DNA of 37,570 bases from the IMG/VR virus record IMGVR_UViG_3300032516_000077, positions 1-37,570 of that record; one strand, written 5' to 3'. A program made the position numbers and the translations under genes. The notes below the pieces were generated by a model, which saw nothing but the letters and a program-made list of their open reading frames with translations, searched no databases and was not told the DNA's origin. The stretch is from a virus. Each line of letters begins with the position of its first letter. Position 1 is the stretch's first letter. Below are positions 1-37,570 of the stretch, piece by piece.

Positions 1-117
1 AGCCCTTTGATCGTCGCGCGTTTTCCTGGCTCGTTCGACATGGCAGTCCTCCATGGTTATGAGTCCCGCGAGGATGTCGGAGACTCGTTGTTTTCTTCGG
101 ATCGTGATTCTAATCAT
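1..117 (-). CDS. Edge-truncated short reading frame(s)
   Basis: Two overlapping starts run off the left edge and only one is likely used. The frame starting at 117 (MIRITIRRKQRV...) has its ATG overlapping the stop of the preceding gene (ATGA), the coupling seen throughout this window, but a poor Shine-Dalgarno. A second start at 41, in another frame (MSNEPGKRATIKG...), has GGAGG six bases upstream. Both are open to the window edge. Neither product is recognised and too little is visible to assign a function. Confidence 0.4.
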   Translation of the reverse strand, partial: MIRITIRRKQRVSDILAGLITMEDCHVERARKTRDDQRA

Positions 118-326
118 GCCGCCGCCGGAGGCTGCGATGCCTTAGATTTGTCATCAGACACTCTATCTTCAAGAGCGGTGCCGATTTTCTCGTTTCTCTT
201 GTTTACAACATTTTCAGCAGAAAGCAAAACATCATGCAGGACACCTAATACCCCGATGTCCCCGTGCTCTGCGCCGCAGTTTCCAACCAGTACAGCAATC
301 TTGAATCGATACTCTTCGAGTTTCAT
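114..326 (-). CDS. Small hypothetical phage protein (70 aa)
   Basis: The frame encodes MKLEEYRFKIAVLVGNCGAE... and ends PPAAA. The ATG at 326 is preceded by AAAGGTGGAGTT, a good ribosome binding site. An in-frame ATG at 350 that overlaps the stop of the upstream nuclease gene is an alternative start. No domain is recognised. The central part could form an amphipathic helix and the C-terminus is Ala/Pro/Lys-rich. It lies between the PD-(D/E)XK gene and the left-edge frame in a tight co-directional run, so it is probably an early or accessory phage gene. Confidence 0.5.
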   Translation of the reverse strand: MKLEEYRFKIAVLVGNCGAEHGDIGVLGVLHDVLLSAENVVNKRNEKIGTALEDRVSDDKSKASQPPAAA

Positions 327-346
327 AACTCCACCTTTCATTGTTT

Positions 347-1144
347 TCATGCCGCCGCCCTGCACCACTCAGTGTTGTAGAAGTCGCAGAATTTCGGCGT
401 GCAGAGTACTGACATCGGATTAGCGGGGAAGCACGCCGGGTTCCCGTTGCGTTGAAATGCCTTGACATCGCGCATTATGATCTGACAGATTTCGAGTGCC
501 ATTCCCTCTGCGGAAGCCACGTCATACTCGACGCGAGTCGTTGACGGCTGCGGCTTCTTGATGTCCGCGCGTTGAATGTGACACCCCACGAGCCGCGTTG
601 ACTCAGCACGAAAATTCGACTTCGATATCAGCGAATACCCTCCTAGCTGCGCTTTGCAGGAACGCCAGACGGAACCGAATTTCCAGTCGTAAAGCGAGGC
701 ATCCACGTTGCGCAAATCGAAGCTACCAACGATCATGAAGTCATCCGGTAGTTTCCCGGCGAGCGAGAACTCGACCCGCTCCGGTGATAGCTCCGGGAGT
801 ACGTCGCCGAACCACATTGACACCATGCGCAGCACCTGTTTCTCAGCCGTTGCCATGTTCCGCGTCGTGTCATCGTACTCGATCCCGAACGCCGCGTCGG
901 ACCGAAGTTTCTCAATGGCTGCGACGTGGCCTTCCTCGATCTTCGGGGCCTCACTGATTTTCCTCGTTGCGAGCGTCGACGCCCCACGATGGCATCCGTT
1001 CCCCACTGCCGTGTAGATCCGCCGCCGCTCCTCGCGAGGATGTTTCCCGCCTGAGGATTCGATCAGATCACGGCAGATACGCGGTGCGCACCGACGTGGG
1101 CAGTCGTTGTATCCAGGAAGCGTTGAGCAGTGGATTTCGATCAT
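347..1144 (-). CDS. PD-(D/E)XK nuclease, Cas4/RecB-like with probable Fe-S cluster
   Basis: The 265-aa protein shows the ordered motifs of RecB/Cas4-type nucleases: a conserved His in GNGCHRG, an acidic residue in IVGSFDLR, the D-x-K core in LYDWKFG, and QLGGYSL (QxxxY). It also has a Cys pair near the N-terminus (NDCPRRC) and a C-terminal cluster C-F-P-A-N...C-x4-C...C, the layout of the 4Fe-4S cluster in Cas4 and AddB-type nucleases. These motifs are visible; the function is inferred from the family. The likely role is a phage exonuclease in recombination, replication or genome processing. No Shine-Dalgarno is obvious before 1144, and a TATATT-containing motif ends only five bases upstream, so the exact start, or leaderless translation, is uncertain. 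Confidence 0.75.
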   Translation of the reverse strand: MIEIHCSTLPGYNDCPRRCAPRICRDLIESSGGKHPREERRRIYTAVGNGCHRGASTLATRKISEAPKIEEGHVAAIEKLRSDAAFGIEYDDTTRNMATAEKQVLRMVSMWFGDVLPELSPERVEFSLAGKLPDDFMIVGSFDLRNVDASLYDWKFGSVWRSCKAQLGGYSLISKSNFRAESTRLVGCHIQRADIKKPQPSTTRVEYDVASAEGMALEICQIIMRDVKAFQRNGNPACFPANPMSVLCTPKFCDFYNTEWCRAAA

Positions 1145-1148
1145 GTTA

Positions 1149-1164
1149 CTAATATATGCAATTC
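1149..1164 (-). promoter_or_regulatory. Promoter-like motif shared with 9279-9294
   Basis: On the minus strand this reads GAATTGCATATATTAG. It matches GAATCGCGTATATTAA at 9279-9294 in 13 of 16 positions. Both lie in rare true intergenic gaps of this dense operon, directly upstream of a start codon, and contain a TATATT -10-like core. A phage promoter is plausible; no clear -35 box is seen. Confidence 0.35.
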
Positions 1165-1177
1165 TGGTGAAAAATTA

Positions 1178-1876
1178 TCAGTTCCACTCCGTAAATCCCT
1201 GGCGGCGCAGCGAGTGGAACATGCCGAGACGGTCTGATTTCGGATCAGGGAACACGTACACGTGGTTCTTGGACTGGACCGAGGGATCGACGAGGTGTTG
1301 TTCCCGGCACAGTTTCCGGTAACGTTCCGCATAGTCAGTGTCGTCGCCGCCGTACTTGCCCACGAAGCGGTCGTCGTAGCCCTTGAGGAGGTCAACGTGG
1401 ATCGAGCGTCGTATCGCGAACGTGTTGAAGTGTTGGTCCACGTGGTCCCCGCGTTTGTCCTCGCGTAACCCGTACTGGATCAGCGTCGGCTCGTCGGTCA
1501 CAAGCCTGCCGTCCGCGTCGAGCATGCCTTGACGGCGGCGGAACATCATTTTGTCACCAGTAAACGCAAGGCACTCCTTCACGATTTCCTCGGTGAAGAT
1601 ATGGTCGATGTCGGTCATGAGCAAGTACTCCCCCCGTGCGGCAGCGGCCCCCATGTTGCGCGCCGCCGGCTGTGCCCAGGGCCGAGGGTCGTGGGTCTGG
1701 ATCACGCGGAGGTCGAACTCCACCGGATCGACTGTGATATGCGGGTTCGAGTCGTCGTCCATGAGGATGAATTCCACCAGGTTGTTGTATTTCGGAAGCC
1801 ACGAATTGAACCACAGCATCTGCCGGCGGACGATCTCGTAGGACTCCAGGACAGCGATGATGATCGAGAGTTTCAC
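1178..1876 (-). CDS. GT-A glycosyltransferase (family 2-like)
   Basis: The 232-aa protein begins MKLSIIIAVLESYEIVRRQM, the usual GT2 first strand. It has an acidic MDDDSNP segment, the stretch PAARNMGAAAARGEYLLMTDID that positions nucleotide-sugar and metal (DID = DxD), and a C-terminal GYDDRFVGKYGGDDTDYAERY block like the galactosyltransferase C-terminal region. The start is GTG at 1876, overlapping the previous stop (GTGA), with AAAGGAGGCACT as RBS. It should transfer a sugar from a nucleotide donor; the acceptor is unknown. It is part of a run of translationally coupled glycan genes that continues to 9051. Confidence 0.8.
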   Translation of the reverse strand: MKLSIIIAVLESYEIVRRQMLWFNSWLPKYNNLVEFILMDDDSNPHITVDPVEFDLRVIQTHDPRPWAQPAARNMGAAAARGEYLLMTDIDHIFTEEIVKECLAFTGDKMMFRRRQGMLDADGRLVTDEPTLIQYGLREDKRGDHVDQHFNTFAIRRSIHVDLLKGYDDRFVGKYGGDDTDYAERYRKLCREQHLVDPSVQSKNHVYVFPDPKSDRLGMFHSLRRQGFTEWN

Positions 1877-2094
1877 AGTGCCTCCTTTGGACGTCCTTCA
1901 TTCCATGACGTGATTACCATGTCTGATACTGCGTCAAAAAGCCAAGGAGCATCCTTTCCTATGCAGTAAACTAATCCACAATGACATTTTATTTGATAAT
2001 CCAGAAGGTTATGACAATTGTCCCTGTCCATGTCCTGAGGAGAAACAAACACTGGAGTTCCCCCGCAAATCGGACATTCCTTCATCTTCATCAC
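1873..2094 (-). CDS. Lar-like zinc-ribbon protein
   Basis: This 73-aa protein starts MKMKECPICGGTPVF, with a second pair in KCHCGLVYC and a C-terminal ITSWNEG. The CPxCGG...CxCG...WN layout is that of the Lar (restriction alleviation) family of small phage zinc ribbons. Zinc binding by the Cys pairs is a confident inference; an anti-restriction role is only suggested by the family resemblance. It overlaps both neighbours by four bases (ATGA and GTGA), so it is embedded in the glycosyltransferase operon. It may have been inserted among the glycan genes as an accessory gene. Confidence 0.6.
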   Translation of the reverse strand: MMKMKECPICGGTPVFVSPQDMDRDNCHNLLDYQIKCHCGLVYCIGKDAPWLFDAVSDMVITSWNEGRPKEAL

Positions 2095-2909
2095 AGTATG
2101 CCCCGCTTTCCGGTAATGAGTTCAGGGAAAAACCTGACGTTCCGAGAATCGTACTGGACCCCGTTGATGCCCGGTGATTTCGCGTGGCCGCAGTACATTG
2201 CGAAATGGTAGATTTCGTCGTTGTAGTGGCGCACGCCTACAGGGGGTTTCCCGCGATGGTGCCCACGGTTCCACGGGTCGACCCAGAATCCAGAGTGCGA
2301 CCCCGTCCCCCGTAGTCCCATAGTCCAGTGATTGCCTGAGAATTCAGACCCACATTTCGGGCAACGATGCGGGCGTAGATCGTCGCTGATGACGAACGCG
2401 ATTTCCTGCTTCGGGTCCCATCCCGTGAACTGGACCGCGCGCGCGCATGTCTCAGAGCAGTACCAGTTATGATGGTAGTCGAAGTAATCCGCGGCCTGCC
2501 GACAGTTGCAGACCTGCGTTGTCATCGTGCGCAAGAATTTCTCAGAGCAGAAAAACGCGCGCCCGTGGAAATTCTGATTGTGGCGCCCGTTGTCCTCGTC
2601 GGTGAAAAGAAACGCCTGGTCGCAATCGAGGGCTGCGATGCGGTCGAATACCGAGAGATCCGTGACCGCGATATCGTCGTGCATGAACAGCACGTCTCCG
2701 CCTTGCCATACGTTTTTCAAGTAGTGTTGATAGGCCCCGAATTCGAGGCCGACGTTTTCCCGCGAAATCACGCGCAGAGAACCGGCGACGTGAAACGCCT
2801 CGGGCGTCATCTGGTTGGCGATCACCGTCACGGGATGCCGCTTCGTCACCGTTGACAGCGCGGAATAGACCTCGGGTCGGAAGTACCAACCGCATACGCA
2901 TATGTTCAC
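2091..2909 (-). CDS. Probable glycosyltransferase, rhamnan-synthesis-F-like, with zinc-finger insertion
   Basis: Translation is taken from the GTG at 2909, which overlaps the previous stop (GTGA) and gives MNICVCGWYFRPEV... (272 aa). The much longer open frame to the right is non-coding overlap with the preceding gene. The N-terminal half resembles RgpF-type glycan enzymes: RENVGLEFGAYQHYL followed by GDVLFMHDDIAVTD, where HDD is a DxD-like metal site. The middle carries Cys pairs (VCNCRQ, YCSETC) and a CPKCGSEF knuckle, probably one or two zinc sites. The C-terminal region is rich in Gly, His and aromatic residues. A sugar-transfer function is inferred; the substrate is unknown. Confidence 0.6.
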   Translation of the reverse strand: MNICVCGWYFRPEVYSALSTVTKRHPVTVIANQMTPEAFHVAGSLRVISRENVGLEFGAYQHYLKNVWQGGDVLFMHDDIAVTDLSVFDRIAALDCDQAFLFTDEDNGRHNQNFHGRAFFCSEKFLRTMTTQVCNCRQAADYFDYHHNWYCSETCARAVQFTGWDPKQEIAFVISDDLRPHRCPKCGSEFSGNHWTMGLRGTGSHSGFWVDPWNRGHHRGKPPVGVRHYNDEIYHFAMYCGHAKSPGINGVQYDSRNVRFFPELITGKRGIL

Positions 2910-3622
2910 TTCCAGCCCCTTTCGTTGAATGCCGACGTGCGCTCCGATGTGCCGGGGTGATCGATGTGGAACAGACCGTTTAGGAGTGGTCGGTTGCGTT
3001 CGAGTGCACCCGGCTCGGCGAACATCGCGGAGCAGCGGTTGAACAGATCCGAGTCGTGACGGTTCTTGATGTATGTCTCGTCGTTGCCGCCCACACGCAG
3101 ATAGTCGGCGCGCGTGATGCCCACGAGACCAGTACCATGCCGCCACCCGCCATCCTCGTGCACGCGCGGCATGTCGCCCCGGATGTTGTAGCACTTCGGG
3201 AACCAGGGCGAGCCGTCCTTGACGTTGGCGAAATACTCCTGTACGAAATTCTTGGGTATCTCGATATCGATGTTGTTCAGGAACAGGAACGGGTGATTCG
3301 ACTGGTAGACCGACATGTTCACCGCTGCCGAGATCCATACGCGAGACGGATACTCGTGATGCGGAGGCGTGAACGCGCGGTCGGTGCAGGTATACACAAG
3401 TTCACCCGGCCACTCCTCGCGCAGGCGAGCCGAGAGTGCGCCCACGGATCGAGTCTCGGCCCGGTTGCCGTACTTGTCAACGATGCCCGCGTCACAGATC
3501 GAGAGTTCGAAGTTCTCAGGCCCCGCCGCGCGCATAGACGGAATCATGACGCGAAACAGCTCCTCGGTCCTGTCGAAGTCGTAATACCACGGGTAGAACG
3601 GGACGCATACGCTGATTTTCAC
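2906..3622 (-). CDS. GT-A glycosyltransferase (family 2-like)
   Basis: Starting at the GTG at 3622, which overlaps the upstream stop (GTGA, with AAGGAG upstream), the product begins MKISVCVPFYPWYYDF. It has a DxD-type segment FLNNIDIEIP. The acceptor-side block GGWRHGTGLVGITRADYLRVGG, followed by NRHDSDLFNR, is the galactosyltransferase-like C-terminal motif. About 238 aa is normal for a minimal GT2 catalytic domain. There is no membrane segment, so it should be cytosolic. A further in-frame GTG lies at 3631, but the coupled start is better placed relative to the RBS. Confidence 0.75.
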   Translation of the reverse strand: MKISVCVPFYPWYYDFDRTEELFRVMIPSMRAAGPENFELSICDAGIVDKYGNRAETRSVGALSARLREEWPGELVYTCTDRAFTPPHHEYPSRVWISAAVNMSVYQSNHPFLFLNNIDIEIPKNFVQEYFANVKDGSPWFPKCYNIRGDMPRVHEDGGWRHGTGLVGITRADYLRVGGNDETYIKNRHDSDLFNRCSAMFAEPGALERNRPLLNGLFHIDHPGTSERTSAFNERGWK

Positions 3623-4290
3623 TTGCGACACTCCTTGATGAGGTTTCTAAGATCTGTCAACCATCCGTCACCGAAGTGCCGAAACTCATAGTACCAATGG
3701 AGGGTGACCCACGGAGACGGTGTTTTCTGGATCGACACAAGCGCCCGCTTGGCGAAATTGTAGTCCTTCTGGTTGTGTGCTATCACGGGAACCATGCCCC
3801 CGTATTCCATGTCTGCGTATCCGTACTGGTTGAATTCCTTGTCGCAGGTATGAAGGTACTTCACCCCACGTTCACGCAGAGCGTCAACGAGTTCCTGCGT
3901 GTAGTTGTTGAATGGCGCTATGAAATGCTCCGCGTCGTATCGCTCCGACAGCGACAGCGTTTCGTGCGCCGCGTCGTACTGCGTTAGGCAGTCCGATTTC
4001 GTCATCCCTGAGAACTCACCGCCAGTTGACATCAGCGAGTCAACGAGTCCCTGCCCCCATCGGTCGTGGAGGTGCGTGAATCCGTGCATTACGAGGTGAC
4101 CATTCGCTCCCATGCAGGTATCCGCTACGTCAAGCCAGTGCGCGTCGAGGTGGTACGGAATCGCTCCGAAGTAGTAGTCTACCCCGCAGTCCTTGAGAAC
4201 GTCGAACATCTCGCGCAGACAGCGCTCCGTGTGGACGGGGTCGCGGCCTGGGATGCAGAACGGGTAGTCGTCGATACGAATTTTTGTCAT
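3619..4290 (-). CDS. Polysaccharide-deacetylase-like (NodB-fold) enzyme
   Basis: The start at 4290 overlaps the stop of the methyltransferase gene (ATGA) and gives MTKIRIDDYPFCIPGRDP... (223 aa). Visible motifs fit DUF2334/NodB-type deacetylases: RIDDYP (metal and catalytic Asp), HGFTHLHD (the H-x3-H metal site), and APFNNYTQELVDALRERGVKYLHT, the equivalent of the R-P-x-G/F segment. Such enzymes remove N- or O-acetyl groups from glycans. Lying inside a glycosyltransferase run, it probably tailors the same glycan. The longer open frame to 4500 overlaps the upstream gene and is rejected. Confidence 0.65.
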   Translation of the reverse strand: MTKIRIDDYPFCIPGRDPVHTERCLREMFDVLKDCGVDYYFGAIPYHLDAHWLDVADTCMGANGHLVMHGFTHLHDRWGQGLVDSLMSTGGEFSGMTKSDCLTQYDAAHETLSLSERYDAEHFIAPFNNYTQELVDALRERGVKYLHTCDKEFNQYGYADMEYGGMVPVIAHNQKDYNFAKRALVSIQKTPSPWVTLHWYYEFRHFGDGWLTDLRNLIKECRK

Positions 4291-4772
4291 ATCGGAATTT
4301 CCTCGAAGTCGGACATGGCAACGGTCCAGCATGAATGACGTTTGTCGACGTAGTGATGTTTGAACGTCTGCGCGACTTCGACAACACCGAGTTTCTTCGA
4401 AGGCTCCGCGTCGTGCGCCACGATGAACTCGGTGTGGCCACGTAGCCGATTGATTTCGGGGACATATCGGGAACCTGGGTTGTGGTCCACGAGAGCGCAT
4501 CCTAATTTTTCTTCGTCGATTAGCTTGAGATTTTCCCAGTCAGTCGTTGGGATTACGAAGTGATGATTGTCACCCTCCAAATATCGGAACTCGTCGAGCC
4601 ATTTTTGATCGTGGTCACAGGATACGAGGAGACGCCCTGCGGCCTTGCAGATGTGATGCAAGATCGGTGTGCTGTAGTGTCCGCATCCGATTTCTATCAC
4701 GGTCCCGGTCGAGGCGCAAACGCACGCGACGAGAAGTTCTTGATGCGTTGACCATGGAAATTTTTCAGTCAC
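4287..4772 (-). CDS. Class I SAM-dependent methyltransferase-like protein
   Basis: The GTG at 4772 has GGAGGGCATT upstream and gives MTEKFPWSTHQELLVA... (161 aa). GTVIEIGCGHYSTP is a motif I SAM-binding loop and VSCDHDQKWLDEF the acidic strand that binds the adenosine ribose. FIVAHDAEP further on is consistent with the Rossmann core. It is shorter than many methyltransferases but complete for the core fold. An in-frame ATG at 4784 is the alternative start. It is coupled by ATGA to the deacetylase gene, so glycan methylation is a reasonable inference. Confidence 0.65.
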   Translation of the reverse strand: MTEKFPWSTHQELLVACVCASTGTVIEIGCGHYSTPILHHICKAAGRLLVSCDHDQKWLDEFRYLEGDNHHFVIPTTDWENLKLIDEEKLGCALVDHNPGSRYVPEINRLRGHTEFIVAHDAEPSKKLGVVEVAQTFKHHYVDKRHSCWTVAMSDFEEIPI

Positions 4773-4807
4773 AATGCCCTCCATACAGAATGCTGCGAAG
4801 CGTAAAC

Positions 4808-5401
4808 CTATCGGCGGACGAAAAGATTTTCGGCATAGTCCTGTTCGGTCCTTTCCAGTTTGAATCCCATGCAGTCAAGGGCTCGGATCGCTTTCTCAGC
4901 GTCGACGATTTCGTATGGGACCTCGGGGAGGCGGTGGTGGAACTCGACCGCGATCTGGCGCACCGATTGTGGGATCTCGACGAGCGATTCTATCACCGGG
5001 AACTCAGATCCCTCGATGTCCATTTTCACGATTGACACGTCAGGATACCCGGCGAACAGGTCCGGCAACGATATCGAAATCGACTCATCGCCACCTTGAC
5101 GCCAGACAGAACGGAACGAATGGCAATGCAGAACCTCACCGGTCTTCCCGAACAGTGCGCGCGGCATGAACGTGTAGTTCTCGGGCGTGATGAGTCCAGA
5201 TACGAGACTCCGCTCGATGTGTTCGATTGCGCGTTGTGTAGGATCGAGTCCCACGATGTGACACCCGAACCGACACATCAGTTCCACGTCGAACGTGATG
5301 TCGTTGCCGATGCCCGCGCAGATCGCCGTTGACCCCTGCGGAATCAGCGACGTGTCGATCCAGAATCCACCCCACTCACTACCGAGTCGTTCTATGGACA
5401 T
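4808..5401 (-). CDS. FkbM-family methyltransferase
   Basis: The 197-aa protein has AICAGIGNDITFDVEL as SAM motif I, HIVGLDPTQRAIEHI as motif II, and the FkbM hallmark VSIVKMDIEGSEFPVIESL, followed by AVEFHHRLP. FkbM enzymes O-methylate sugars or polyketides. The ATG at 5401 overlaps the end of the preceding glycosyltransferase gene by ten bases. Its context in the run of glycosyltransferases makes a sugar O-methyltransferase the most likely role, perhaps capping the glycan built by its neighbours. Confidence 0.8.
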   Translation of the reverse strand: MSIERLGSEWGGFWIDTSLIPQGSTAICAGIGNDITFDVELMCRFGCHIVGLDPTQRAIEHIERSLVSGLITPENYTFMPRALFGKTGEVLHCHSFRSVWRQGGDESISISLPDLFAGYPDVSIVKMDIEGSEFPVIESLVEIPQSVRQIAVEFHHRLPEVPYEIVDAEKAIRALDCMGFKLERTEQDYAENLFVRR

Positions 5402-6081
5402 TCGTATTTCGCCTCCCCGGTTGCACTGTAGACCTGTCCGACGAAATCGCGCGGCGTTGGCTTTGGCACGGAAAACGGTCGGCAGTCACCGTATCGCCGG
5501 TAGTCGTCATGGGCGAGGATCTGCGATGGCGGCAGAGCGTCCCAGAGCACGCGCGTTAGGAACGGCTGATCCGACATCCACCCGAAGCGGCCCTCGTATT
5601 TCTGGCGCACGTGGTTCGATCCGTCGCCCATGTAGACCTCGTGTTCCTTGATCGTAAGATCCGACCCAAACGTCTTCGGGAGCAATTGCGGACGACACCC
5701 CCACATGCCGCCCATGATCTCTGCGCCGTGCGCTGGATGGTCGCGCATGACGTGGAGCGCATACGGGCCAGACTCGAACTCGGCCACCGCGTCCCGCTCC
5801 CGCTCGCCGATACGGGAATCCGCGTCGCGAACGCATACAATATCATTGCACCAGGATGTCGCCGGGAGAATCCGCCAGAACAGCCCCGAACTCACAATGA
5901 TAGATTTCTTGATTTGGTACGCCACTCCACTGACACCGAGTTCATACATGGTATCGATCGGACAGTGTATCATCACCGTCCATCCCGGATACCATTTCGC
6001 CGCGAGTTCCACGTTTGCCCGCATGCCATCGAGATATTTCGGGTCGTTGCCCCAGAGCGAGAACGAGAGGATTTTACGCAT
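5392..6081 (-). CDS. GT-A-type glycosyltransferase
   Basis: The 229-aa protein starts MRKILSFSLWGNDPKYLDGM, and the metal/nucleotide-sugar site is DIVCVRDADSRIGERER. HVMRDHPAHGAEIMGGMWG downstream is the pattern in small GT-A transferases whose D-x-D-S-R motif lies mid-protein. There is no signal peptide or membrane segment. The ATG overlaps the end of the upstream gene by eight bases, consistent with coupled translation. Family and fold are inferred from the motifs; donor and acceptor are unknown. Confidence 0.7.
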   Translation of the reverse strand: MRKILSFSLWGNDPKYLDGMRANVELAAKWYPGWTVMIHCPIDTMYELGVSGVAYQIKKSIIVSSGLFWRILPATSWCNDIVCVRDADSRIGERERDAVAEFESGPYALHVMRDHPAHGAEIMGGMWGCRPQLLPKTFGSDLTIKEHEVYMGDGSNHVRQKYEGRFGWMSDQPFLTRVLWDALPPSQILAHDDYRRYGDCRPFSVPKPTPRDFVGQVYSATGEAKYECP

Positions 6082-6778
6082 GACTCATAGCCTCCCGGAC
6101 GCGGGGCGCGTACTCTTCGGCGATCTGAATAGCGCGGCGCATACCAGCGGTGAATGTCGATCGTGTTGCGCGGAGTCGTTCCCGAGTTTCGTCGCCCGCG
6201 CACGAAGAATGCTCGTGCCTGAGTATGACGTCCGGAAGGTATACGTCAGTCCTGGTTTTGCGCGCGAGTTCTGTCCAGACGACGTCGATGAAATCCATCG
6301 GAAATTCTTCCGACATGAACGGCCCGCCGGTCGCCTCGACCATTTTCCGCGTTGTAAACACGTTGACGAAGATTTTTCCATGCTGGATATAGTCGTCGTT
6401 GAGCGACACCACGGCCCAGCCGTTGCGCGCGTTGATTTCTCGAAGAATGCGTTCGTCCCAGCCCGGCGTGGCGAATACCATGTCGTCTCCTACCATGGAG
6501 ACTACAGCGTCGTGCGCGTTTATATGCGCCCGGTAAAGGTCGTTGTACATCTTCCCTAAGTGTGGGGCAGGTTGATTCCAGTATGTCATATAGAGCGGAA
6601 TGCAAAGCGCATGCGTTAAGAGATATGCTCGCGTCTCATAATCATCTTCATCAACCATCAACGTCAAGCACAGCGAATCAACATTCTTCGCCGTAGCCAC
6701 CGCGGACTCGATGAACTTCGCGAGGTGCGGAACGCGCTTCCGAGTTGGCAACACCAGGTTTATTCGGTCGTAGGTCAT
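6074..6778 (-). CDS. GT-A-type glycosyltransferase
   Basis: The 234-aa protein has the GT2-like opening RINLVLPTRKRVPHLAKF. LTLMVDEDDYETRAY comes from the first nucleotide-binding strand, and the metal site is VVSMVGDDMVFATPGWDE. A C-terminal ILRHEHSSCAGDETRERL contains the late catalytic His/Asp area. It is linked to the large GT9-GT4 gene by an ATGA overlap. With its neighbours it provides several successive sugar-transfer steps. The acceptor cannot be read from sequence. Confidence 0.75.
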   Translation of the reverse strand: MTYDRINLVLPTRKRVPHLAKFIESAVATAKNVDSLCLTLMVDEDDYETRAYLLTHALCIPLYMTYWNQPAPHLGKMYNDLYRAHINAHDAVVSMVGDDMVFATPGWDERILREINARNGWAVVSLNDDYIQHGKIFVNVFTTRKMVEATGGPFMSEEFPMDFIDVVWTELARKTRTDVYLPDVILRHEHSSCAGDETRERLRATRSTFTAGMRRAIQIAEEYAPRVREAMSHA

Positions 6779-9051
6779 CGCAGAGCCTCCTCCATAACGT
6801 CAATCCATCGCCGAGGATCGAGATTTGCGCGAGCCCATTCTTTGGCGTTGTATCCCATGTCGTAGCGCAGGTCTTCTTTCCTGTGGAACAGTTTCAGCGC
6901 GTATGCATACTGGTCGTAGTCGCAGGCGTAGAACCCCGTGTCCCCGTACTGGATGCGGTCCCTGGGACCGTCTCGGGGTTCGCCGATCACCGGCAACCCA
7001 GCCGCAAGGGCCTCGCCCATGCCGCGCGGGTACTGGTCCCGCCAGAGGTTCGACGTCCGATACAGGTACACGTGCCCGCTACCGAGAAATTCAGCGACAG
7101 GCTGTTGATCCCATTTCAAGAACACCATGCGCGCATCACCGGAAAAATGCTTCACGAGTTCGGGATGTGCCTCCATGAATCGGAACTCAATCGGAAAACG
7201 CAGGTCCCGGAGTAGCCTGTCGTAGAAATCAACGTCGCGTTCCTTCGCGAAACGCCGCTGCCAGACGTGGACTTTCTCTCCATTCCCAGCAGATTCTTCG
7301 GTCACGTATTTCCGGTAGTCGGGCTTGCAATGCTTCAGCACGACGAGCGGTTCGTCCCCGGCGCGGCGCCGCTGGGTCACCGCATACATACGTTCCAGAT
7401 CGATGGCACCGTGCAGGACCACGAGCCGCGTGTCCTGAAAACCGATTGCATCGCGCTTGAACTCGTCTTTCTTCTCCGTGTTCTGAAACACCACCGCGCG
7501 CAGTTTTCCACTCTCATGCAACCAGCCGCATTTCGGCAATGTGCCATTCGCGAAATTCACGCCGACCACGACGTCGGACGCGGACACGACCAGTGACTCG
7601 GCCTGCTTGCAGAAATCCCATATCTGGTCATTGCCGTAGAACAGGAGCGGGATACCGGGTTTCATCGCTGCGCCAGACTTGAACGACGGCATGAACGTCT
7701 CGCCAGCGAACCGCGCGTCAACACGGTCCCACGGGTGAAAATTCACGACCCATCCGGCGGACTGCAGCACTTGGGCGATTTTCAACGCCGACTGCTCGCC
7801 GCCGCCCGAGGATTGCATTGACGCCAATAGGTTGATTTCGCGCTCGGGCCGTACCACGTCGACACGCGCAGCGCGGGGCCTCTGCGGGGCCGGAGCGGTG
7901 GCGGCAGCTATCGTTGAGTACCGGCCCCCCTCGTAGTACCGCCCAATGGCCCGGATCACGTCGTCGGCGGTGATCATATCCATGCAGCGCTGCACCTGGC
8001 GACCGTCGACAGTGATCGGCTGGTGGCAGAGACGATTGTTCATCTCCGCATCTTTGGAGAGCGGCGACACGCGCGACTGCCAGCAGCCTCCGGAACCCGT
8101 GCACGTCAGCGCGCCGTTGGTATGAAGTATCTGCGAACCCTCGTATGCTGTGAATCCCACGGGCTCCCGACTCCCGTAGATGGCCACAATCGGACGCCTG
8201 CCGGCATGCGTGCCCAGCTTGTGCGGCATCGTGCCTGCCAGATGCATCGGGAACGAGACTCCAGTGACGACGCCCTCGGCATGGAAAAACAGCGGCACGA
8301 GGTCACGCAGTGAGTCCCGTGTTTTGTCCACCCACGATATCACGTTGCGCAATGGGTCGATGAGGTGGTCACTCCGACCGATCACCACGAATTTTATGCG
8401 GCCATCGTAGTGGTCAACGACGTCCTGGAACCGCCGCCAGTCCCAGATCTTGCACGTGCAGTCCCGTTTCCCTCCGGGAGCTACAACCCAATATCGGGAG
8501 ACCCCGTATCCGGTGAGGATTGGATTCTCGGCTCGCTCGGATTCTGACAGGTGCAGGTCGCCCCACTTCCGCAGGTTGTCGCGGGTCACGTTTTTCCAAC
8601 GCTCGCGCCAGACGCGGAAAACGTGGAACGGGTTCACTGGCTCGTGATCCTCGGACCCGGATGACGAACTCCACGACGAGTCGCCGTCCTTATTCTCATC
8701 CGCCGTCCGGCCACCGGCAAACGTCGCGCAGAATTCCCCGATCGACATACCCAGAGATTCGTGCGCGTCCGCAATCGATATCATATTGAGGAGGAACGCC
8801 ATTGTGAAATGCACGTTGCCCTCGTTGCATCCCTGGATCACGGGATACCCGACGCGGTAGAACTCGACGCCCGGCCCCCCGCGTTTCACGGTCGCGTCGA
8901 TGTGCGGATTATTGAGGAATAGCTCGGGGAATTTCGTCTCGACGTTCAGCGCTACCGTTGGGAACAGCGCGTGAAAATCACGAATGCCAGCCGACAGCAT
9001 GAGAACGTCACCAGGCGCGCGCCCGTGAGCGAAAACAATCTTCCGAGACAT
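6775..9051 (-). CDS. Two-domain glycosyltransferase: GT9 (heptosyltransferase-like) fused to GT4
   Basis: The 758-aa protein splits into two GT-B modules. Residues 1 to about 370 begin with a GT9-like FAHGRAPGDVLMLSAGIRDF and contain VVAPGGKRDCTCKIWDWRRF, VIGRSDHLIDPL and VTGVSFPMHLAGTMPHK...PIVAIYG, as in ADP-heptose transferases. From about residue 400, EINLLASMQSSGGGEQSALK opens a GT4-like module ending LYRTSNLWRDQYPRGMGEALAAGLPVIG, the donor-binding E-x7-E region. A short Ser/Asp-rich stretch (8640-8700) interrupts the first module, echoing the Ser-rich tracts on the virion proteins. Two fused transferases suggest consecutive additions to one glycan. The ATG at 9051 has only a weak purine-rich RBS. 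Confidence 0.75.
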   Translation of the reverse strand: MSRKIVFAHGRAPGDVLMLSAGIRDFHALFPTVALNVETKFPELFLNNPHIDATVKRGGPGVEFYRVGYPVIQGCNEGNVHFTMAFLLNMISIADAHESLGMSIGEFCATFAGGRTADENKDGDSSWSSSSGSEDHEPVNPFHVFRVWRERWKNVTRDNLRKWGDLHLSESERAENPILTGYGVSRYWVVAPGGKRDCTCKIWDWRRFQDVVDHYDGRIKFVVIGRSDHLIDPLRNVISWVDKTRDSLRDLVPLFFHAEGVVTGVSFPMHLAGTMPHKLGTHAGRRPIVAIYGSREPVGFTAYEGSQILHTNGALTCTGSGGCWQSRVSPLSKDAEMNNRLCHQPITVDGRQVQRCMDMITADDVIRAIGRYYEGGRYSTIAAATAPAPQRPRAARVDVVRPEREINLLASMQSSGGGEQSALKIAQVLQSAGWVVNFHPWDRVDARFAGETFMPSFKSGAAMKPGIPLLFYGNDQIWDFCKQAESLVVSASDVVVGVNFANGTLPKCGWLHESGKLRAVVFQNTEKKDEFKRDAIGFQDTRLVVLHGAIDLERMYAVTQRRRAGDEPLVVLKHCKPDYRKYVTEESAGNGEKVHVWQRRFAKERDVDFYDRLLRDLRFPIEFRFMEAHPELVKHFSGDARMVFLKWDQQPVAEFLGSGHVYLYRTSNLWRDQYPRGMGEALAAGLPVIGEPRDGPRDRIQYGDTGFYACDYDQYAYALKLFHRKEDLRYDMGYNAKEWARANLDPRRWIDVMEEALR

Positions 9052-9070
9052 GGGTGCCCCCGCTCGATGG

Positions 9071-9262
9071 TCAGATTTCGGAGAGTTGCTTCTCGTATGA
9101 CGACAGGACCCCGGAGAGACGCGTTGCCTCGGCTTTGGTTTCTGCTTCCCACTTCGTATTCTGCGTGTCCTGCGCAGCCCTGAGCGCGAACGCCGTGCCC
9201 ATGAGATTGTCCTTGATGTTGTCGATCATCGATTCGAGAATCTGCTGCTTGGTTTGCTGCAT
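9071..9262 (-). CDS. Small coiled-coil protein (63 aa)
   Basis: MQQTKQQILESMIDNIKDNL... is almost entirely predicted helix with heptad-like spacing and no Cys. The RBS is strong (GGAGG, five bases before the ATG). It stands between the tail-tip/fibre gene and the glycan operon, preceded by one of the two copies of a promoter-like motif. No family is recognised; a small tail-fibre chaperone or structural accessory would fit the position but is speculation. Confidence 0.6.
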   Translation of the reverse strand: MQQTKQQILESMIDNIKDNLMGTAFALRAAQDTQNTKWEAETKAEATRLSGVLSSYEKQLSEI

Positions 9263-9278
9263 GGTTGCCTCCGTGATT

Positions 9279-9294
9279 TTAATATACGCGATTC
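9279..9294 (-). promoter_or_regulatory. Promoter-like motif shared with 1149-1164
   Basis: Minus-strand GAATCGCGTATATTAA lies in the 45-bp gap downstream of the 2112-aa fibre gene and 17 bases upstream of the ATG at 9262. It matches the copy at 1149-1164 in 13 of 16 positions. A start of transcription for the glycan operon here would make sense; there is no direct proof. Confidence 0.4.
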
Positions 9295-9307
9295 GTCGGA
9301 ATTATTA

Positions 9308-12300
9308 TTAATCCAGCGAGTAAATCATCTGGACCTTAGCGTCGCTGGCTGCCTGATTACCGCGCATGCTGATTTCTAAATTATTGGCTCCCATTGCAGG
9401 CAGCGCTTGACGTGTGAGGTCACTCTTGAGCAAGATCCACTTCCCCGCTGCGTACCGACCCAGATATCCCGCTGAGCGATTAGACCCGTCCAACGAGTAG
9501 AAAATTGGGACGATCTTACAGGAGGCAGGATCTATCTCGGCGGGGAAATTGCCCATATAGACATTTGCGTTGATGTTGCCGAGATACACGAGTGCGGCTG
9601 CGGTCGCAGGGATTGTCACGATACAATGTTTGCCCACGATGACATAGGTACACGCCAGGCCATCCGAGGGCGTAGTCAGGTCCGAATCGTCACTGGCCAG
9701 ATAGCATTTCATGGTGAACGTATCTTCAACGTACTTCGTCAGCGTGGTATCACCGAGGTTGAGCCCCCCCGCAGGGGTGAGTACGCCTGCAACATCTACA
9801 GTCAGCCGAGTGGTCATCGTAGCGGTAGCGTTCGCATTACCGGTAGCGGAGGTTGACTGTAGGGTATAATCTCCAGTTGACGGATTGAACATCATGACGC
9901 CCGCATACGAGTCGCTGCTGCCCTTGCCAAATTTGTAGCCACCGTAGTAGTAGGCGTTGAACCCAACGTGAGGAGCGTCTGCAATCAGGTATATCGGCTT
10001 CGATGCACCGAATTTCCCGTATGTGTAGCCGGTGAGCAAGGCGGATTCCGAGTCGACACCAAACCCGGCCGGGGCGCACCCGCACGCGAGTTCCGCCGCT
10101 TGAAAAGCATCGTCGGTTTTTAGGACGTTTGCGCCACTTCGGTATAGGTTCGTGTCGAATGTCGAGCCGATCCATAGGACTTGGGACGCGTCGATTTTCA
10201 GGGCAACCACGTTGTTGGTGGTGAGATAGAGGGGGGTGGGGCTGACATTGGCGATTATTAATCCATTATCATTTTCAGAGTGTAATGCGCCCATTCCTTT
10301 TGCATTCAATCCGCCATACGTCATTTCCATCAACGGAGAAAACTGCTGTAGCGTTGTTTCATGTTCCGAATTGTATCTGCATCCAATAATCGACCGTGAA
10401 GATGCGCCGTTCGTCGCGTTCTCAATCCTCATTTGGGTTGGGGCATCTTGGTCCTTTTTCCCGTGCAGAAAGTAGCTGGCCGCGGTGCCGAAGCCAATTC
10501 CTGTTGCATTCTCGACAATCAACGAATCCACCAACGAATTCACCCCGAACTTTACAATTGTTCCCGTCGTGCCACCGTGGGCTGCGGGCTGAAATCCGGT
10601 ATGCCCCGAAGCGGAATACCCGAGATTCGACAGCACCGAGTGGTCGGTCGGAGAGTACGTCGACCCAACGGTCGTACTCGTCCGATAGTCAGCAGCTTCC
10701 ATGTATGTGACAGAGGACGCGTTCTGTCGGTATATCAGTTTGTAAAGCAATTTCACTTCTGCGCTTGTGAGTGATCCAAATGACGGAGGGGTTCGCAGAC
10801 GCGCCGCCGCAATCGTGTTGTCTTTCCCGTCACCCATGACCGCCATGAACGGGTATGTCACGTTGTTGGTGGCATACATCCACATGCAGAGGTGGTCGCC
10901 GGTTCCGCAATCCGCAAGCGCGGTGCCGTTGTTGTAGCGCATCGCGGTCCCGTTGAGCTTGTAGGGAGTCACGGAGTTGTCGTCCCACGCCCAAGCCGCC
11001 GATCCGTTATGGTACAGCACCCGGCATACCGTTGACAGCGCGAGAACATGCTCGATGTCCTCGTCGTAAAATTCGCATTGCGAAATCGAGAACGTGGTAT
11101 CTGTTGGGGTTATCGTTCCGCCCGTGTACCATCGTGCATTCACGGTCTCATGCAGATATTCGTGCATCCAGCAATCGCGCCCAGCCCAGTGGCGTTCATC
11201 GGATAGTATCCCGAGGTCGGTCGTCGTGTTCCAATAGACGGTTGCCACGAGACACTGGTCGAAGCCTGCGTTCGCGCCACCGTCTCCGATATTGAGCGCG
11301 TCCGTCGATCCATTGAGTTGAGGGACTCCGAGCGGTGCCGTGATCCAGAACCAATACAGCCCGGTCACGTCGGCGATCTGTTTCGTGAGATCAGCGGCGA
11401 GTGTGTATTTCACCCCGGCGATCCAGACTGTTTTCCCAGCGCATGTCAACGTCAGAGTCCGCGTCGTTCCGCCAGCCCCGGCTACGAATGCCAGCGAGGT
11501 ATCCGTGCGGTTTATGAACCCCGTGTAGTGCGACGTATCGGTGATCGGCGTCCCTGTGACATCAGCCCACGGGACTCCAGTCTGGCGCGAAAGGTGCCCG
11601 ACTTTCGACGACTTCACGTACCCCACATCGGCGTCCGCGAGGTTGTTCACCATTACCCCACCGGTTCCGATTGCGAGCATAGTCGTAAGTGTCGCGGTCG
11701 CTCCGGAGAGTTTCGCCATTGGTCCATCGACCTGGAAATAGAAGGCGTCTTCCTCTGCGTAGAACAGAGACGATTTGCCATTCGTTTTCACGATCCAATT
11801 TCCGACCGAGTTTCTGTAGATGTTCGTTGACAGACGAATGCCTGGCCAGTTGAACGACGAAATTCCAGCGTATGCACCAATGTCGATTCCAATGTCGTCC
11901 GCATGCCATGCCGACGCAGCCACACTGATTCCCACGTTGCCAGCCGCATTCACCGTGAGTGCCGCGGCCCCGTCGCTGGACCGATACAACACCGAGTGGT
12001 GGTGCAGCGAGTCGACAATGGACCCATTGATCAGCGATGCGTTCAGCGTGATCGTCGGATTTGCCGCAACACCAGCCGGATTCGTGACTACGATTCCCGT
12101 GTTCCCAGATACGAGGTTACGCGTAGCCCATGTATCGGCAGCGGTCCGGCACGCGATCCCGGTTCCTGATAGTGCGGAAATCGCAGTCAGGTCAAGATCG
12201 TGCGCCTGTGCGTCGAGCATCCATCGGGCCTGTGGGCCGTTAGCGACCGCGAGTCGCTGAATTGGATAGTTTGCGTTTATGATCACAAACTGCGCACTGA

Positions 12301-15300
12301 TTCCCTGTCCGGTTCCGTCTGGCAATTGTTTCAGAAACGCGCCGACTTCGATCTCGTTCCCCGGTATGATTTCGAGTCCCGCGTTCTCATTCGTCGGGTT
12401 CATGATTTTCGTGTGCCGGTGATCGTCGGTCACGAGGACGCCAGACGATGACGATACCGAATCAGAACTGCCAGACGAATCGCTCGACTCCGAACCTGAA
12501 CTGCTCGAACTCGATTTCGACAGACCCGAAAAACTCGACGAGCTGTCGGACGCGGACACGTCACTCGATGACGACGCGGAATCCGATGCCGACGAATCGC
12601 TGAGACTCACGCCGCCACTCGTCCAGTCAACGTCGTCGTAGAACACTAATGAGAGTTCAGAGACACCCGACTTCGAATTTCTCTTGACACGCTCCACGAA
12701 ACACGCGACGTCCGATCCGTCCGTGTGATGCGGCAGGTTCAGCGTGATGCGAGAGAATTTCGGAACCTTGCGCGCGACCTCGTCGAGAACCGGCAACGTC
12801 AGCCGCTGTTTGTCGGACCAGTTCAGAAGGTTGCGGATGTACCACGCCGCTCCGTCAACAGTGCGGTGCCATTCGAGTTCAACGAGTTCGGCAGGTGGTT
12901 TTTCCTGACGTCGGTATTTCACATAGAGCTGGTGCGCGCGTTCCCATATTGCTTGCTTGTATCCGCCATCGTAGCCCGTGACGTATGCGGGATCGTATGT
13001 GGCCGCGTCCGTGTGCGTGATCGAGAGCAAGCCGTCGAACGACACGGATGCATAGTTGCGCTTGTATCTCAGGTTGATGTCGTAGCAGAACACGTCAGAC
13101 GGACTCGGTGCCTGCACGTCGGGAATGTCAACACCTGCGGGAACGTCGGAGAGTGTGATTCTGCGTATCGACGGTTCCGAATCCCGCTCCGGGAAATACG
13201 TGATGCACTCGCTGCCGTTCGACTCCCGATACTGGATCAGGAAGAATTCACGACAGAGCGAGTTCAGGAGTTTCGATGTTCGTGACGCGTCGTATTCGAG
13301 CACTTGCCGGGCCGCAACCATGCCACGCGGTGTGTCGAGGGACGGGGCTTCGAATCCCCCGTGCGTGGTTTTGATATTGATTTTTGCGTGTGGTGCCTGC
13401 TCTATGCCGGGCGTTTCCGTGTCACCGGTCTCCGACCAGTTCTGTCGGCGCAGCAGGTCCTCAGCGATATCGATAGGGTCGTCGAGTAGGTCTGTCGCCG
13501 GGCGTCCCGCGCGCCATGCCGTGCCGCGGATTCGTCCGCGTATCCCCGTGTAGATGGCGTCTTGGATGGAGACGGATTTTCGGAAAAGAATTCCCGCTTC
13601 GTAGAGTTTGAAATTGTCGTCATGGGCGGGAGTGTTTAGTGCCCCCATCACGTCCTTGCCGGTCTTGGTGACTATAGTGACGTCGGCTATGGAATTGAAA
13701 TCATCGTCGGATTGAATGCCGGTGAGGAGAAATTTCGAGAATCCATAGCGCCGGATATCTTCGCGTCCCGTCTCCCAATAGAACGCCAGGTTTTTATCAA
13801 TGTCAGCGTCGTAGTAGAAGTCGGGAGCGTTTTTCATCCGAGAAGGATCAGTCAACCCAGGAATGCCGTATACGTTGAAACTTGGGTTTGAGTCGCCGTC
13901 TTCGAAACACTGAATAGCAGGCCCAAGAAACCTTCGATACCTGATAGTGAATATCGGGTAGATAGGGCCAGCGTTCCGAATATCCGGCGCCCACTCCGCA
14001 TCTACCATCATGTAGCAACTATCCCACTCAAACACGCCCGCCAGCCTTGGGAGAATCAAACGGATTGCCCTTGCATAGGTTCCGTCCTGTGATATCTCAG
14101 TGCTTGCATCCCAATGGTTTTTGTGTTGGAAATACGTTGCTTGGTTTTTGTCAATCACGTCGGCCAAGGCGCCGGAAACCGAAAGCGTCCCCCTGAGATA
14201 TGCCGGTGCGGAGGTGTTGTCTTTGCGGTAGTATCCACCGATCAACGCGTGGGTATTGGTGGCCGGTATAAATTTCTTCCAATATGTTTCCCCTGCGGCA
14301 TCGAAAAAAGCCAAGCTGGAATTCTTGACAGTTTCGAGCCCTGATACTGGCAGAATTGTGAATGAATTCATCTGGTCAGGGTTATCGTCAAACAGTTTCG
14401 CGTCGATAGTTATGGCGTTCTTGAGGGCCGCCGCTGCTTCAGTGTATGCATATTCTGGGAGTTTGAAGAACCCTACCGGCTTCTGCATGACGGATACGGA
14501 TGTGTTGAGAGTTGCGACGTTCACAGACTTGGGAGAATCGAACGAAAAAAGGCCCAACGCATCCGGGGCCGTGATCACCGTTCCATCCTCGTCGGTGAAG
14601 TTCTTGAGTTCGGAAATGTCGGCCTCATATTCTCTCTCGATATCAACTATCTGAACCCATGAATTGCTTCCATTCTCTCCGTCGACGTTGGTTTTTTCGT
14701 CGCCAGTCAGGTTCCCAATCGGCTCCTCTTTGAAATAGTCATTAACGATCACTGTAACTGGCTTCGCCGCGGTCGGCACGCTCAGATTGCACCACGCGAC
14801 TTCGATGCGACGATACTGCCCAGAACCGTCACCCGACACCACATACAGATACTTCCCATTGAGTTCCGACAACCACACGGTGCCGCTCGTGAACGGTGCT
14901 CCGTTCTTCGTCCACTGAATAGAGGTGTCGGAGCCCGCGAGCTGGATTTTGTACTCGCGTGTTGGCGTTACGCCTTTGCCGACAACAGGGAAAACACTGA
15001 GACCGTATGGGTAGGTCGGAGAGCCGATGATCGTGTACGCGAATCCAAACGGCAGTGAAACTGATTTGTAGTGCCCGTATGCGGGATTCTCCCAATTCGT
15101 TTTCTTGTTCGCAGTCCGCACCATTTTGGCTTTATCAATCTCGCCATACGTGACAGGGATCACGCCGCCGATGATTTCCGACGATGCGTTGGGTCGGTTC
15201 TCCGTAGAGATCACAGTTGCGAGAACGGCATCGCGTTTCAGACGACAGTCCTTCACGGGAATCTGCATCTCGCGTTCGTTCCACTTCACGTCTTCGCAGT

Positions 15301-15646
15301 ACCCGGTGAACTCGACGTACTCGCGCATGTTCGATGGGTCGATGCGGATTTTCTCGCAGCGTTTGCCGGTGAGCACAATGCCGAGAGTGTCGAGCCGTTG
15401 TGCAATCTGTGACGTGTTGTCAACGACAAGATCGAAGCCGCCGACCTCAGCAACACCACCGCCCAGGCGCGTGTCGAGCCCATCGTCTGTCGCCGCTGAG
15501 ACACCAGAAACGAGAATCGTTTTCCACGGCTCCGCCAGCCCCGCGAGTTCTGACTCCAGCCAGCGAATCTGGCCCGAGTAGAGACCGATCGCGTTCGAGT
15601 TCTCAGTCGTTTCAGTGTAGATTCGGTATCCATAAACTGCTTGCAT
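9308..15646 (-). CDS. Tail-tip / tail-fibre protein with Ser-rich hinge (2112 aa)
   Basis: The start is the ATG at 15646 (MQAVYGYRIYTETTENS...) with GGGGGCACA upstream. The frame stays open far upstream, but that stretch overlaps the preceding tail gene and codes nothing sensible. Residues 1 to about 1000 follow the distal tail gene and look like a baseplate-hub/tip module (beta-rich, no recognised enzyme motif). Residues about 1014-1068 are a Ser/Asp-rich linker (12443-12607). From about 1070 the protein is fibre-like: Gly/Ala/Thr-rich beta repeats such as NVGISVAASAWHADDIGIDI and GIGFGTAASYFLHG, typical of receptor-binding fibres. It probably forms the tip and host-recognition fibre in one chain, with the Ser-rich stretch as hinge. 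Confidence 0.75.
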   Translation of the reverse strand: MQAVYGYRIYTETTENSNAIGLYSGQIRWLESELAGLAEPWKTILVSGVSAATDDGLDTRLGGGVAEVGGFDLVVDNTSQIAQRLDTLGIVLTGKRCEKIRIDPSNMREYVEFTGYCEDVKWNEREMQIPVKDCRLKRDAVLATVISTENRPNASSEIIGGVIPVTYGEIDKAKMVRTANKKTNWENPAYGHYKSVSLPFGFAYTIIGSPTYPYGLSVFPVVGKGVTPTREYKIQLAGSDTSIQWTKNGAPFTSGTVWLSELNGKYLYVVSGDGSGQYRRIEVAWCNLSVPTAAKPVTVIVNDYFKEEPIGNLTGDEKTNVDGENGSNSWVQIVDIEREYEADISELKNFTDEDGTVITAPDALGLFSFDSPKSVNVATLNTSVSVMQKPVGFFKLPEYAYTEAAAALKNAITIDAKLFDDNPDQMNSFTILPVSGLETVKNSSLAFFDAAGETYWKKFIPATNTHALIGGYYRKDNTSAPAYLRGTLSVSGALADVIDKNQATYFQHKNHWDASTEISQDGTYARAIRLILPRLAGVFEWDSCYMMVDAEWAPDIRNAGPIYPIFTIRYRRFLGPAIQCFEDGDSNPSFNVYGIPGLTDPSRMKNAPDFYYDADIDKNLAFYWETGREDIRRYGFSKFLLTGIQSDDDFNSIADVTIVTKTGKDVMGALNTPAHDDNFKLYEAGILFRKSVSIQDAIYTGIRGRIRGTAWRAGRPATDLLDDPIDIAEDLLRRQNWSETGDTETPGIEQAPHAKINIKTTHGGFEAPSLDTPRGMVAARQVLEYDASRTSKLLNSLCREFFLIQYRESNGSECITYFPERDSEPSIRRITLSDVPAGVDIPDVQAPSPSDVFCYDINLRYKRNYASVSFDGLLSITHTDAATYDPAYVTGYDGGYKQAIWERAHQLYVKYRRQEKPPAELVELEWHRTVDGAAWYIRNLLNWSDKQRLTLPVLDEVARKVPKFSRITLNLPHHTDGSDVACFVERVKRNSKSGVSELSLVFYDDVDWTSGGVSLSDSSASDSASSSSDVSASDSSSSFSGLSKSSSSSSGSESSDSSGSSDSVSSSSGVLVTDDHRHTKIMNPTNENAGLEIIPGNEIEVGAFLKQLPDGTGQGISAQFVIINANYPIQRLAVANGPQARWMLDAQAHDLDLTAISALSGTGIACRTAADTWATRNLVSGNTGIVVTNPAGVAANPTITLNASLINGSIVDSLHHHSVLYRSSDGAAALTVNAAGNVGISVAASAWHADDIGIDIGAYAGISSFNWPGIRLSTNIYRNSVGNWIVKTNGKSSLFYAEEDAFYFQVDGPMAKLSGATATLTTMLAIGTGGVMVNNLADADVGYVKSSKVGHLSRQTGVPWADVTGTPITDTSHYTGFINRTDTSLAFVAGAGGTTRTLTLTCAGKTVWIAGVKYTLAADLTKQIADVTGLYWFWITAPLGVPQLNGSTDALNIGDGGANAGFDQCLVATVYWNTTTDLGILSDERHWAGRDCWMHEYLHETVNARWYTGGTITPTDTTFSISQCEFYDEDIEHVLALSTVCRVLYHNGSAAWAWDDNSVTPYKLNGTAMRYNNGTALADCGTGDHLCMWMYATNNVTYPFMAVMGDGKDNTIAAARLRTPPSFGSLTSAEVKLLYKLIYRQNASSVTYMEAADYRTSTTVGSTYSPTDHSVLSNLGYSASGHTGFQPAAHGGTTGTIVKFGVNSLVDSLIVENATGIGFGTAASYFLHGKKDQDAPTQMRIENATNGASSRSIIGCRYNSEHETTLQQFSPLMEMTYGGLNAKGMGALHSENDNGLIIANVSPTPLYLTTNNVVALKIDASQVLWIGSTFDTNLYRSGANVLKTDDAFQAAELACGCAPAGFGVDSESALLTGYTYGKFGASKPIYLIADAPHVGFNAYYYGGYKFGKGSSDSYAGVMMFNPSTGDYTLQSTSATGNANATATMTTRLTVDVAGVLTPAGGLNLGDTTLTKYVEDTFTMKCYLASDDSDLTTPSDGLACTYVIVGKHCIVTIPATAAALVYLGNINANVYMGNFPAEIDPASCKIVPIFYSLDGSNRSAGYLGRYAAGKWILLKSDLTRQALPAMGANNLEISMRGNQAASDAKVQMIYSLD

Positions 15647-15654
15647 TGTGCCCC

Positions 15655-16695
15655 CTAATATGGCGGGTCCCACCAGGAGATTGAGCCCCAGTGGGATACC
15701 GAGTCGGACGATGATGACCGCGATACCGAGGAATCCGAACTGCCAGAGACGGACCCCGACGACGAGGAATTCGAATACGACGACAGCGAATCCGACGACG
15801 AATCCGAGGACGACGAAACCTCGGTCGATGACTGCGAGGAATTCGAGTGTGACGAATCCGATACGGATGCAATCGCGCGCAACCGAACCACAAACTGCAC
15901 CGCGTAGCGATCCAGCGCGACGTGCGAGACTACGATCTCGGGAGACGCGAGTTCCACGTAGTATGTGCCCGACGCACCTGCATCCCGCCCGAACAGATAC
16001 TCCCCGTCCGCAACCTCTATGAGAAACGTGTTCGCGCGCGTGATCTGTGTGAGCTGGTGCACGAGCCGCGCCGCCATGGACTCGTTGCAGGTCGCGGTGA
16101 TCGTGGACGTGTAGGCGTCCCCGCCGTCCGTGAGATCCGCCGCTGCGCCCAGCCCGCCGTTGCCGACCACGGTGACGACTGCATACTCGGTGTCGACCTC
16201 GGGCCACTCCTCGGGGTGCCGGAACCCGGAGACGCCGTCGATCACCATGTTGCCGCCCTGGCTGCGTTTCTCCGGCAGAGAGCACGGGGGAGCGCTGGAC
16301 ATAGCGAACGTCAGCCTCGGCGAGAAGTGCCGCCACGGGGCCGCGCCTGCGTTGCCCAGGTCCTGGGAGGTGCACCTGGCCATGAACCGCCGATCCCCGC
16401 CGGCCAGATCCGGCCCGAACGGGTTGATATGGTCGTGGGCGAGGAGCTGGAACTCGGCACCGCGGGCATCGGTTTTGAGGAAATCCGTGAGCAGCCCCGC
16501 CTGGACCTCGGGCAACGAGAATGCGGCCTCGCAGAACCGAGTGTCGAATTCTCGGCCTTTGTCGAACCGCCCCGTTTTCCCGTCCGCGCGCCGCGTGAAC
16601 TCGATAGCCATGAGGATGCGCGATGAGTATCCGTAGATCGGCGCATTGATCTCGATAGCCGTCGCGCCACGGCTGAGAGTTATGGTTGATTTCAT
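15655..16695 (-). CDS. Distal/minor tail protein with Ser-rich C-terminal tail
   Basis: The 346-aa protein starts MKSTITLSRGATAIEIN, its ATG overlapping the tape-measure stop (ATGA). Position between tape measure and tail-tip gene is that of distal tail/minor tail proteins in lambda-like phages. No enzymatic motif is seen. About 275 residues of ordinary globular sequence are followed by a 70-residue C-terminal tail (15658-15867) made largely of Ser with Asp, Asn and Gly, ending in the aromatic cap SWWDPPY. That tail is unlikely to fold and may be a surface-exposed, modifiable extension. Confidence 0.7.
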   Translation of the reverse strand: MKSTITLSRGATAIEINAPIYGYSSRILMAIEFTRRADGKTGRFDKGREFDTRFCEAAFSLPEVQAGLLTDFLKTDARGAEFQLLAHDHINPFGPDLAGGDRRFMARCTSQDLGNAGAAPWRHFSPRLTFAMSSAPPCSLPEKRSQGGNMVIDGVSGFRHPEEWPEVDTEYAVVTVVGNGGLGAAADLTDGGDAYTSTITATCNESMAARLVHQLTQITRANTFLIEVADGEYLFGRDAGASGTYYVELASPEIVVSHVALDRYAVQFVVRLRAIASVSDSSHSNSSQSSTEVSSSSDSSSDSLSSYSNSSSSGSVSGSSDSSVSRSSSSDSVSHWGSISWWDPPY

Positions 16696-18752
16696 GCGGT
16701 TGCAAGTCCAATCTGTGAGGGTCGAATCTGTCCGCCCCGGATGCCTGATTTGATAGCCTGGCCGAGGGTGCGGAGTTCGCGCTTGATGTCCGGCAGGCTC
16801 TCACGGGTTACGGGTGCGTTGAAATTCACCTGGATGTTGCCGCCGCTCCGGGACTCGCGCGCAGTCTCGACCCGGGACCCACGCGGGAGATAGATGGTCT
16901 CATCCTGGTGAACGCGGGCAACGCCGCCGGGCGCGAACGAGGTACCCGTGGAGAACGACTGATTTTGCATTGAGGCAATTCGCGGCGCCGTCATGGCCAC
17001 GATGGACGCCACGGCGCCCACTGCTCTGATGATGTTGAGGTATACGTTCCCGCCTGATTTCATCGCCGAGTACACCGCCGTCACCGCCGCCCCGCCCGCG
17101 TCGATGATCGCCATCGCGATCATGATGTCGCGGTTTTTTTTCGCCTGTTTTTTGTTGTTGGAGAGCGCCATCTCGCCGAGGTTCATCAGGGCCGAAGTAG
17201 TAGTTGCATGGGCTTCGAATGACGACCGCATCTCGTCTTCATCGATCTTCTTTCGATTTGCAGCGTGCACGGCTTTCAACGAGTTCATGCGATTTTGGAA
17301 CTGCTCCTCAGTCAGATACATAGCGTCTTTGCTACTCGCAAATTCAGTCGTCTCCTTGAGGTATCGCTCGAACTCTTTTTCCTGTGCCGTAACCGCCAGC
17401 GCCTCACGCATGTCGTAATATGACTTCTGCTGTGCAAGATCGCGTTCGCGGATAGTTCCCCAATCCTGCGTCGTTTCCTTTTCCTTCTTCGCCATTGTAG
17501 GGTCTTCGCCGCCAAGTCCTCCGAGTTCTCCAGTCCCCTTAAGTTGACCTCCGATAGGAGATTTCCATGATTTCGCTTTGTTGATTACGTTCTCCCACTT
17601 TATCCACGCATCCTCCATGGCTTTACCGTCGGCGATGAATCCACCCATAAACTCTTCAAAAACCGATTTCGACACCTCGCCCCATCCGGTCAAAGTATCA
17701 GTTGACTTAACAAGAACTCCATTCACCGCATTCAGTGCTCGATACGCGTCCCAGATGTCATCTTTGGCTGCCTTTGGCACCCACTTGGCCATCATCAGCT
17801 TTTCGAGGACACCCTGCATTGTGGCAATGATAGATTCGAGGTTCCTAAACAGAAATTTCGTCGAACTGATAACGGTTTGTATGACCTCGTTCAAGACCGC
17901 CGCAACATTCATTTCCATAGCCGCAGCAGCAAGGACTATCCCGCGAAACCCGAGTTCGAGAACGCGAAAGAAGTTTGCGAACGCGATTACGATTGTAGGT
18001 ATGTGCTGCATGAGGGCAGATATTTTTGAGCTTATAGAATCGACAGCTGCTCCGAGGATAGGCATAAAAAGGTCTGTGACCTGTGCCTTAAACTCAAAAA
18101 GATTGCTTCGCAATATCTCCATTTTTGCGCCAAACGTCTCACTGGCCTTTTCCAGTGCGCCAGGGAATCGTTCAGCCCATAGCTCTATCAGCGCTTGACG
18201 GATAGATGCGGAGTCCTTCTTGACAACCTTCGTTATGTTTCCTGATTGAATAACGGCCTGTTTTCCGGTTCTATCAATTTCAATTCCGTACTCGCGCAAT
18301 GTTCGCGTGTTAAGCCCCACGAATCCGCCAAGCGTGTCAGTCAATTTACGGTGGAACATGATCGCAACGCCTCCGAGAACTTTCATCTGCTCCATAGTTG
18401 GTGACATCCCGATTGCACGAAGCCGCACGTATGCCTGCACCACGTCCTCGGTTTCCAAAGGAGAAACGCGCGCCCATTCGCGAATAGCTGATAGCGCTTC
18501 ATCAGCTTCAGTTGACGTTTTTGATACCACAAGAAGCTGAACCCTGAAAACTTCTATTTTGTCGGCAGCTTCTATGAACGATTTTCCGAGTTTGTAAATT
18601 CCTGCTCCCATGATAAGATTCGGAAGAGTCGCGATTTTCGAGAACGTCTCGCCGATGCTCTTAGCCATAGTTTGGACGCGACCACGGAGCGCGTTCATGG
18701 TACCCGTGGCTTGGTCAACCGCCTGTATGATGATCTCGATTTTATTTGACAT
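16692..18752 (-). CDS. Tail tape measure protein
   Basis: The 686-aa protein begins MSNKIEIIIQAVDQATGTMNALRGRV, the usual start of tape measure proteins (QAxDxAxG...). It is helical with several hydrophobic stretches (for example IPTIVIAFANFFRVLELGF, and MIAMAIIDAGGAAVTAVYSA near the C-terminus). The C-terminal FSTGTSFAPGGVARVHQDE...LPRGSRVETARE is the conserved end of this family. Length predicts a fairly short tail by the usual residue-to-length relation. The RBS is GGGAGGAGCGCA. It follows the chaperone genes, as expected in siphoviruses. Confidence 0.9.
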   Translation of the reverse strand: MSNKIEIIIQAVDQATGTMNALRGRVQTMAKSIGETFSKIATLPNLIMGAGIYKLGKSFIEAADKIEVFRVQLLVVSKTSTEADEALSAIREWARVSPLETEDVVQAYVRLRAIGMSPTMEQMKVLGGVAIMFHRKLTDTLGGFVGLNTRTLREYGIEIDRTGKQAVIQSGNITKVVKKDSASIRQALIELWAERFPGALEKASETFGAKMEILRSNLFEFKAQVTDLFMPILGAAVDSISSKISALMQHIPTIVIAFANFFRVLELGFRGIVLAAAAMEMNVAAVLNEVIQTVISSTKFLFRNLESIIATMQGVLEKLMMAKWVPKAAKDDIWDAYRALNAVNGVLVKSTDTLTGWGEVSKSVFEEFMGGFIADGKAMEDAWIKWENVINKAKSWKSPIGGQLKGTGELGGLGGEDPTMAKKEKETTQDWGTIRERDLAQQKSYYDMREALAVTAQEKEFERYLKETTEFASSKDAMYLTEEQFQNRMNSLKAVHAANRKKIDEDEMRSSFEAHATTTSALMNLGEMALSNNKKQAKKNRDIMIAMAIIDAGGAAVTAVYSAMKSGGNVYLNIIRAVGAVASIVAMTAPRIASMQNQSFSTGTSFAPGGVARVHQDETIYLPRGSRVETARESRSGGNIQVNFNAPVTRESLPDIKRELRTLGQAIKSGIRGGQIRPSQIGLATA

Positions 18753-19188
18753 TGCGCTCCTCCCTTGTCTGCATCTGTCTCGACAGAACCTCGAACGCCT
18801 TCACTAACTGGACGGTTTGTCCTGCGCGAGACCTATTTCCAAACGGCCACCCAGACTCTGGACGTTGCCACCATTCAAAAAAATACGGGAGCAATGTTTG
18901 TACCCACATCTCGATACCCGAGCGAGGGCACGACGGGACCGAGGTGGCATTGCTCCCTTTACACGTTGGACACTCGATATCAGTCCCGTTACAGTCAAGA
19001 CAGAAATCGATGCGCCAGATCGTTGTGTCAGTTCTGGGCGGCCCTCCACACCCATACTCCTCCTTTGTTTCCGGCGTACACGATTCACAGTTATACGCGG
19101 CCCGGAACACTGGGTCTGTAGCGAAGAGGAGAGCCGCTATCAGTTTTTTTTGTCGTCTCGTGGCAAAATGAATTGCTCCTGGTACCAC
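18742..19188 (-). CDS. Tail assembly chaperone, downstream (-1 frame) part, Cys-rich
   Basis: This frame lies one base back from the upstream chaperone gene and is probably expressed mainly by -1 frameshifting at A AAA AAC (19143-19149). That would join 142 upstream residues to 133 residues starting LIAALLFATDPVF, a 275-aa fusion like lambda gpGT. The sequence has zinc-type Cys pairs: NCESC and FCLDCNGTDIECPTC. Independent initiation at a GTG at 19188, with AGGAG eight bases upstream, is possible. It overlaps the tape-measure start. Such fusions load tape measure and tube subunits during tail assembly. Confidence 0.7.
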   Translation of the reverse strand: MVPGAIHFATRRQKKLIAALLFATDPVFRAAYNCESCTPETKEEYGCGGPPRTDTTIWRIDFCLDCNGTDIECPTCKGSNATSVPSCPRSGIEMWVQTLLPYFFEWWQRPESGWPFGNRSRAGQTVQLVKAFEVLSRQMQTREERNVK

Positions 19189-19568
19189 GAGAATAACTCC
19201 TGCTTGACAACAATCGGCAGGTACTGAGACGGACGCCCGTCGGCGGGAAACTCGGGAACTCCGTCTCCGCGCCATCCGCAAAGCGCGATGTCGATTGCAG
19301 TATCCATTTTCGTCAACCCGTCATAGCGCTCGTTCTCTTCGAGTGCCGTGATTTTCTCGCGGACCAGTTTCTCGTATGCCTTTGGTGAGAGATTTGACTT
19401 CCCTGCGGTCTTGAGTTCCGCGTCAACCTCGTTGCGGGCCTTTTTGTACGGCCCGTTGTCGAGGCATTTCATGATGCGGATCTCGATCTCACCCACAGGG
19501 GGGTTGCAGATGAATGCAATCCCCCCGATGGTTTTTTCGAGCTTCGACGACGGTGAAACAATAATCAT
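19140..19568 (-). CDS. Tail assembly chaperone (gpG-like)
   Basis: This 142-aa, mostly helical protein starts MIIVSPSSKLEKTIGG (RBS GAGGGCATT). It lies between the tail tube and tape measure genes, where gpG-like chaperones sit. The last codons are GAC GAC AAA AAA AAC TGA, so the stop follows directly after a canonical slippery heptamer. No sequence family is recognised with certainty; the assignment rests on position, size and the frameshift arrangement. Confidence 0.75.
   Translation of the reverse strand: MIIVSPSSKLEKTIGGIAFICNPPVGEIEIRIMKCLDNGPYKKARNEVDAELKTAGKSNLSPKAYEKLVREKITALEENERYDGLTKMDTAIDIALCGWRGDGVPEFPADGRPSQYLPIVVKQELFSWYQEQFILPRDDKKN
19143..19149 (-). other. Programmed -1 frameshift site (A AAA AAC)
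   Basis: In the zero frame the codons read (aa)A AAA AAC TGA. This is X XXY YYZ in the correct phase, with the stop immediately after. Slipping one base back re-pairs AAA AAA and continues CTG ATA GCG GCT into the open -1 frame that runs to 18742. It is the arrangement known for the G/GT chaperones of lambda and relatives. Confidence 0.8.
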
Positions 19569-19591
19569 AATGCCCTCGCTTTCCTCTCAGG

Positions 19592-20650
19592 TTACGGGGT
19601 GACAGAGATTGACGAAGACGAATCCGAGTTCGACGACTGTGACGATGACGAATTCGAGTCCGATGACATGGACGCGGATACCGACGAGTATGACGACGTG
19701 GTGCCGTTGTTGATGCGGATCTCGATCTCGTTGCGCACCACGGTGCCCTTGATCTCCCAGGTATCGATGCCGTTGTTTGCGCCTTTCTTCACGTCCTTGA
19801 GCACGCAGTTCGGTGCCCAGACTTCGAGGTCGAACTCTCCCGGCGACGCGTGATTCTTGCCCCACTGAATGTGAATCTCGGCCTGCGTGCCAGCGTAGAT
19901 GTCCGCGTGCGGGATCAGCGTTGTCGTTGGCTTGAGATACACGGTCGTCGCGAAATCGATGCGGCGCTCTGTGATCTCGGTCTCACCGCCCGCGAATGCG
20001 TCTGTGGGGTCCGGTGCCGCCTCGACGCCCTGGTTGAATGTGAATTCCATGGTCGTAAAATTGTAGGCCTTGCCCATAATAGTCACCGTTGCCGCCTTGA
20101 GAGCGGGCGCGGCCTCACGTTCCCGCTGTGCGTCGATGTCGGGCATCGTGGCGAGGACCGGCAGCGCGACGGGCTTGCCCTTGCCGGTGAGCGTCAGCGT
20201 GCCACGCTTGCCCGTCTCCAGCTTCAGGGAGCCGTCGAACATGATGTTGCCATATTTCTCCAGCGTCGATTTCTGGGAACCGGGTCCACCGCGATATCCC
20301 CAGAGCGTGCCGGCGTCGGTGATCTCGGAGAAAGGCCGCAGCACGAGGAACGGATGGTCGAGAACCCGCTCCCAGCCCGCGCATTGCAGGCAGCGCACGA
20401 AGTCGGGGTCGCGCGAGCCCAGCGAGTACAGCGCGAACATCAGCGAGATTTCCGCGGTCGTGCGCCCGATGGTAGGCGCGTAGTTGTCGAACCCCGACGA
20501 GCCACGGGCATCGTCCTCGGCTTCCGGTGAGATGTCGAATTTCGCGGCCTCGATGACGTCCAGGAAGTCATTGGCTCCGAGGGTCGTCGACGGCACGTTG
20601 ATGTGCACCTGTTTCTCAAAAAGGCACATGTTCAGTTTCTCTGCACTCAT
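19592..20650 (-). CDS. Major tail tube protein with Ser-rich C-terminal tail
   Basis: The 352-aa protein (RBS AAAGGAGTCCGCC) lies directly upstream of the chaperone pair, the place of the major tail protein. MFDGSLKLETGKRGTLTLTGKGKP and AYNFTTMEFTFNQGVEA resemble the tube-protein beta-sandwich and the conserved 'TG' region of this family. The last 34 residues (19595-19696) contain 21 Ser, mixed with Asn, Asp and Gln, and appear as an appendage beyond the folded domain. Because the tube protein is present in many copies, this tail would decorate the whole tail surface. Confidence 0.75.
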   Translation of the reverse strand: MSAEKLNMCLFEKQVHINVPSTTLGANDFLDVIEAAKFDISPEAEDDARGSSGFDNYAPTIGRTTAEISLMFALYSLGSRDPDFVRCLQCAGWERVLDHPFLVLRPFSEITDAGTLWGYRGGPGSQKSTLEKYGNIMFDGSLKLETGKRGTLTLTGKGKPVALPVLATMPDIDAQREREAAPALKAATVTIMGKAYNFTTMEFTFNQGVEAAPDPTDAFAGGETEITERRIDFATTVYLKPTTTLIPHADIYAGTQAEIHIQWGKNHASPGEFDLEVWAPNCVLKDVKKGANNGIDTWEIKGTVVRNEIEIRINNGTTSSYSSVSASMSSDSNSSSSQSSNSDSSSSISVTP

Positions 20651-20662
20651 GGCGGACTCCTT

Positions 20663-23600
20663 TCACCTCAGTTTGTAGGGGTCGGTACTGTCGATATTCG
20701 TTGTCACCCGCACGAGGCACCAGACCCCGAACAGGGTTGTATTGCCGTCAACGTAAAGATCGTTTGTGCCGGGCTCGACCTCGACGTTTTCCGCGAATCC
20801 GTCGAGATAGATATTCGAGTTGATGGCCTTCGTGATATCCGCGATTGCGTTTCGGTTATGGAACGCGATTTCGTTGTCGTGGTCCTTGACGTTGTCGGCC
20901 GTGAGTTCGTCGTCCTGCGTGCCGAAGAACCACGCGATGTAGTCGATGGTTCGTATCACGAGGTCTGAATCCGTCTCGGGCTCGTTCTCGCAGAGCAGAA
21001 TGAACGGCCAGCGGTTGTTGACTTCGAGGACCTTGCGGGCCTGCTCGACGGCTGCAACGTCGTAGTGGTAGCCGTTCGCCGTGGTCACGGTTTCGAGTAG
21101 TGCCTTGAGTTTCGCCGTGATCTGCGCCTGGATGCAGTCGCCTTCGAGGGACAGCGAAGACGATGACGGCGAGGAGTCTGAGGAGACCGACGTTGAGCCG
21201 GAGCTGACGGATACTGAATCGGAACCCGACGACGATGAGTCAGAGTACGACGAATGCGAATACGATGAGTCAGAGCGCGAGGACTGCGAGGATACAGACA
21301 CCACACCGAGCGTGCCAATCAGTGGCGCGTTGTGAATTTTGTACGCGGTCGGAGCTTGCACGTTGCCCACACCGGGGTCCGTGTTCCGCGCTATTTCGTC
21401 GGCTGCGTTGTAGATTTTGTCGTATACGCCCGGCCCGAGCGTCGATCCGTCGGGATATCCCCACGAGGCAGGACCACCGATGGCGGGGGTAGTGACTGCG
21501 CCGACCGCCGGGAATGTCGCTGTCTGTTCCGCCATCACCCGCTCATCGCCGAAAAGCTCGTCTCCGATGGCGCGTATTCGCATTGCCACTGCTGATTGTG
21601 TCGCACTCAGATCGTCGAGGTCGTATGCGAGCGTATACGTGAGAGTGGTATTTGTCAGGTAGCAATCGAGATACACCTCGACAGGCCCAGTCTCCAGCGG
21701 CGTGAATGAAATGGTCAGCGTCTGTGCACCAGAGCCAGAGGATGCGGAGTATAGGTCATAGGACACGCCTGCAATCGTGTTGCCGAGGATCTTGAGTTGC
21801 GCCACGAGAGCGGCGTTCGTTGGATTGACAATCAGGCTAATCGTGTATGGCACGTTGGCAACACGGCAGGAAATAACGCCCACCTTATGCCGCATCGGAA
21901 TCTGCTGCGTGGCGTTGACTGAGTTGACCGCTATGGTCCACACGTGCGTCGTGCTGTTGTAAGTTGCTTGGCCCATCGACGGGTAATATGCCCGGTTGTC
22001 ACCGGTGACGCCGTTGAAGTTCTGGATGAGTGTTTTGTTTCCATACGAAATGGATGCGCCTACCGTTGCCACAGGAACAGATGAGTTTGTAGAAAACCGT
22101 AAGAATTTTCCACCTGAAGTGCTGCCTTGGTGCTGTACGTCCCCAGATGCGTTATTATAGAACACTGTATTGACAAACACCGAGTCTACGCACGTCAGTC
22201 CATAGTTACCCATATTGGCAAACAGTGTACCACGAAGCATCGCGCCGTTGAATGACGGAAGAGCACCCACACCGCCATTGAGATTTCCTATGATTTTATT
22301 CCCGAACGAAGCACGAGTGCCAACACCACTAAATATTGCGAACCCCAAAGAAGCGCCACAGTTCATTGAAAAGCATTGCTGGACTATTGCCAATCCAGAA
22401 TGAGCAATTCTAAAACCGGACGTTGTACACGCAATCGTCCCGATCATTCTTGTAAGTGACCAATTAATATTTCCAGAGAATTCGACTCTATCGAATCGAG
22501 ACCAAAAAATTCCACCAGTTACTTTGACTGAATTTTTACCGCTATTCTGCAACCCATACCCCAACCCATTCCGCCCAGAAATCCACGTCATTCCCGTCAC
22601 AGTGTCAACGCCACCGGGCGAGGTCCAGCCACCACTAATCAACCTCGGTGCTGCGTCGGTGCCACTTGCACCCACGCTGTCCATCACAGTAGCCGCAGCC
22701 GCAGCCATGGGATACAAGAAGGGTGTTGAGAAAGCCAGCCCAGCCGTCTCATCGGTGCCGTAGTAGCCACGTCCAGCAGCGCCCACGTTGGCGGGGTGGT
22801 TGTCTACCTCGATGCGGTTTCCGGCTACGTCGAGTGATTTGATTGACATGAAGTAGAACGCCTCATCGTCGCCTTGGCACTCCCAAATACAGGTGCCGTC
22901 AGTCACTCGCTGCGCTGCGAAGTCACCCATCGCTGGGAGGTAGGCTTTGTCCCAGATGACTTTTGACTGGCCGTCCGCATCGGTGAAGAACTCGGTTGCT
23001 GCTGATACTCCACCAGCGGGGTTGACCTGTTTGAACACCAGCGGAGTACGTGCAGCAAACGAGGGAACGATAACCGCATTGAGCGCATAGTTGGTATTCG
23101 GAGTCCAACATGGGCCTTTGGTGTTGTACGGCTTGTGGAGCACGGCGTTGAGATCGAAGCCTGCGACTGTGGCGTAGAAGGTGTCAAACTTCCAAACCGA
23201 TGAAGCGGCAGGAGCAACAGTGCCAGTGTAGATGGCAATTGAATTGACGCCATTCGGAAGTGCTGCGCCGTTGTTGAGTGTAAGTGCGTTGTTGGCTGAG
23301 AGTGCAGCCTGTGCTTCAGCAAGGTTGATCGACCCAACTTCTCCCGTAGCGCCGTCGTTCCCAGTGAATAGCTTGATAACAAGAGAATTGGCCGGGAGAG
23401 TTCCAACGGTTGCCGTAACCCACGTACAAATGTTTTGGAACGCCGCAAGAGAGAGATTCGAGACTACTTTGTACGCCTGTAACGTGGTAGTTTTCGGAGT
23501 CGCGTCGAATGTGAGTGTCAGCTTATTGGCTGTTCCGTTTTTGATAACACCTGTAGTATATGTCGGAGTAGCCACATCTGCACTTCCACCAGCAACCCAC

Positions 23601-23860
23601 CCACTTTCACATGCATCAATCAACGCCGCATAGCTCGACAGGTTGCCCGCTGTAAACGGAAGGTATCGGTTGGGAACCGCAGCAGTGCCCTTGAGGTAGC
23701 CGATGCTCACGCCCGCCATCACGGTGTCGGTGGAGGCGAGACAGCGCGTCTCAACGGCAGCGGCAGAAGCTTCGGCAATGGTGCCGCAGGCGTTGGTGGT
23801 GAAGTCCGAGCCGTTGCCGCCTGTCGCGACACCTGTATTTTTGCTGCGATAGATTGCCAT
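20663..23860 (-). CDS. Fibre-like beta-helix protein joined by a Ser-rich linker to a tail-completion-like domain
   Basis: The start at 23860 (MAIYRSKNTGVATGGNG...) has GAGGTGG upstream; the in-frame ATG at 23881 is less likely. Residues 1 to about 850 are Gly/Ala/Thr/Asn-rich and beta-rich. A middle block (VTGGIFWSRFDRVEFSGN..., MLRGTLFANMGNYGL...) looks like a right-handed parallel beta-helix. A Ser/Asp linker follows (21149-21303). The last about 180 residues (CIQAQITAKLKALLETVTTANGYHYDV...) resemble small tail terminator/completion proteins, normally separate genes at this position. The protein may therefore anchor a surface domain at the neck or tail. The fusion is visible; the functions are inferred. 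Confidence 0.6.
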   Translation of the reverse strand: MAIYRSKNTGVATGGNGSDFTTNACGTIAEASAAAVETRCLASTDTVMAGVSIGYLKGTAAVPNRYLPFTAGNLSSYAALIDACESGWVAGGSADVATPTYTTGVIKNGTANKLTLTFDATPKTTTLQAYKVVSNLSLAAFQNICTWVTATVGTLPANSLVIKLFTGNDGATGEVGSINLAEAQAALSANNALTLNNGAALPNGVNSIAIYTGTVAPAASSVWKFDTFYATVAGFDLNAVLHKPYNTKGPCWTPNTNYALNAVIVPSFAARTPLVFKQVNPAGGVSAATEFFTDADGQSKVIWDKAYLPAMGDFAAQRVTDGTCIWECQGDDEAFYFMSIKSLDVAGNRIEVDNHPANVGAAGRGYYGTDETAGLAFSTPFLYPMAAAAATVMDSVGASGTDAAPRLISGGWTSPGGVDTVTGMTWISGRNGLGYGLQNSGKNSVKVTGGIFWSRFDRVEFSGNINWSLTRMIGTIACTTSGFRIAHSGLAIVQQCFSMNCGASLGFAIFSGVGTRASFGNKIIGNLNGGVGALPSFNGAMLRGTLFANMGNYGLTCVDSVFVNTVFYNNASGDVQHQGSTSGGKFLRFSTNSSVPVATVGASISYGNKTLIQNFNGVTGDNRAYYPSMGQATYNSTTHVWTIAVNSVNATQQIPMRHKVGVISCRVANVPYTISLIVNPTNAALVAQLKILGNTIAGVSYDLYSASSGSGAQTLTISFTPLETGPVEVYLDCYLTNTTLTYTLAYDLDDLSATQSAVAMRIRAIGDELFGDERVMAEQTATFPAVGAVTTPAIGGPASWGYPDGSTLGPGVYDKIYNAADEIARNTDPGVGNVQAPTAYKIHNAPLIGTLGVVSVSSQSSRSDSSYSHSSYSDSSSSGSDSVSVSSGSTSVSSDSSPSSSSLSLEGDCIQAQITAKLKALLETVTTANGYHYDVAAVEQARKVLEVNNRWPFILLCENEPETDSDLVIRTIDYIAWFFGTQDDELTADNVKDHDNEIAFHNRNAIADITKAINSNIYLDGFAENVEVEPGTNDLYVDGNTTLFGVWCLVRVTTNIDSTDPYKLR

Positions 23861-23861
23861 G

Positions 23862-24041
23862 CTATCCCACCTCTCGTTCATGCTGCCAAATCGTAATCAT
23901 ATCCGGGTCCCACGGTGAGGAAGGCCGTAAGCACTGATCCTCAACGTCTGTGCCCGCGCACCGCACGGAGCGGTCGCGCACAACCTCCGTCGGTCGCTCG
24001 AAATTCGGCAGTGCCGCGTACATGCGTTCTCCGAGTGTCAT
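23862..24041 (-). CDS. Small hypothetical protein (59 aa)
   Basis: The frame runs MTLGERMYAALPNFERP... to HEREVG and fills the gap between the fibre-like gene and the next small gene. Its ATG overlaps the preceding stop (TAATG), and its TAG ends one base before the ATG at 23860, whose RBS lies inside it. This fit on both sides argues that it is real although short. Several Arg, Asp and Trp residues and two Cys are present; no family is recognised. Confidence 0.55.
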   Translation of the reverse strand: MTLGERMYAALPNFERPTEVVRDRSVRCAGTDVEDQCLRPSSPWDPDMITIWQHEREVG

Positions 24042-24334
24042 TATTCAATGCCCTTTGTCTTGAGGTAGTCTGTCACCTTTTTCATTCCGCCTTTTACCCA
24101 AACGGCAGGCGCACCGGCGACGAGCAGTTGATCAATCGTAGCAATCAACTCCCCGGCAAGGTCTGGCAGGGGCTTCGGCTTGGCCGCTTCGATTGCTGCG
24201 TCGTCGGTGATCTTCTTCAGGCGATCACCCTCGGCAACCACATGCTCGGCTTTGGCGTCGGGTGACATCGACAGAATGTGGCCATTCTCCATCTGCCAGC
24301 CGCGCAGGTTCTCGAAATATCCATTGGTCTTCAT
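24041..24334 (-). CDS. Small hypothetical protein (97 aa)
   Basis: MKTNGYFENLRGWQMENGH... starts with an ATG that overlaps the stop of the membrane protein gene (ATGA). It has an N-terminal segment with aromatic residues, a Lys/Pro-rich middle and an amphipathic C-terminal helix pair (LAGELIATIDQLLVAG, MKKVTDYLKTKGIE). There is no clear membrane segment. It follows the lysis genes and could be a small tail or lysis accessory protein; the function is unknown. Confidence 0.6.
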   Translation of the reverse strand: MKTNGYFENLRGWQMENGHILSMSPDAKAEHVVAEGDRLKKITDDAAIEAAKPKPLPDLAGELIATIDQLLVAGAPAVWVKGGMKKVTDYLKTKGIE

Positions 24335-24501
24335 TTCAGCACCTTGTCAGCGAAGAAAAAAATTGTCTGCAATGCGACCGCGCCCATAGTGGAAATGAAC
24401 ATGATACGCAGCCCGTCAATGCCTTTCCACAAGTCTTGTATGTCACGCTCGGCGCGTATCATCCGACTGCAATGCTCGCTGTGATCGTCGCATTTTTCCA
24501 T
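24331..24501 (-). CDS. Small one-TM membrane protein, holin/XhlA-like candidate
   Basis: Starting at the ATG at 24501 (GAGGTAGC upstream), this 56-aa protein has a charged N-terminal helix (MEKCDDHSEHCSRMIRAERD) and one C-terminal membrane segment (MFISTMGAVALQTIFFF) with a Lys tail. That topology is typical of haemolysin-XhlA/holin-like proteins. It begins five bases after the endolysin stop, supporting a lysis role. A longer frame to 24573 overlaps the endolysin and is unlikely. Confidence 0.6.
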   Translation of the reverse strand: MEKCDDHSEHCSRMIRAERDIQDLWKGIDGLRIMFISTMGAVALQTIFFFADKVLK

Positions 24502-24506
24502 CGTTG

Positions 24507-24815
24507 CTACCTCTTCCCGTTGTATGCCAAAGAGTAATGGTTCCCATCCGCTTTCTTGAACCGCCCGCCCCACGATCCGCCGATATTTTCCCAGAACTCC
24601 CCAAGTGGTCGGTGCGTCTCCGTATCCGTTACCAGCACCCCGTCACGACTCCACAAGTTCAAGTCCACCGCCAGCCTGGCCCCGTGACAGCGCGTATCAC
24701 CGATGCGCCAAGCCTCGCCCATGGACACCTCGAAGCCCAGCGCATGCGCCTTCGTGAGCAGCAAGGGCAGCATACGCGCAAAGTCCCATTGTCGTTTGAC
24801 AAGTTCTGAGGCCAT
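24507..24815 (-). CDS. Endolysin: M15-family D-Ala-D-Ala / L-Ala-D-Glu peptidase
   Basis: The 102-aa protein carries the M15C zinc-peptidase signature. CHGARLAVDLNLW places His44 and Asp51 as zinc ligands, and the late GNHYSLAY gives His93. GEAWR and GGSWGGRFKKAD match family positions. Single-domain enzymes of this length cut peptide stems or cross-links of peptidoglycan. No signal peptide is seen, so release through a holin is expected, and small membrane proteins lie on both sides. RBS is GAGGTTGAC. Confidence 0.85.
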   Translation of the reverse strand: MASELVKRQWDFARMLPLLLTKAHALGFEVSMGEAWRIGDTRCHGARLAVDLNLWSRDGVLVTDTETHRPLGEFWENIGGSWGGRFKKADGNHYSLAYNGKR

Positions 24816-24816
24816 G

Positions 24817-25008
24817 TCAACCTCGATGTTTGATTGCGTCCACCGCTGCTATCAGTGCGCCAGTGATTGCGCCCACGAGAGCAACCTTGGCTTCAGTGTC
24901 AAGCGCGTAAACCTTGGCGCAGAACAACTCAACGATGATGCCAGCCAATGCCGTCGCCAGTGTTACAGAGAGGCCCTTCGATGCATTGCGCTTAACTGAG
25001 TTGGCCAT
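24817..25008 (-). CDS. Putative holin with hydrophobic helices (63 aa)
   Basis: MANSVKRNASKGLSVTLATA... has a basic N-terminus, a membrane segment (SVTLATALAGIIVELFCA), a short polar turn and a second hydrophobic stretch (AKVALVGAITGALIAAVDA), ending KHRG. Two segments and small size resemble class II holins. RBS AAGGAGTCTGAC. It lies directly upstream of the endolysin gene. A longer frame to 25263 overlaps the lipase-like gene and is rejected. Confidence 0.6.
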   Translation of the reverse strand: MANSVKRNASKGLSVTLATALAGIIVELFCAKVYALDTEAKVALVGAITGALIAAVDAIKHRG

Positions 25009-25009
25009 G

Positions 25010-25723
25010 TCAGACTCCTTCCAGTTTTCGCCACTGCTGGCTGCATACTTCCATGAGCTGGTACATCTTGCGCTCGCCTTCGACGTCGCCGATATTCGCG
25101 CACCACCGAGCGAGCCCGCGCGCATAGACGATGTAGTCGTGATCAAGAATACAGAGCCGCCGCGCGCCGGGGCACCCGACCAGGTGGGTCCTCGGAATCC
25201 GCTTGATCCGCCTGAAGAACGGCAACCACGCCAGCCTGTCGCACGGCACCGGATCGCGCCCACACGTCACGCGCACGCCGGAGGGCACGCACGCCTCATC
25301 CATGGCCCACGGTGGAGCGCCGTAGCTGTGCGGTCCTGCAGAGCGCATACCGGCCTGCTTGCGCTTGTAGAACGCCGATACCATGGCGTGAGCGCCGCCC
25401 TGTGAGTGGCCCACCTCGGTCACCGGCTTCTTCGCGGCCTTCTCGGTGTCGATGAGTGCCCGCAGAAACCACTCGACAGCCTCGGCGTATCCATGGTGGA
25501 TGCCGTCATGGTTCGGGCTGATTGAGAAATTCTCCTCCCAATCCTCTGCATCCGGCTGCGTACCATTCCACCCCTCGACAATCGACTCATCACATTCCCA
25601 TATCGTCACGCGGTCCAACTTATTGCGCAGCACTGTAGCCGACCAGCGCTTCGATATCAGCACCGCGCACTTCGGCTGTGATGCCTCGGCTGCGAAGAGA
25701 AAATTCTCGGCAAGTGCATTCAT
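25010..25723 (-). CDS. Alpha/beta-hydrolase, class-3 lipase-like
   Basis: From the ATG at 25723, coupled to the preceding gene by ATGA, the 237-aa protein shows the class-3 lipase order: DWEENFSISPNHDG-HHGYAEAV (counterpart of the 'VHxGF' region), the nucleophile elbow GHSQGG with Ser107, SYGAPP, then GRDPVPCD (catalytic Asp area) and DHDYIVY near the C-terminus for the His. It sits next to the endolysin and holin candidates. It could cleave membrane lipid or an ester-linked envelope component during lysis, analogous in role to LysB esterases; this is inference. No signal peptide is visible. Confidence 0.7.
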   Translation of the reverse strand: MNALAENFLFAAEASQPKCAVLISKRWSATVLRNKLDRVTIWECDESIVEGWNGTQPDAEDWEENFSISPNHDGIHHGYAEAVEWFLRALIDTEKAAKKPVTEVGHSQGGAHAMVSAFYKRKQAGMRSAGPHSYGAPPWAMDEACVPSGVRVTCGRDPVPCDRLAWLPFFRRIKRIPRTHLVGCPGARRLCILDHDYIVYARGLARWCANIGDVEGERKMYQLMEVCSQQWRKLEGV

Positions 25724-26457
25724 CCGAAATTCTTTCGTTCGAGCCGTTTTACGCCACGATCCACAGCGGCCTCTATCAGGCGATTCGCGCGCGCCGAGAA
25801 CCCGGCCCACTGTTCGTAGAAATCGAATTGCTTTTTGATAGTCACAGACGGAACACCGATGAACATCAGCGCGTTTTTTCGGTCACCGTGATCCCATAGG
25901 TCCTTGTCATAGAACAACGTCTTCGTACCTCGCTGCAACACGAACATCGTGCCCATTGCCTCGTATCGCTTCAGTTCAAGAACCGAGTCGCCGGTCTTCG
26001 CCATCACGCCAACACGCTGGAGGTTCGCGTATATGGGGAACACGAGCATCGAGCCCTTGGCCGAGATCCGTCGGCCCTCGATAACGCCTTCCATCGCCTG
26101 ATTGATGTCGCGTTTCGTCCGATAGAGAACACCCATGTGTAGACTCAGCGTCTTCATGAGCTCCATGTTGCCGTCAACCTTGCCCTTCAGGAGTCCCGAG
26201 AATTGCCGAGTCCATGTCGGGGAGTTCTGTGTCGGCGATATTCTCCCACCCCAATTCTTGCGGCGTTCGATGCGGCGACGAACGAGTCCGGAGACGTTGC
26301 CTTTCTTCTTCGATGTCCCGATGAACTGGTCCCGGGTCTTGAGGAACCCGATGAACACGGCCCTCGACATCTCTTTGGGCGCAAATCCCATCATATACGC
26401 GACGCGGTTTGCACCGTAGACCTTGCCCCTGAACACTGGGAGAACATCTTGCATCAT
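25720..26457 (-). CDS. Head-tail connector / tail completion candidate
   Basis: The ATG at 26457 overlaps the stop of the previous gene (ATGA) and gives MMQDVLPVFRGKVYGANRV... (245 aa); an in-frame ATG at 26475 is the alternative. The protein is basic and ends FYEQWAGFSARANRLIEAAVDRGVKRLERKNFG, reminiscent of HK97-gp10-type proteins. It lies after the putative stopper, at the head-to-tail transition. Longer than gp10 relatives, it is assigned mainly by position. Confidence 0.45.
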   Translation of the reverse strand: MMQDVLPVFRGKVYGANRVAYMMGFAPKEMSRAVFIGFLKTRDQFIGTSKKKGNVSGLVRRRIERRKNWGGRISPTQNSPTWTRQFSGLLKGKVDGNMELMKTLSLHMGVLYRTKRDINQAMEGVIEGRRISAKGSMLVFPIYANLQRVGVMAKTGDSVLELKRYEAMGTMFVLQRGTKTLFYDKDLWDHGDRKNALMFIGVPSVTIKKQFDFYEQWAGFSARANRLIEAAVDRGVKRLERKNFG

Positions 26458-26795
26458 ACGAGTCCGAGTCTCCATGCCCCGTATTCGTCGGTGCAGTGCG
26501 TGACCATGAGCGTCTTGGCCACCCCGTCGTCGGGTTCGACCTTCAGGGTTATCGAGTCCTTGCCTTTGTGGACTTCTTTAACGTCAAGACGCGACACGAG
26601 CAAATCCATGCGGGTCTTGATCTGATTGAACGAGGTTCGGTCGGGCTTCATCTGCGCCATCGTAATAGACGGACGGATGGCGAGAATCGACTTCGAGACG
26701 TTGGTCAGTCCGTTTTTGTACGTCACGGACTCGCCAAATTCCGCGAGTTCGATATCTCGAAAATCCGTCATCTCTTGAGTAATGTCAAACGCCAC
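26454..26795 (-). CDS. Head-tail joining (stopper-like) protein
   Basis: The 113-aa protein starts with GTG at 26795 (CGGGGGCACC upstream). It is beta-rich: ELAEFGESVTYKNGLTNVSKSILAI and DSITLKVEPDDGVAKTLMVTHC, then ending AWRLGLV. Size and position after capsid and decoration genes fit gpFII/gp16-type stoppers that close the portal and bind the tail. It is the first gene after the strong terminator, so its transcription depends on read-through or an unseen promoter. Assignment is by context, not by a diagnostic motif. Confidence 0.5.
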   Translation of the reverse strand: MAFDITQEMTDFRDIELAEFGESVTYKNGLTNVSKSILAIRPSITMAQMKPDRTSFNQIKTRMDLLVSRLDVKEVHKGKDSITLKVEPDDGVAKTLMVTHCTDEYGAWRLGLV

Positions 26796-26809
26796 GGTGC
26801 CCCCGAGGT

Positions 26810-26840
26810 AGAAGAAAGAAGGGGGAGGTTGCCCTCCCCC
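26810..26840 (-). terminator. Rho-independent terminator after the capsid genes
   Basis: On the minus strand a perfect 8-bp stem, GGGGGAGG-GCAA-CCTCCCCC, is followed by TTCTTTCTTCT. It lies seven bases beyond the stop of the decoration protein. It would give the capsid and decoration genes a separate, abundant transcript end and limit expression of downstream connector genes. Confidence 0.75.
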
Positions 26841-26846
26841 TCTCGG

Positions 26847-27440
26847 TTAGACCGACTTCGAGCTGGACGAATCGGAGTTCGAACTCGTCGAAATATCCGA
26901 GTTCGAGGACGCGGAGAACCTCGAGACATCCGAACCGGACGAATTCGACTGGCTAGACTTGGAACTCACCGACACGGACACGCTGTTCGAATTCGAGTTC
27001 GATGAATCGGAACCGCTCGAAATCGATGCGCTCACGCTCAGCGAGTCGTTGTCCTTGGGCTCGCCCAAGCGACCGCGCACGTACCCATCAGTACTCGTCG
27101 CGGCCAGCGTGCACTCGGCGATGAAGAAGTCACCGGCCTTGGCAAGCGCACGGGTGACAGCCTCGTTATGCCCGCGGGACCAGAAGATCCGGTCGAGTGC
27201 CGCGAACGTCACGCCCGCGCGTTTCTTGAACGCGAACTCGCCCTTGATCTGCGCCTCGCCCGCGCCGCCGATTGCGAGATCGCCACGCGCAACCATTCCG
27301 ATGGTCTTGCCCTCGGAATTGTGGACGTGGAACACCTCGCCATCAACGAGTGTCTTTGCCTCGTCGTCGTTCACCACCGTGATCTGCTCGTGCTGGTCGA
27401 TTGACCCCACGAGAAACGCCTCATCTACTCGGATCGTCAT
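26847..27440 (-). CDS. Capsid decoration protein (DUF2190-like) with long Ser-rich tail
   Basis: The first about 130 residues are a DUF2190-like domain: ARGDLAIGGAGEAQIKGEFAFKKRAGVTFAALDRIFW and EAVTRALAKAGDFFIAECTLAA...DGYVRGRLG. This domain is common in proteins encoded just after the major capsid gene. Residues 133-197 (26850-27044) are a low-complexity tail in which 36 of 65 residues are Ser, the rest Asp, Asn, Val, Gly and Lys. Ser codons are mixed, so the tract is kept at protein level. RBS AGGAGGTAGT is strong. It likely decorates the capsid surface with the Ser-rich tail outside. Confidence 0.75.
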   Translation of the reverse strand: MTIRVDEAFLVGSIDQHEQITVVNDDEAKTLVDGEVFHVHNSEGKTIGMVARGDLAIGGAGEAQIKGEFAFKKRAGVTFAALDRIFWSRGHNEAVTRALAKAGDFFIAECTLAATSTDGYVRGRLGEPKDNDSLSVSASISSGSDSSNSNSNSVSVSVSSKSSQSNSSGSDVSRFSASSNSDISTSSNSDSSSSKSV

Positions 27441-27499
27441 ACTACCTCCTGGTTAGAGTTTCAGTTTCAAGAGAAAACGGGTGCCCTCGCTTTTCCTGC

Positions 27500-29674
27500 T
27501 TACACGCCGATGTTCTTGTACCATCCGCGGAAGTCGACAAATGCGACTTCGAAGAAGTGCTCGATGTCGAAGATCAGACCCTTCACTTCACCAGCCCCCC
27601 CCATCTTGCTCTGTGTCTGGGGAGCCTCGCGGCCTGCCAGGGAGAGAGTGAGCGCGTGGTCGATTGCCATCGGGTCCTGCACGAGCAGATAGCCGTTCGT
27701 GGTCGGGATCAGGTCGTCGACCAGCGATTCGATGACCGGCTCCAGACCCATACTCCCACCCTGTCGGAACAGGTTGTCGGTCATCGGGTTCACGTTTGCC
27801 GGAGGCGTGGTGAACGGCACATACACGTTTGAGGTGAACTGACGCACAGTCCACTCGCTCCGAGCACCGGTCACGATCAGCTTCGGCGGCATGTTCAGGC
27901 GGGTCGTGCGGGACTGTCCGCCGTCCGGTGCCAGCCGAGGGAAGCGACGCATCGCAACAAACGCCGCGGTGAGGGTCGTCTGTGAGATCGCCGCGCCAGC
28001 AGCGGCCAGGTTGCCGTCGGTGGCGTTGAACAGCGCACGGCCTGTCTCGTTGAGCGTCGGACCGTTGCCGGTGAGCAGTGTCCGCCAGAAACGGTCGTTG
28101 ATCTCGCGAGCGATCGCGCGCCCGAACTTGTAGGGCAGGTCCGTGAGCTGGTCGAGACGGTCGTTGATCGCCATCTCCTCGGTATAGGAGAACGCGCGGC
28201 CCCATTTCTTGAGCTGAGCGTGTTCTGTCTTATCCGAGATCACGCCGAGCTTGGGCGGTTGGCCTTCGGGAATCTCAAGCACGTCGGGCGACCCGCTTGT
28301 CTTGTACATGTCGGCCTGCTTCAGGTCCGACAGTGTGATATTCCGAGAAACCCGCTGATAGGTCGTGGTCTCCTCGCCGTAGCCTTTCAACACGATCGAA
28401 TTCGCTGCCGTCGAGAGCACGGAGTTCAGGTCGTTCGTGTTCATTCCCATGCCCATCTTCGGTCGGATGCCCGCCACTTCGTAACCCAGCAATGCCTTGA
28501 ACAGGCCACCGACGTCGCAGGACTCCGCATTCGCAACGCCGGCCCTTTTGCCGAGGAAGCGCAGCATGCCCTGGAAACCGATAATCCCCGCCATCTCACT
28601 TGATCGGAACTCCTGAACCTTCTTCGGGTCGTTCTCTTTCCCGCCGCGAACGAGAATCGAGTTCACCAGCCCTCCACGGACCTTGTCGGTCTCGTCGACG
28701 CCAACACTCACGCCAACACCCGTCATGCCTGCGCGGATCTTCTCCAGCACCTTCGACTGTGCGGCCTCGATCGTCACGGTCGGCGCGATCAGTTCGTTGA
28801 CGAACGTCTCGTCGCATCCCGCGAGGCCGGCGCACATGGCGCGGATTGCGGTGATTCGCTTGTGTTCGTCGTTTCGCGCCTGGGCCTGGGCCTCGGCGAT
28901 TTCCTTCGCGCGCGCCTCCGCGGTCACGCCTTCGAGCTGTGCCTTCGTCTTGATGACCTTTCCGGTCTCATCGACGAGGTTTCCGTCTTTGTCAAACACC
29001 ATACAGGACTCCTTCGTTATGGGTGGAACTGTTTTTGGTTCTGGTCTGTTTTCAGGTTTCACCAAGGCCAACACCTTGACTTTGCATTCCGCAACCCTCG
29101 CCCGCGCTGAATTCTTCGGGTCCTCCTTCTCTGTTGGGTTCAGGATCTCGTCCGCAAATCCGATTTCTTTGGCCTCGGCTGCACTCATCCAGGTCTCCGC
29201 ATCCATGATCGCCGACATCTGTTCACGAGTTGTATTCTTCGCATGCCTCATGTACGCACTAAGAATCCCCTCCTTCAGTTTGTCAAGGACATCGGCGTAC
29301 TTCCGCAGTGTCTCCGCATCCCCGCCGATCCATATCAGCGGGTTGTGAATCATGTACATCGCGTTCTCTGGCATCGCGATTTTCCCGGGATCAGCGGTCA
29401 TGGCCAACACCGACGCCATTGACGCCGCGAGACTGTCGATAGTCACGCGAATCGGCACTCCATAGGACAGTAACTCGTTGTAAATCGCGTTACCCTCGAA
29501 AACCTCACCACCCGGACTGTTGATTCTCAAGTGAATTCCGTTCGCCTTCGGCTCTTCCTTGAGCTTCGAGATGAAGTCTTTCGCCGAGATCCCCCACGAC
29601 CCGATTTCGTCGTGCACGAGTATTTCGAGTTCTCCGCTTGACTCTTTCTTCATCTGAAACTTCAGTGTCGGCAT
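27500..29674 (-). CDS. Fused ClpP-like prohead protease and major capsid protein
   Basis: The 724-aa chain starts with an S14/ClpP-type protease: INSPGG at 51-56 (oxyanion region), SLAASMASVLA with the nucleophile Ser85, MIHNP with His110, and a C-terminal AAEAKEIGFADEI. A charged, Ala/Glu/Lys-rich helical part (about 230-290) looks like a scaffold or delta domain. From about 400 to the end is the capsid domain, with SDLKQADMYKTSGSPDVLEIPEGQ, FGRAIAREINDRFWRTLLTGNGP and a C-terminal FEVAFVDFRGWYKNIGV. Fusion of protease and capsid in one ORF is known in some phages; self-cleavage during maturation is expected. No internal stop or frameshift is seen. Confidence 0.85.
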   Translation of the reverse strand: MPTLKFQMKKESSGELEILVHDEIGSWGISAKDFISKLKEEPKANGIHLRINSPGGEVFEGNAIYNELLSYGVPIRVTIDSLAASMASVLAMTADPGKIAMPENAMYMIHNPLIWIGGDAETLRKYADVLDKLKEGILSAYMRHAKNTTREQMSAIMDAETWMSAAEAKEIGFADEILNPTEKEDPKNSARARVAECKVKVLALVKPENRPEPKTVPPITKESCMVFDKDGNLVDETGKVIKTKAQLEGVTAEARAKEIAEAQAQARNDEHKRITAIRAMCAGLAGCDETFVNELIAPTVTIEAAQSKVLEKIRAGMTGVGVSVGVDETDKVRGGLVNSILVRGGKENDPKKVQEFRSSEMAGIIGFQGMLRFLGKRAGVANAESCDVGGLFKALLGYEVAGIRPKMGMGMNTNDLNSVLSTAANSIVLKGYGEETTTYQRVSRNITLSDLKQADMYKTSGSPDVLEIPEGQPPKLGVISDKTEHAQLKKWGRAFSYTEEMAINDRLDQLTDLPYKFGRAIAREINDRFWRTLLTGNGPTLNETGRALFNATDGNLAAAGAAISQTTLTAAFVAMRRFPRLAPDGGQSRTTRLNMPPKLIVTGARSEWTVRQFTSNVYVPFTTPPANVNPMTDNLFRQGGSMGLEPVIESLVDDLIPTTNGYLLVQDPMAIDHALTLSLAGREAPQTQSKMGGAGEVKGLIFDIEHFFEVAFVDFRGWYKNIGV

Positions 29675-29743
29675 CGTGTCCCCCGTATATCCGGGTTGAG
29701 TTTATCGCTTTCGCGTCGGTCAACGTCAATGGTTTCGCGACGA

Positions 29744-31300
29744 TCATATCGGCTTGATTTCCATCAGCGCACGCGCGGCTGCTTCATCTGCGCCTTCGTC
29801 GGTCTGATCCTGAGTATCCGCTGCGGCCTGCGCCGCTTCAGCTTCCAACTGTAAGGGCATTTTTAGCCCGAGTCCGTCCATGAACGTCTGCTCAATAGCA
29901 ATCTGTCTTAGCTCAGAACGCCAGTCCTTGCCCCTTGACGAGTAGTGATCCGAGAGCGTTGTCATTTTATTCGCGTAGAGGTCAATCGTTGCCTTGGCGT
30001 CTTTCGTGGGGTCTACCCAATCCCATCCCGGCATCTGCCAATGGCACTGGTTGTACGTCCACGGGTCCGCGAGGTAGTCCGCATACGAGAGCGGGGCCAT
30101 CTTGCCAGACAGGAACATCCATTTCACGAAGTTCTCATAGTCAACCTGGCAAACCTCTTTCGAGAACCACTTCTGTATCATCTGGAAAATGCGCCGGTCT
30201 TCGAGAATATTCGCGCGCGAGGCCGCGAAATTCATGCCCTGCAGGTCCTTCGTGAGAATCTGATACGAGAGACCGGTTCCAATAGCGATCGAGCGTTGGC
30301 ACAACCTGGTCAGCGGGTCGAACACGTCTCCGGTCGGGGTCCCTGCACTGACCACCTCCGGCTTCGTATTAGAGTACATGATCCGCGCAGGCTCCCACTG
30401 AATTTTGTTGTTCTGCATGCCCTTCGCGAGTGCAGGGAGATCGTTTTTGTTCACCCAGAGCGCGATCATCGCCCGAATCCGGGATGCGGTGAACTCGTCT
30501 TCCATCAGCGATCCCAGATCCCACAGCGAGGTCAGAACAGGTGCCTTCCAGGGCACTCCGATATACTGTTCTGGTCGGCGCCGACGGAAGCGGCAACTGA
30601 AATTCTCGGCGGAGATCGGTTCCTTGATCCCCTCGATCCAGTACCGAATCGGTGACCCGTATTCGTCAAGATCGATTCCGTACTGCGTCTGCTTCATCGG
30701 CTCATTCTGGCCCGTGGCTTTTACGAACCAATCCTTGGAGAAATCGAGGCGGTCGGGCTCGATAATCTGATAGGACACAGGGAGGAACGCATTTCGGTGT
30801 GACGGAACCGCGTTCACGCACACTGATCCGCTGTTTATCAGCGTCTTCAGCATCAGTGACTGGCACTCGTAGTACGTTGACTTCCGAGTGCGGTCCCACT
30901 GATCGTTGGCGCGCTTCCATCCCTCGGCGAGCTTCGTGTTCACGTCCTCAGCCAGGGTCCCCGGCGCCGACTCCACGGTTGGCTGCGGCCTTATTCCGTT
31001 ATGGACAATATTACTCTGGAATACGTTGTCGATGTTCTCAGAAAGGCCGTTATTATCCGAGGACTCGCGCGAACGCGCGATCATGCGTTTCAGGTCCTTG
31101 GATATATTATCGAACGGACTCCCGTTTGCCGTCGGCCAGTCGTTGCGAGTGCGAGACGTCGATGCCGCATCGTAGTACATTGACATCCGACGATCAATTT
31201 CATCGAAAATCCGACGCGCACGCGGCAGGTGATCGAGGTTTGCGCCCACGCGCGCGCCCACGTTAAGTAGAAAATTCCCGATGCGCTCAGTGATTTTCAT
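29744..31300 (-). CDS. Portal protein (lambda family)
   Basis: The 518-aa protein begins MKITERIGNFLLNVGARVG and has lambda-type portal features: YDAASTSRTRNDW near the N-terminus, IEPDRLDFSKDWFV, GIDLDEYGSPIRYWIEG, VPWKAPVLTSLWDLGSL and YQILTKDLQGMNFAASRANILEDRRIF. It lies between the gpW-like gene and the protease-capsid fusion. Length matches gpB relatives. It forms the dodecameric ring through which terminase packs DNA. The start overlaps the preceding gene by four bases (ATGA). Confidence 0.9.
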   Translation of the reverse strand: MKITERIGNFLLNVGARVGANLDHLPRARRIFDEIDRRMSMYYDAASTSRTRNDWPTANGSPFDNISKDLKRMIARSRESSDNNGLSENIDNVFQSNIVHNGIRPQPTVESAPGTLAEDVNTKLAEGWKRANDQWDRTRKSTYYECQSLMLKTLINSGSVCVNAVPSHRNAFLPVSYQIIEPDRLDFSKDWFVKATGQNEPMKQTQYGIDLDEYGSPIRYWIEGIKEPISAENFSCRFRRRRPEQYIGVPWKAPVLTSLWDLGSLMEDEFTASRIRAMIALWVNKNDLPALAKGMQNNKIQWEPARIMYSNTKPEVVSAGTPTGDVFDPLTRLCQRSIAIGTGLSYQILTKDLQGMNFAASRANILEDRRIFQMIQKWFSKEVCQVDYENFVKWMFLSGKMAPLSYADYLADPWTYNQCHWQMPGWDWVDPTKDAKATIDLYANKMTTLSDHYSSRGKDWRSELRQIAIEQTFMDGLGLKMPLQLEAEAAQAAADTQDQTDEGADEAAARALMEIKPI

Positions 31301-31479
31301 GCCTTGTTGAACTCCACTGGGAGGAATCCCCCGTATGTCGTGTCGAGATCGTCCGCGGCAATCTGCTTTGCAGCCGCAAGCGCCTCCGCGGGCGTGATAT
31401 ACCGGTGTTCCCGGTCACCGATCTTCACCGACGCAATCCCGCGTGACGCAATATCAATCGCACGTTCTTCTGGCGTCAT
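31297..31479 (-). CDS. gpW-like small head protein (60 aa)
   Basis: MTPEERAIDIASRGIASVKIGDREHRYITPAEALAAAKQI... has the size of lambda gpW, a short helix-strand-helix layout and the same position between TerL and portal. gpW-type proteins join the head completion complex. Sequence similarity by eye is weak, so position carries most of the weight. RBS is GGGGGACACG. It is coupled to the portal by ATGA. Confidence 0.55.
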   Translation of the reverse strand: MTPEERAIDIASRGIASVKIGDREHRYITPAEALAAAKQIAADDLDTTYGGFLPVEFNKA

Positions 31480-31488
31480 CGTGTCCCC

Positions 31489-31569
31489 CTAAAATAACGA
31501 GCCCCATGCCTGAATTGCTTCCGGCAGGGGCTCGTGGGCCGTGGACTGGACGGCGTTATTCGTGGCCAT
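31489..31569 (-). CDS. Possible 26-aa mini-ORF
   Basis: MATNNAVQSTAHEPLPEAI...SLF ends just before the RBS of the gpW-like gene and starts after a possible RBS (AGGT). It is too short to be certain and its second half overlaps a strong hairpin. It could be a leader peptide or a remnant. The tight fit to the next gene is the only support. Confidence 0.3.
   Translation of the reverse strand: MATNNAVQSTAHEPLPEAIQAWGSLF
31492..31533 (-). terminator. Stem-loop with T-rich tail downstream of the GT25 moron
   Basis: Minus-strand GAGCCCCTGCC...GGCATGGGGCTC pairs over 11 bp with one bulge and is followed by GTTATTTTAG. This is a plausible weak intrinsic terminator after the inserted glycosyltransferase gene. 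As it overlaps a mini-ORF, coding constraint is an alternative explanation. Confidence 0.5.
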
Positions 31570-31633
31570 TATTACCTATAAGTTAGGGTGCGTGCTCACA
31601 TAAATACAATATATAGATCTGAGATCCACGAAG

Positions 31634-32218
31634 TCAAATCTGATTGATGAACAACCCACCCATTTCTCCATTCCGCCGAGTTCGCCCGCTGATATCCGAC
31701 TTAATACCCGTGTTTTGAAAAACTAAGTTTCTTGACGCACAATAAATATGTAGTTCTTTTCGCGCAGATATAAAAGCATCATCCAAATTTCTTGTTCCAC
31801 CCTCCAAAACCTTCAATACTTTACTTATCGAATTTTTGTTTACAATGTAGAAATGCGTGCAAAACGTCGGCCCTAAAAGTACCCAAGAATTTATTCTTAC
31901 CGGTGAATGCAAGTGATCGCAATAGTAGAAAAAACAATCCCAATCATCTATTTTTTCAAGAGACTGGACGTATTCAAAACTATTCGTATAGTCATTTGAT
32001 ATGATTATGTCATCCTCGATTATCAACGGACTGACATTTTCGGAAAGACTTTTTTTTAAGACACCTATGTGTGACAACCGACAACCATCTTTTCCAATTT
32101 TCGCAGTGTTTGCCGAATATCGTTCGAATTCAATCCCCCACTTAGCGAGTTCTAATCGCGTCAATTCTAATCGATCTTTTCTATAGTCAAGATTTATCAA
32201 AAATGCTTTGTCCCACAT
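31634..32218 (-). CDS. GT25 (LpsA-like) glycosyltransferase, AT-rich moron
   Basis: The 194-aa protein shows GT25 motifs: AFLINLDYRKDRLE at the start, GCRLSHIGVLKKSL, and the acidic site LIIEDDIII. GT25 enzymes transfer galactose or glucose to LPS or, in other branches, to hydroxylysine. The gene is visibly AT-rich compared with both flanking genes, has its own GGAGG RBS, and sits between terL and the gpW-like gene, where lambda-type genomes have none. A hairpin follows it. This looks like a horizontally acquired moron modifying host or virion glycans. Confidence 0.8.
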   Translation of the reverse strand: MWDKAFLINLDYRKDRLELTRLELAKWGIEFERYSANTAKIGKDGCRLSHIGVLKKSLSENVSPLIIEDDIIISNDYTNSFEYVQSLEKIDDWDCFFYYCDHLHSPVRINSWVLLGPTFCTHFYIVNKNSISKVLKVLEGGTRNLDDAFISARKELHIYCASRNLVFQNTGIKSDISGRTRRNGEMGGLFINQI

Positions 32219-32226
32219 ACGTCCTC

Positions 32227-34185
32227 CTATACACGTCTCCCCCTGCGACCCTGGAAATAACTGGACCGATCGTCTTCTGAATCAGTCTCCGGTTCCGCAC
32301 TCTCAGTCAACGACTCGGGCCGCTTCGTCAGCGTTGCCACCGTTGACGGATCGAACAGCAGCGCCTCCAGACCTTGCGCCTTGCATGCCGCGTGCACGTA
32401 GTTCTCGCATGACCGGTAGTGATTCGGCTCGATCTTCACGTACACGAGTTTTTTGTTCCCGTGGATGTCCACCTTCGGCTCGATGTACTCGTTTCGCACC
32501 TGGTCGAGGTAGTCCTGAGTCACATCCGCCGGCAAGTGGAACCGAGCGCCCGCGATCAGTGCCGTTACCTCGCGTGAGAGTATCATCGACTGCCCCATCC
32601 ACCATATTCCATTCGACGACTGTTCGACAACTGGCTTTTTGAAATCAACGCGGGCCATTCCGATGTATGGTTTTATCTGTGGTATGTGGTTGCAGATGTA
32701 ATCGACGTCCTCGGGCCGATGTCCACCGCGGTCCATGAACCCGAACCAGATATCGAGTTCAGTTCCGTCCTTGCGCAGGTATGGTGTAGCAAACACGGAC
32801 CCGCGGAATCTCTCGTATGCCAACTGGTGCGGGTCCTTGCCGTCCTCGGTTTCATCCTTCGCGCACGCGGCAAATCCGGACCGCGCAAGGTATTTCTCCA
32901 TGCCGCGCCCGAACCCAGACACTACCCAATAAAATCCATCATCCTGGCAGTCGGAGCCGATAATCAGCGTCAGCACTTCATTCGGAATTTCCGCCGCCGC
33001 ATACTGACGATACGCCATTTTTTTCTTCGCGAGAAAATCCTCAGATATCTGTATTGTCTCTTCCTGCCAGAATTCCCCCATGTCCTCATTTATGAACGTT
33101 TGCACGGCTTCACTTCCCTTCTTCTGCGCGGCAAACCACCGAGACAGGGCCTCCGCAAACGTAAACGAGTAATCGACGAACCGCGTATACTGAAAAGACT
33201 TTGCTTTCACTGGTTTTCGGGCCGTGACTTTGCCGTCTTCGATTTTCTCACCATCCGCCACCCATACCACACGCGCGCACATCTCGATACGGTGTTTCTC
33301 CTCAATTGTTTTTTTGCACGACACACATTCGTATCGAGCCGCGTTTTCTTTCAAAATACGCCCCGCGTCGTGGTCCATTTCGCCCTTCGAATTCGCGATT
33401 TCCTTCACTTGACGTATAGAAAGCACCTGAAAACGCCCACAGTGAGGGCATGGATGGTATGCTTTTAGGTTCAAAACACCCGATTGCTGCATCTCTTCGT
33501 GCAGGCAATCACCATAAAACAGCGGCGACGACTCCATAATTGACTTATGGCGACCAATAATTCGGTATGCTTCTTGTCTTCTTTTCAGTGATTCGACCGG
33601 GTTCCAGCCCCGTTTTTTGCGGTATTTTGACACTTCCGATGCGTAAATCAACCCCGAGGACCACGTCGCGATGTCTGATGGGACCTCTGCCGAACCAATG
33701 CGGAGAAACATGTGCGACAACCGCATTTTCTTCTGTGTCAAGTCGTCGTCGTTGCCCGACCAGTATTTTTTGATCGTCGGTATCTCTTTTATCATCGGGC
33801 GAATACGATCCGCAAACATATCCGACGCGGTTTCCTTCTTCGCATAGATCACGATACCATTCATCGGCAGATTATCAATGCACCATGCGACCTGCACCTC
33901 TGCAATCAGTGATTTTCCTACCTGGGTAGGCGCGCACTGGATGACCGTATCGCATTCCGCAATCGCATCGAGTATTTCTTCCTGCCACTTGTACGGCTGG
34001 AATGCCCCAGGGCGCGCGTATGCCGTTGTCAGCCGATAGTGCTGACGTGCCCATTCTGTCGGGCGGGGTTGGTCACGTATCCGCGTGAGTTCGATCTCTA
34101 TCGAACGCAACACTGACGCGTGTTCCACGTAGCAAAAAGCGAAGGACGGTTTCCCGTCCCCCGCCACTATCATCGGCACGCTCAC
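32227..34185 (-). CDS. Terminase large subunit (gpA family)
   Basis: The 652-aa protein has QPYKWQEEILDAI (Q motif area), the Walker A loop APTQVGKS (85-92), an acidic Walker-B-like segment in GLIYASEVSKYRKK, and a zinc-like pair set CPHCG...CVSCKK typical of gpA-type terminases. The nuclease half has LIIGSDCQDDGFYWVV and FGFMDRGGHRPEDVDYIC. It cuts concatemers and drives DNA into the prohead. The GTG start overlaps the preceding stop (TAGTG). The C-terminus ends in a short acidic and then Arg-rich tail. Confidence 0.92.
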   Translation of the reverse strand: MSVPMIVAGDGKPSFAFCYVEHASVLRSIEIELTRIRDQPRPTEWARQHYRLTTAYARPGAFQPYKWQEEILDAIAECDTVIQCAPTQVGKSLIAEVQVAWCIDNLPMNGIVIYAKKETASDMFADRIRPMIKEIPTIKKYWSGNDDDLTQKKMRLSHMFLRIGSAEVPSDIATWSSGLIYASEVSKYRKKRGWNPVESLKRRQEAYRIIGRHKSIMESSPLFYGDCLHEEMQQSGVLNLKAYHPCPHCGRFQVLSIRQVKEIANSKGEMDHDAGRILKENAARYECVSCKKTIEEKHRIEMCARVVWVADGEKIEDGKVTARKPVKAKSFQYTRFVDYSFTFAEALSRWFAAQKKGSEAVQTFINEDMGEFWQEETIQISEDFLAKKKMAYRQYAAAEIPNEVLTLIIGSDCQDDGFYWVVSGFGRGMEKYLARSGFAACAKDETEDGKDPHQLAYERFRGSVFATPYLRKDGTELDIWFGFMDRGGHRPEDVDYICNHIPQIKPYIGMARVDFKKPVVEQSSNGIWWMGQSMILSREVTALIAGARFHLPADVTQDYLDQVRNEYIEPKVDIHGNKKLVYVKIEPNHYRSCENYVHAACKAQGLEALLFDPSTVATLTKRPESLTESAEPETDSEDDRSSYFQGRRGRRV

Positions 34186-34373
34186 TACTTCGGAGCCCGA
34201 GTCTTAGGAACCTCAACCGGACCCGTCACCGCCGCGCGCAGACTCGCCTTGATCGCCTGCACCGTTGCCGACGGATCGTTCTCGATCGCCGATGCAAGAA
34301 TCTCCGCCTCTGCAACGCCCATCGTTGCCTTGATCATGTCACCAACCGGGCCAACCACTTTCTTCGAACGCAT
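34185..34373 (-). CDS. Small protein coupled to TerL (possible minimal TerS or accessory)
   Basis: From the ATG at 34373, with a very strong RBS (GAGGAGGTAGTG), this gives MRSKKVVGPVGDMIKATMGV... (62 aa), a basic helical protein. It overlaps terL by one base (TAGTG). Small terminase subunits usually sit here, but they are longer and carry a helix-turn-helix that is not evident, so the role is open. A longer frame to 34430 would start inside the last attC and lacks this RBS. This is the first gene after the cassette array. Confidence 0.55.
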   Translation of the reverse strand: MRSKKVVGPVGDMIKATMGVAEAEILASAIENDPSATVQAIKASLRAAVTGPVEVPKTRAPK

Positions 34374-34401
34374 CACTACCTCCTCTTGTTTATGTTGATA
34401 T

Positions 34402-34415
34402 TCCGGCATTCGCCG
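34402..34415 (-). other. Short hairpin between last attC and the terL leader
   Basis: CCGGC-GAAT-GCCGG forms a 5-bp stem in the 50-bp leader between the last attC and the RBS at 34374-34385. There is no T-run, so it is not a terminator. It may mark the edge of the array. Confidence 0.35.
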
Positions 34416-34424
34416 GTTTATTTC

Positions 34425-34565
34425 GGCCAACGGTTACGCAACGGCAGAATGTTTCGCCCGCTCTCTCGCGCATATTCGGCCGCCACGGAATGCACCTTGA
34501 ACGCACGCGATGCCATACCCTTTGCAGCCCTGACATGGCGGAATTTCTGCCTTGCGTTCTTGCAC
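34425..34565 (-). repeat. attC site J (last of array)
   Basis: R'' is GTGCAAG (34559-34565), with G in place of the final C. One spacer base follows, then L'' ACGCAAGGCAGAA; L' at 34436-34450 pairs with it, leaving one unpaired base. R' is GTTGGCC (34425-34431). The middle is about 95 bp and codes the C-terminus of the cassette ORF. Confidence 0.75.
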
Positions 34566-34688
34566 GGCGGAGCGAACTGTTTTGCGGCGCTCAACTTCTG
34601 CAACAATGATTCGCATCGCGTCACCATGGTTACCAGTATAAGACCCCATAAACTCGCGCACAGTTGAAATTGCTTCTTCGAGATTCAT
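34434..34688 (-). CDS. Cassette J protein, Cys-motif (84 aa)
   Basis: MNLEEAISTVREFMGSYTGN... has an N-terminal helical half and then CQGCKGYGIACVQGAF, similar to one half of a DnaJ-type CxxCxGxG zinc repeat. Its last about 40 codons read through the attC palindrome and the TAA lies inside the L'/spacer junction. Leader: starts at the cassette boundary with TTGCACGCAATTTTGC and has AAGGAGCAACA before the ATG. No known family; a small regulatory or nucleic-acid-binding role would be a guess. Confidence 0.6.
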   Translation of the reverse strand: MNLEEAISTVREFMGSYTGNHGDAMRIIVAEVERRKTVRSAVQERKAEIPPCQGCKGYGIACVQGAFRGGRICARERAKHSAVA

Positions 34689-34720
34689 TGTTGCTCCTTA
34701 CATGGTCGCCGCAAAATTGC

Positions 34721-34804
34721 GTGCAACGACGGTTCGGCCAACGGGTGCTGGCTGGTACGCTATTCACTTCGCTTCCCCGGCTGGCATCCCTTGGCCTGTT
34801 GCAC
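34721..34804 (-). repeat. attC site I
   Basis: R'' GTGCAAC (34798-34804), one spacer base, L'' GGCCAAGGGATGC (34784-34796). L' (34736-34748) pairs with one extra C and one unpaired A. The spacer is eight instead of five bases. R' GTTGCAC is at 34721-34727. R'' matches the start of cassette J rather than I, an exception to the usual pattern. Confidence 0.8.
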
Positions 34805-34948
34805 GCTTTTGTCAACCGCTCCACACGTTGCGACGCGTTGTTGATACTCGATAATGCACTCCTTTAAGAGCACTGACACAGTAGACAACGCTTTTTCCGC
34901 CTCGGATAAACGAGCTTTGGTATACACGAGCTTTTCTAATACTGTCAT
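34760..34948 (-). CDS. Cassette I protein, coiled coil (62 aa)
   Basis: MTVLEKLVYTKARLSEAEKALSTV... is a continuous amphipathic helix followed by a polar C-terminus (RVATCGAVDKSVQQAKGCQPGKRSE) encoded by sequence shared with other cassettes and by the attC itself. The RBS is GAAAGGGCTGCGC before the ATG. The unrelated N-terminal half and the repeated C-terminal half suggest the true functional part is the first about 40 residues. Function unknown. Confidence 0.6.
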   Translation of the reverse strand: MTVLEKLVYTKARLSEAEKALSTVSVLLKECIIEYQQRVATCGAVDKSVQQAKGCQPGKRSE

Positions 34949-34982
34949 GCGCAGCCCTTTCTTTTGGTCGGTTGACTATGGC

Positions 34983-35047
34983 GCATAACGCTCAGGCCGA
35001 CTCGCCCGAAGTGCTGTACTCAGCATTTTGGGCTTGGCCTATTGGTG
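34983..35047 (-). repeat. attC site H
   Basis: R'' CACCAAT (35041-35047, final C changed to T), one spacer, L'' GGCCAAGCCC (35030-35039), inner hairpin TGCTG...CAGCA, L' at 34995-35007, spacer TGAGC, R' GTTATGC (34983-34989). R'' is complementary to the cassette H start (GTTGGTGG). Confidence 0.75.
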
Positions 35048-35214
35048 GATGTAAACCGCGCCACAAAAGATTTCTGTCGGGCGCTTAACCAATTAGAACG
35101 ATCAATCCACCATTTATGATAGCTGTTATAATCACACGGATGCTTGATAGGAGCCAAAAGATACACGAAATAAATCAAAATTATTAGCAGACAGAAAAAA
35201 TCGTGAATACTCAT
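35020..35214 (-). CDS. Cassette H protein, N-terminal membrane segment (64 aa)
   Basis: MSIHDFFCLLIILIYFVYLLAPI is a membrane helix or uncleaved signal anchor, followed by a polar, Trp/Tyr/Lys-rich part (HKWWIDRSNWL...). It is the only membrane protein among the cassettes. The leader shares GAAATTATAGG, GGGCGCA and GAAAGGAA with the leader of cassette E although the proteins are unrelated. The final residues are encoded by attC. Function unknown. Confidence 0.6.
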   Translation of the reverse strand: MSIHDFFCLLIILIYFVYLLAPIKHPCDYNSYHKWWIDRSNWLSARQKSFVARFTSTNRPSPKC

Positions 35215-35265
35215 ACGTTCCTTTCAAAATGCGCCCGACCTATAATTTCGAGCGCTGGTTATTTC

Positions 35266-35389
35266 CACCAACGCCCTGGCCAACTGCGCTGCCTAAGTTG
35301 CCATATAGCAATCATGACAAATATTCATTACAGCCGGTTGAGTCTTACAACATTCGCACATGAGAGGTGGCGTAGTTGGCATGTTGCGC
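35266..35389 (-). repeat. attC site G
   Basis: R'' GCGCAAC (35383-35389) is complementary over ten bases to the start of cassette G (GTTGCGCGCT). Two spacer bases, L'' GCCAACTACGC; L' GCGCAGTTGGCC (35278-35289), spacer AGGGC, R' GTTGGTG (35266-35272). One mismatch/bulge in the arm. Confidence 0.85.
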
Positions 35390-35511
35390 GCTGGTTTGTC
35401 AACCTCCGCACGTTTGGCCGCGTTCCACCCAAACTCCGCACTACGTATATCTACCTGATAATCGATAGGCCCCTGAGCATCCCACCATTCTCGAAATGTC
35501 TTCGCGGCCAT
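35293..35511 (-). CDS. Cassette G protein, C-terminal zinc-like motif (72 aa)
   Basis: From the ATG at 35511 (TTGGAGGTGAT as RBS) the protein is MAAKTFREWWDAQGPIDYQV... The FREWW...AxxAFGxxWNAA-like start (SAEFGWNAAKRAEV) resembles small phage proteins of unknown role. The C-terminal MCECCKTQPAVMNICHDCYM has two Cys pairs suited to bind zinc, and is encoded inside the attC middle region. A longer frame to 35760 overlaps cassette F and is rejected. Confidence 0.6.
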   Translation of the reverse strand: MAAKTFREWWDAQGPIDYQVDIRSAEFGWNAAKRAEVDKPARNMPTTPPLMCECCKTQPAVMNICHDCYMAT

Positions 35512-35537
35512 ATCACCTCCAATGTTGACAAAATAGC

Positions 35538-35678
35538 GCGCAACGTTCTCACAAACATGCGCTGTCTCCGCCCAACGGTGTATGCATACCAACGAACGAA
35601 CGATGACGCGCGACCTCTTTGCGCAGCTCCGCGACCTCTTCGCGCAGGGCGGAGATTGCGTCATTTTGTGTGTTGGCC
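35538..35678 (-). repeat. attC site F (best-paired)
   Basis: R'' GGCCAAC (35672-35678) complements the cassette F start GTTGGCC. One spacer base, then L'' CACAAAATGACGC pairs with L' GCGCATGTTTGTG (35550-35562), leaving one extrahelical base on each arm. A further 9-bp stem, TCTCCGCCC/GGGCGGAGA, follows. Spacer AGAAC, R' GTTGCGC (35538-35544). Confidence 0.88.
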
Positions 35679-35815
35679 GATGCGGAGGGAGCTTCCGCAA
35701 GTATTGGCGCAACATATTCACCCGTACCGTTACAGGCACCACAGATGATAGAATCTTCATCTATATCGAAACCGCCACGACCTTTACAAGAAGGACAATC
35801 TTTTTGTTGCGCCAT
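35549..35815 (-). CDS. Cassette F protein, DnaJ-type zinc motif (88 aa)
   Basis: MAQQKDCPSCKGRGGFDIDEDSIICGACNGTGEY... contains two CxxCxGxG repeats 16 residues apart, a single DnaJ-like zinc knuckle pair. A coiled coil follows (AISALREEVAELRKEVARH). The fold suggests a zinc-stabilised hairpin with a dimerising helix. RBS ACTGGAGGTAATAG. The end of the ORF runs through attC to a TGA at the L'/spacer junction. Such small zinc proteins are frequent in phage genomes, but their roles are mostly unknown. Confidence 0.65.
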   Translation of the reverse strand: MAQQKDCPSCKGRGGFDIDEDSIICGACNGTGEYVAPILAEAPSASANTQNDAISALREEVAELRKEVARHRSFVGMHTPLGGDSACL

Positions 35816-35843
35816 CTATTACCTCCAGTGCGACCGTAGTTTC

Positions 35844-35904
35844 GGCCAACGTTTGCCGCATAGCCGAAGTTACGCTTCGGAATTTTGGATTGCGGCTGTT
35901 GTAC
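35844..35904 (-). repeat. attC site E
   Basis: R'' GTACAAC (35898-35904), one spacer base, L'' GCCGCA, inner perfect hairpin CCGAAG-CGTAA-CTTCGG, L' TGCGGC, spacer AAAC, R' GTTGGCC (35844-35850). It is compact at 61 bp. R'' differs in one base from the complement of the cassette E start. Confidence 0.78.
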
Positions 35905-36139
35905 GAAGTTGCTCGCCTTCCTTAGTGTCCAGCGGGCGCAATTCTTTTTTGATGGCATCGAAAGCGGCAAGTAGCTTGTCGATGTTTGCCCCCTCGAAAT
36001 GACATACCCCAGATCCAGAGTCGCTATACAAATGAATACCAATAAAGTCCTTATCGACAAGCGGCTCCCCACCACGGTCACAGTATATTTCAACACCCAT
36101 TCCTTCGCTTCCGTTATCATCAATATCAAAACTTAACAT
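35870..36139 (-). CDS. Cassette E protein, acidic (89 aa)
   Basis: MLSFDIDDNGSEGMGVEIYC... is an acidic protein with alternating beta-like strands (VEIYCDRGGEPLVD, FIGIHLYSDSGSGVCHF) and a helix (IDKLLAAFDAIKKEL). The RBS is GAAAGGAATCGTT. Two Cys are isolated, not paired. No family is recognised. Its last codons reach into the attC inner hairpin. Leader shared with cassette H. Confidence 0.6.
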   Translation of the reverse strand: MLSFDIDDNGSEGMGVEIYCDRGGEPLVDKDFIGIHLYSDSGSGVCHFEGANIDKLLAAFDAIKKELRPLDTKEGEQLRTTAAIQNSEA

Positions 36140-36191
36140 AACGATTCCTTTCTTTGCGCCCGCCTATAATTTCCAGAAGGCGAGCAATTTT

Positions 36192-36289
36192 GTGCAACGG
36201 ACCGGCCAAGTGCGGAGTTCGCGCACTACAAAATTCCAACTCCATATTCTGAATATTTGGCGCGAATTTCACCACTTGGCGTGTTATGC
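36192..36289 (-). repeat. attC site D
   Basis: R'' GCATAAC (36283-36289) is complementary over nine bases to the cassette D start GTTATGCGC. L'' CGCCAAGTG pairs with L' CACTTGGCC (36204-36212) with one unpaired base. Spacer GGTCC, R' GTTGCAC (36192-36198). A second inverted repeat GTGCGGAGT/ACTCCGCAC flanks it. Confidence 0.85.
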
Positions 36290-36546
36290 GCTTTTGCCGG
36301 GGACTCCGCACGTTTGCGGCGCATCCTTGCCGGTTCAGAGTGACACAGCTCGTCCGGCCACCCAAGCGCATTCTTCACAAAGTTACCACCAGCAGCCGCT
36401 TGTTCACAGTCGGTAAGCGATTTCCCGTAAGTGACAATGTGCGTCCGATTGTTCGCTTTATCCCACGCAACAACAATGACCTGATTCAAACTATACTTAG
36501 CAGATAGGCGCTTGGCCTCACTGAATGGCACACGTTTACAATTCAT
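36226..36546 (-). CDS. Cassette D hypothetical protein (106 aa)
   Basis: MNCKRVPFSEAKRLSAKYSL... has a folded-looking N-terminal two thirds (VIVVAWDKANNRTHIVTYGKSLTDCEQAAAGGNFVKNALGW), with a beta-hairpin then a helix, similar in pattern to small host-derived phage orphan proteins. The last about 40 residues are encoded by the repeated pre-attC segment and attC. There is no Cys-pair motif. RBS is AGAAAGGCAGCG. Confidence 0.6.
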   Translation of the reverse strand: MNCKRVPFSEAKRLSAKYSLNQVIVVAWDKANNRTHIVTYGKSLTDCEQAAAGGNFVKNALGWPDELCHSEPARMRRKRAESPAKAHNTPSGEIRAKYSEYGVGIL

Positions 36547-36584
36547 AGAGCGCTGCCTTTCTTACATGGTTCCCCGGCAATTGC

Positions 36585-36726
36585 GCATAACGTTTACGCA
36601 ACGGGCGACAGTTTGCCACTACACGACGGACAGTACACAATAGTATCGAGTACCCACGAGTGCTTGAAAGCAAGCCAACCCTCACGATGTTCACAGTGGC
36701 AAATTTTGTCCCTTGCGGTGTTGTGA
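36585..36726 (-). repeat. attC site C
   Basis: R'' TCACAAC (36720-36726), one spacer base, L'' CCGCAAGGGACAAAATTTGCC. L' GGCAAACTGTCGCCCGTTGCG pairs with several bulges. Spacer TAAAC, R' GTTATGC (36585-36591). Total 142 bp. Confidence 0.75.
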
Positions 36727-36839
36727 GCCGTTTGTGCGGACACAGCGGCCTTTACTGTTTGCCATGCCTCACGAATGAGAACAGTATCTGCAAACGCATC
36801 TACACTATCTAAAAGAGCAACTGCTTCTTGTAAATCCAT
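36594..36839 (-). CDS. Cassette C protein, Cys-rich C-terminus (81 aa)
   Basis: MDLQEAVALLDSVDAFADTV... is a helical N-terminal part, then KICHCEHREGWLAF and IVYCPSCSGKL, giving C-x-C and C-x2-C pairs 29 residues apart, a possible zinc site. The leader is identical to that of cassette B over its first 26 bases; RBS is ATAGGAGTTTGCC. The stop lies just before L'/R'. Function unknown. Confidence 0.6.
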   Translation of the reverse strand: MDLQEAVALLDSVDAFADTVLIREAWQTVKAAVSAQTAHNTARDKICHCEHREGWLAFKHSWVLDTIVYCPSCSGKLSPVA

Positions 36840-36874
36840 GGCAAACTCCTATAAAATGGTTCGTTTACAATTGC

Positions 36875-37023
36875 GTGCAACGTTCTCAGGCACCCGCCTG
36901 TAGTTTGCCCGTTCCATCGCAAGGGGCACACTGTACCTGAATAGGATTTCCATCATGACCCCGACACGGATACGAACCGTTGCCGGAGCAAGTAGGGCAA
37001 ATTGCAGGCTGCCTGTGTTGCTC
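36875..37023 (-). repeat. attC site B
   Basis: R'' GAGCAAC (37017-37023), one spacer base, then long arms 36995-37015 and 36887-36910. These pair along about 21 bp with a three-base bulge (CAGGCA-GCCTGCAATTTGCC against GGCAAACTACAGGC-GGG-TGCCTG). Spacer AGAAC, R' GTTGCAC (36875-36881). Confidence 0.85.
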
Positions 37024-37203
37024 GCTGTTGTAAACGACTCCACACGTTGAGGCCGCCTTAACCGTGAGAAACTGCGCAAACTCCGCTGCCCGATTAGCAA
37101 CTTCAAAAGGCTCCGATAGCTTCCCAGAAATACGCGCACCCAGAACATCCGCAATAGCGTAGGCCAGCATCGCGGCAATCTTCATATCGCGTACATCGTC
37201 CAT
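36886..37203 (-). CDS. Cassette B protein with DnaJ-type zinc repeats (105 aa)
   Basis: The ATG at 37203 (ATAGGAGGCCGCTA upstream) gives MDDVRDMKIAAMLAYAIADV..., a helical N-terminal part. The C-terminus then has CPTCSGNG and CAPCDGTG, two CxxCxGxG elements about 22 residues apart as in DnaJ zinc fingers. The zinc region lies inside the long attC middle, so this attC doubles as coding sequence for it. A frame to 37275 starts in the previous attC and is less likely. Confidence 0.65.
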   Translation of the reverse strand: MDDVRDMKIAAMLAYAIADVLGARISGKLSEPFEVANRAAEFAQFLTVKAASTCGVVYNSEQHRQPAICPTCSGNGSYPCRGHDGNPIQVQCAPCDGTGKLQAGA

Positions 37204-37239
37204 TAGCGGCCTCCTATAACATGGTTCGTTTACAATTGC

Positions 37240-37297
37240 GTGCAACGCCCTGGCAAACTTGCGGCGTGTACTCATGCCGTCAATTTGCCTGTTGTAT
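37240..37297 (-). repeat. attC site A (compact)
   Basis: R'' ATACAAC (37291-37297) complements the cassette A start GTTGTATGC over nine bases. One spacer base, L'' GGCAAATTG pairs with L' CAAGTTTGCC, leaving one extrahelical G. A CGGC/GCCG stem continues inside. Spacer AGGGC, R' GTTGCAC (37240-37246). Confidence 0.88.
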
Positions 37298-37457
37298 GCT
37301 GTTCGACCACGTTCAACACGATGGACGCGCCATTCTTGTCAAACTTATGTGGACAAATAGATTCGCATTCGCAAACCCCAAAATACTCGACACATGAACA
37401 GCCCTCCGAGCAAGCCGGGAAACCTACAGCGGATCTTTCTTTGGCGCGGTCTATCAT
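37272..37457 (-). CDS. Cassette A protein, Cys-rich (61 aa)
   Basis: From the ATG at 37457 (CGGAG seven bases before it) the protein is MIDRAKERSAVGFPACSEGCSCVEYFGVCECESICPH.... It has seven Cys within about 20 residues, consistent with a metal-bound knot. The frame to 37484 would start inside the cassette boundary and lacks an RBS. The short C-terminus (VVEQHTTGKLTA) is encoded by attC. No family recognised. Confidence 0.6.
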   Translation of the reverse strand: MIDRAKERSAVGFPACSEGCSCVEYFGVCECESICPHKFDKNGASIVLNVVEQHTTGKLTA

Positions 37458-37478
37458 ATCGCTCCGTGGTCGAATGGC

Positions 37479-37529
37479 ATACAACGCCCTGCTAAACAGC
37501 CGACAGTTGCCGCATCTTTGCTGTTAAAG
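37479..37529 (-). repeat. Probable attC of the truncated eleventh cassette
   Basis: R' GTTGTAT (37479-37485) and spacer AGGGC (37486-37490) are clear. L' CTGTTTAGC pairs partly with GCAAA (37517-37521) after a candidate R'' CTTTAAC (37523-37529). The arms are weaker than in the other sites. Confidence 0.5.
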
Positions 37530-37570
37530 AGAAAACTTTATCGCCTCTGGGAATACGGCCTAAACACGAC
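37492..37570 (-). CDS. 3' end of a cassette ORF cut by the window edge
   Basis: The open frame entering from the right edge ends ...GDKVFSLTAKMRQLSAV with a TAG just before the attC spacer, the same arrangement as the complete cassettes. It shows that the array continues beyond the window. Only about 26 residues are visible, so nothing can be said of its function. Confidence 0.45.
   Translation of the reverse strand, partial: SCLGRIPRGDKVFSLTAKMRQLSAV

Follow-up and report, generated by a model that had tools for sequence, protein, structure and literature searches.

AttC-like sites and small co-oriented ORFs adjoin the terminase gene of an uncultivated phage (IMG/VR record IMGVR_UViG_3300032516_000077), and this locus raises the question of whether a phage can carry an integron-type cassette array next to its packaging genes and, if so, how its cassettes come and go. 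We analysed the whole record, a window of 37,570 nt, together with related phage contigs, and found that the array is of integron type without intI, that is, a CALIN, and that it is built from a new attC variant.

Layout of the array

The cassette array occupies 34.42-37.53 kb on the minus strand, with one small ORF in each unit and R''/L''/L'/R' sites between the units (Table 1). This layout had been described in the initial annotation, and the details given there hold: one-base and five-base spacers occur, as do unpaired arm bases and a single ORF in each unit, and its count of eleven attC-like sites is fair, with 8 strong or well-supported sites and 3 degenerate ones. The cassette ORFs extend into their own attC, such that 38-93% of each site is coding. 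Downstream, the array stops just ahead of a small gene that overlaps terL and is 44% identical to the gene in the same position of a related, array-free phage (L003); the last R' (34424) lies ~45 bp from the RBS of this gene, close to the ~50 bp first estimated. The upstream, attI-like end falls past the end of the contig. Neither an Rfam scan nor a search of viral contigs with a single cassette ORF as query gave a match.

Table 1. The cassette array of the window and its neighbouring packaging genes.
Feature	Position	Strand	Evidence or remark
terL, terminase large subunit	32227..34185	-	phrog_15, E 4e-70
Small conserved gene, directly ahead of terL and just downstream of array	34185..34373	-	
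Last attC, degenerate R''	34424..34564	-	sequence: GCAAGGCAGAA / TTCTGCC-G-TTGC arms
Cassette ORF 10, 84 aa, unknown	34434..34688	-	
attC, strong	34720..34805	-	DNA fold z -3.4
Cassette ORF 9	34760..34948	-	
attC, degenerate R'' (AAT)	34982..35048	-	sequence
Cassette ORF 8	35020..35214	-	
attC, strong	35265..35390	-	arm-pair model 21.0 bits
Cassette ORF 7	35293..35511	-	homologue of cassette in 167.7-kb phage contig
attC, strong	35537..35679	-	arm-pair model 19.9 bits
Cassette ORF 6, CxxC/zinc-ribbon-like	35549..35815	-	
attC, strongest of array	35843..35905	-	arm-pair model 47.2 bits
Cassette ORF 5	35870..36139	-	
attC, strong	36191..36290	-	arm-pair model 22.7 bits
Cassette ORF 4	36226..36546	-	
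attC, strong	36584..36727	-	arm-pair model 41.5 bits
Cassette ORF 3	36594..36839	-	AWQTVKA...C-rich family
attC, strong	36874..37024	-	arm-pair model 24.2 bits
Cassette ORF 2, CxxCxGxG motifs	36886..37203	-	
attC, strong	37239..37298	-	DNA fold z -4.7
Cassette ORF 1	37272..37457	-	
attC, weak/degenerate, at contig end	37478..37529	-	sequence

Statistical support for the sites

The array contains at least two hairpin-folding R''/L''/L'/R' sites with AAC/GTT cores, the mark of an integron cassette array or CALIN. Eight sites reached a detector score of at least 10 in the 3.1-kb array, as compared with a mean of 0.31 and a maximum of 2 across 200 dinucleotide shuffles. Since a model of phage sites (R2) misses those with long loops, we used a loop-independent arm-pair score, trained on the sites of other phages only. 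By this score 7 array sites reached at least 19.9 bits, where ~0.01 per 3.1 kb would be expected at 16 bits or more, and no site outside the array on the minus strand reached 9 bits. The strongest site was likewise matched at 39.6 bits (E 1.5e-8) by a model made from other phages, and stem covariation was 0.394, whereas shuffling gave 0.146 +/- 0.018 and sliding no more than 0.167. The shuffles and the phage-trained model rule out a chance pattern. In the covariance search for attC that the initial annotation had proposed, a narrow model of ordinary attC (R1, built on the attC of Vibrio, Shewanella, class 1 integrons and TJE1) recovered known sites and matched none in the window; the phage-site models matched.

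An attI-like platform in related phages

At the head of the relatives' arrays lies an attI-like site, CTACRGTTTGA-N16-TAG|TTG, which in six related contigs stands behind one conserved gene of ~80 aa; the contigs in which this gene was detected are precisely the six that combine the site with an array. The site is kept in otherwise unrelated phages, and different first cassettes are joined to it at the same base. Two helices are predicted for the ~80-aa protein, with low confidence (mean pLDDT 66).

In the relatives the array resides inside the phage genome, either flanked by terS and terL or directly ahead of terS. The order in L001, array then terL, is that of the window, an agreement that would make a misassembly at 34.4 kb less likely, and in L003 terS, a small gene and terL are contiguous, with no array. 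A prophage inside an integron, one origin suggested for the locus, is not supported, given this position within the phage genome, and no phage integrase was found.

Mirrored attC sites and the search for a recombinase

The phage sites depart from ordinary attC in their architecture. Their spacers measure 1-2 and 4-5 nt, against 3/3 in ordinary attC. Of the 22 phage sites with a scored bulge, 21 place the extrahelical base on the R'-L' arm, whereas 15 of 16 ordinary sites place it on R''-L'', as the rule for ordinary attC would have it (PMC2727003). Moreover, an extra outer stem of ~10 bp joins the two ends of a cassette in 18/30 phage cassettes and in 0/17 ordinary ones; the R' and R'' ends of a cassette are complementary and pair with their own partner far better than with other partners. 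When IntI of class 1 was given sites with the extrahelical bases shifted onto the R'-L' arm, bottom-strand recombination fell ~10^5-fold (PMC2727003), yet natural crossovers in the phage arrays occur at R'. The mirrored attC poses a testable question, namely which strand and which box are chosen by an integrase when the extrahelical base sits on the other arm.

Searches for the enzyme covered both phage and cellular genomes. No phage record searched, the window record included, had a PF00589 match above cut-off; TIGR02249 gave nothing in the five phage records tried, and PF00239 (serine recombinase) nothing above cut-off in seven. One of the phage genomes, G008, looks complete because of its 76-bp end repeat. 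No intI was found beside the array in the relatives' records or in the window record, which is without the array's upstream end. A 23-bp cassette-start motif had 7 chance matches and no attC arrays among 85k bacterial and archaeal species genomes, and revealed no host integron there; an uninformative search with R2 of the 104 genomes reached via the motif matches returned nothing. Thus, of the proposal that these are integron cassettes recognised by IntI, the integron-type array stands, while recognition by IntI is unsupported because neither intI nor any tyrosine recombinase was found in the phage records searched.

These features may, as we tentatively suggest, mark a phage-specific integron lineage, with one cassette pool, an attI-like platform and its gene, mirrored attC with outer stems, and a recombinase of reversed polarity, spanning unrelated phages of ~45 kb to 168 kb. 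A further account, which we consider somewhat unlikely, is that the phages encode or have co-opted an unrecognised recombinase of their own whose site preference is mirrored, with the ~80-aa gene possibly supplying an accessory factor; the arrays would then form an independent phage integron system rather than one run by host IntI. The shifted extrahelical base and the outer stem argue for it, as do the absence of the cassette-start motif from the cellular genomes, the constant presence of the ~80-aa gene beside the attI-like site, and the retention of that site in unrelated phages. Against it, no recombinase domain of either the tyrosine or the serine type was detected in the searches above, and the ~80-aa protein is predicted as two helices only.

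Cassette turnover in related phages

Evidence of turnover comes from the relatives rather than from the window phage itself. L062, L064 and G005 have identical TerL and packaging genes that are 96.6-99.9% identical, and differ in their cassettes, which have been lost, inserted and reordered, with losses marked by the junctions G005 4073|5849 (seen in two samples) and 1648|2200. Over 2,397 bp, L087 matches L064 at 99.7% identity; the two diverge exactly at the TAG|TTG of the attI-like site and carry different first cassettes. Two cassettes common to L001 and G005 occur in swapped order with edges at R', and L001 has one cassette of 286 bp in common with the 167.7-kb phage contig, at 99.65% identity. 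The ORF 7 cassette of the window matches the same contig at 78% DNA identity from R' to R'', after which the attC differ; in addition, the family of ORF 3 is present in L001 and G001, and the attC at 36584..36727 has an arm common to G005 cassettes. Every one of the 11 junctions fell on a G|TT, either in R' or in the attI-like site (chance ~0.017 each), and some older breakpoints lie at R'' instead. The comparison of related phages proposed at the outset thus found different cassettes at the same place, supporting the suggestion that small accessory genes are swapped upstream of the late genes; the relatives' cassettes include N6/N4, C5, MT-A70 and Dam methyltransferases.

Homologous or microhomology recombination by phage enzymes at short repeats, with the hairpins serving as terminators or repeats only, is an improbable source of this turnover. 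G005 does encode a RecE-like exonuclease, the junctions have few identical bases in common at the core, and two different methyltransferase cassettes have longer 5' and 3' ends in common, but all junctions keep to G|TT though longer repeats exist elsewhere, the stems covary, and cassette ends prefer their own partner. Chance capture of a bacterial integron piece by one phage, static ever since, is less probable still and is disfavoured for the phage group as a whole: temperate phages are known to have captured CALINs from the chromosomes of their hosts (PMC9892861) and the record is without an integrase, but the same attC subtype occurs in many phage contigs of different lineages, with strain-level turnover and cassettes shared by different phages.

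A model for the phage cassette arrays

At the level of sequence, these comparisons establish the sites, their covarying hairpins, the crossover points, the gain, loss and reordering of cassettes among near-identical phages, and their sharing by unrelated ones. Most probably, the locus is an integron-type platform borne by the phage, with no recognisable integrase and with an array whose attC belong to a distinct subtype. As in the relatives, the array would begin at the conserved attI-like site behind the ~80-aa gene, and each cassette unit would comprise a 5' UTR, an ORF and the overlapping attC hairpin. Single cassettes would leave and join the array through site-specific recombination, with crossover at G|TT in the R' boxes, and new ones would enter at the attI-like site or between cassettes. 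We infer that cassettes may travel as circles, that the substrate is probably a folded single strand, and that recombination would be the work of an IntI-type tyrosine recombinase acting in trans, most likely one encoded by the host. Several results weigh against this model: the searches found neither intI nor a host integron, R1 is blind to the sites, extrahelical bases on the R'-L' arm impair class 1 IntI as described above, and older breakpoints lie at R''; moreover, the window stops short of the attI-like end, and turnover was seen in the relatives only.

The likely benefit would be a fast-changing set of small accessory genes, among which the relatives' DNA methyltransferase cassettes could shield against host restriction. 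The arrays offer a base-resolution view of natural phage populations in which genes are gained, lost and reordered one cassette at a time, and in which a small phage and one of 168 kb exchange cassettes. Phages would thus be both reservoir and vehicle of integron cassettes, carrying beside the packaging genes, in several lineages, a modular accessory locus of methyltransferases and small zinc-ribbon-like proteins.

Comparison with known systems

Phage CALINs, clusters of attC lacking an integron integrase, are known already from the virulent phages TJE1, P12002L and PH101, and IntI1 recombined 5 of the 6 attC assayed in that study with attI1 (Qi et al. 2023, PMC9892861), such that a cassette array in a phage is not the unprecedented arrangement it had first seemed. 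As in the arrays described here, their attC come with small ORFs and methyltransferase cassettes and without an integrase (PMC9892861). The CALINs presented in that study contain few attC, however (3 in TJE1), whereas the present arrays have up to ~11 and another architecture; the TJE1 site, when tested here, was ordinary, with 3/3 spacers and the base on the R''-L'' arm, unlike the window sites. The present arrays also differ in the attI-like site and conserved gene of the relatives, in their strain turnover, and in adjoining terminase genes in several lineages.

The arrays resemble the sedentary chromosomal integrons of Vibrio and Shewanella, and class 1 integrons, in several respects: AAC/GTT cores in R''/L''/L'/R' hairpins, cassettes that mostly carry a single ORF, a crossover point at the R' G|TT, and reordering between strains. 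They differ from these in that no intI was found, in their 1-2/4-5 spacers and extrahelical base on the opposite arm, in the outer stem between cassette ends, and in ORFs that read into the attC.

Phages also carry moron or accessory-gene hotspots next to their terminase genes, where variable small genes occupy a fixed place. Such ordinary hotspots are not known to have a recombination site for each gene, whereas in the present arrays every gene comes with an attC of its own and the junctions are exact. The attC architecture, the attI-like platform and the strain-level turnover of these phage arrays appear to be new.

An attC array in the window

Running from 37.53 to 34.42 kb, sites with the R''-L''-loop-L'-R' layout of attC, the integron cassette recombination site, alternate with small ORFs in the orientation of terL. 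By our own scripts, which supplied both the site calls and the bulge statistics, 8 sites on the sense strand score at least 10, against a mean of 0.31 (maximum 2) in 200 dinucleotide shuffles; together with three degenerate sites, these reach the eleven attC-like sites counted in the initial annotation. A loop-independent arm-pair model, trained exclusively on other phages' sites, found 7 array sites at 19.9-47.2 bits, a score of at least 16 bits being expected about 0.01 times per array-sized stretch. Single-stranded DNA folding, tried on seven array sites, gave z values of -1.0 to -4.7. In the covariance check that had been proposed for the array, a model built from other phages' sites (R2) called two window sites (table), and a model of ordinary attC (R1) had zero matches in the window.

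The window cassettes encode small proteins, several of them cysteine-rich and none with a confident family match, and each ORF overlaps its own attC, taking in 38-93% of the site. An 18-bp near-perfect direct repeat (CGCGACCTCTTTGCGCAG, 35609-35647), its copies 21 bp apart, lies within the attC loop of cassette 6.

The array-bearing phage sequences analysed all come from metagenome contigs, and the window is an entire IMG/VR virus record of 37,570 bases, classed linear. Profile searches of the window found no match to the tyrosine recombinase family PF00589 or to TIGR02249 (intI). Among 50,697 phage genomes, no record was at least 60% identical to the window TerL, and the top-ranked matches reached 23-24% identity; the phage therefore represents a lineage without a close cultured relative in that set. 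The late region includes several glycosyltransferase-like genes (1178-9051 and 31634-32218). G001 and G002, which carry arrays as well, have similar genes (ISFSLWGNDPKY...), and the window gene just downstream of terL apparently has no counterpart in L004, a 93%-identical relative.

Packaging genes, head genes and R2 calls in the window
Feature	Position	Strand	Family or score
terL	32227-34185	minus	phrog_15
portal	29744-31300	minus	phrog_21
protease/head gene	27500-29674	minus	phrog_133
attC, R2 call	35843-35905		E 1.5e-8
attC, R2 call	37239-37298		E 0.005

Arrays in related phages

Comparison with relatives, which the initial annotation had proposed, revealed other cassettes at the same place in the viral contig L001 and none in L003 (TerL 73% and 70% identical to that of the window, respectively). 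Both encode homologous TerS, that of L001 being phrog_57. In L003, terS, a small gene (44% identical to the window small gene) and terL are contiguous, without attC; in L001, terS is followed by an ~80-aa gene and an attI-like site, and three cassettes with strong attC separate that site from terL. The 45.6-kb phage G005 (TerL 41% identical) carries about ten attC directly upstream of terS and terL, with three array cassettes encoding methyltransferases. In G002 the array lies just upstream of a different-family terminase (phrog_3717), and in G001, G006, G008 and G009 arrays occur elsewhere in the genome. G008 looks complete because it has a 76-bp terminal repeat, and it has no PF00589 match. 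This apparently complete 49.7-kb genome (L053, L055) holds two separate arrays, at 3.5-9.1 kb and 43-46.8 kb. One more attC-like array, different in sequence type, is found on L034, an AT-rich viral contig of 5.6 kb (GC 0.29).

Cassette turnover with breakpoints at R'

Turnover was shown in relatives of the window phage. Contigs with TerL identical to that of G005 were found in several samples, and the packaging genes of L064 and L062 match those of G005 at 96.6-99.9% identity, but the arrays of these contigs differ. G005 4073-5849 is absent from both, and 1648-2200 from L062; a cassette at 1035-1306 (100% identical) and a block at 1300-1651 (99.7%) stand in reversed order in L064, which also has other cassettes inserted. 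The junctions among these three contigs lie at the GTT of R'. L087, which is the same contig as L062, is 99.7% identical to L064 over 2,397 bp, and the two split exactly at the attI-like TAG|TTG, each continuing with a different first cassette. L001 and G005 have two cassettes in common, in swapped order and bounded at R', and a 286-bp cassette (99.65%, GTT at both bounds) is common to the 167.7-kb contig G114 and to L001, where it occupies the attI-like site. A breakpoint within 4 nt of the R' core has a chance of about 0.017, and was observed in 11 of the 11 listed junctions.

The window cassette at 35293-35511 is 78% identical to a G114 cassette from R' to R'', after which the attC differs, and a G005 cassette pair displays the reverse pattern, implying that over longer times R'' has served as a breakpoint too. 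Two G005 cassettes (2102-2234 and 4224-4354; L047) have nearly identical attC and different upstream ORFs; the attC encodes a cysteine-rich C-terminus, as if it were a swappable protein module.

An attI-like platform and the proposed recombinase

In six contigs (G005, L001, L062, L064, G114 and G115) a phage-type array is preceded by the attI-like site (CTACRGTTTGA-N16-TAG|TTG), and the remaining matches to its pattern have no phage-type array behind them. The same ~80-aa gene ends at the site in all six contigs, which were also the only ones matched when the viral collection was searched for the gene. Its product is predicted, with low confidence, to form two helices; the L064 copy has no Pfam match, and the L064 and L001 copies no PHROGs match. 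The window array leaves the contig end before the point where such a site would stand.

Searches for tyrosine recombinases gave nothing above cut-off in any phage record searched, and no serine recombinase was found in the seven phage records searched for one. The simplest reading is that a host IntI working in trans moves the phage cassettes; alternatively, a phage recombinase of an unrecognised type may do so. The cassette-start motif had chance-level matches only in 85k bacterial and archaeal species genomes.

Comparison with integron cassettes

R1, built on attC of Vibrio, Shewanella, class 1 integrons and TJE1, had 30 matches in those same records, and R2 detected zero ordinary sites. Each model misses the other class because spacers and bulge arm differ: spacers are mostly 3/3 in ordinary attC and mostly 1-2 and 4-5 in phage sites, while among sites with a scored bulge the extrahelical base lies on the R''-L'' arm in 15 of 16 ordinary sites and on the R'-L' arm in 21 of 22 phage sites. 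Covariation in the phage stems, bulge included, was 0.394 versus 0.146 +/- 0.018 when shuffled and at most 0.167 when slid, supporting the proposed stems with an R'-L' bulge.

In integrons the R box is the match between both ends of one cassette, whereas in phage cassettes this match resumes after a 2-nt gap for about 10 bp (for example, GTTGTATGC-CA-TTCGACCACG). An outer stem with the cassette's own partner was present in 18 of 30 phage cassettes, compared with 2.9% of mismatched pairs, and in 0 of 17 ordinary cassettes. The two arms of the outer stem come to lie side by side across attC only once the cassette is circular, and the stem would thus fit a circular cassette intermediate; it could also arise around the ORF in linear RNA.

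Qi et al. 2023 reported 17 CALINs (attC clusters without intI) among 10,705 phage genomes, and IntI1 recombined 5/6 phage attC (PMC9892861), so integrase-less phage cassette arrays were already known. The cassettes of G005 and L064 include N6/N4, C5, MT-A70 and Dam-type methyltransferases, and resemble those CALINs in this respect. The present attC architecture, a comparable attI-like platform in phages and strain-level turnover of phage cassettes were each undescribed in the literature searched, which covered few subscription papers and no bioRxiv preprints. For IntI1, moving the extrahelical bases to the R'-L' arm causes the other strand to be recombined and the crossover to fall at R'' instead (PMC2727003); natural phage crossovers lie at R', and phage sites therefore break the rule known for IntI1.
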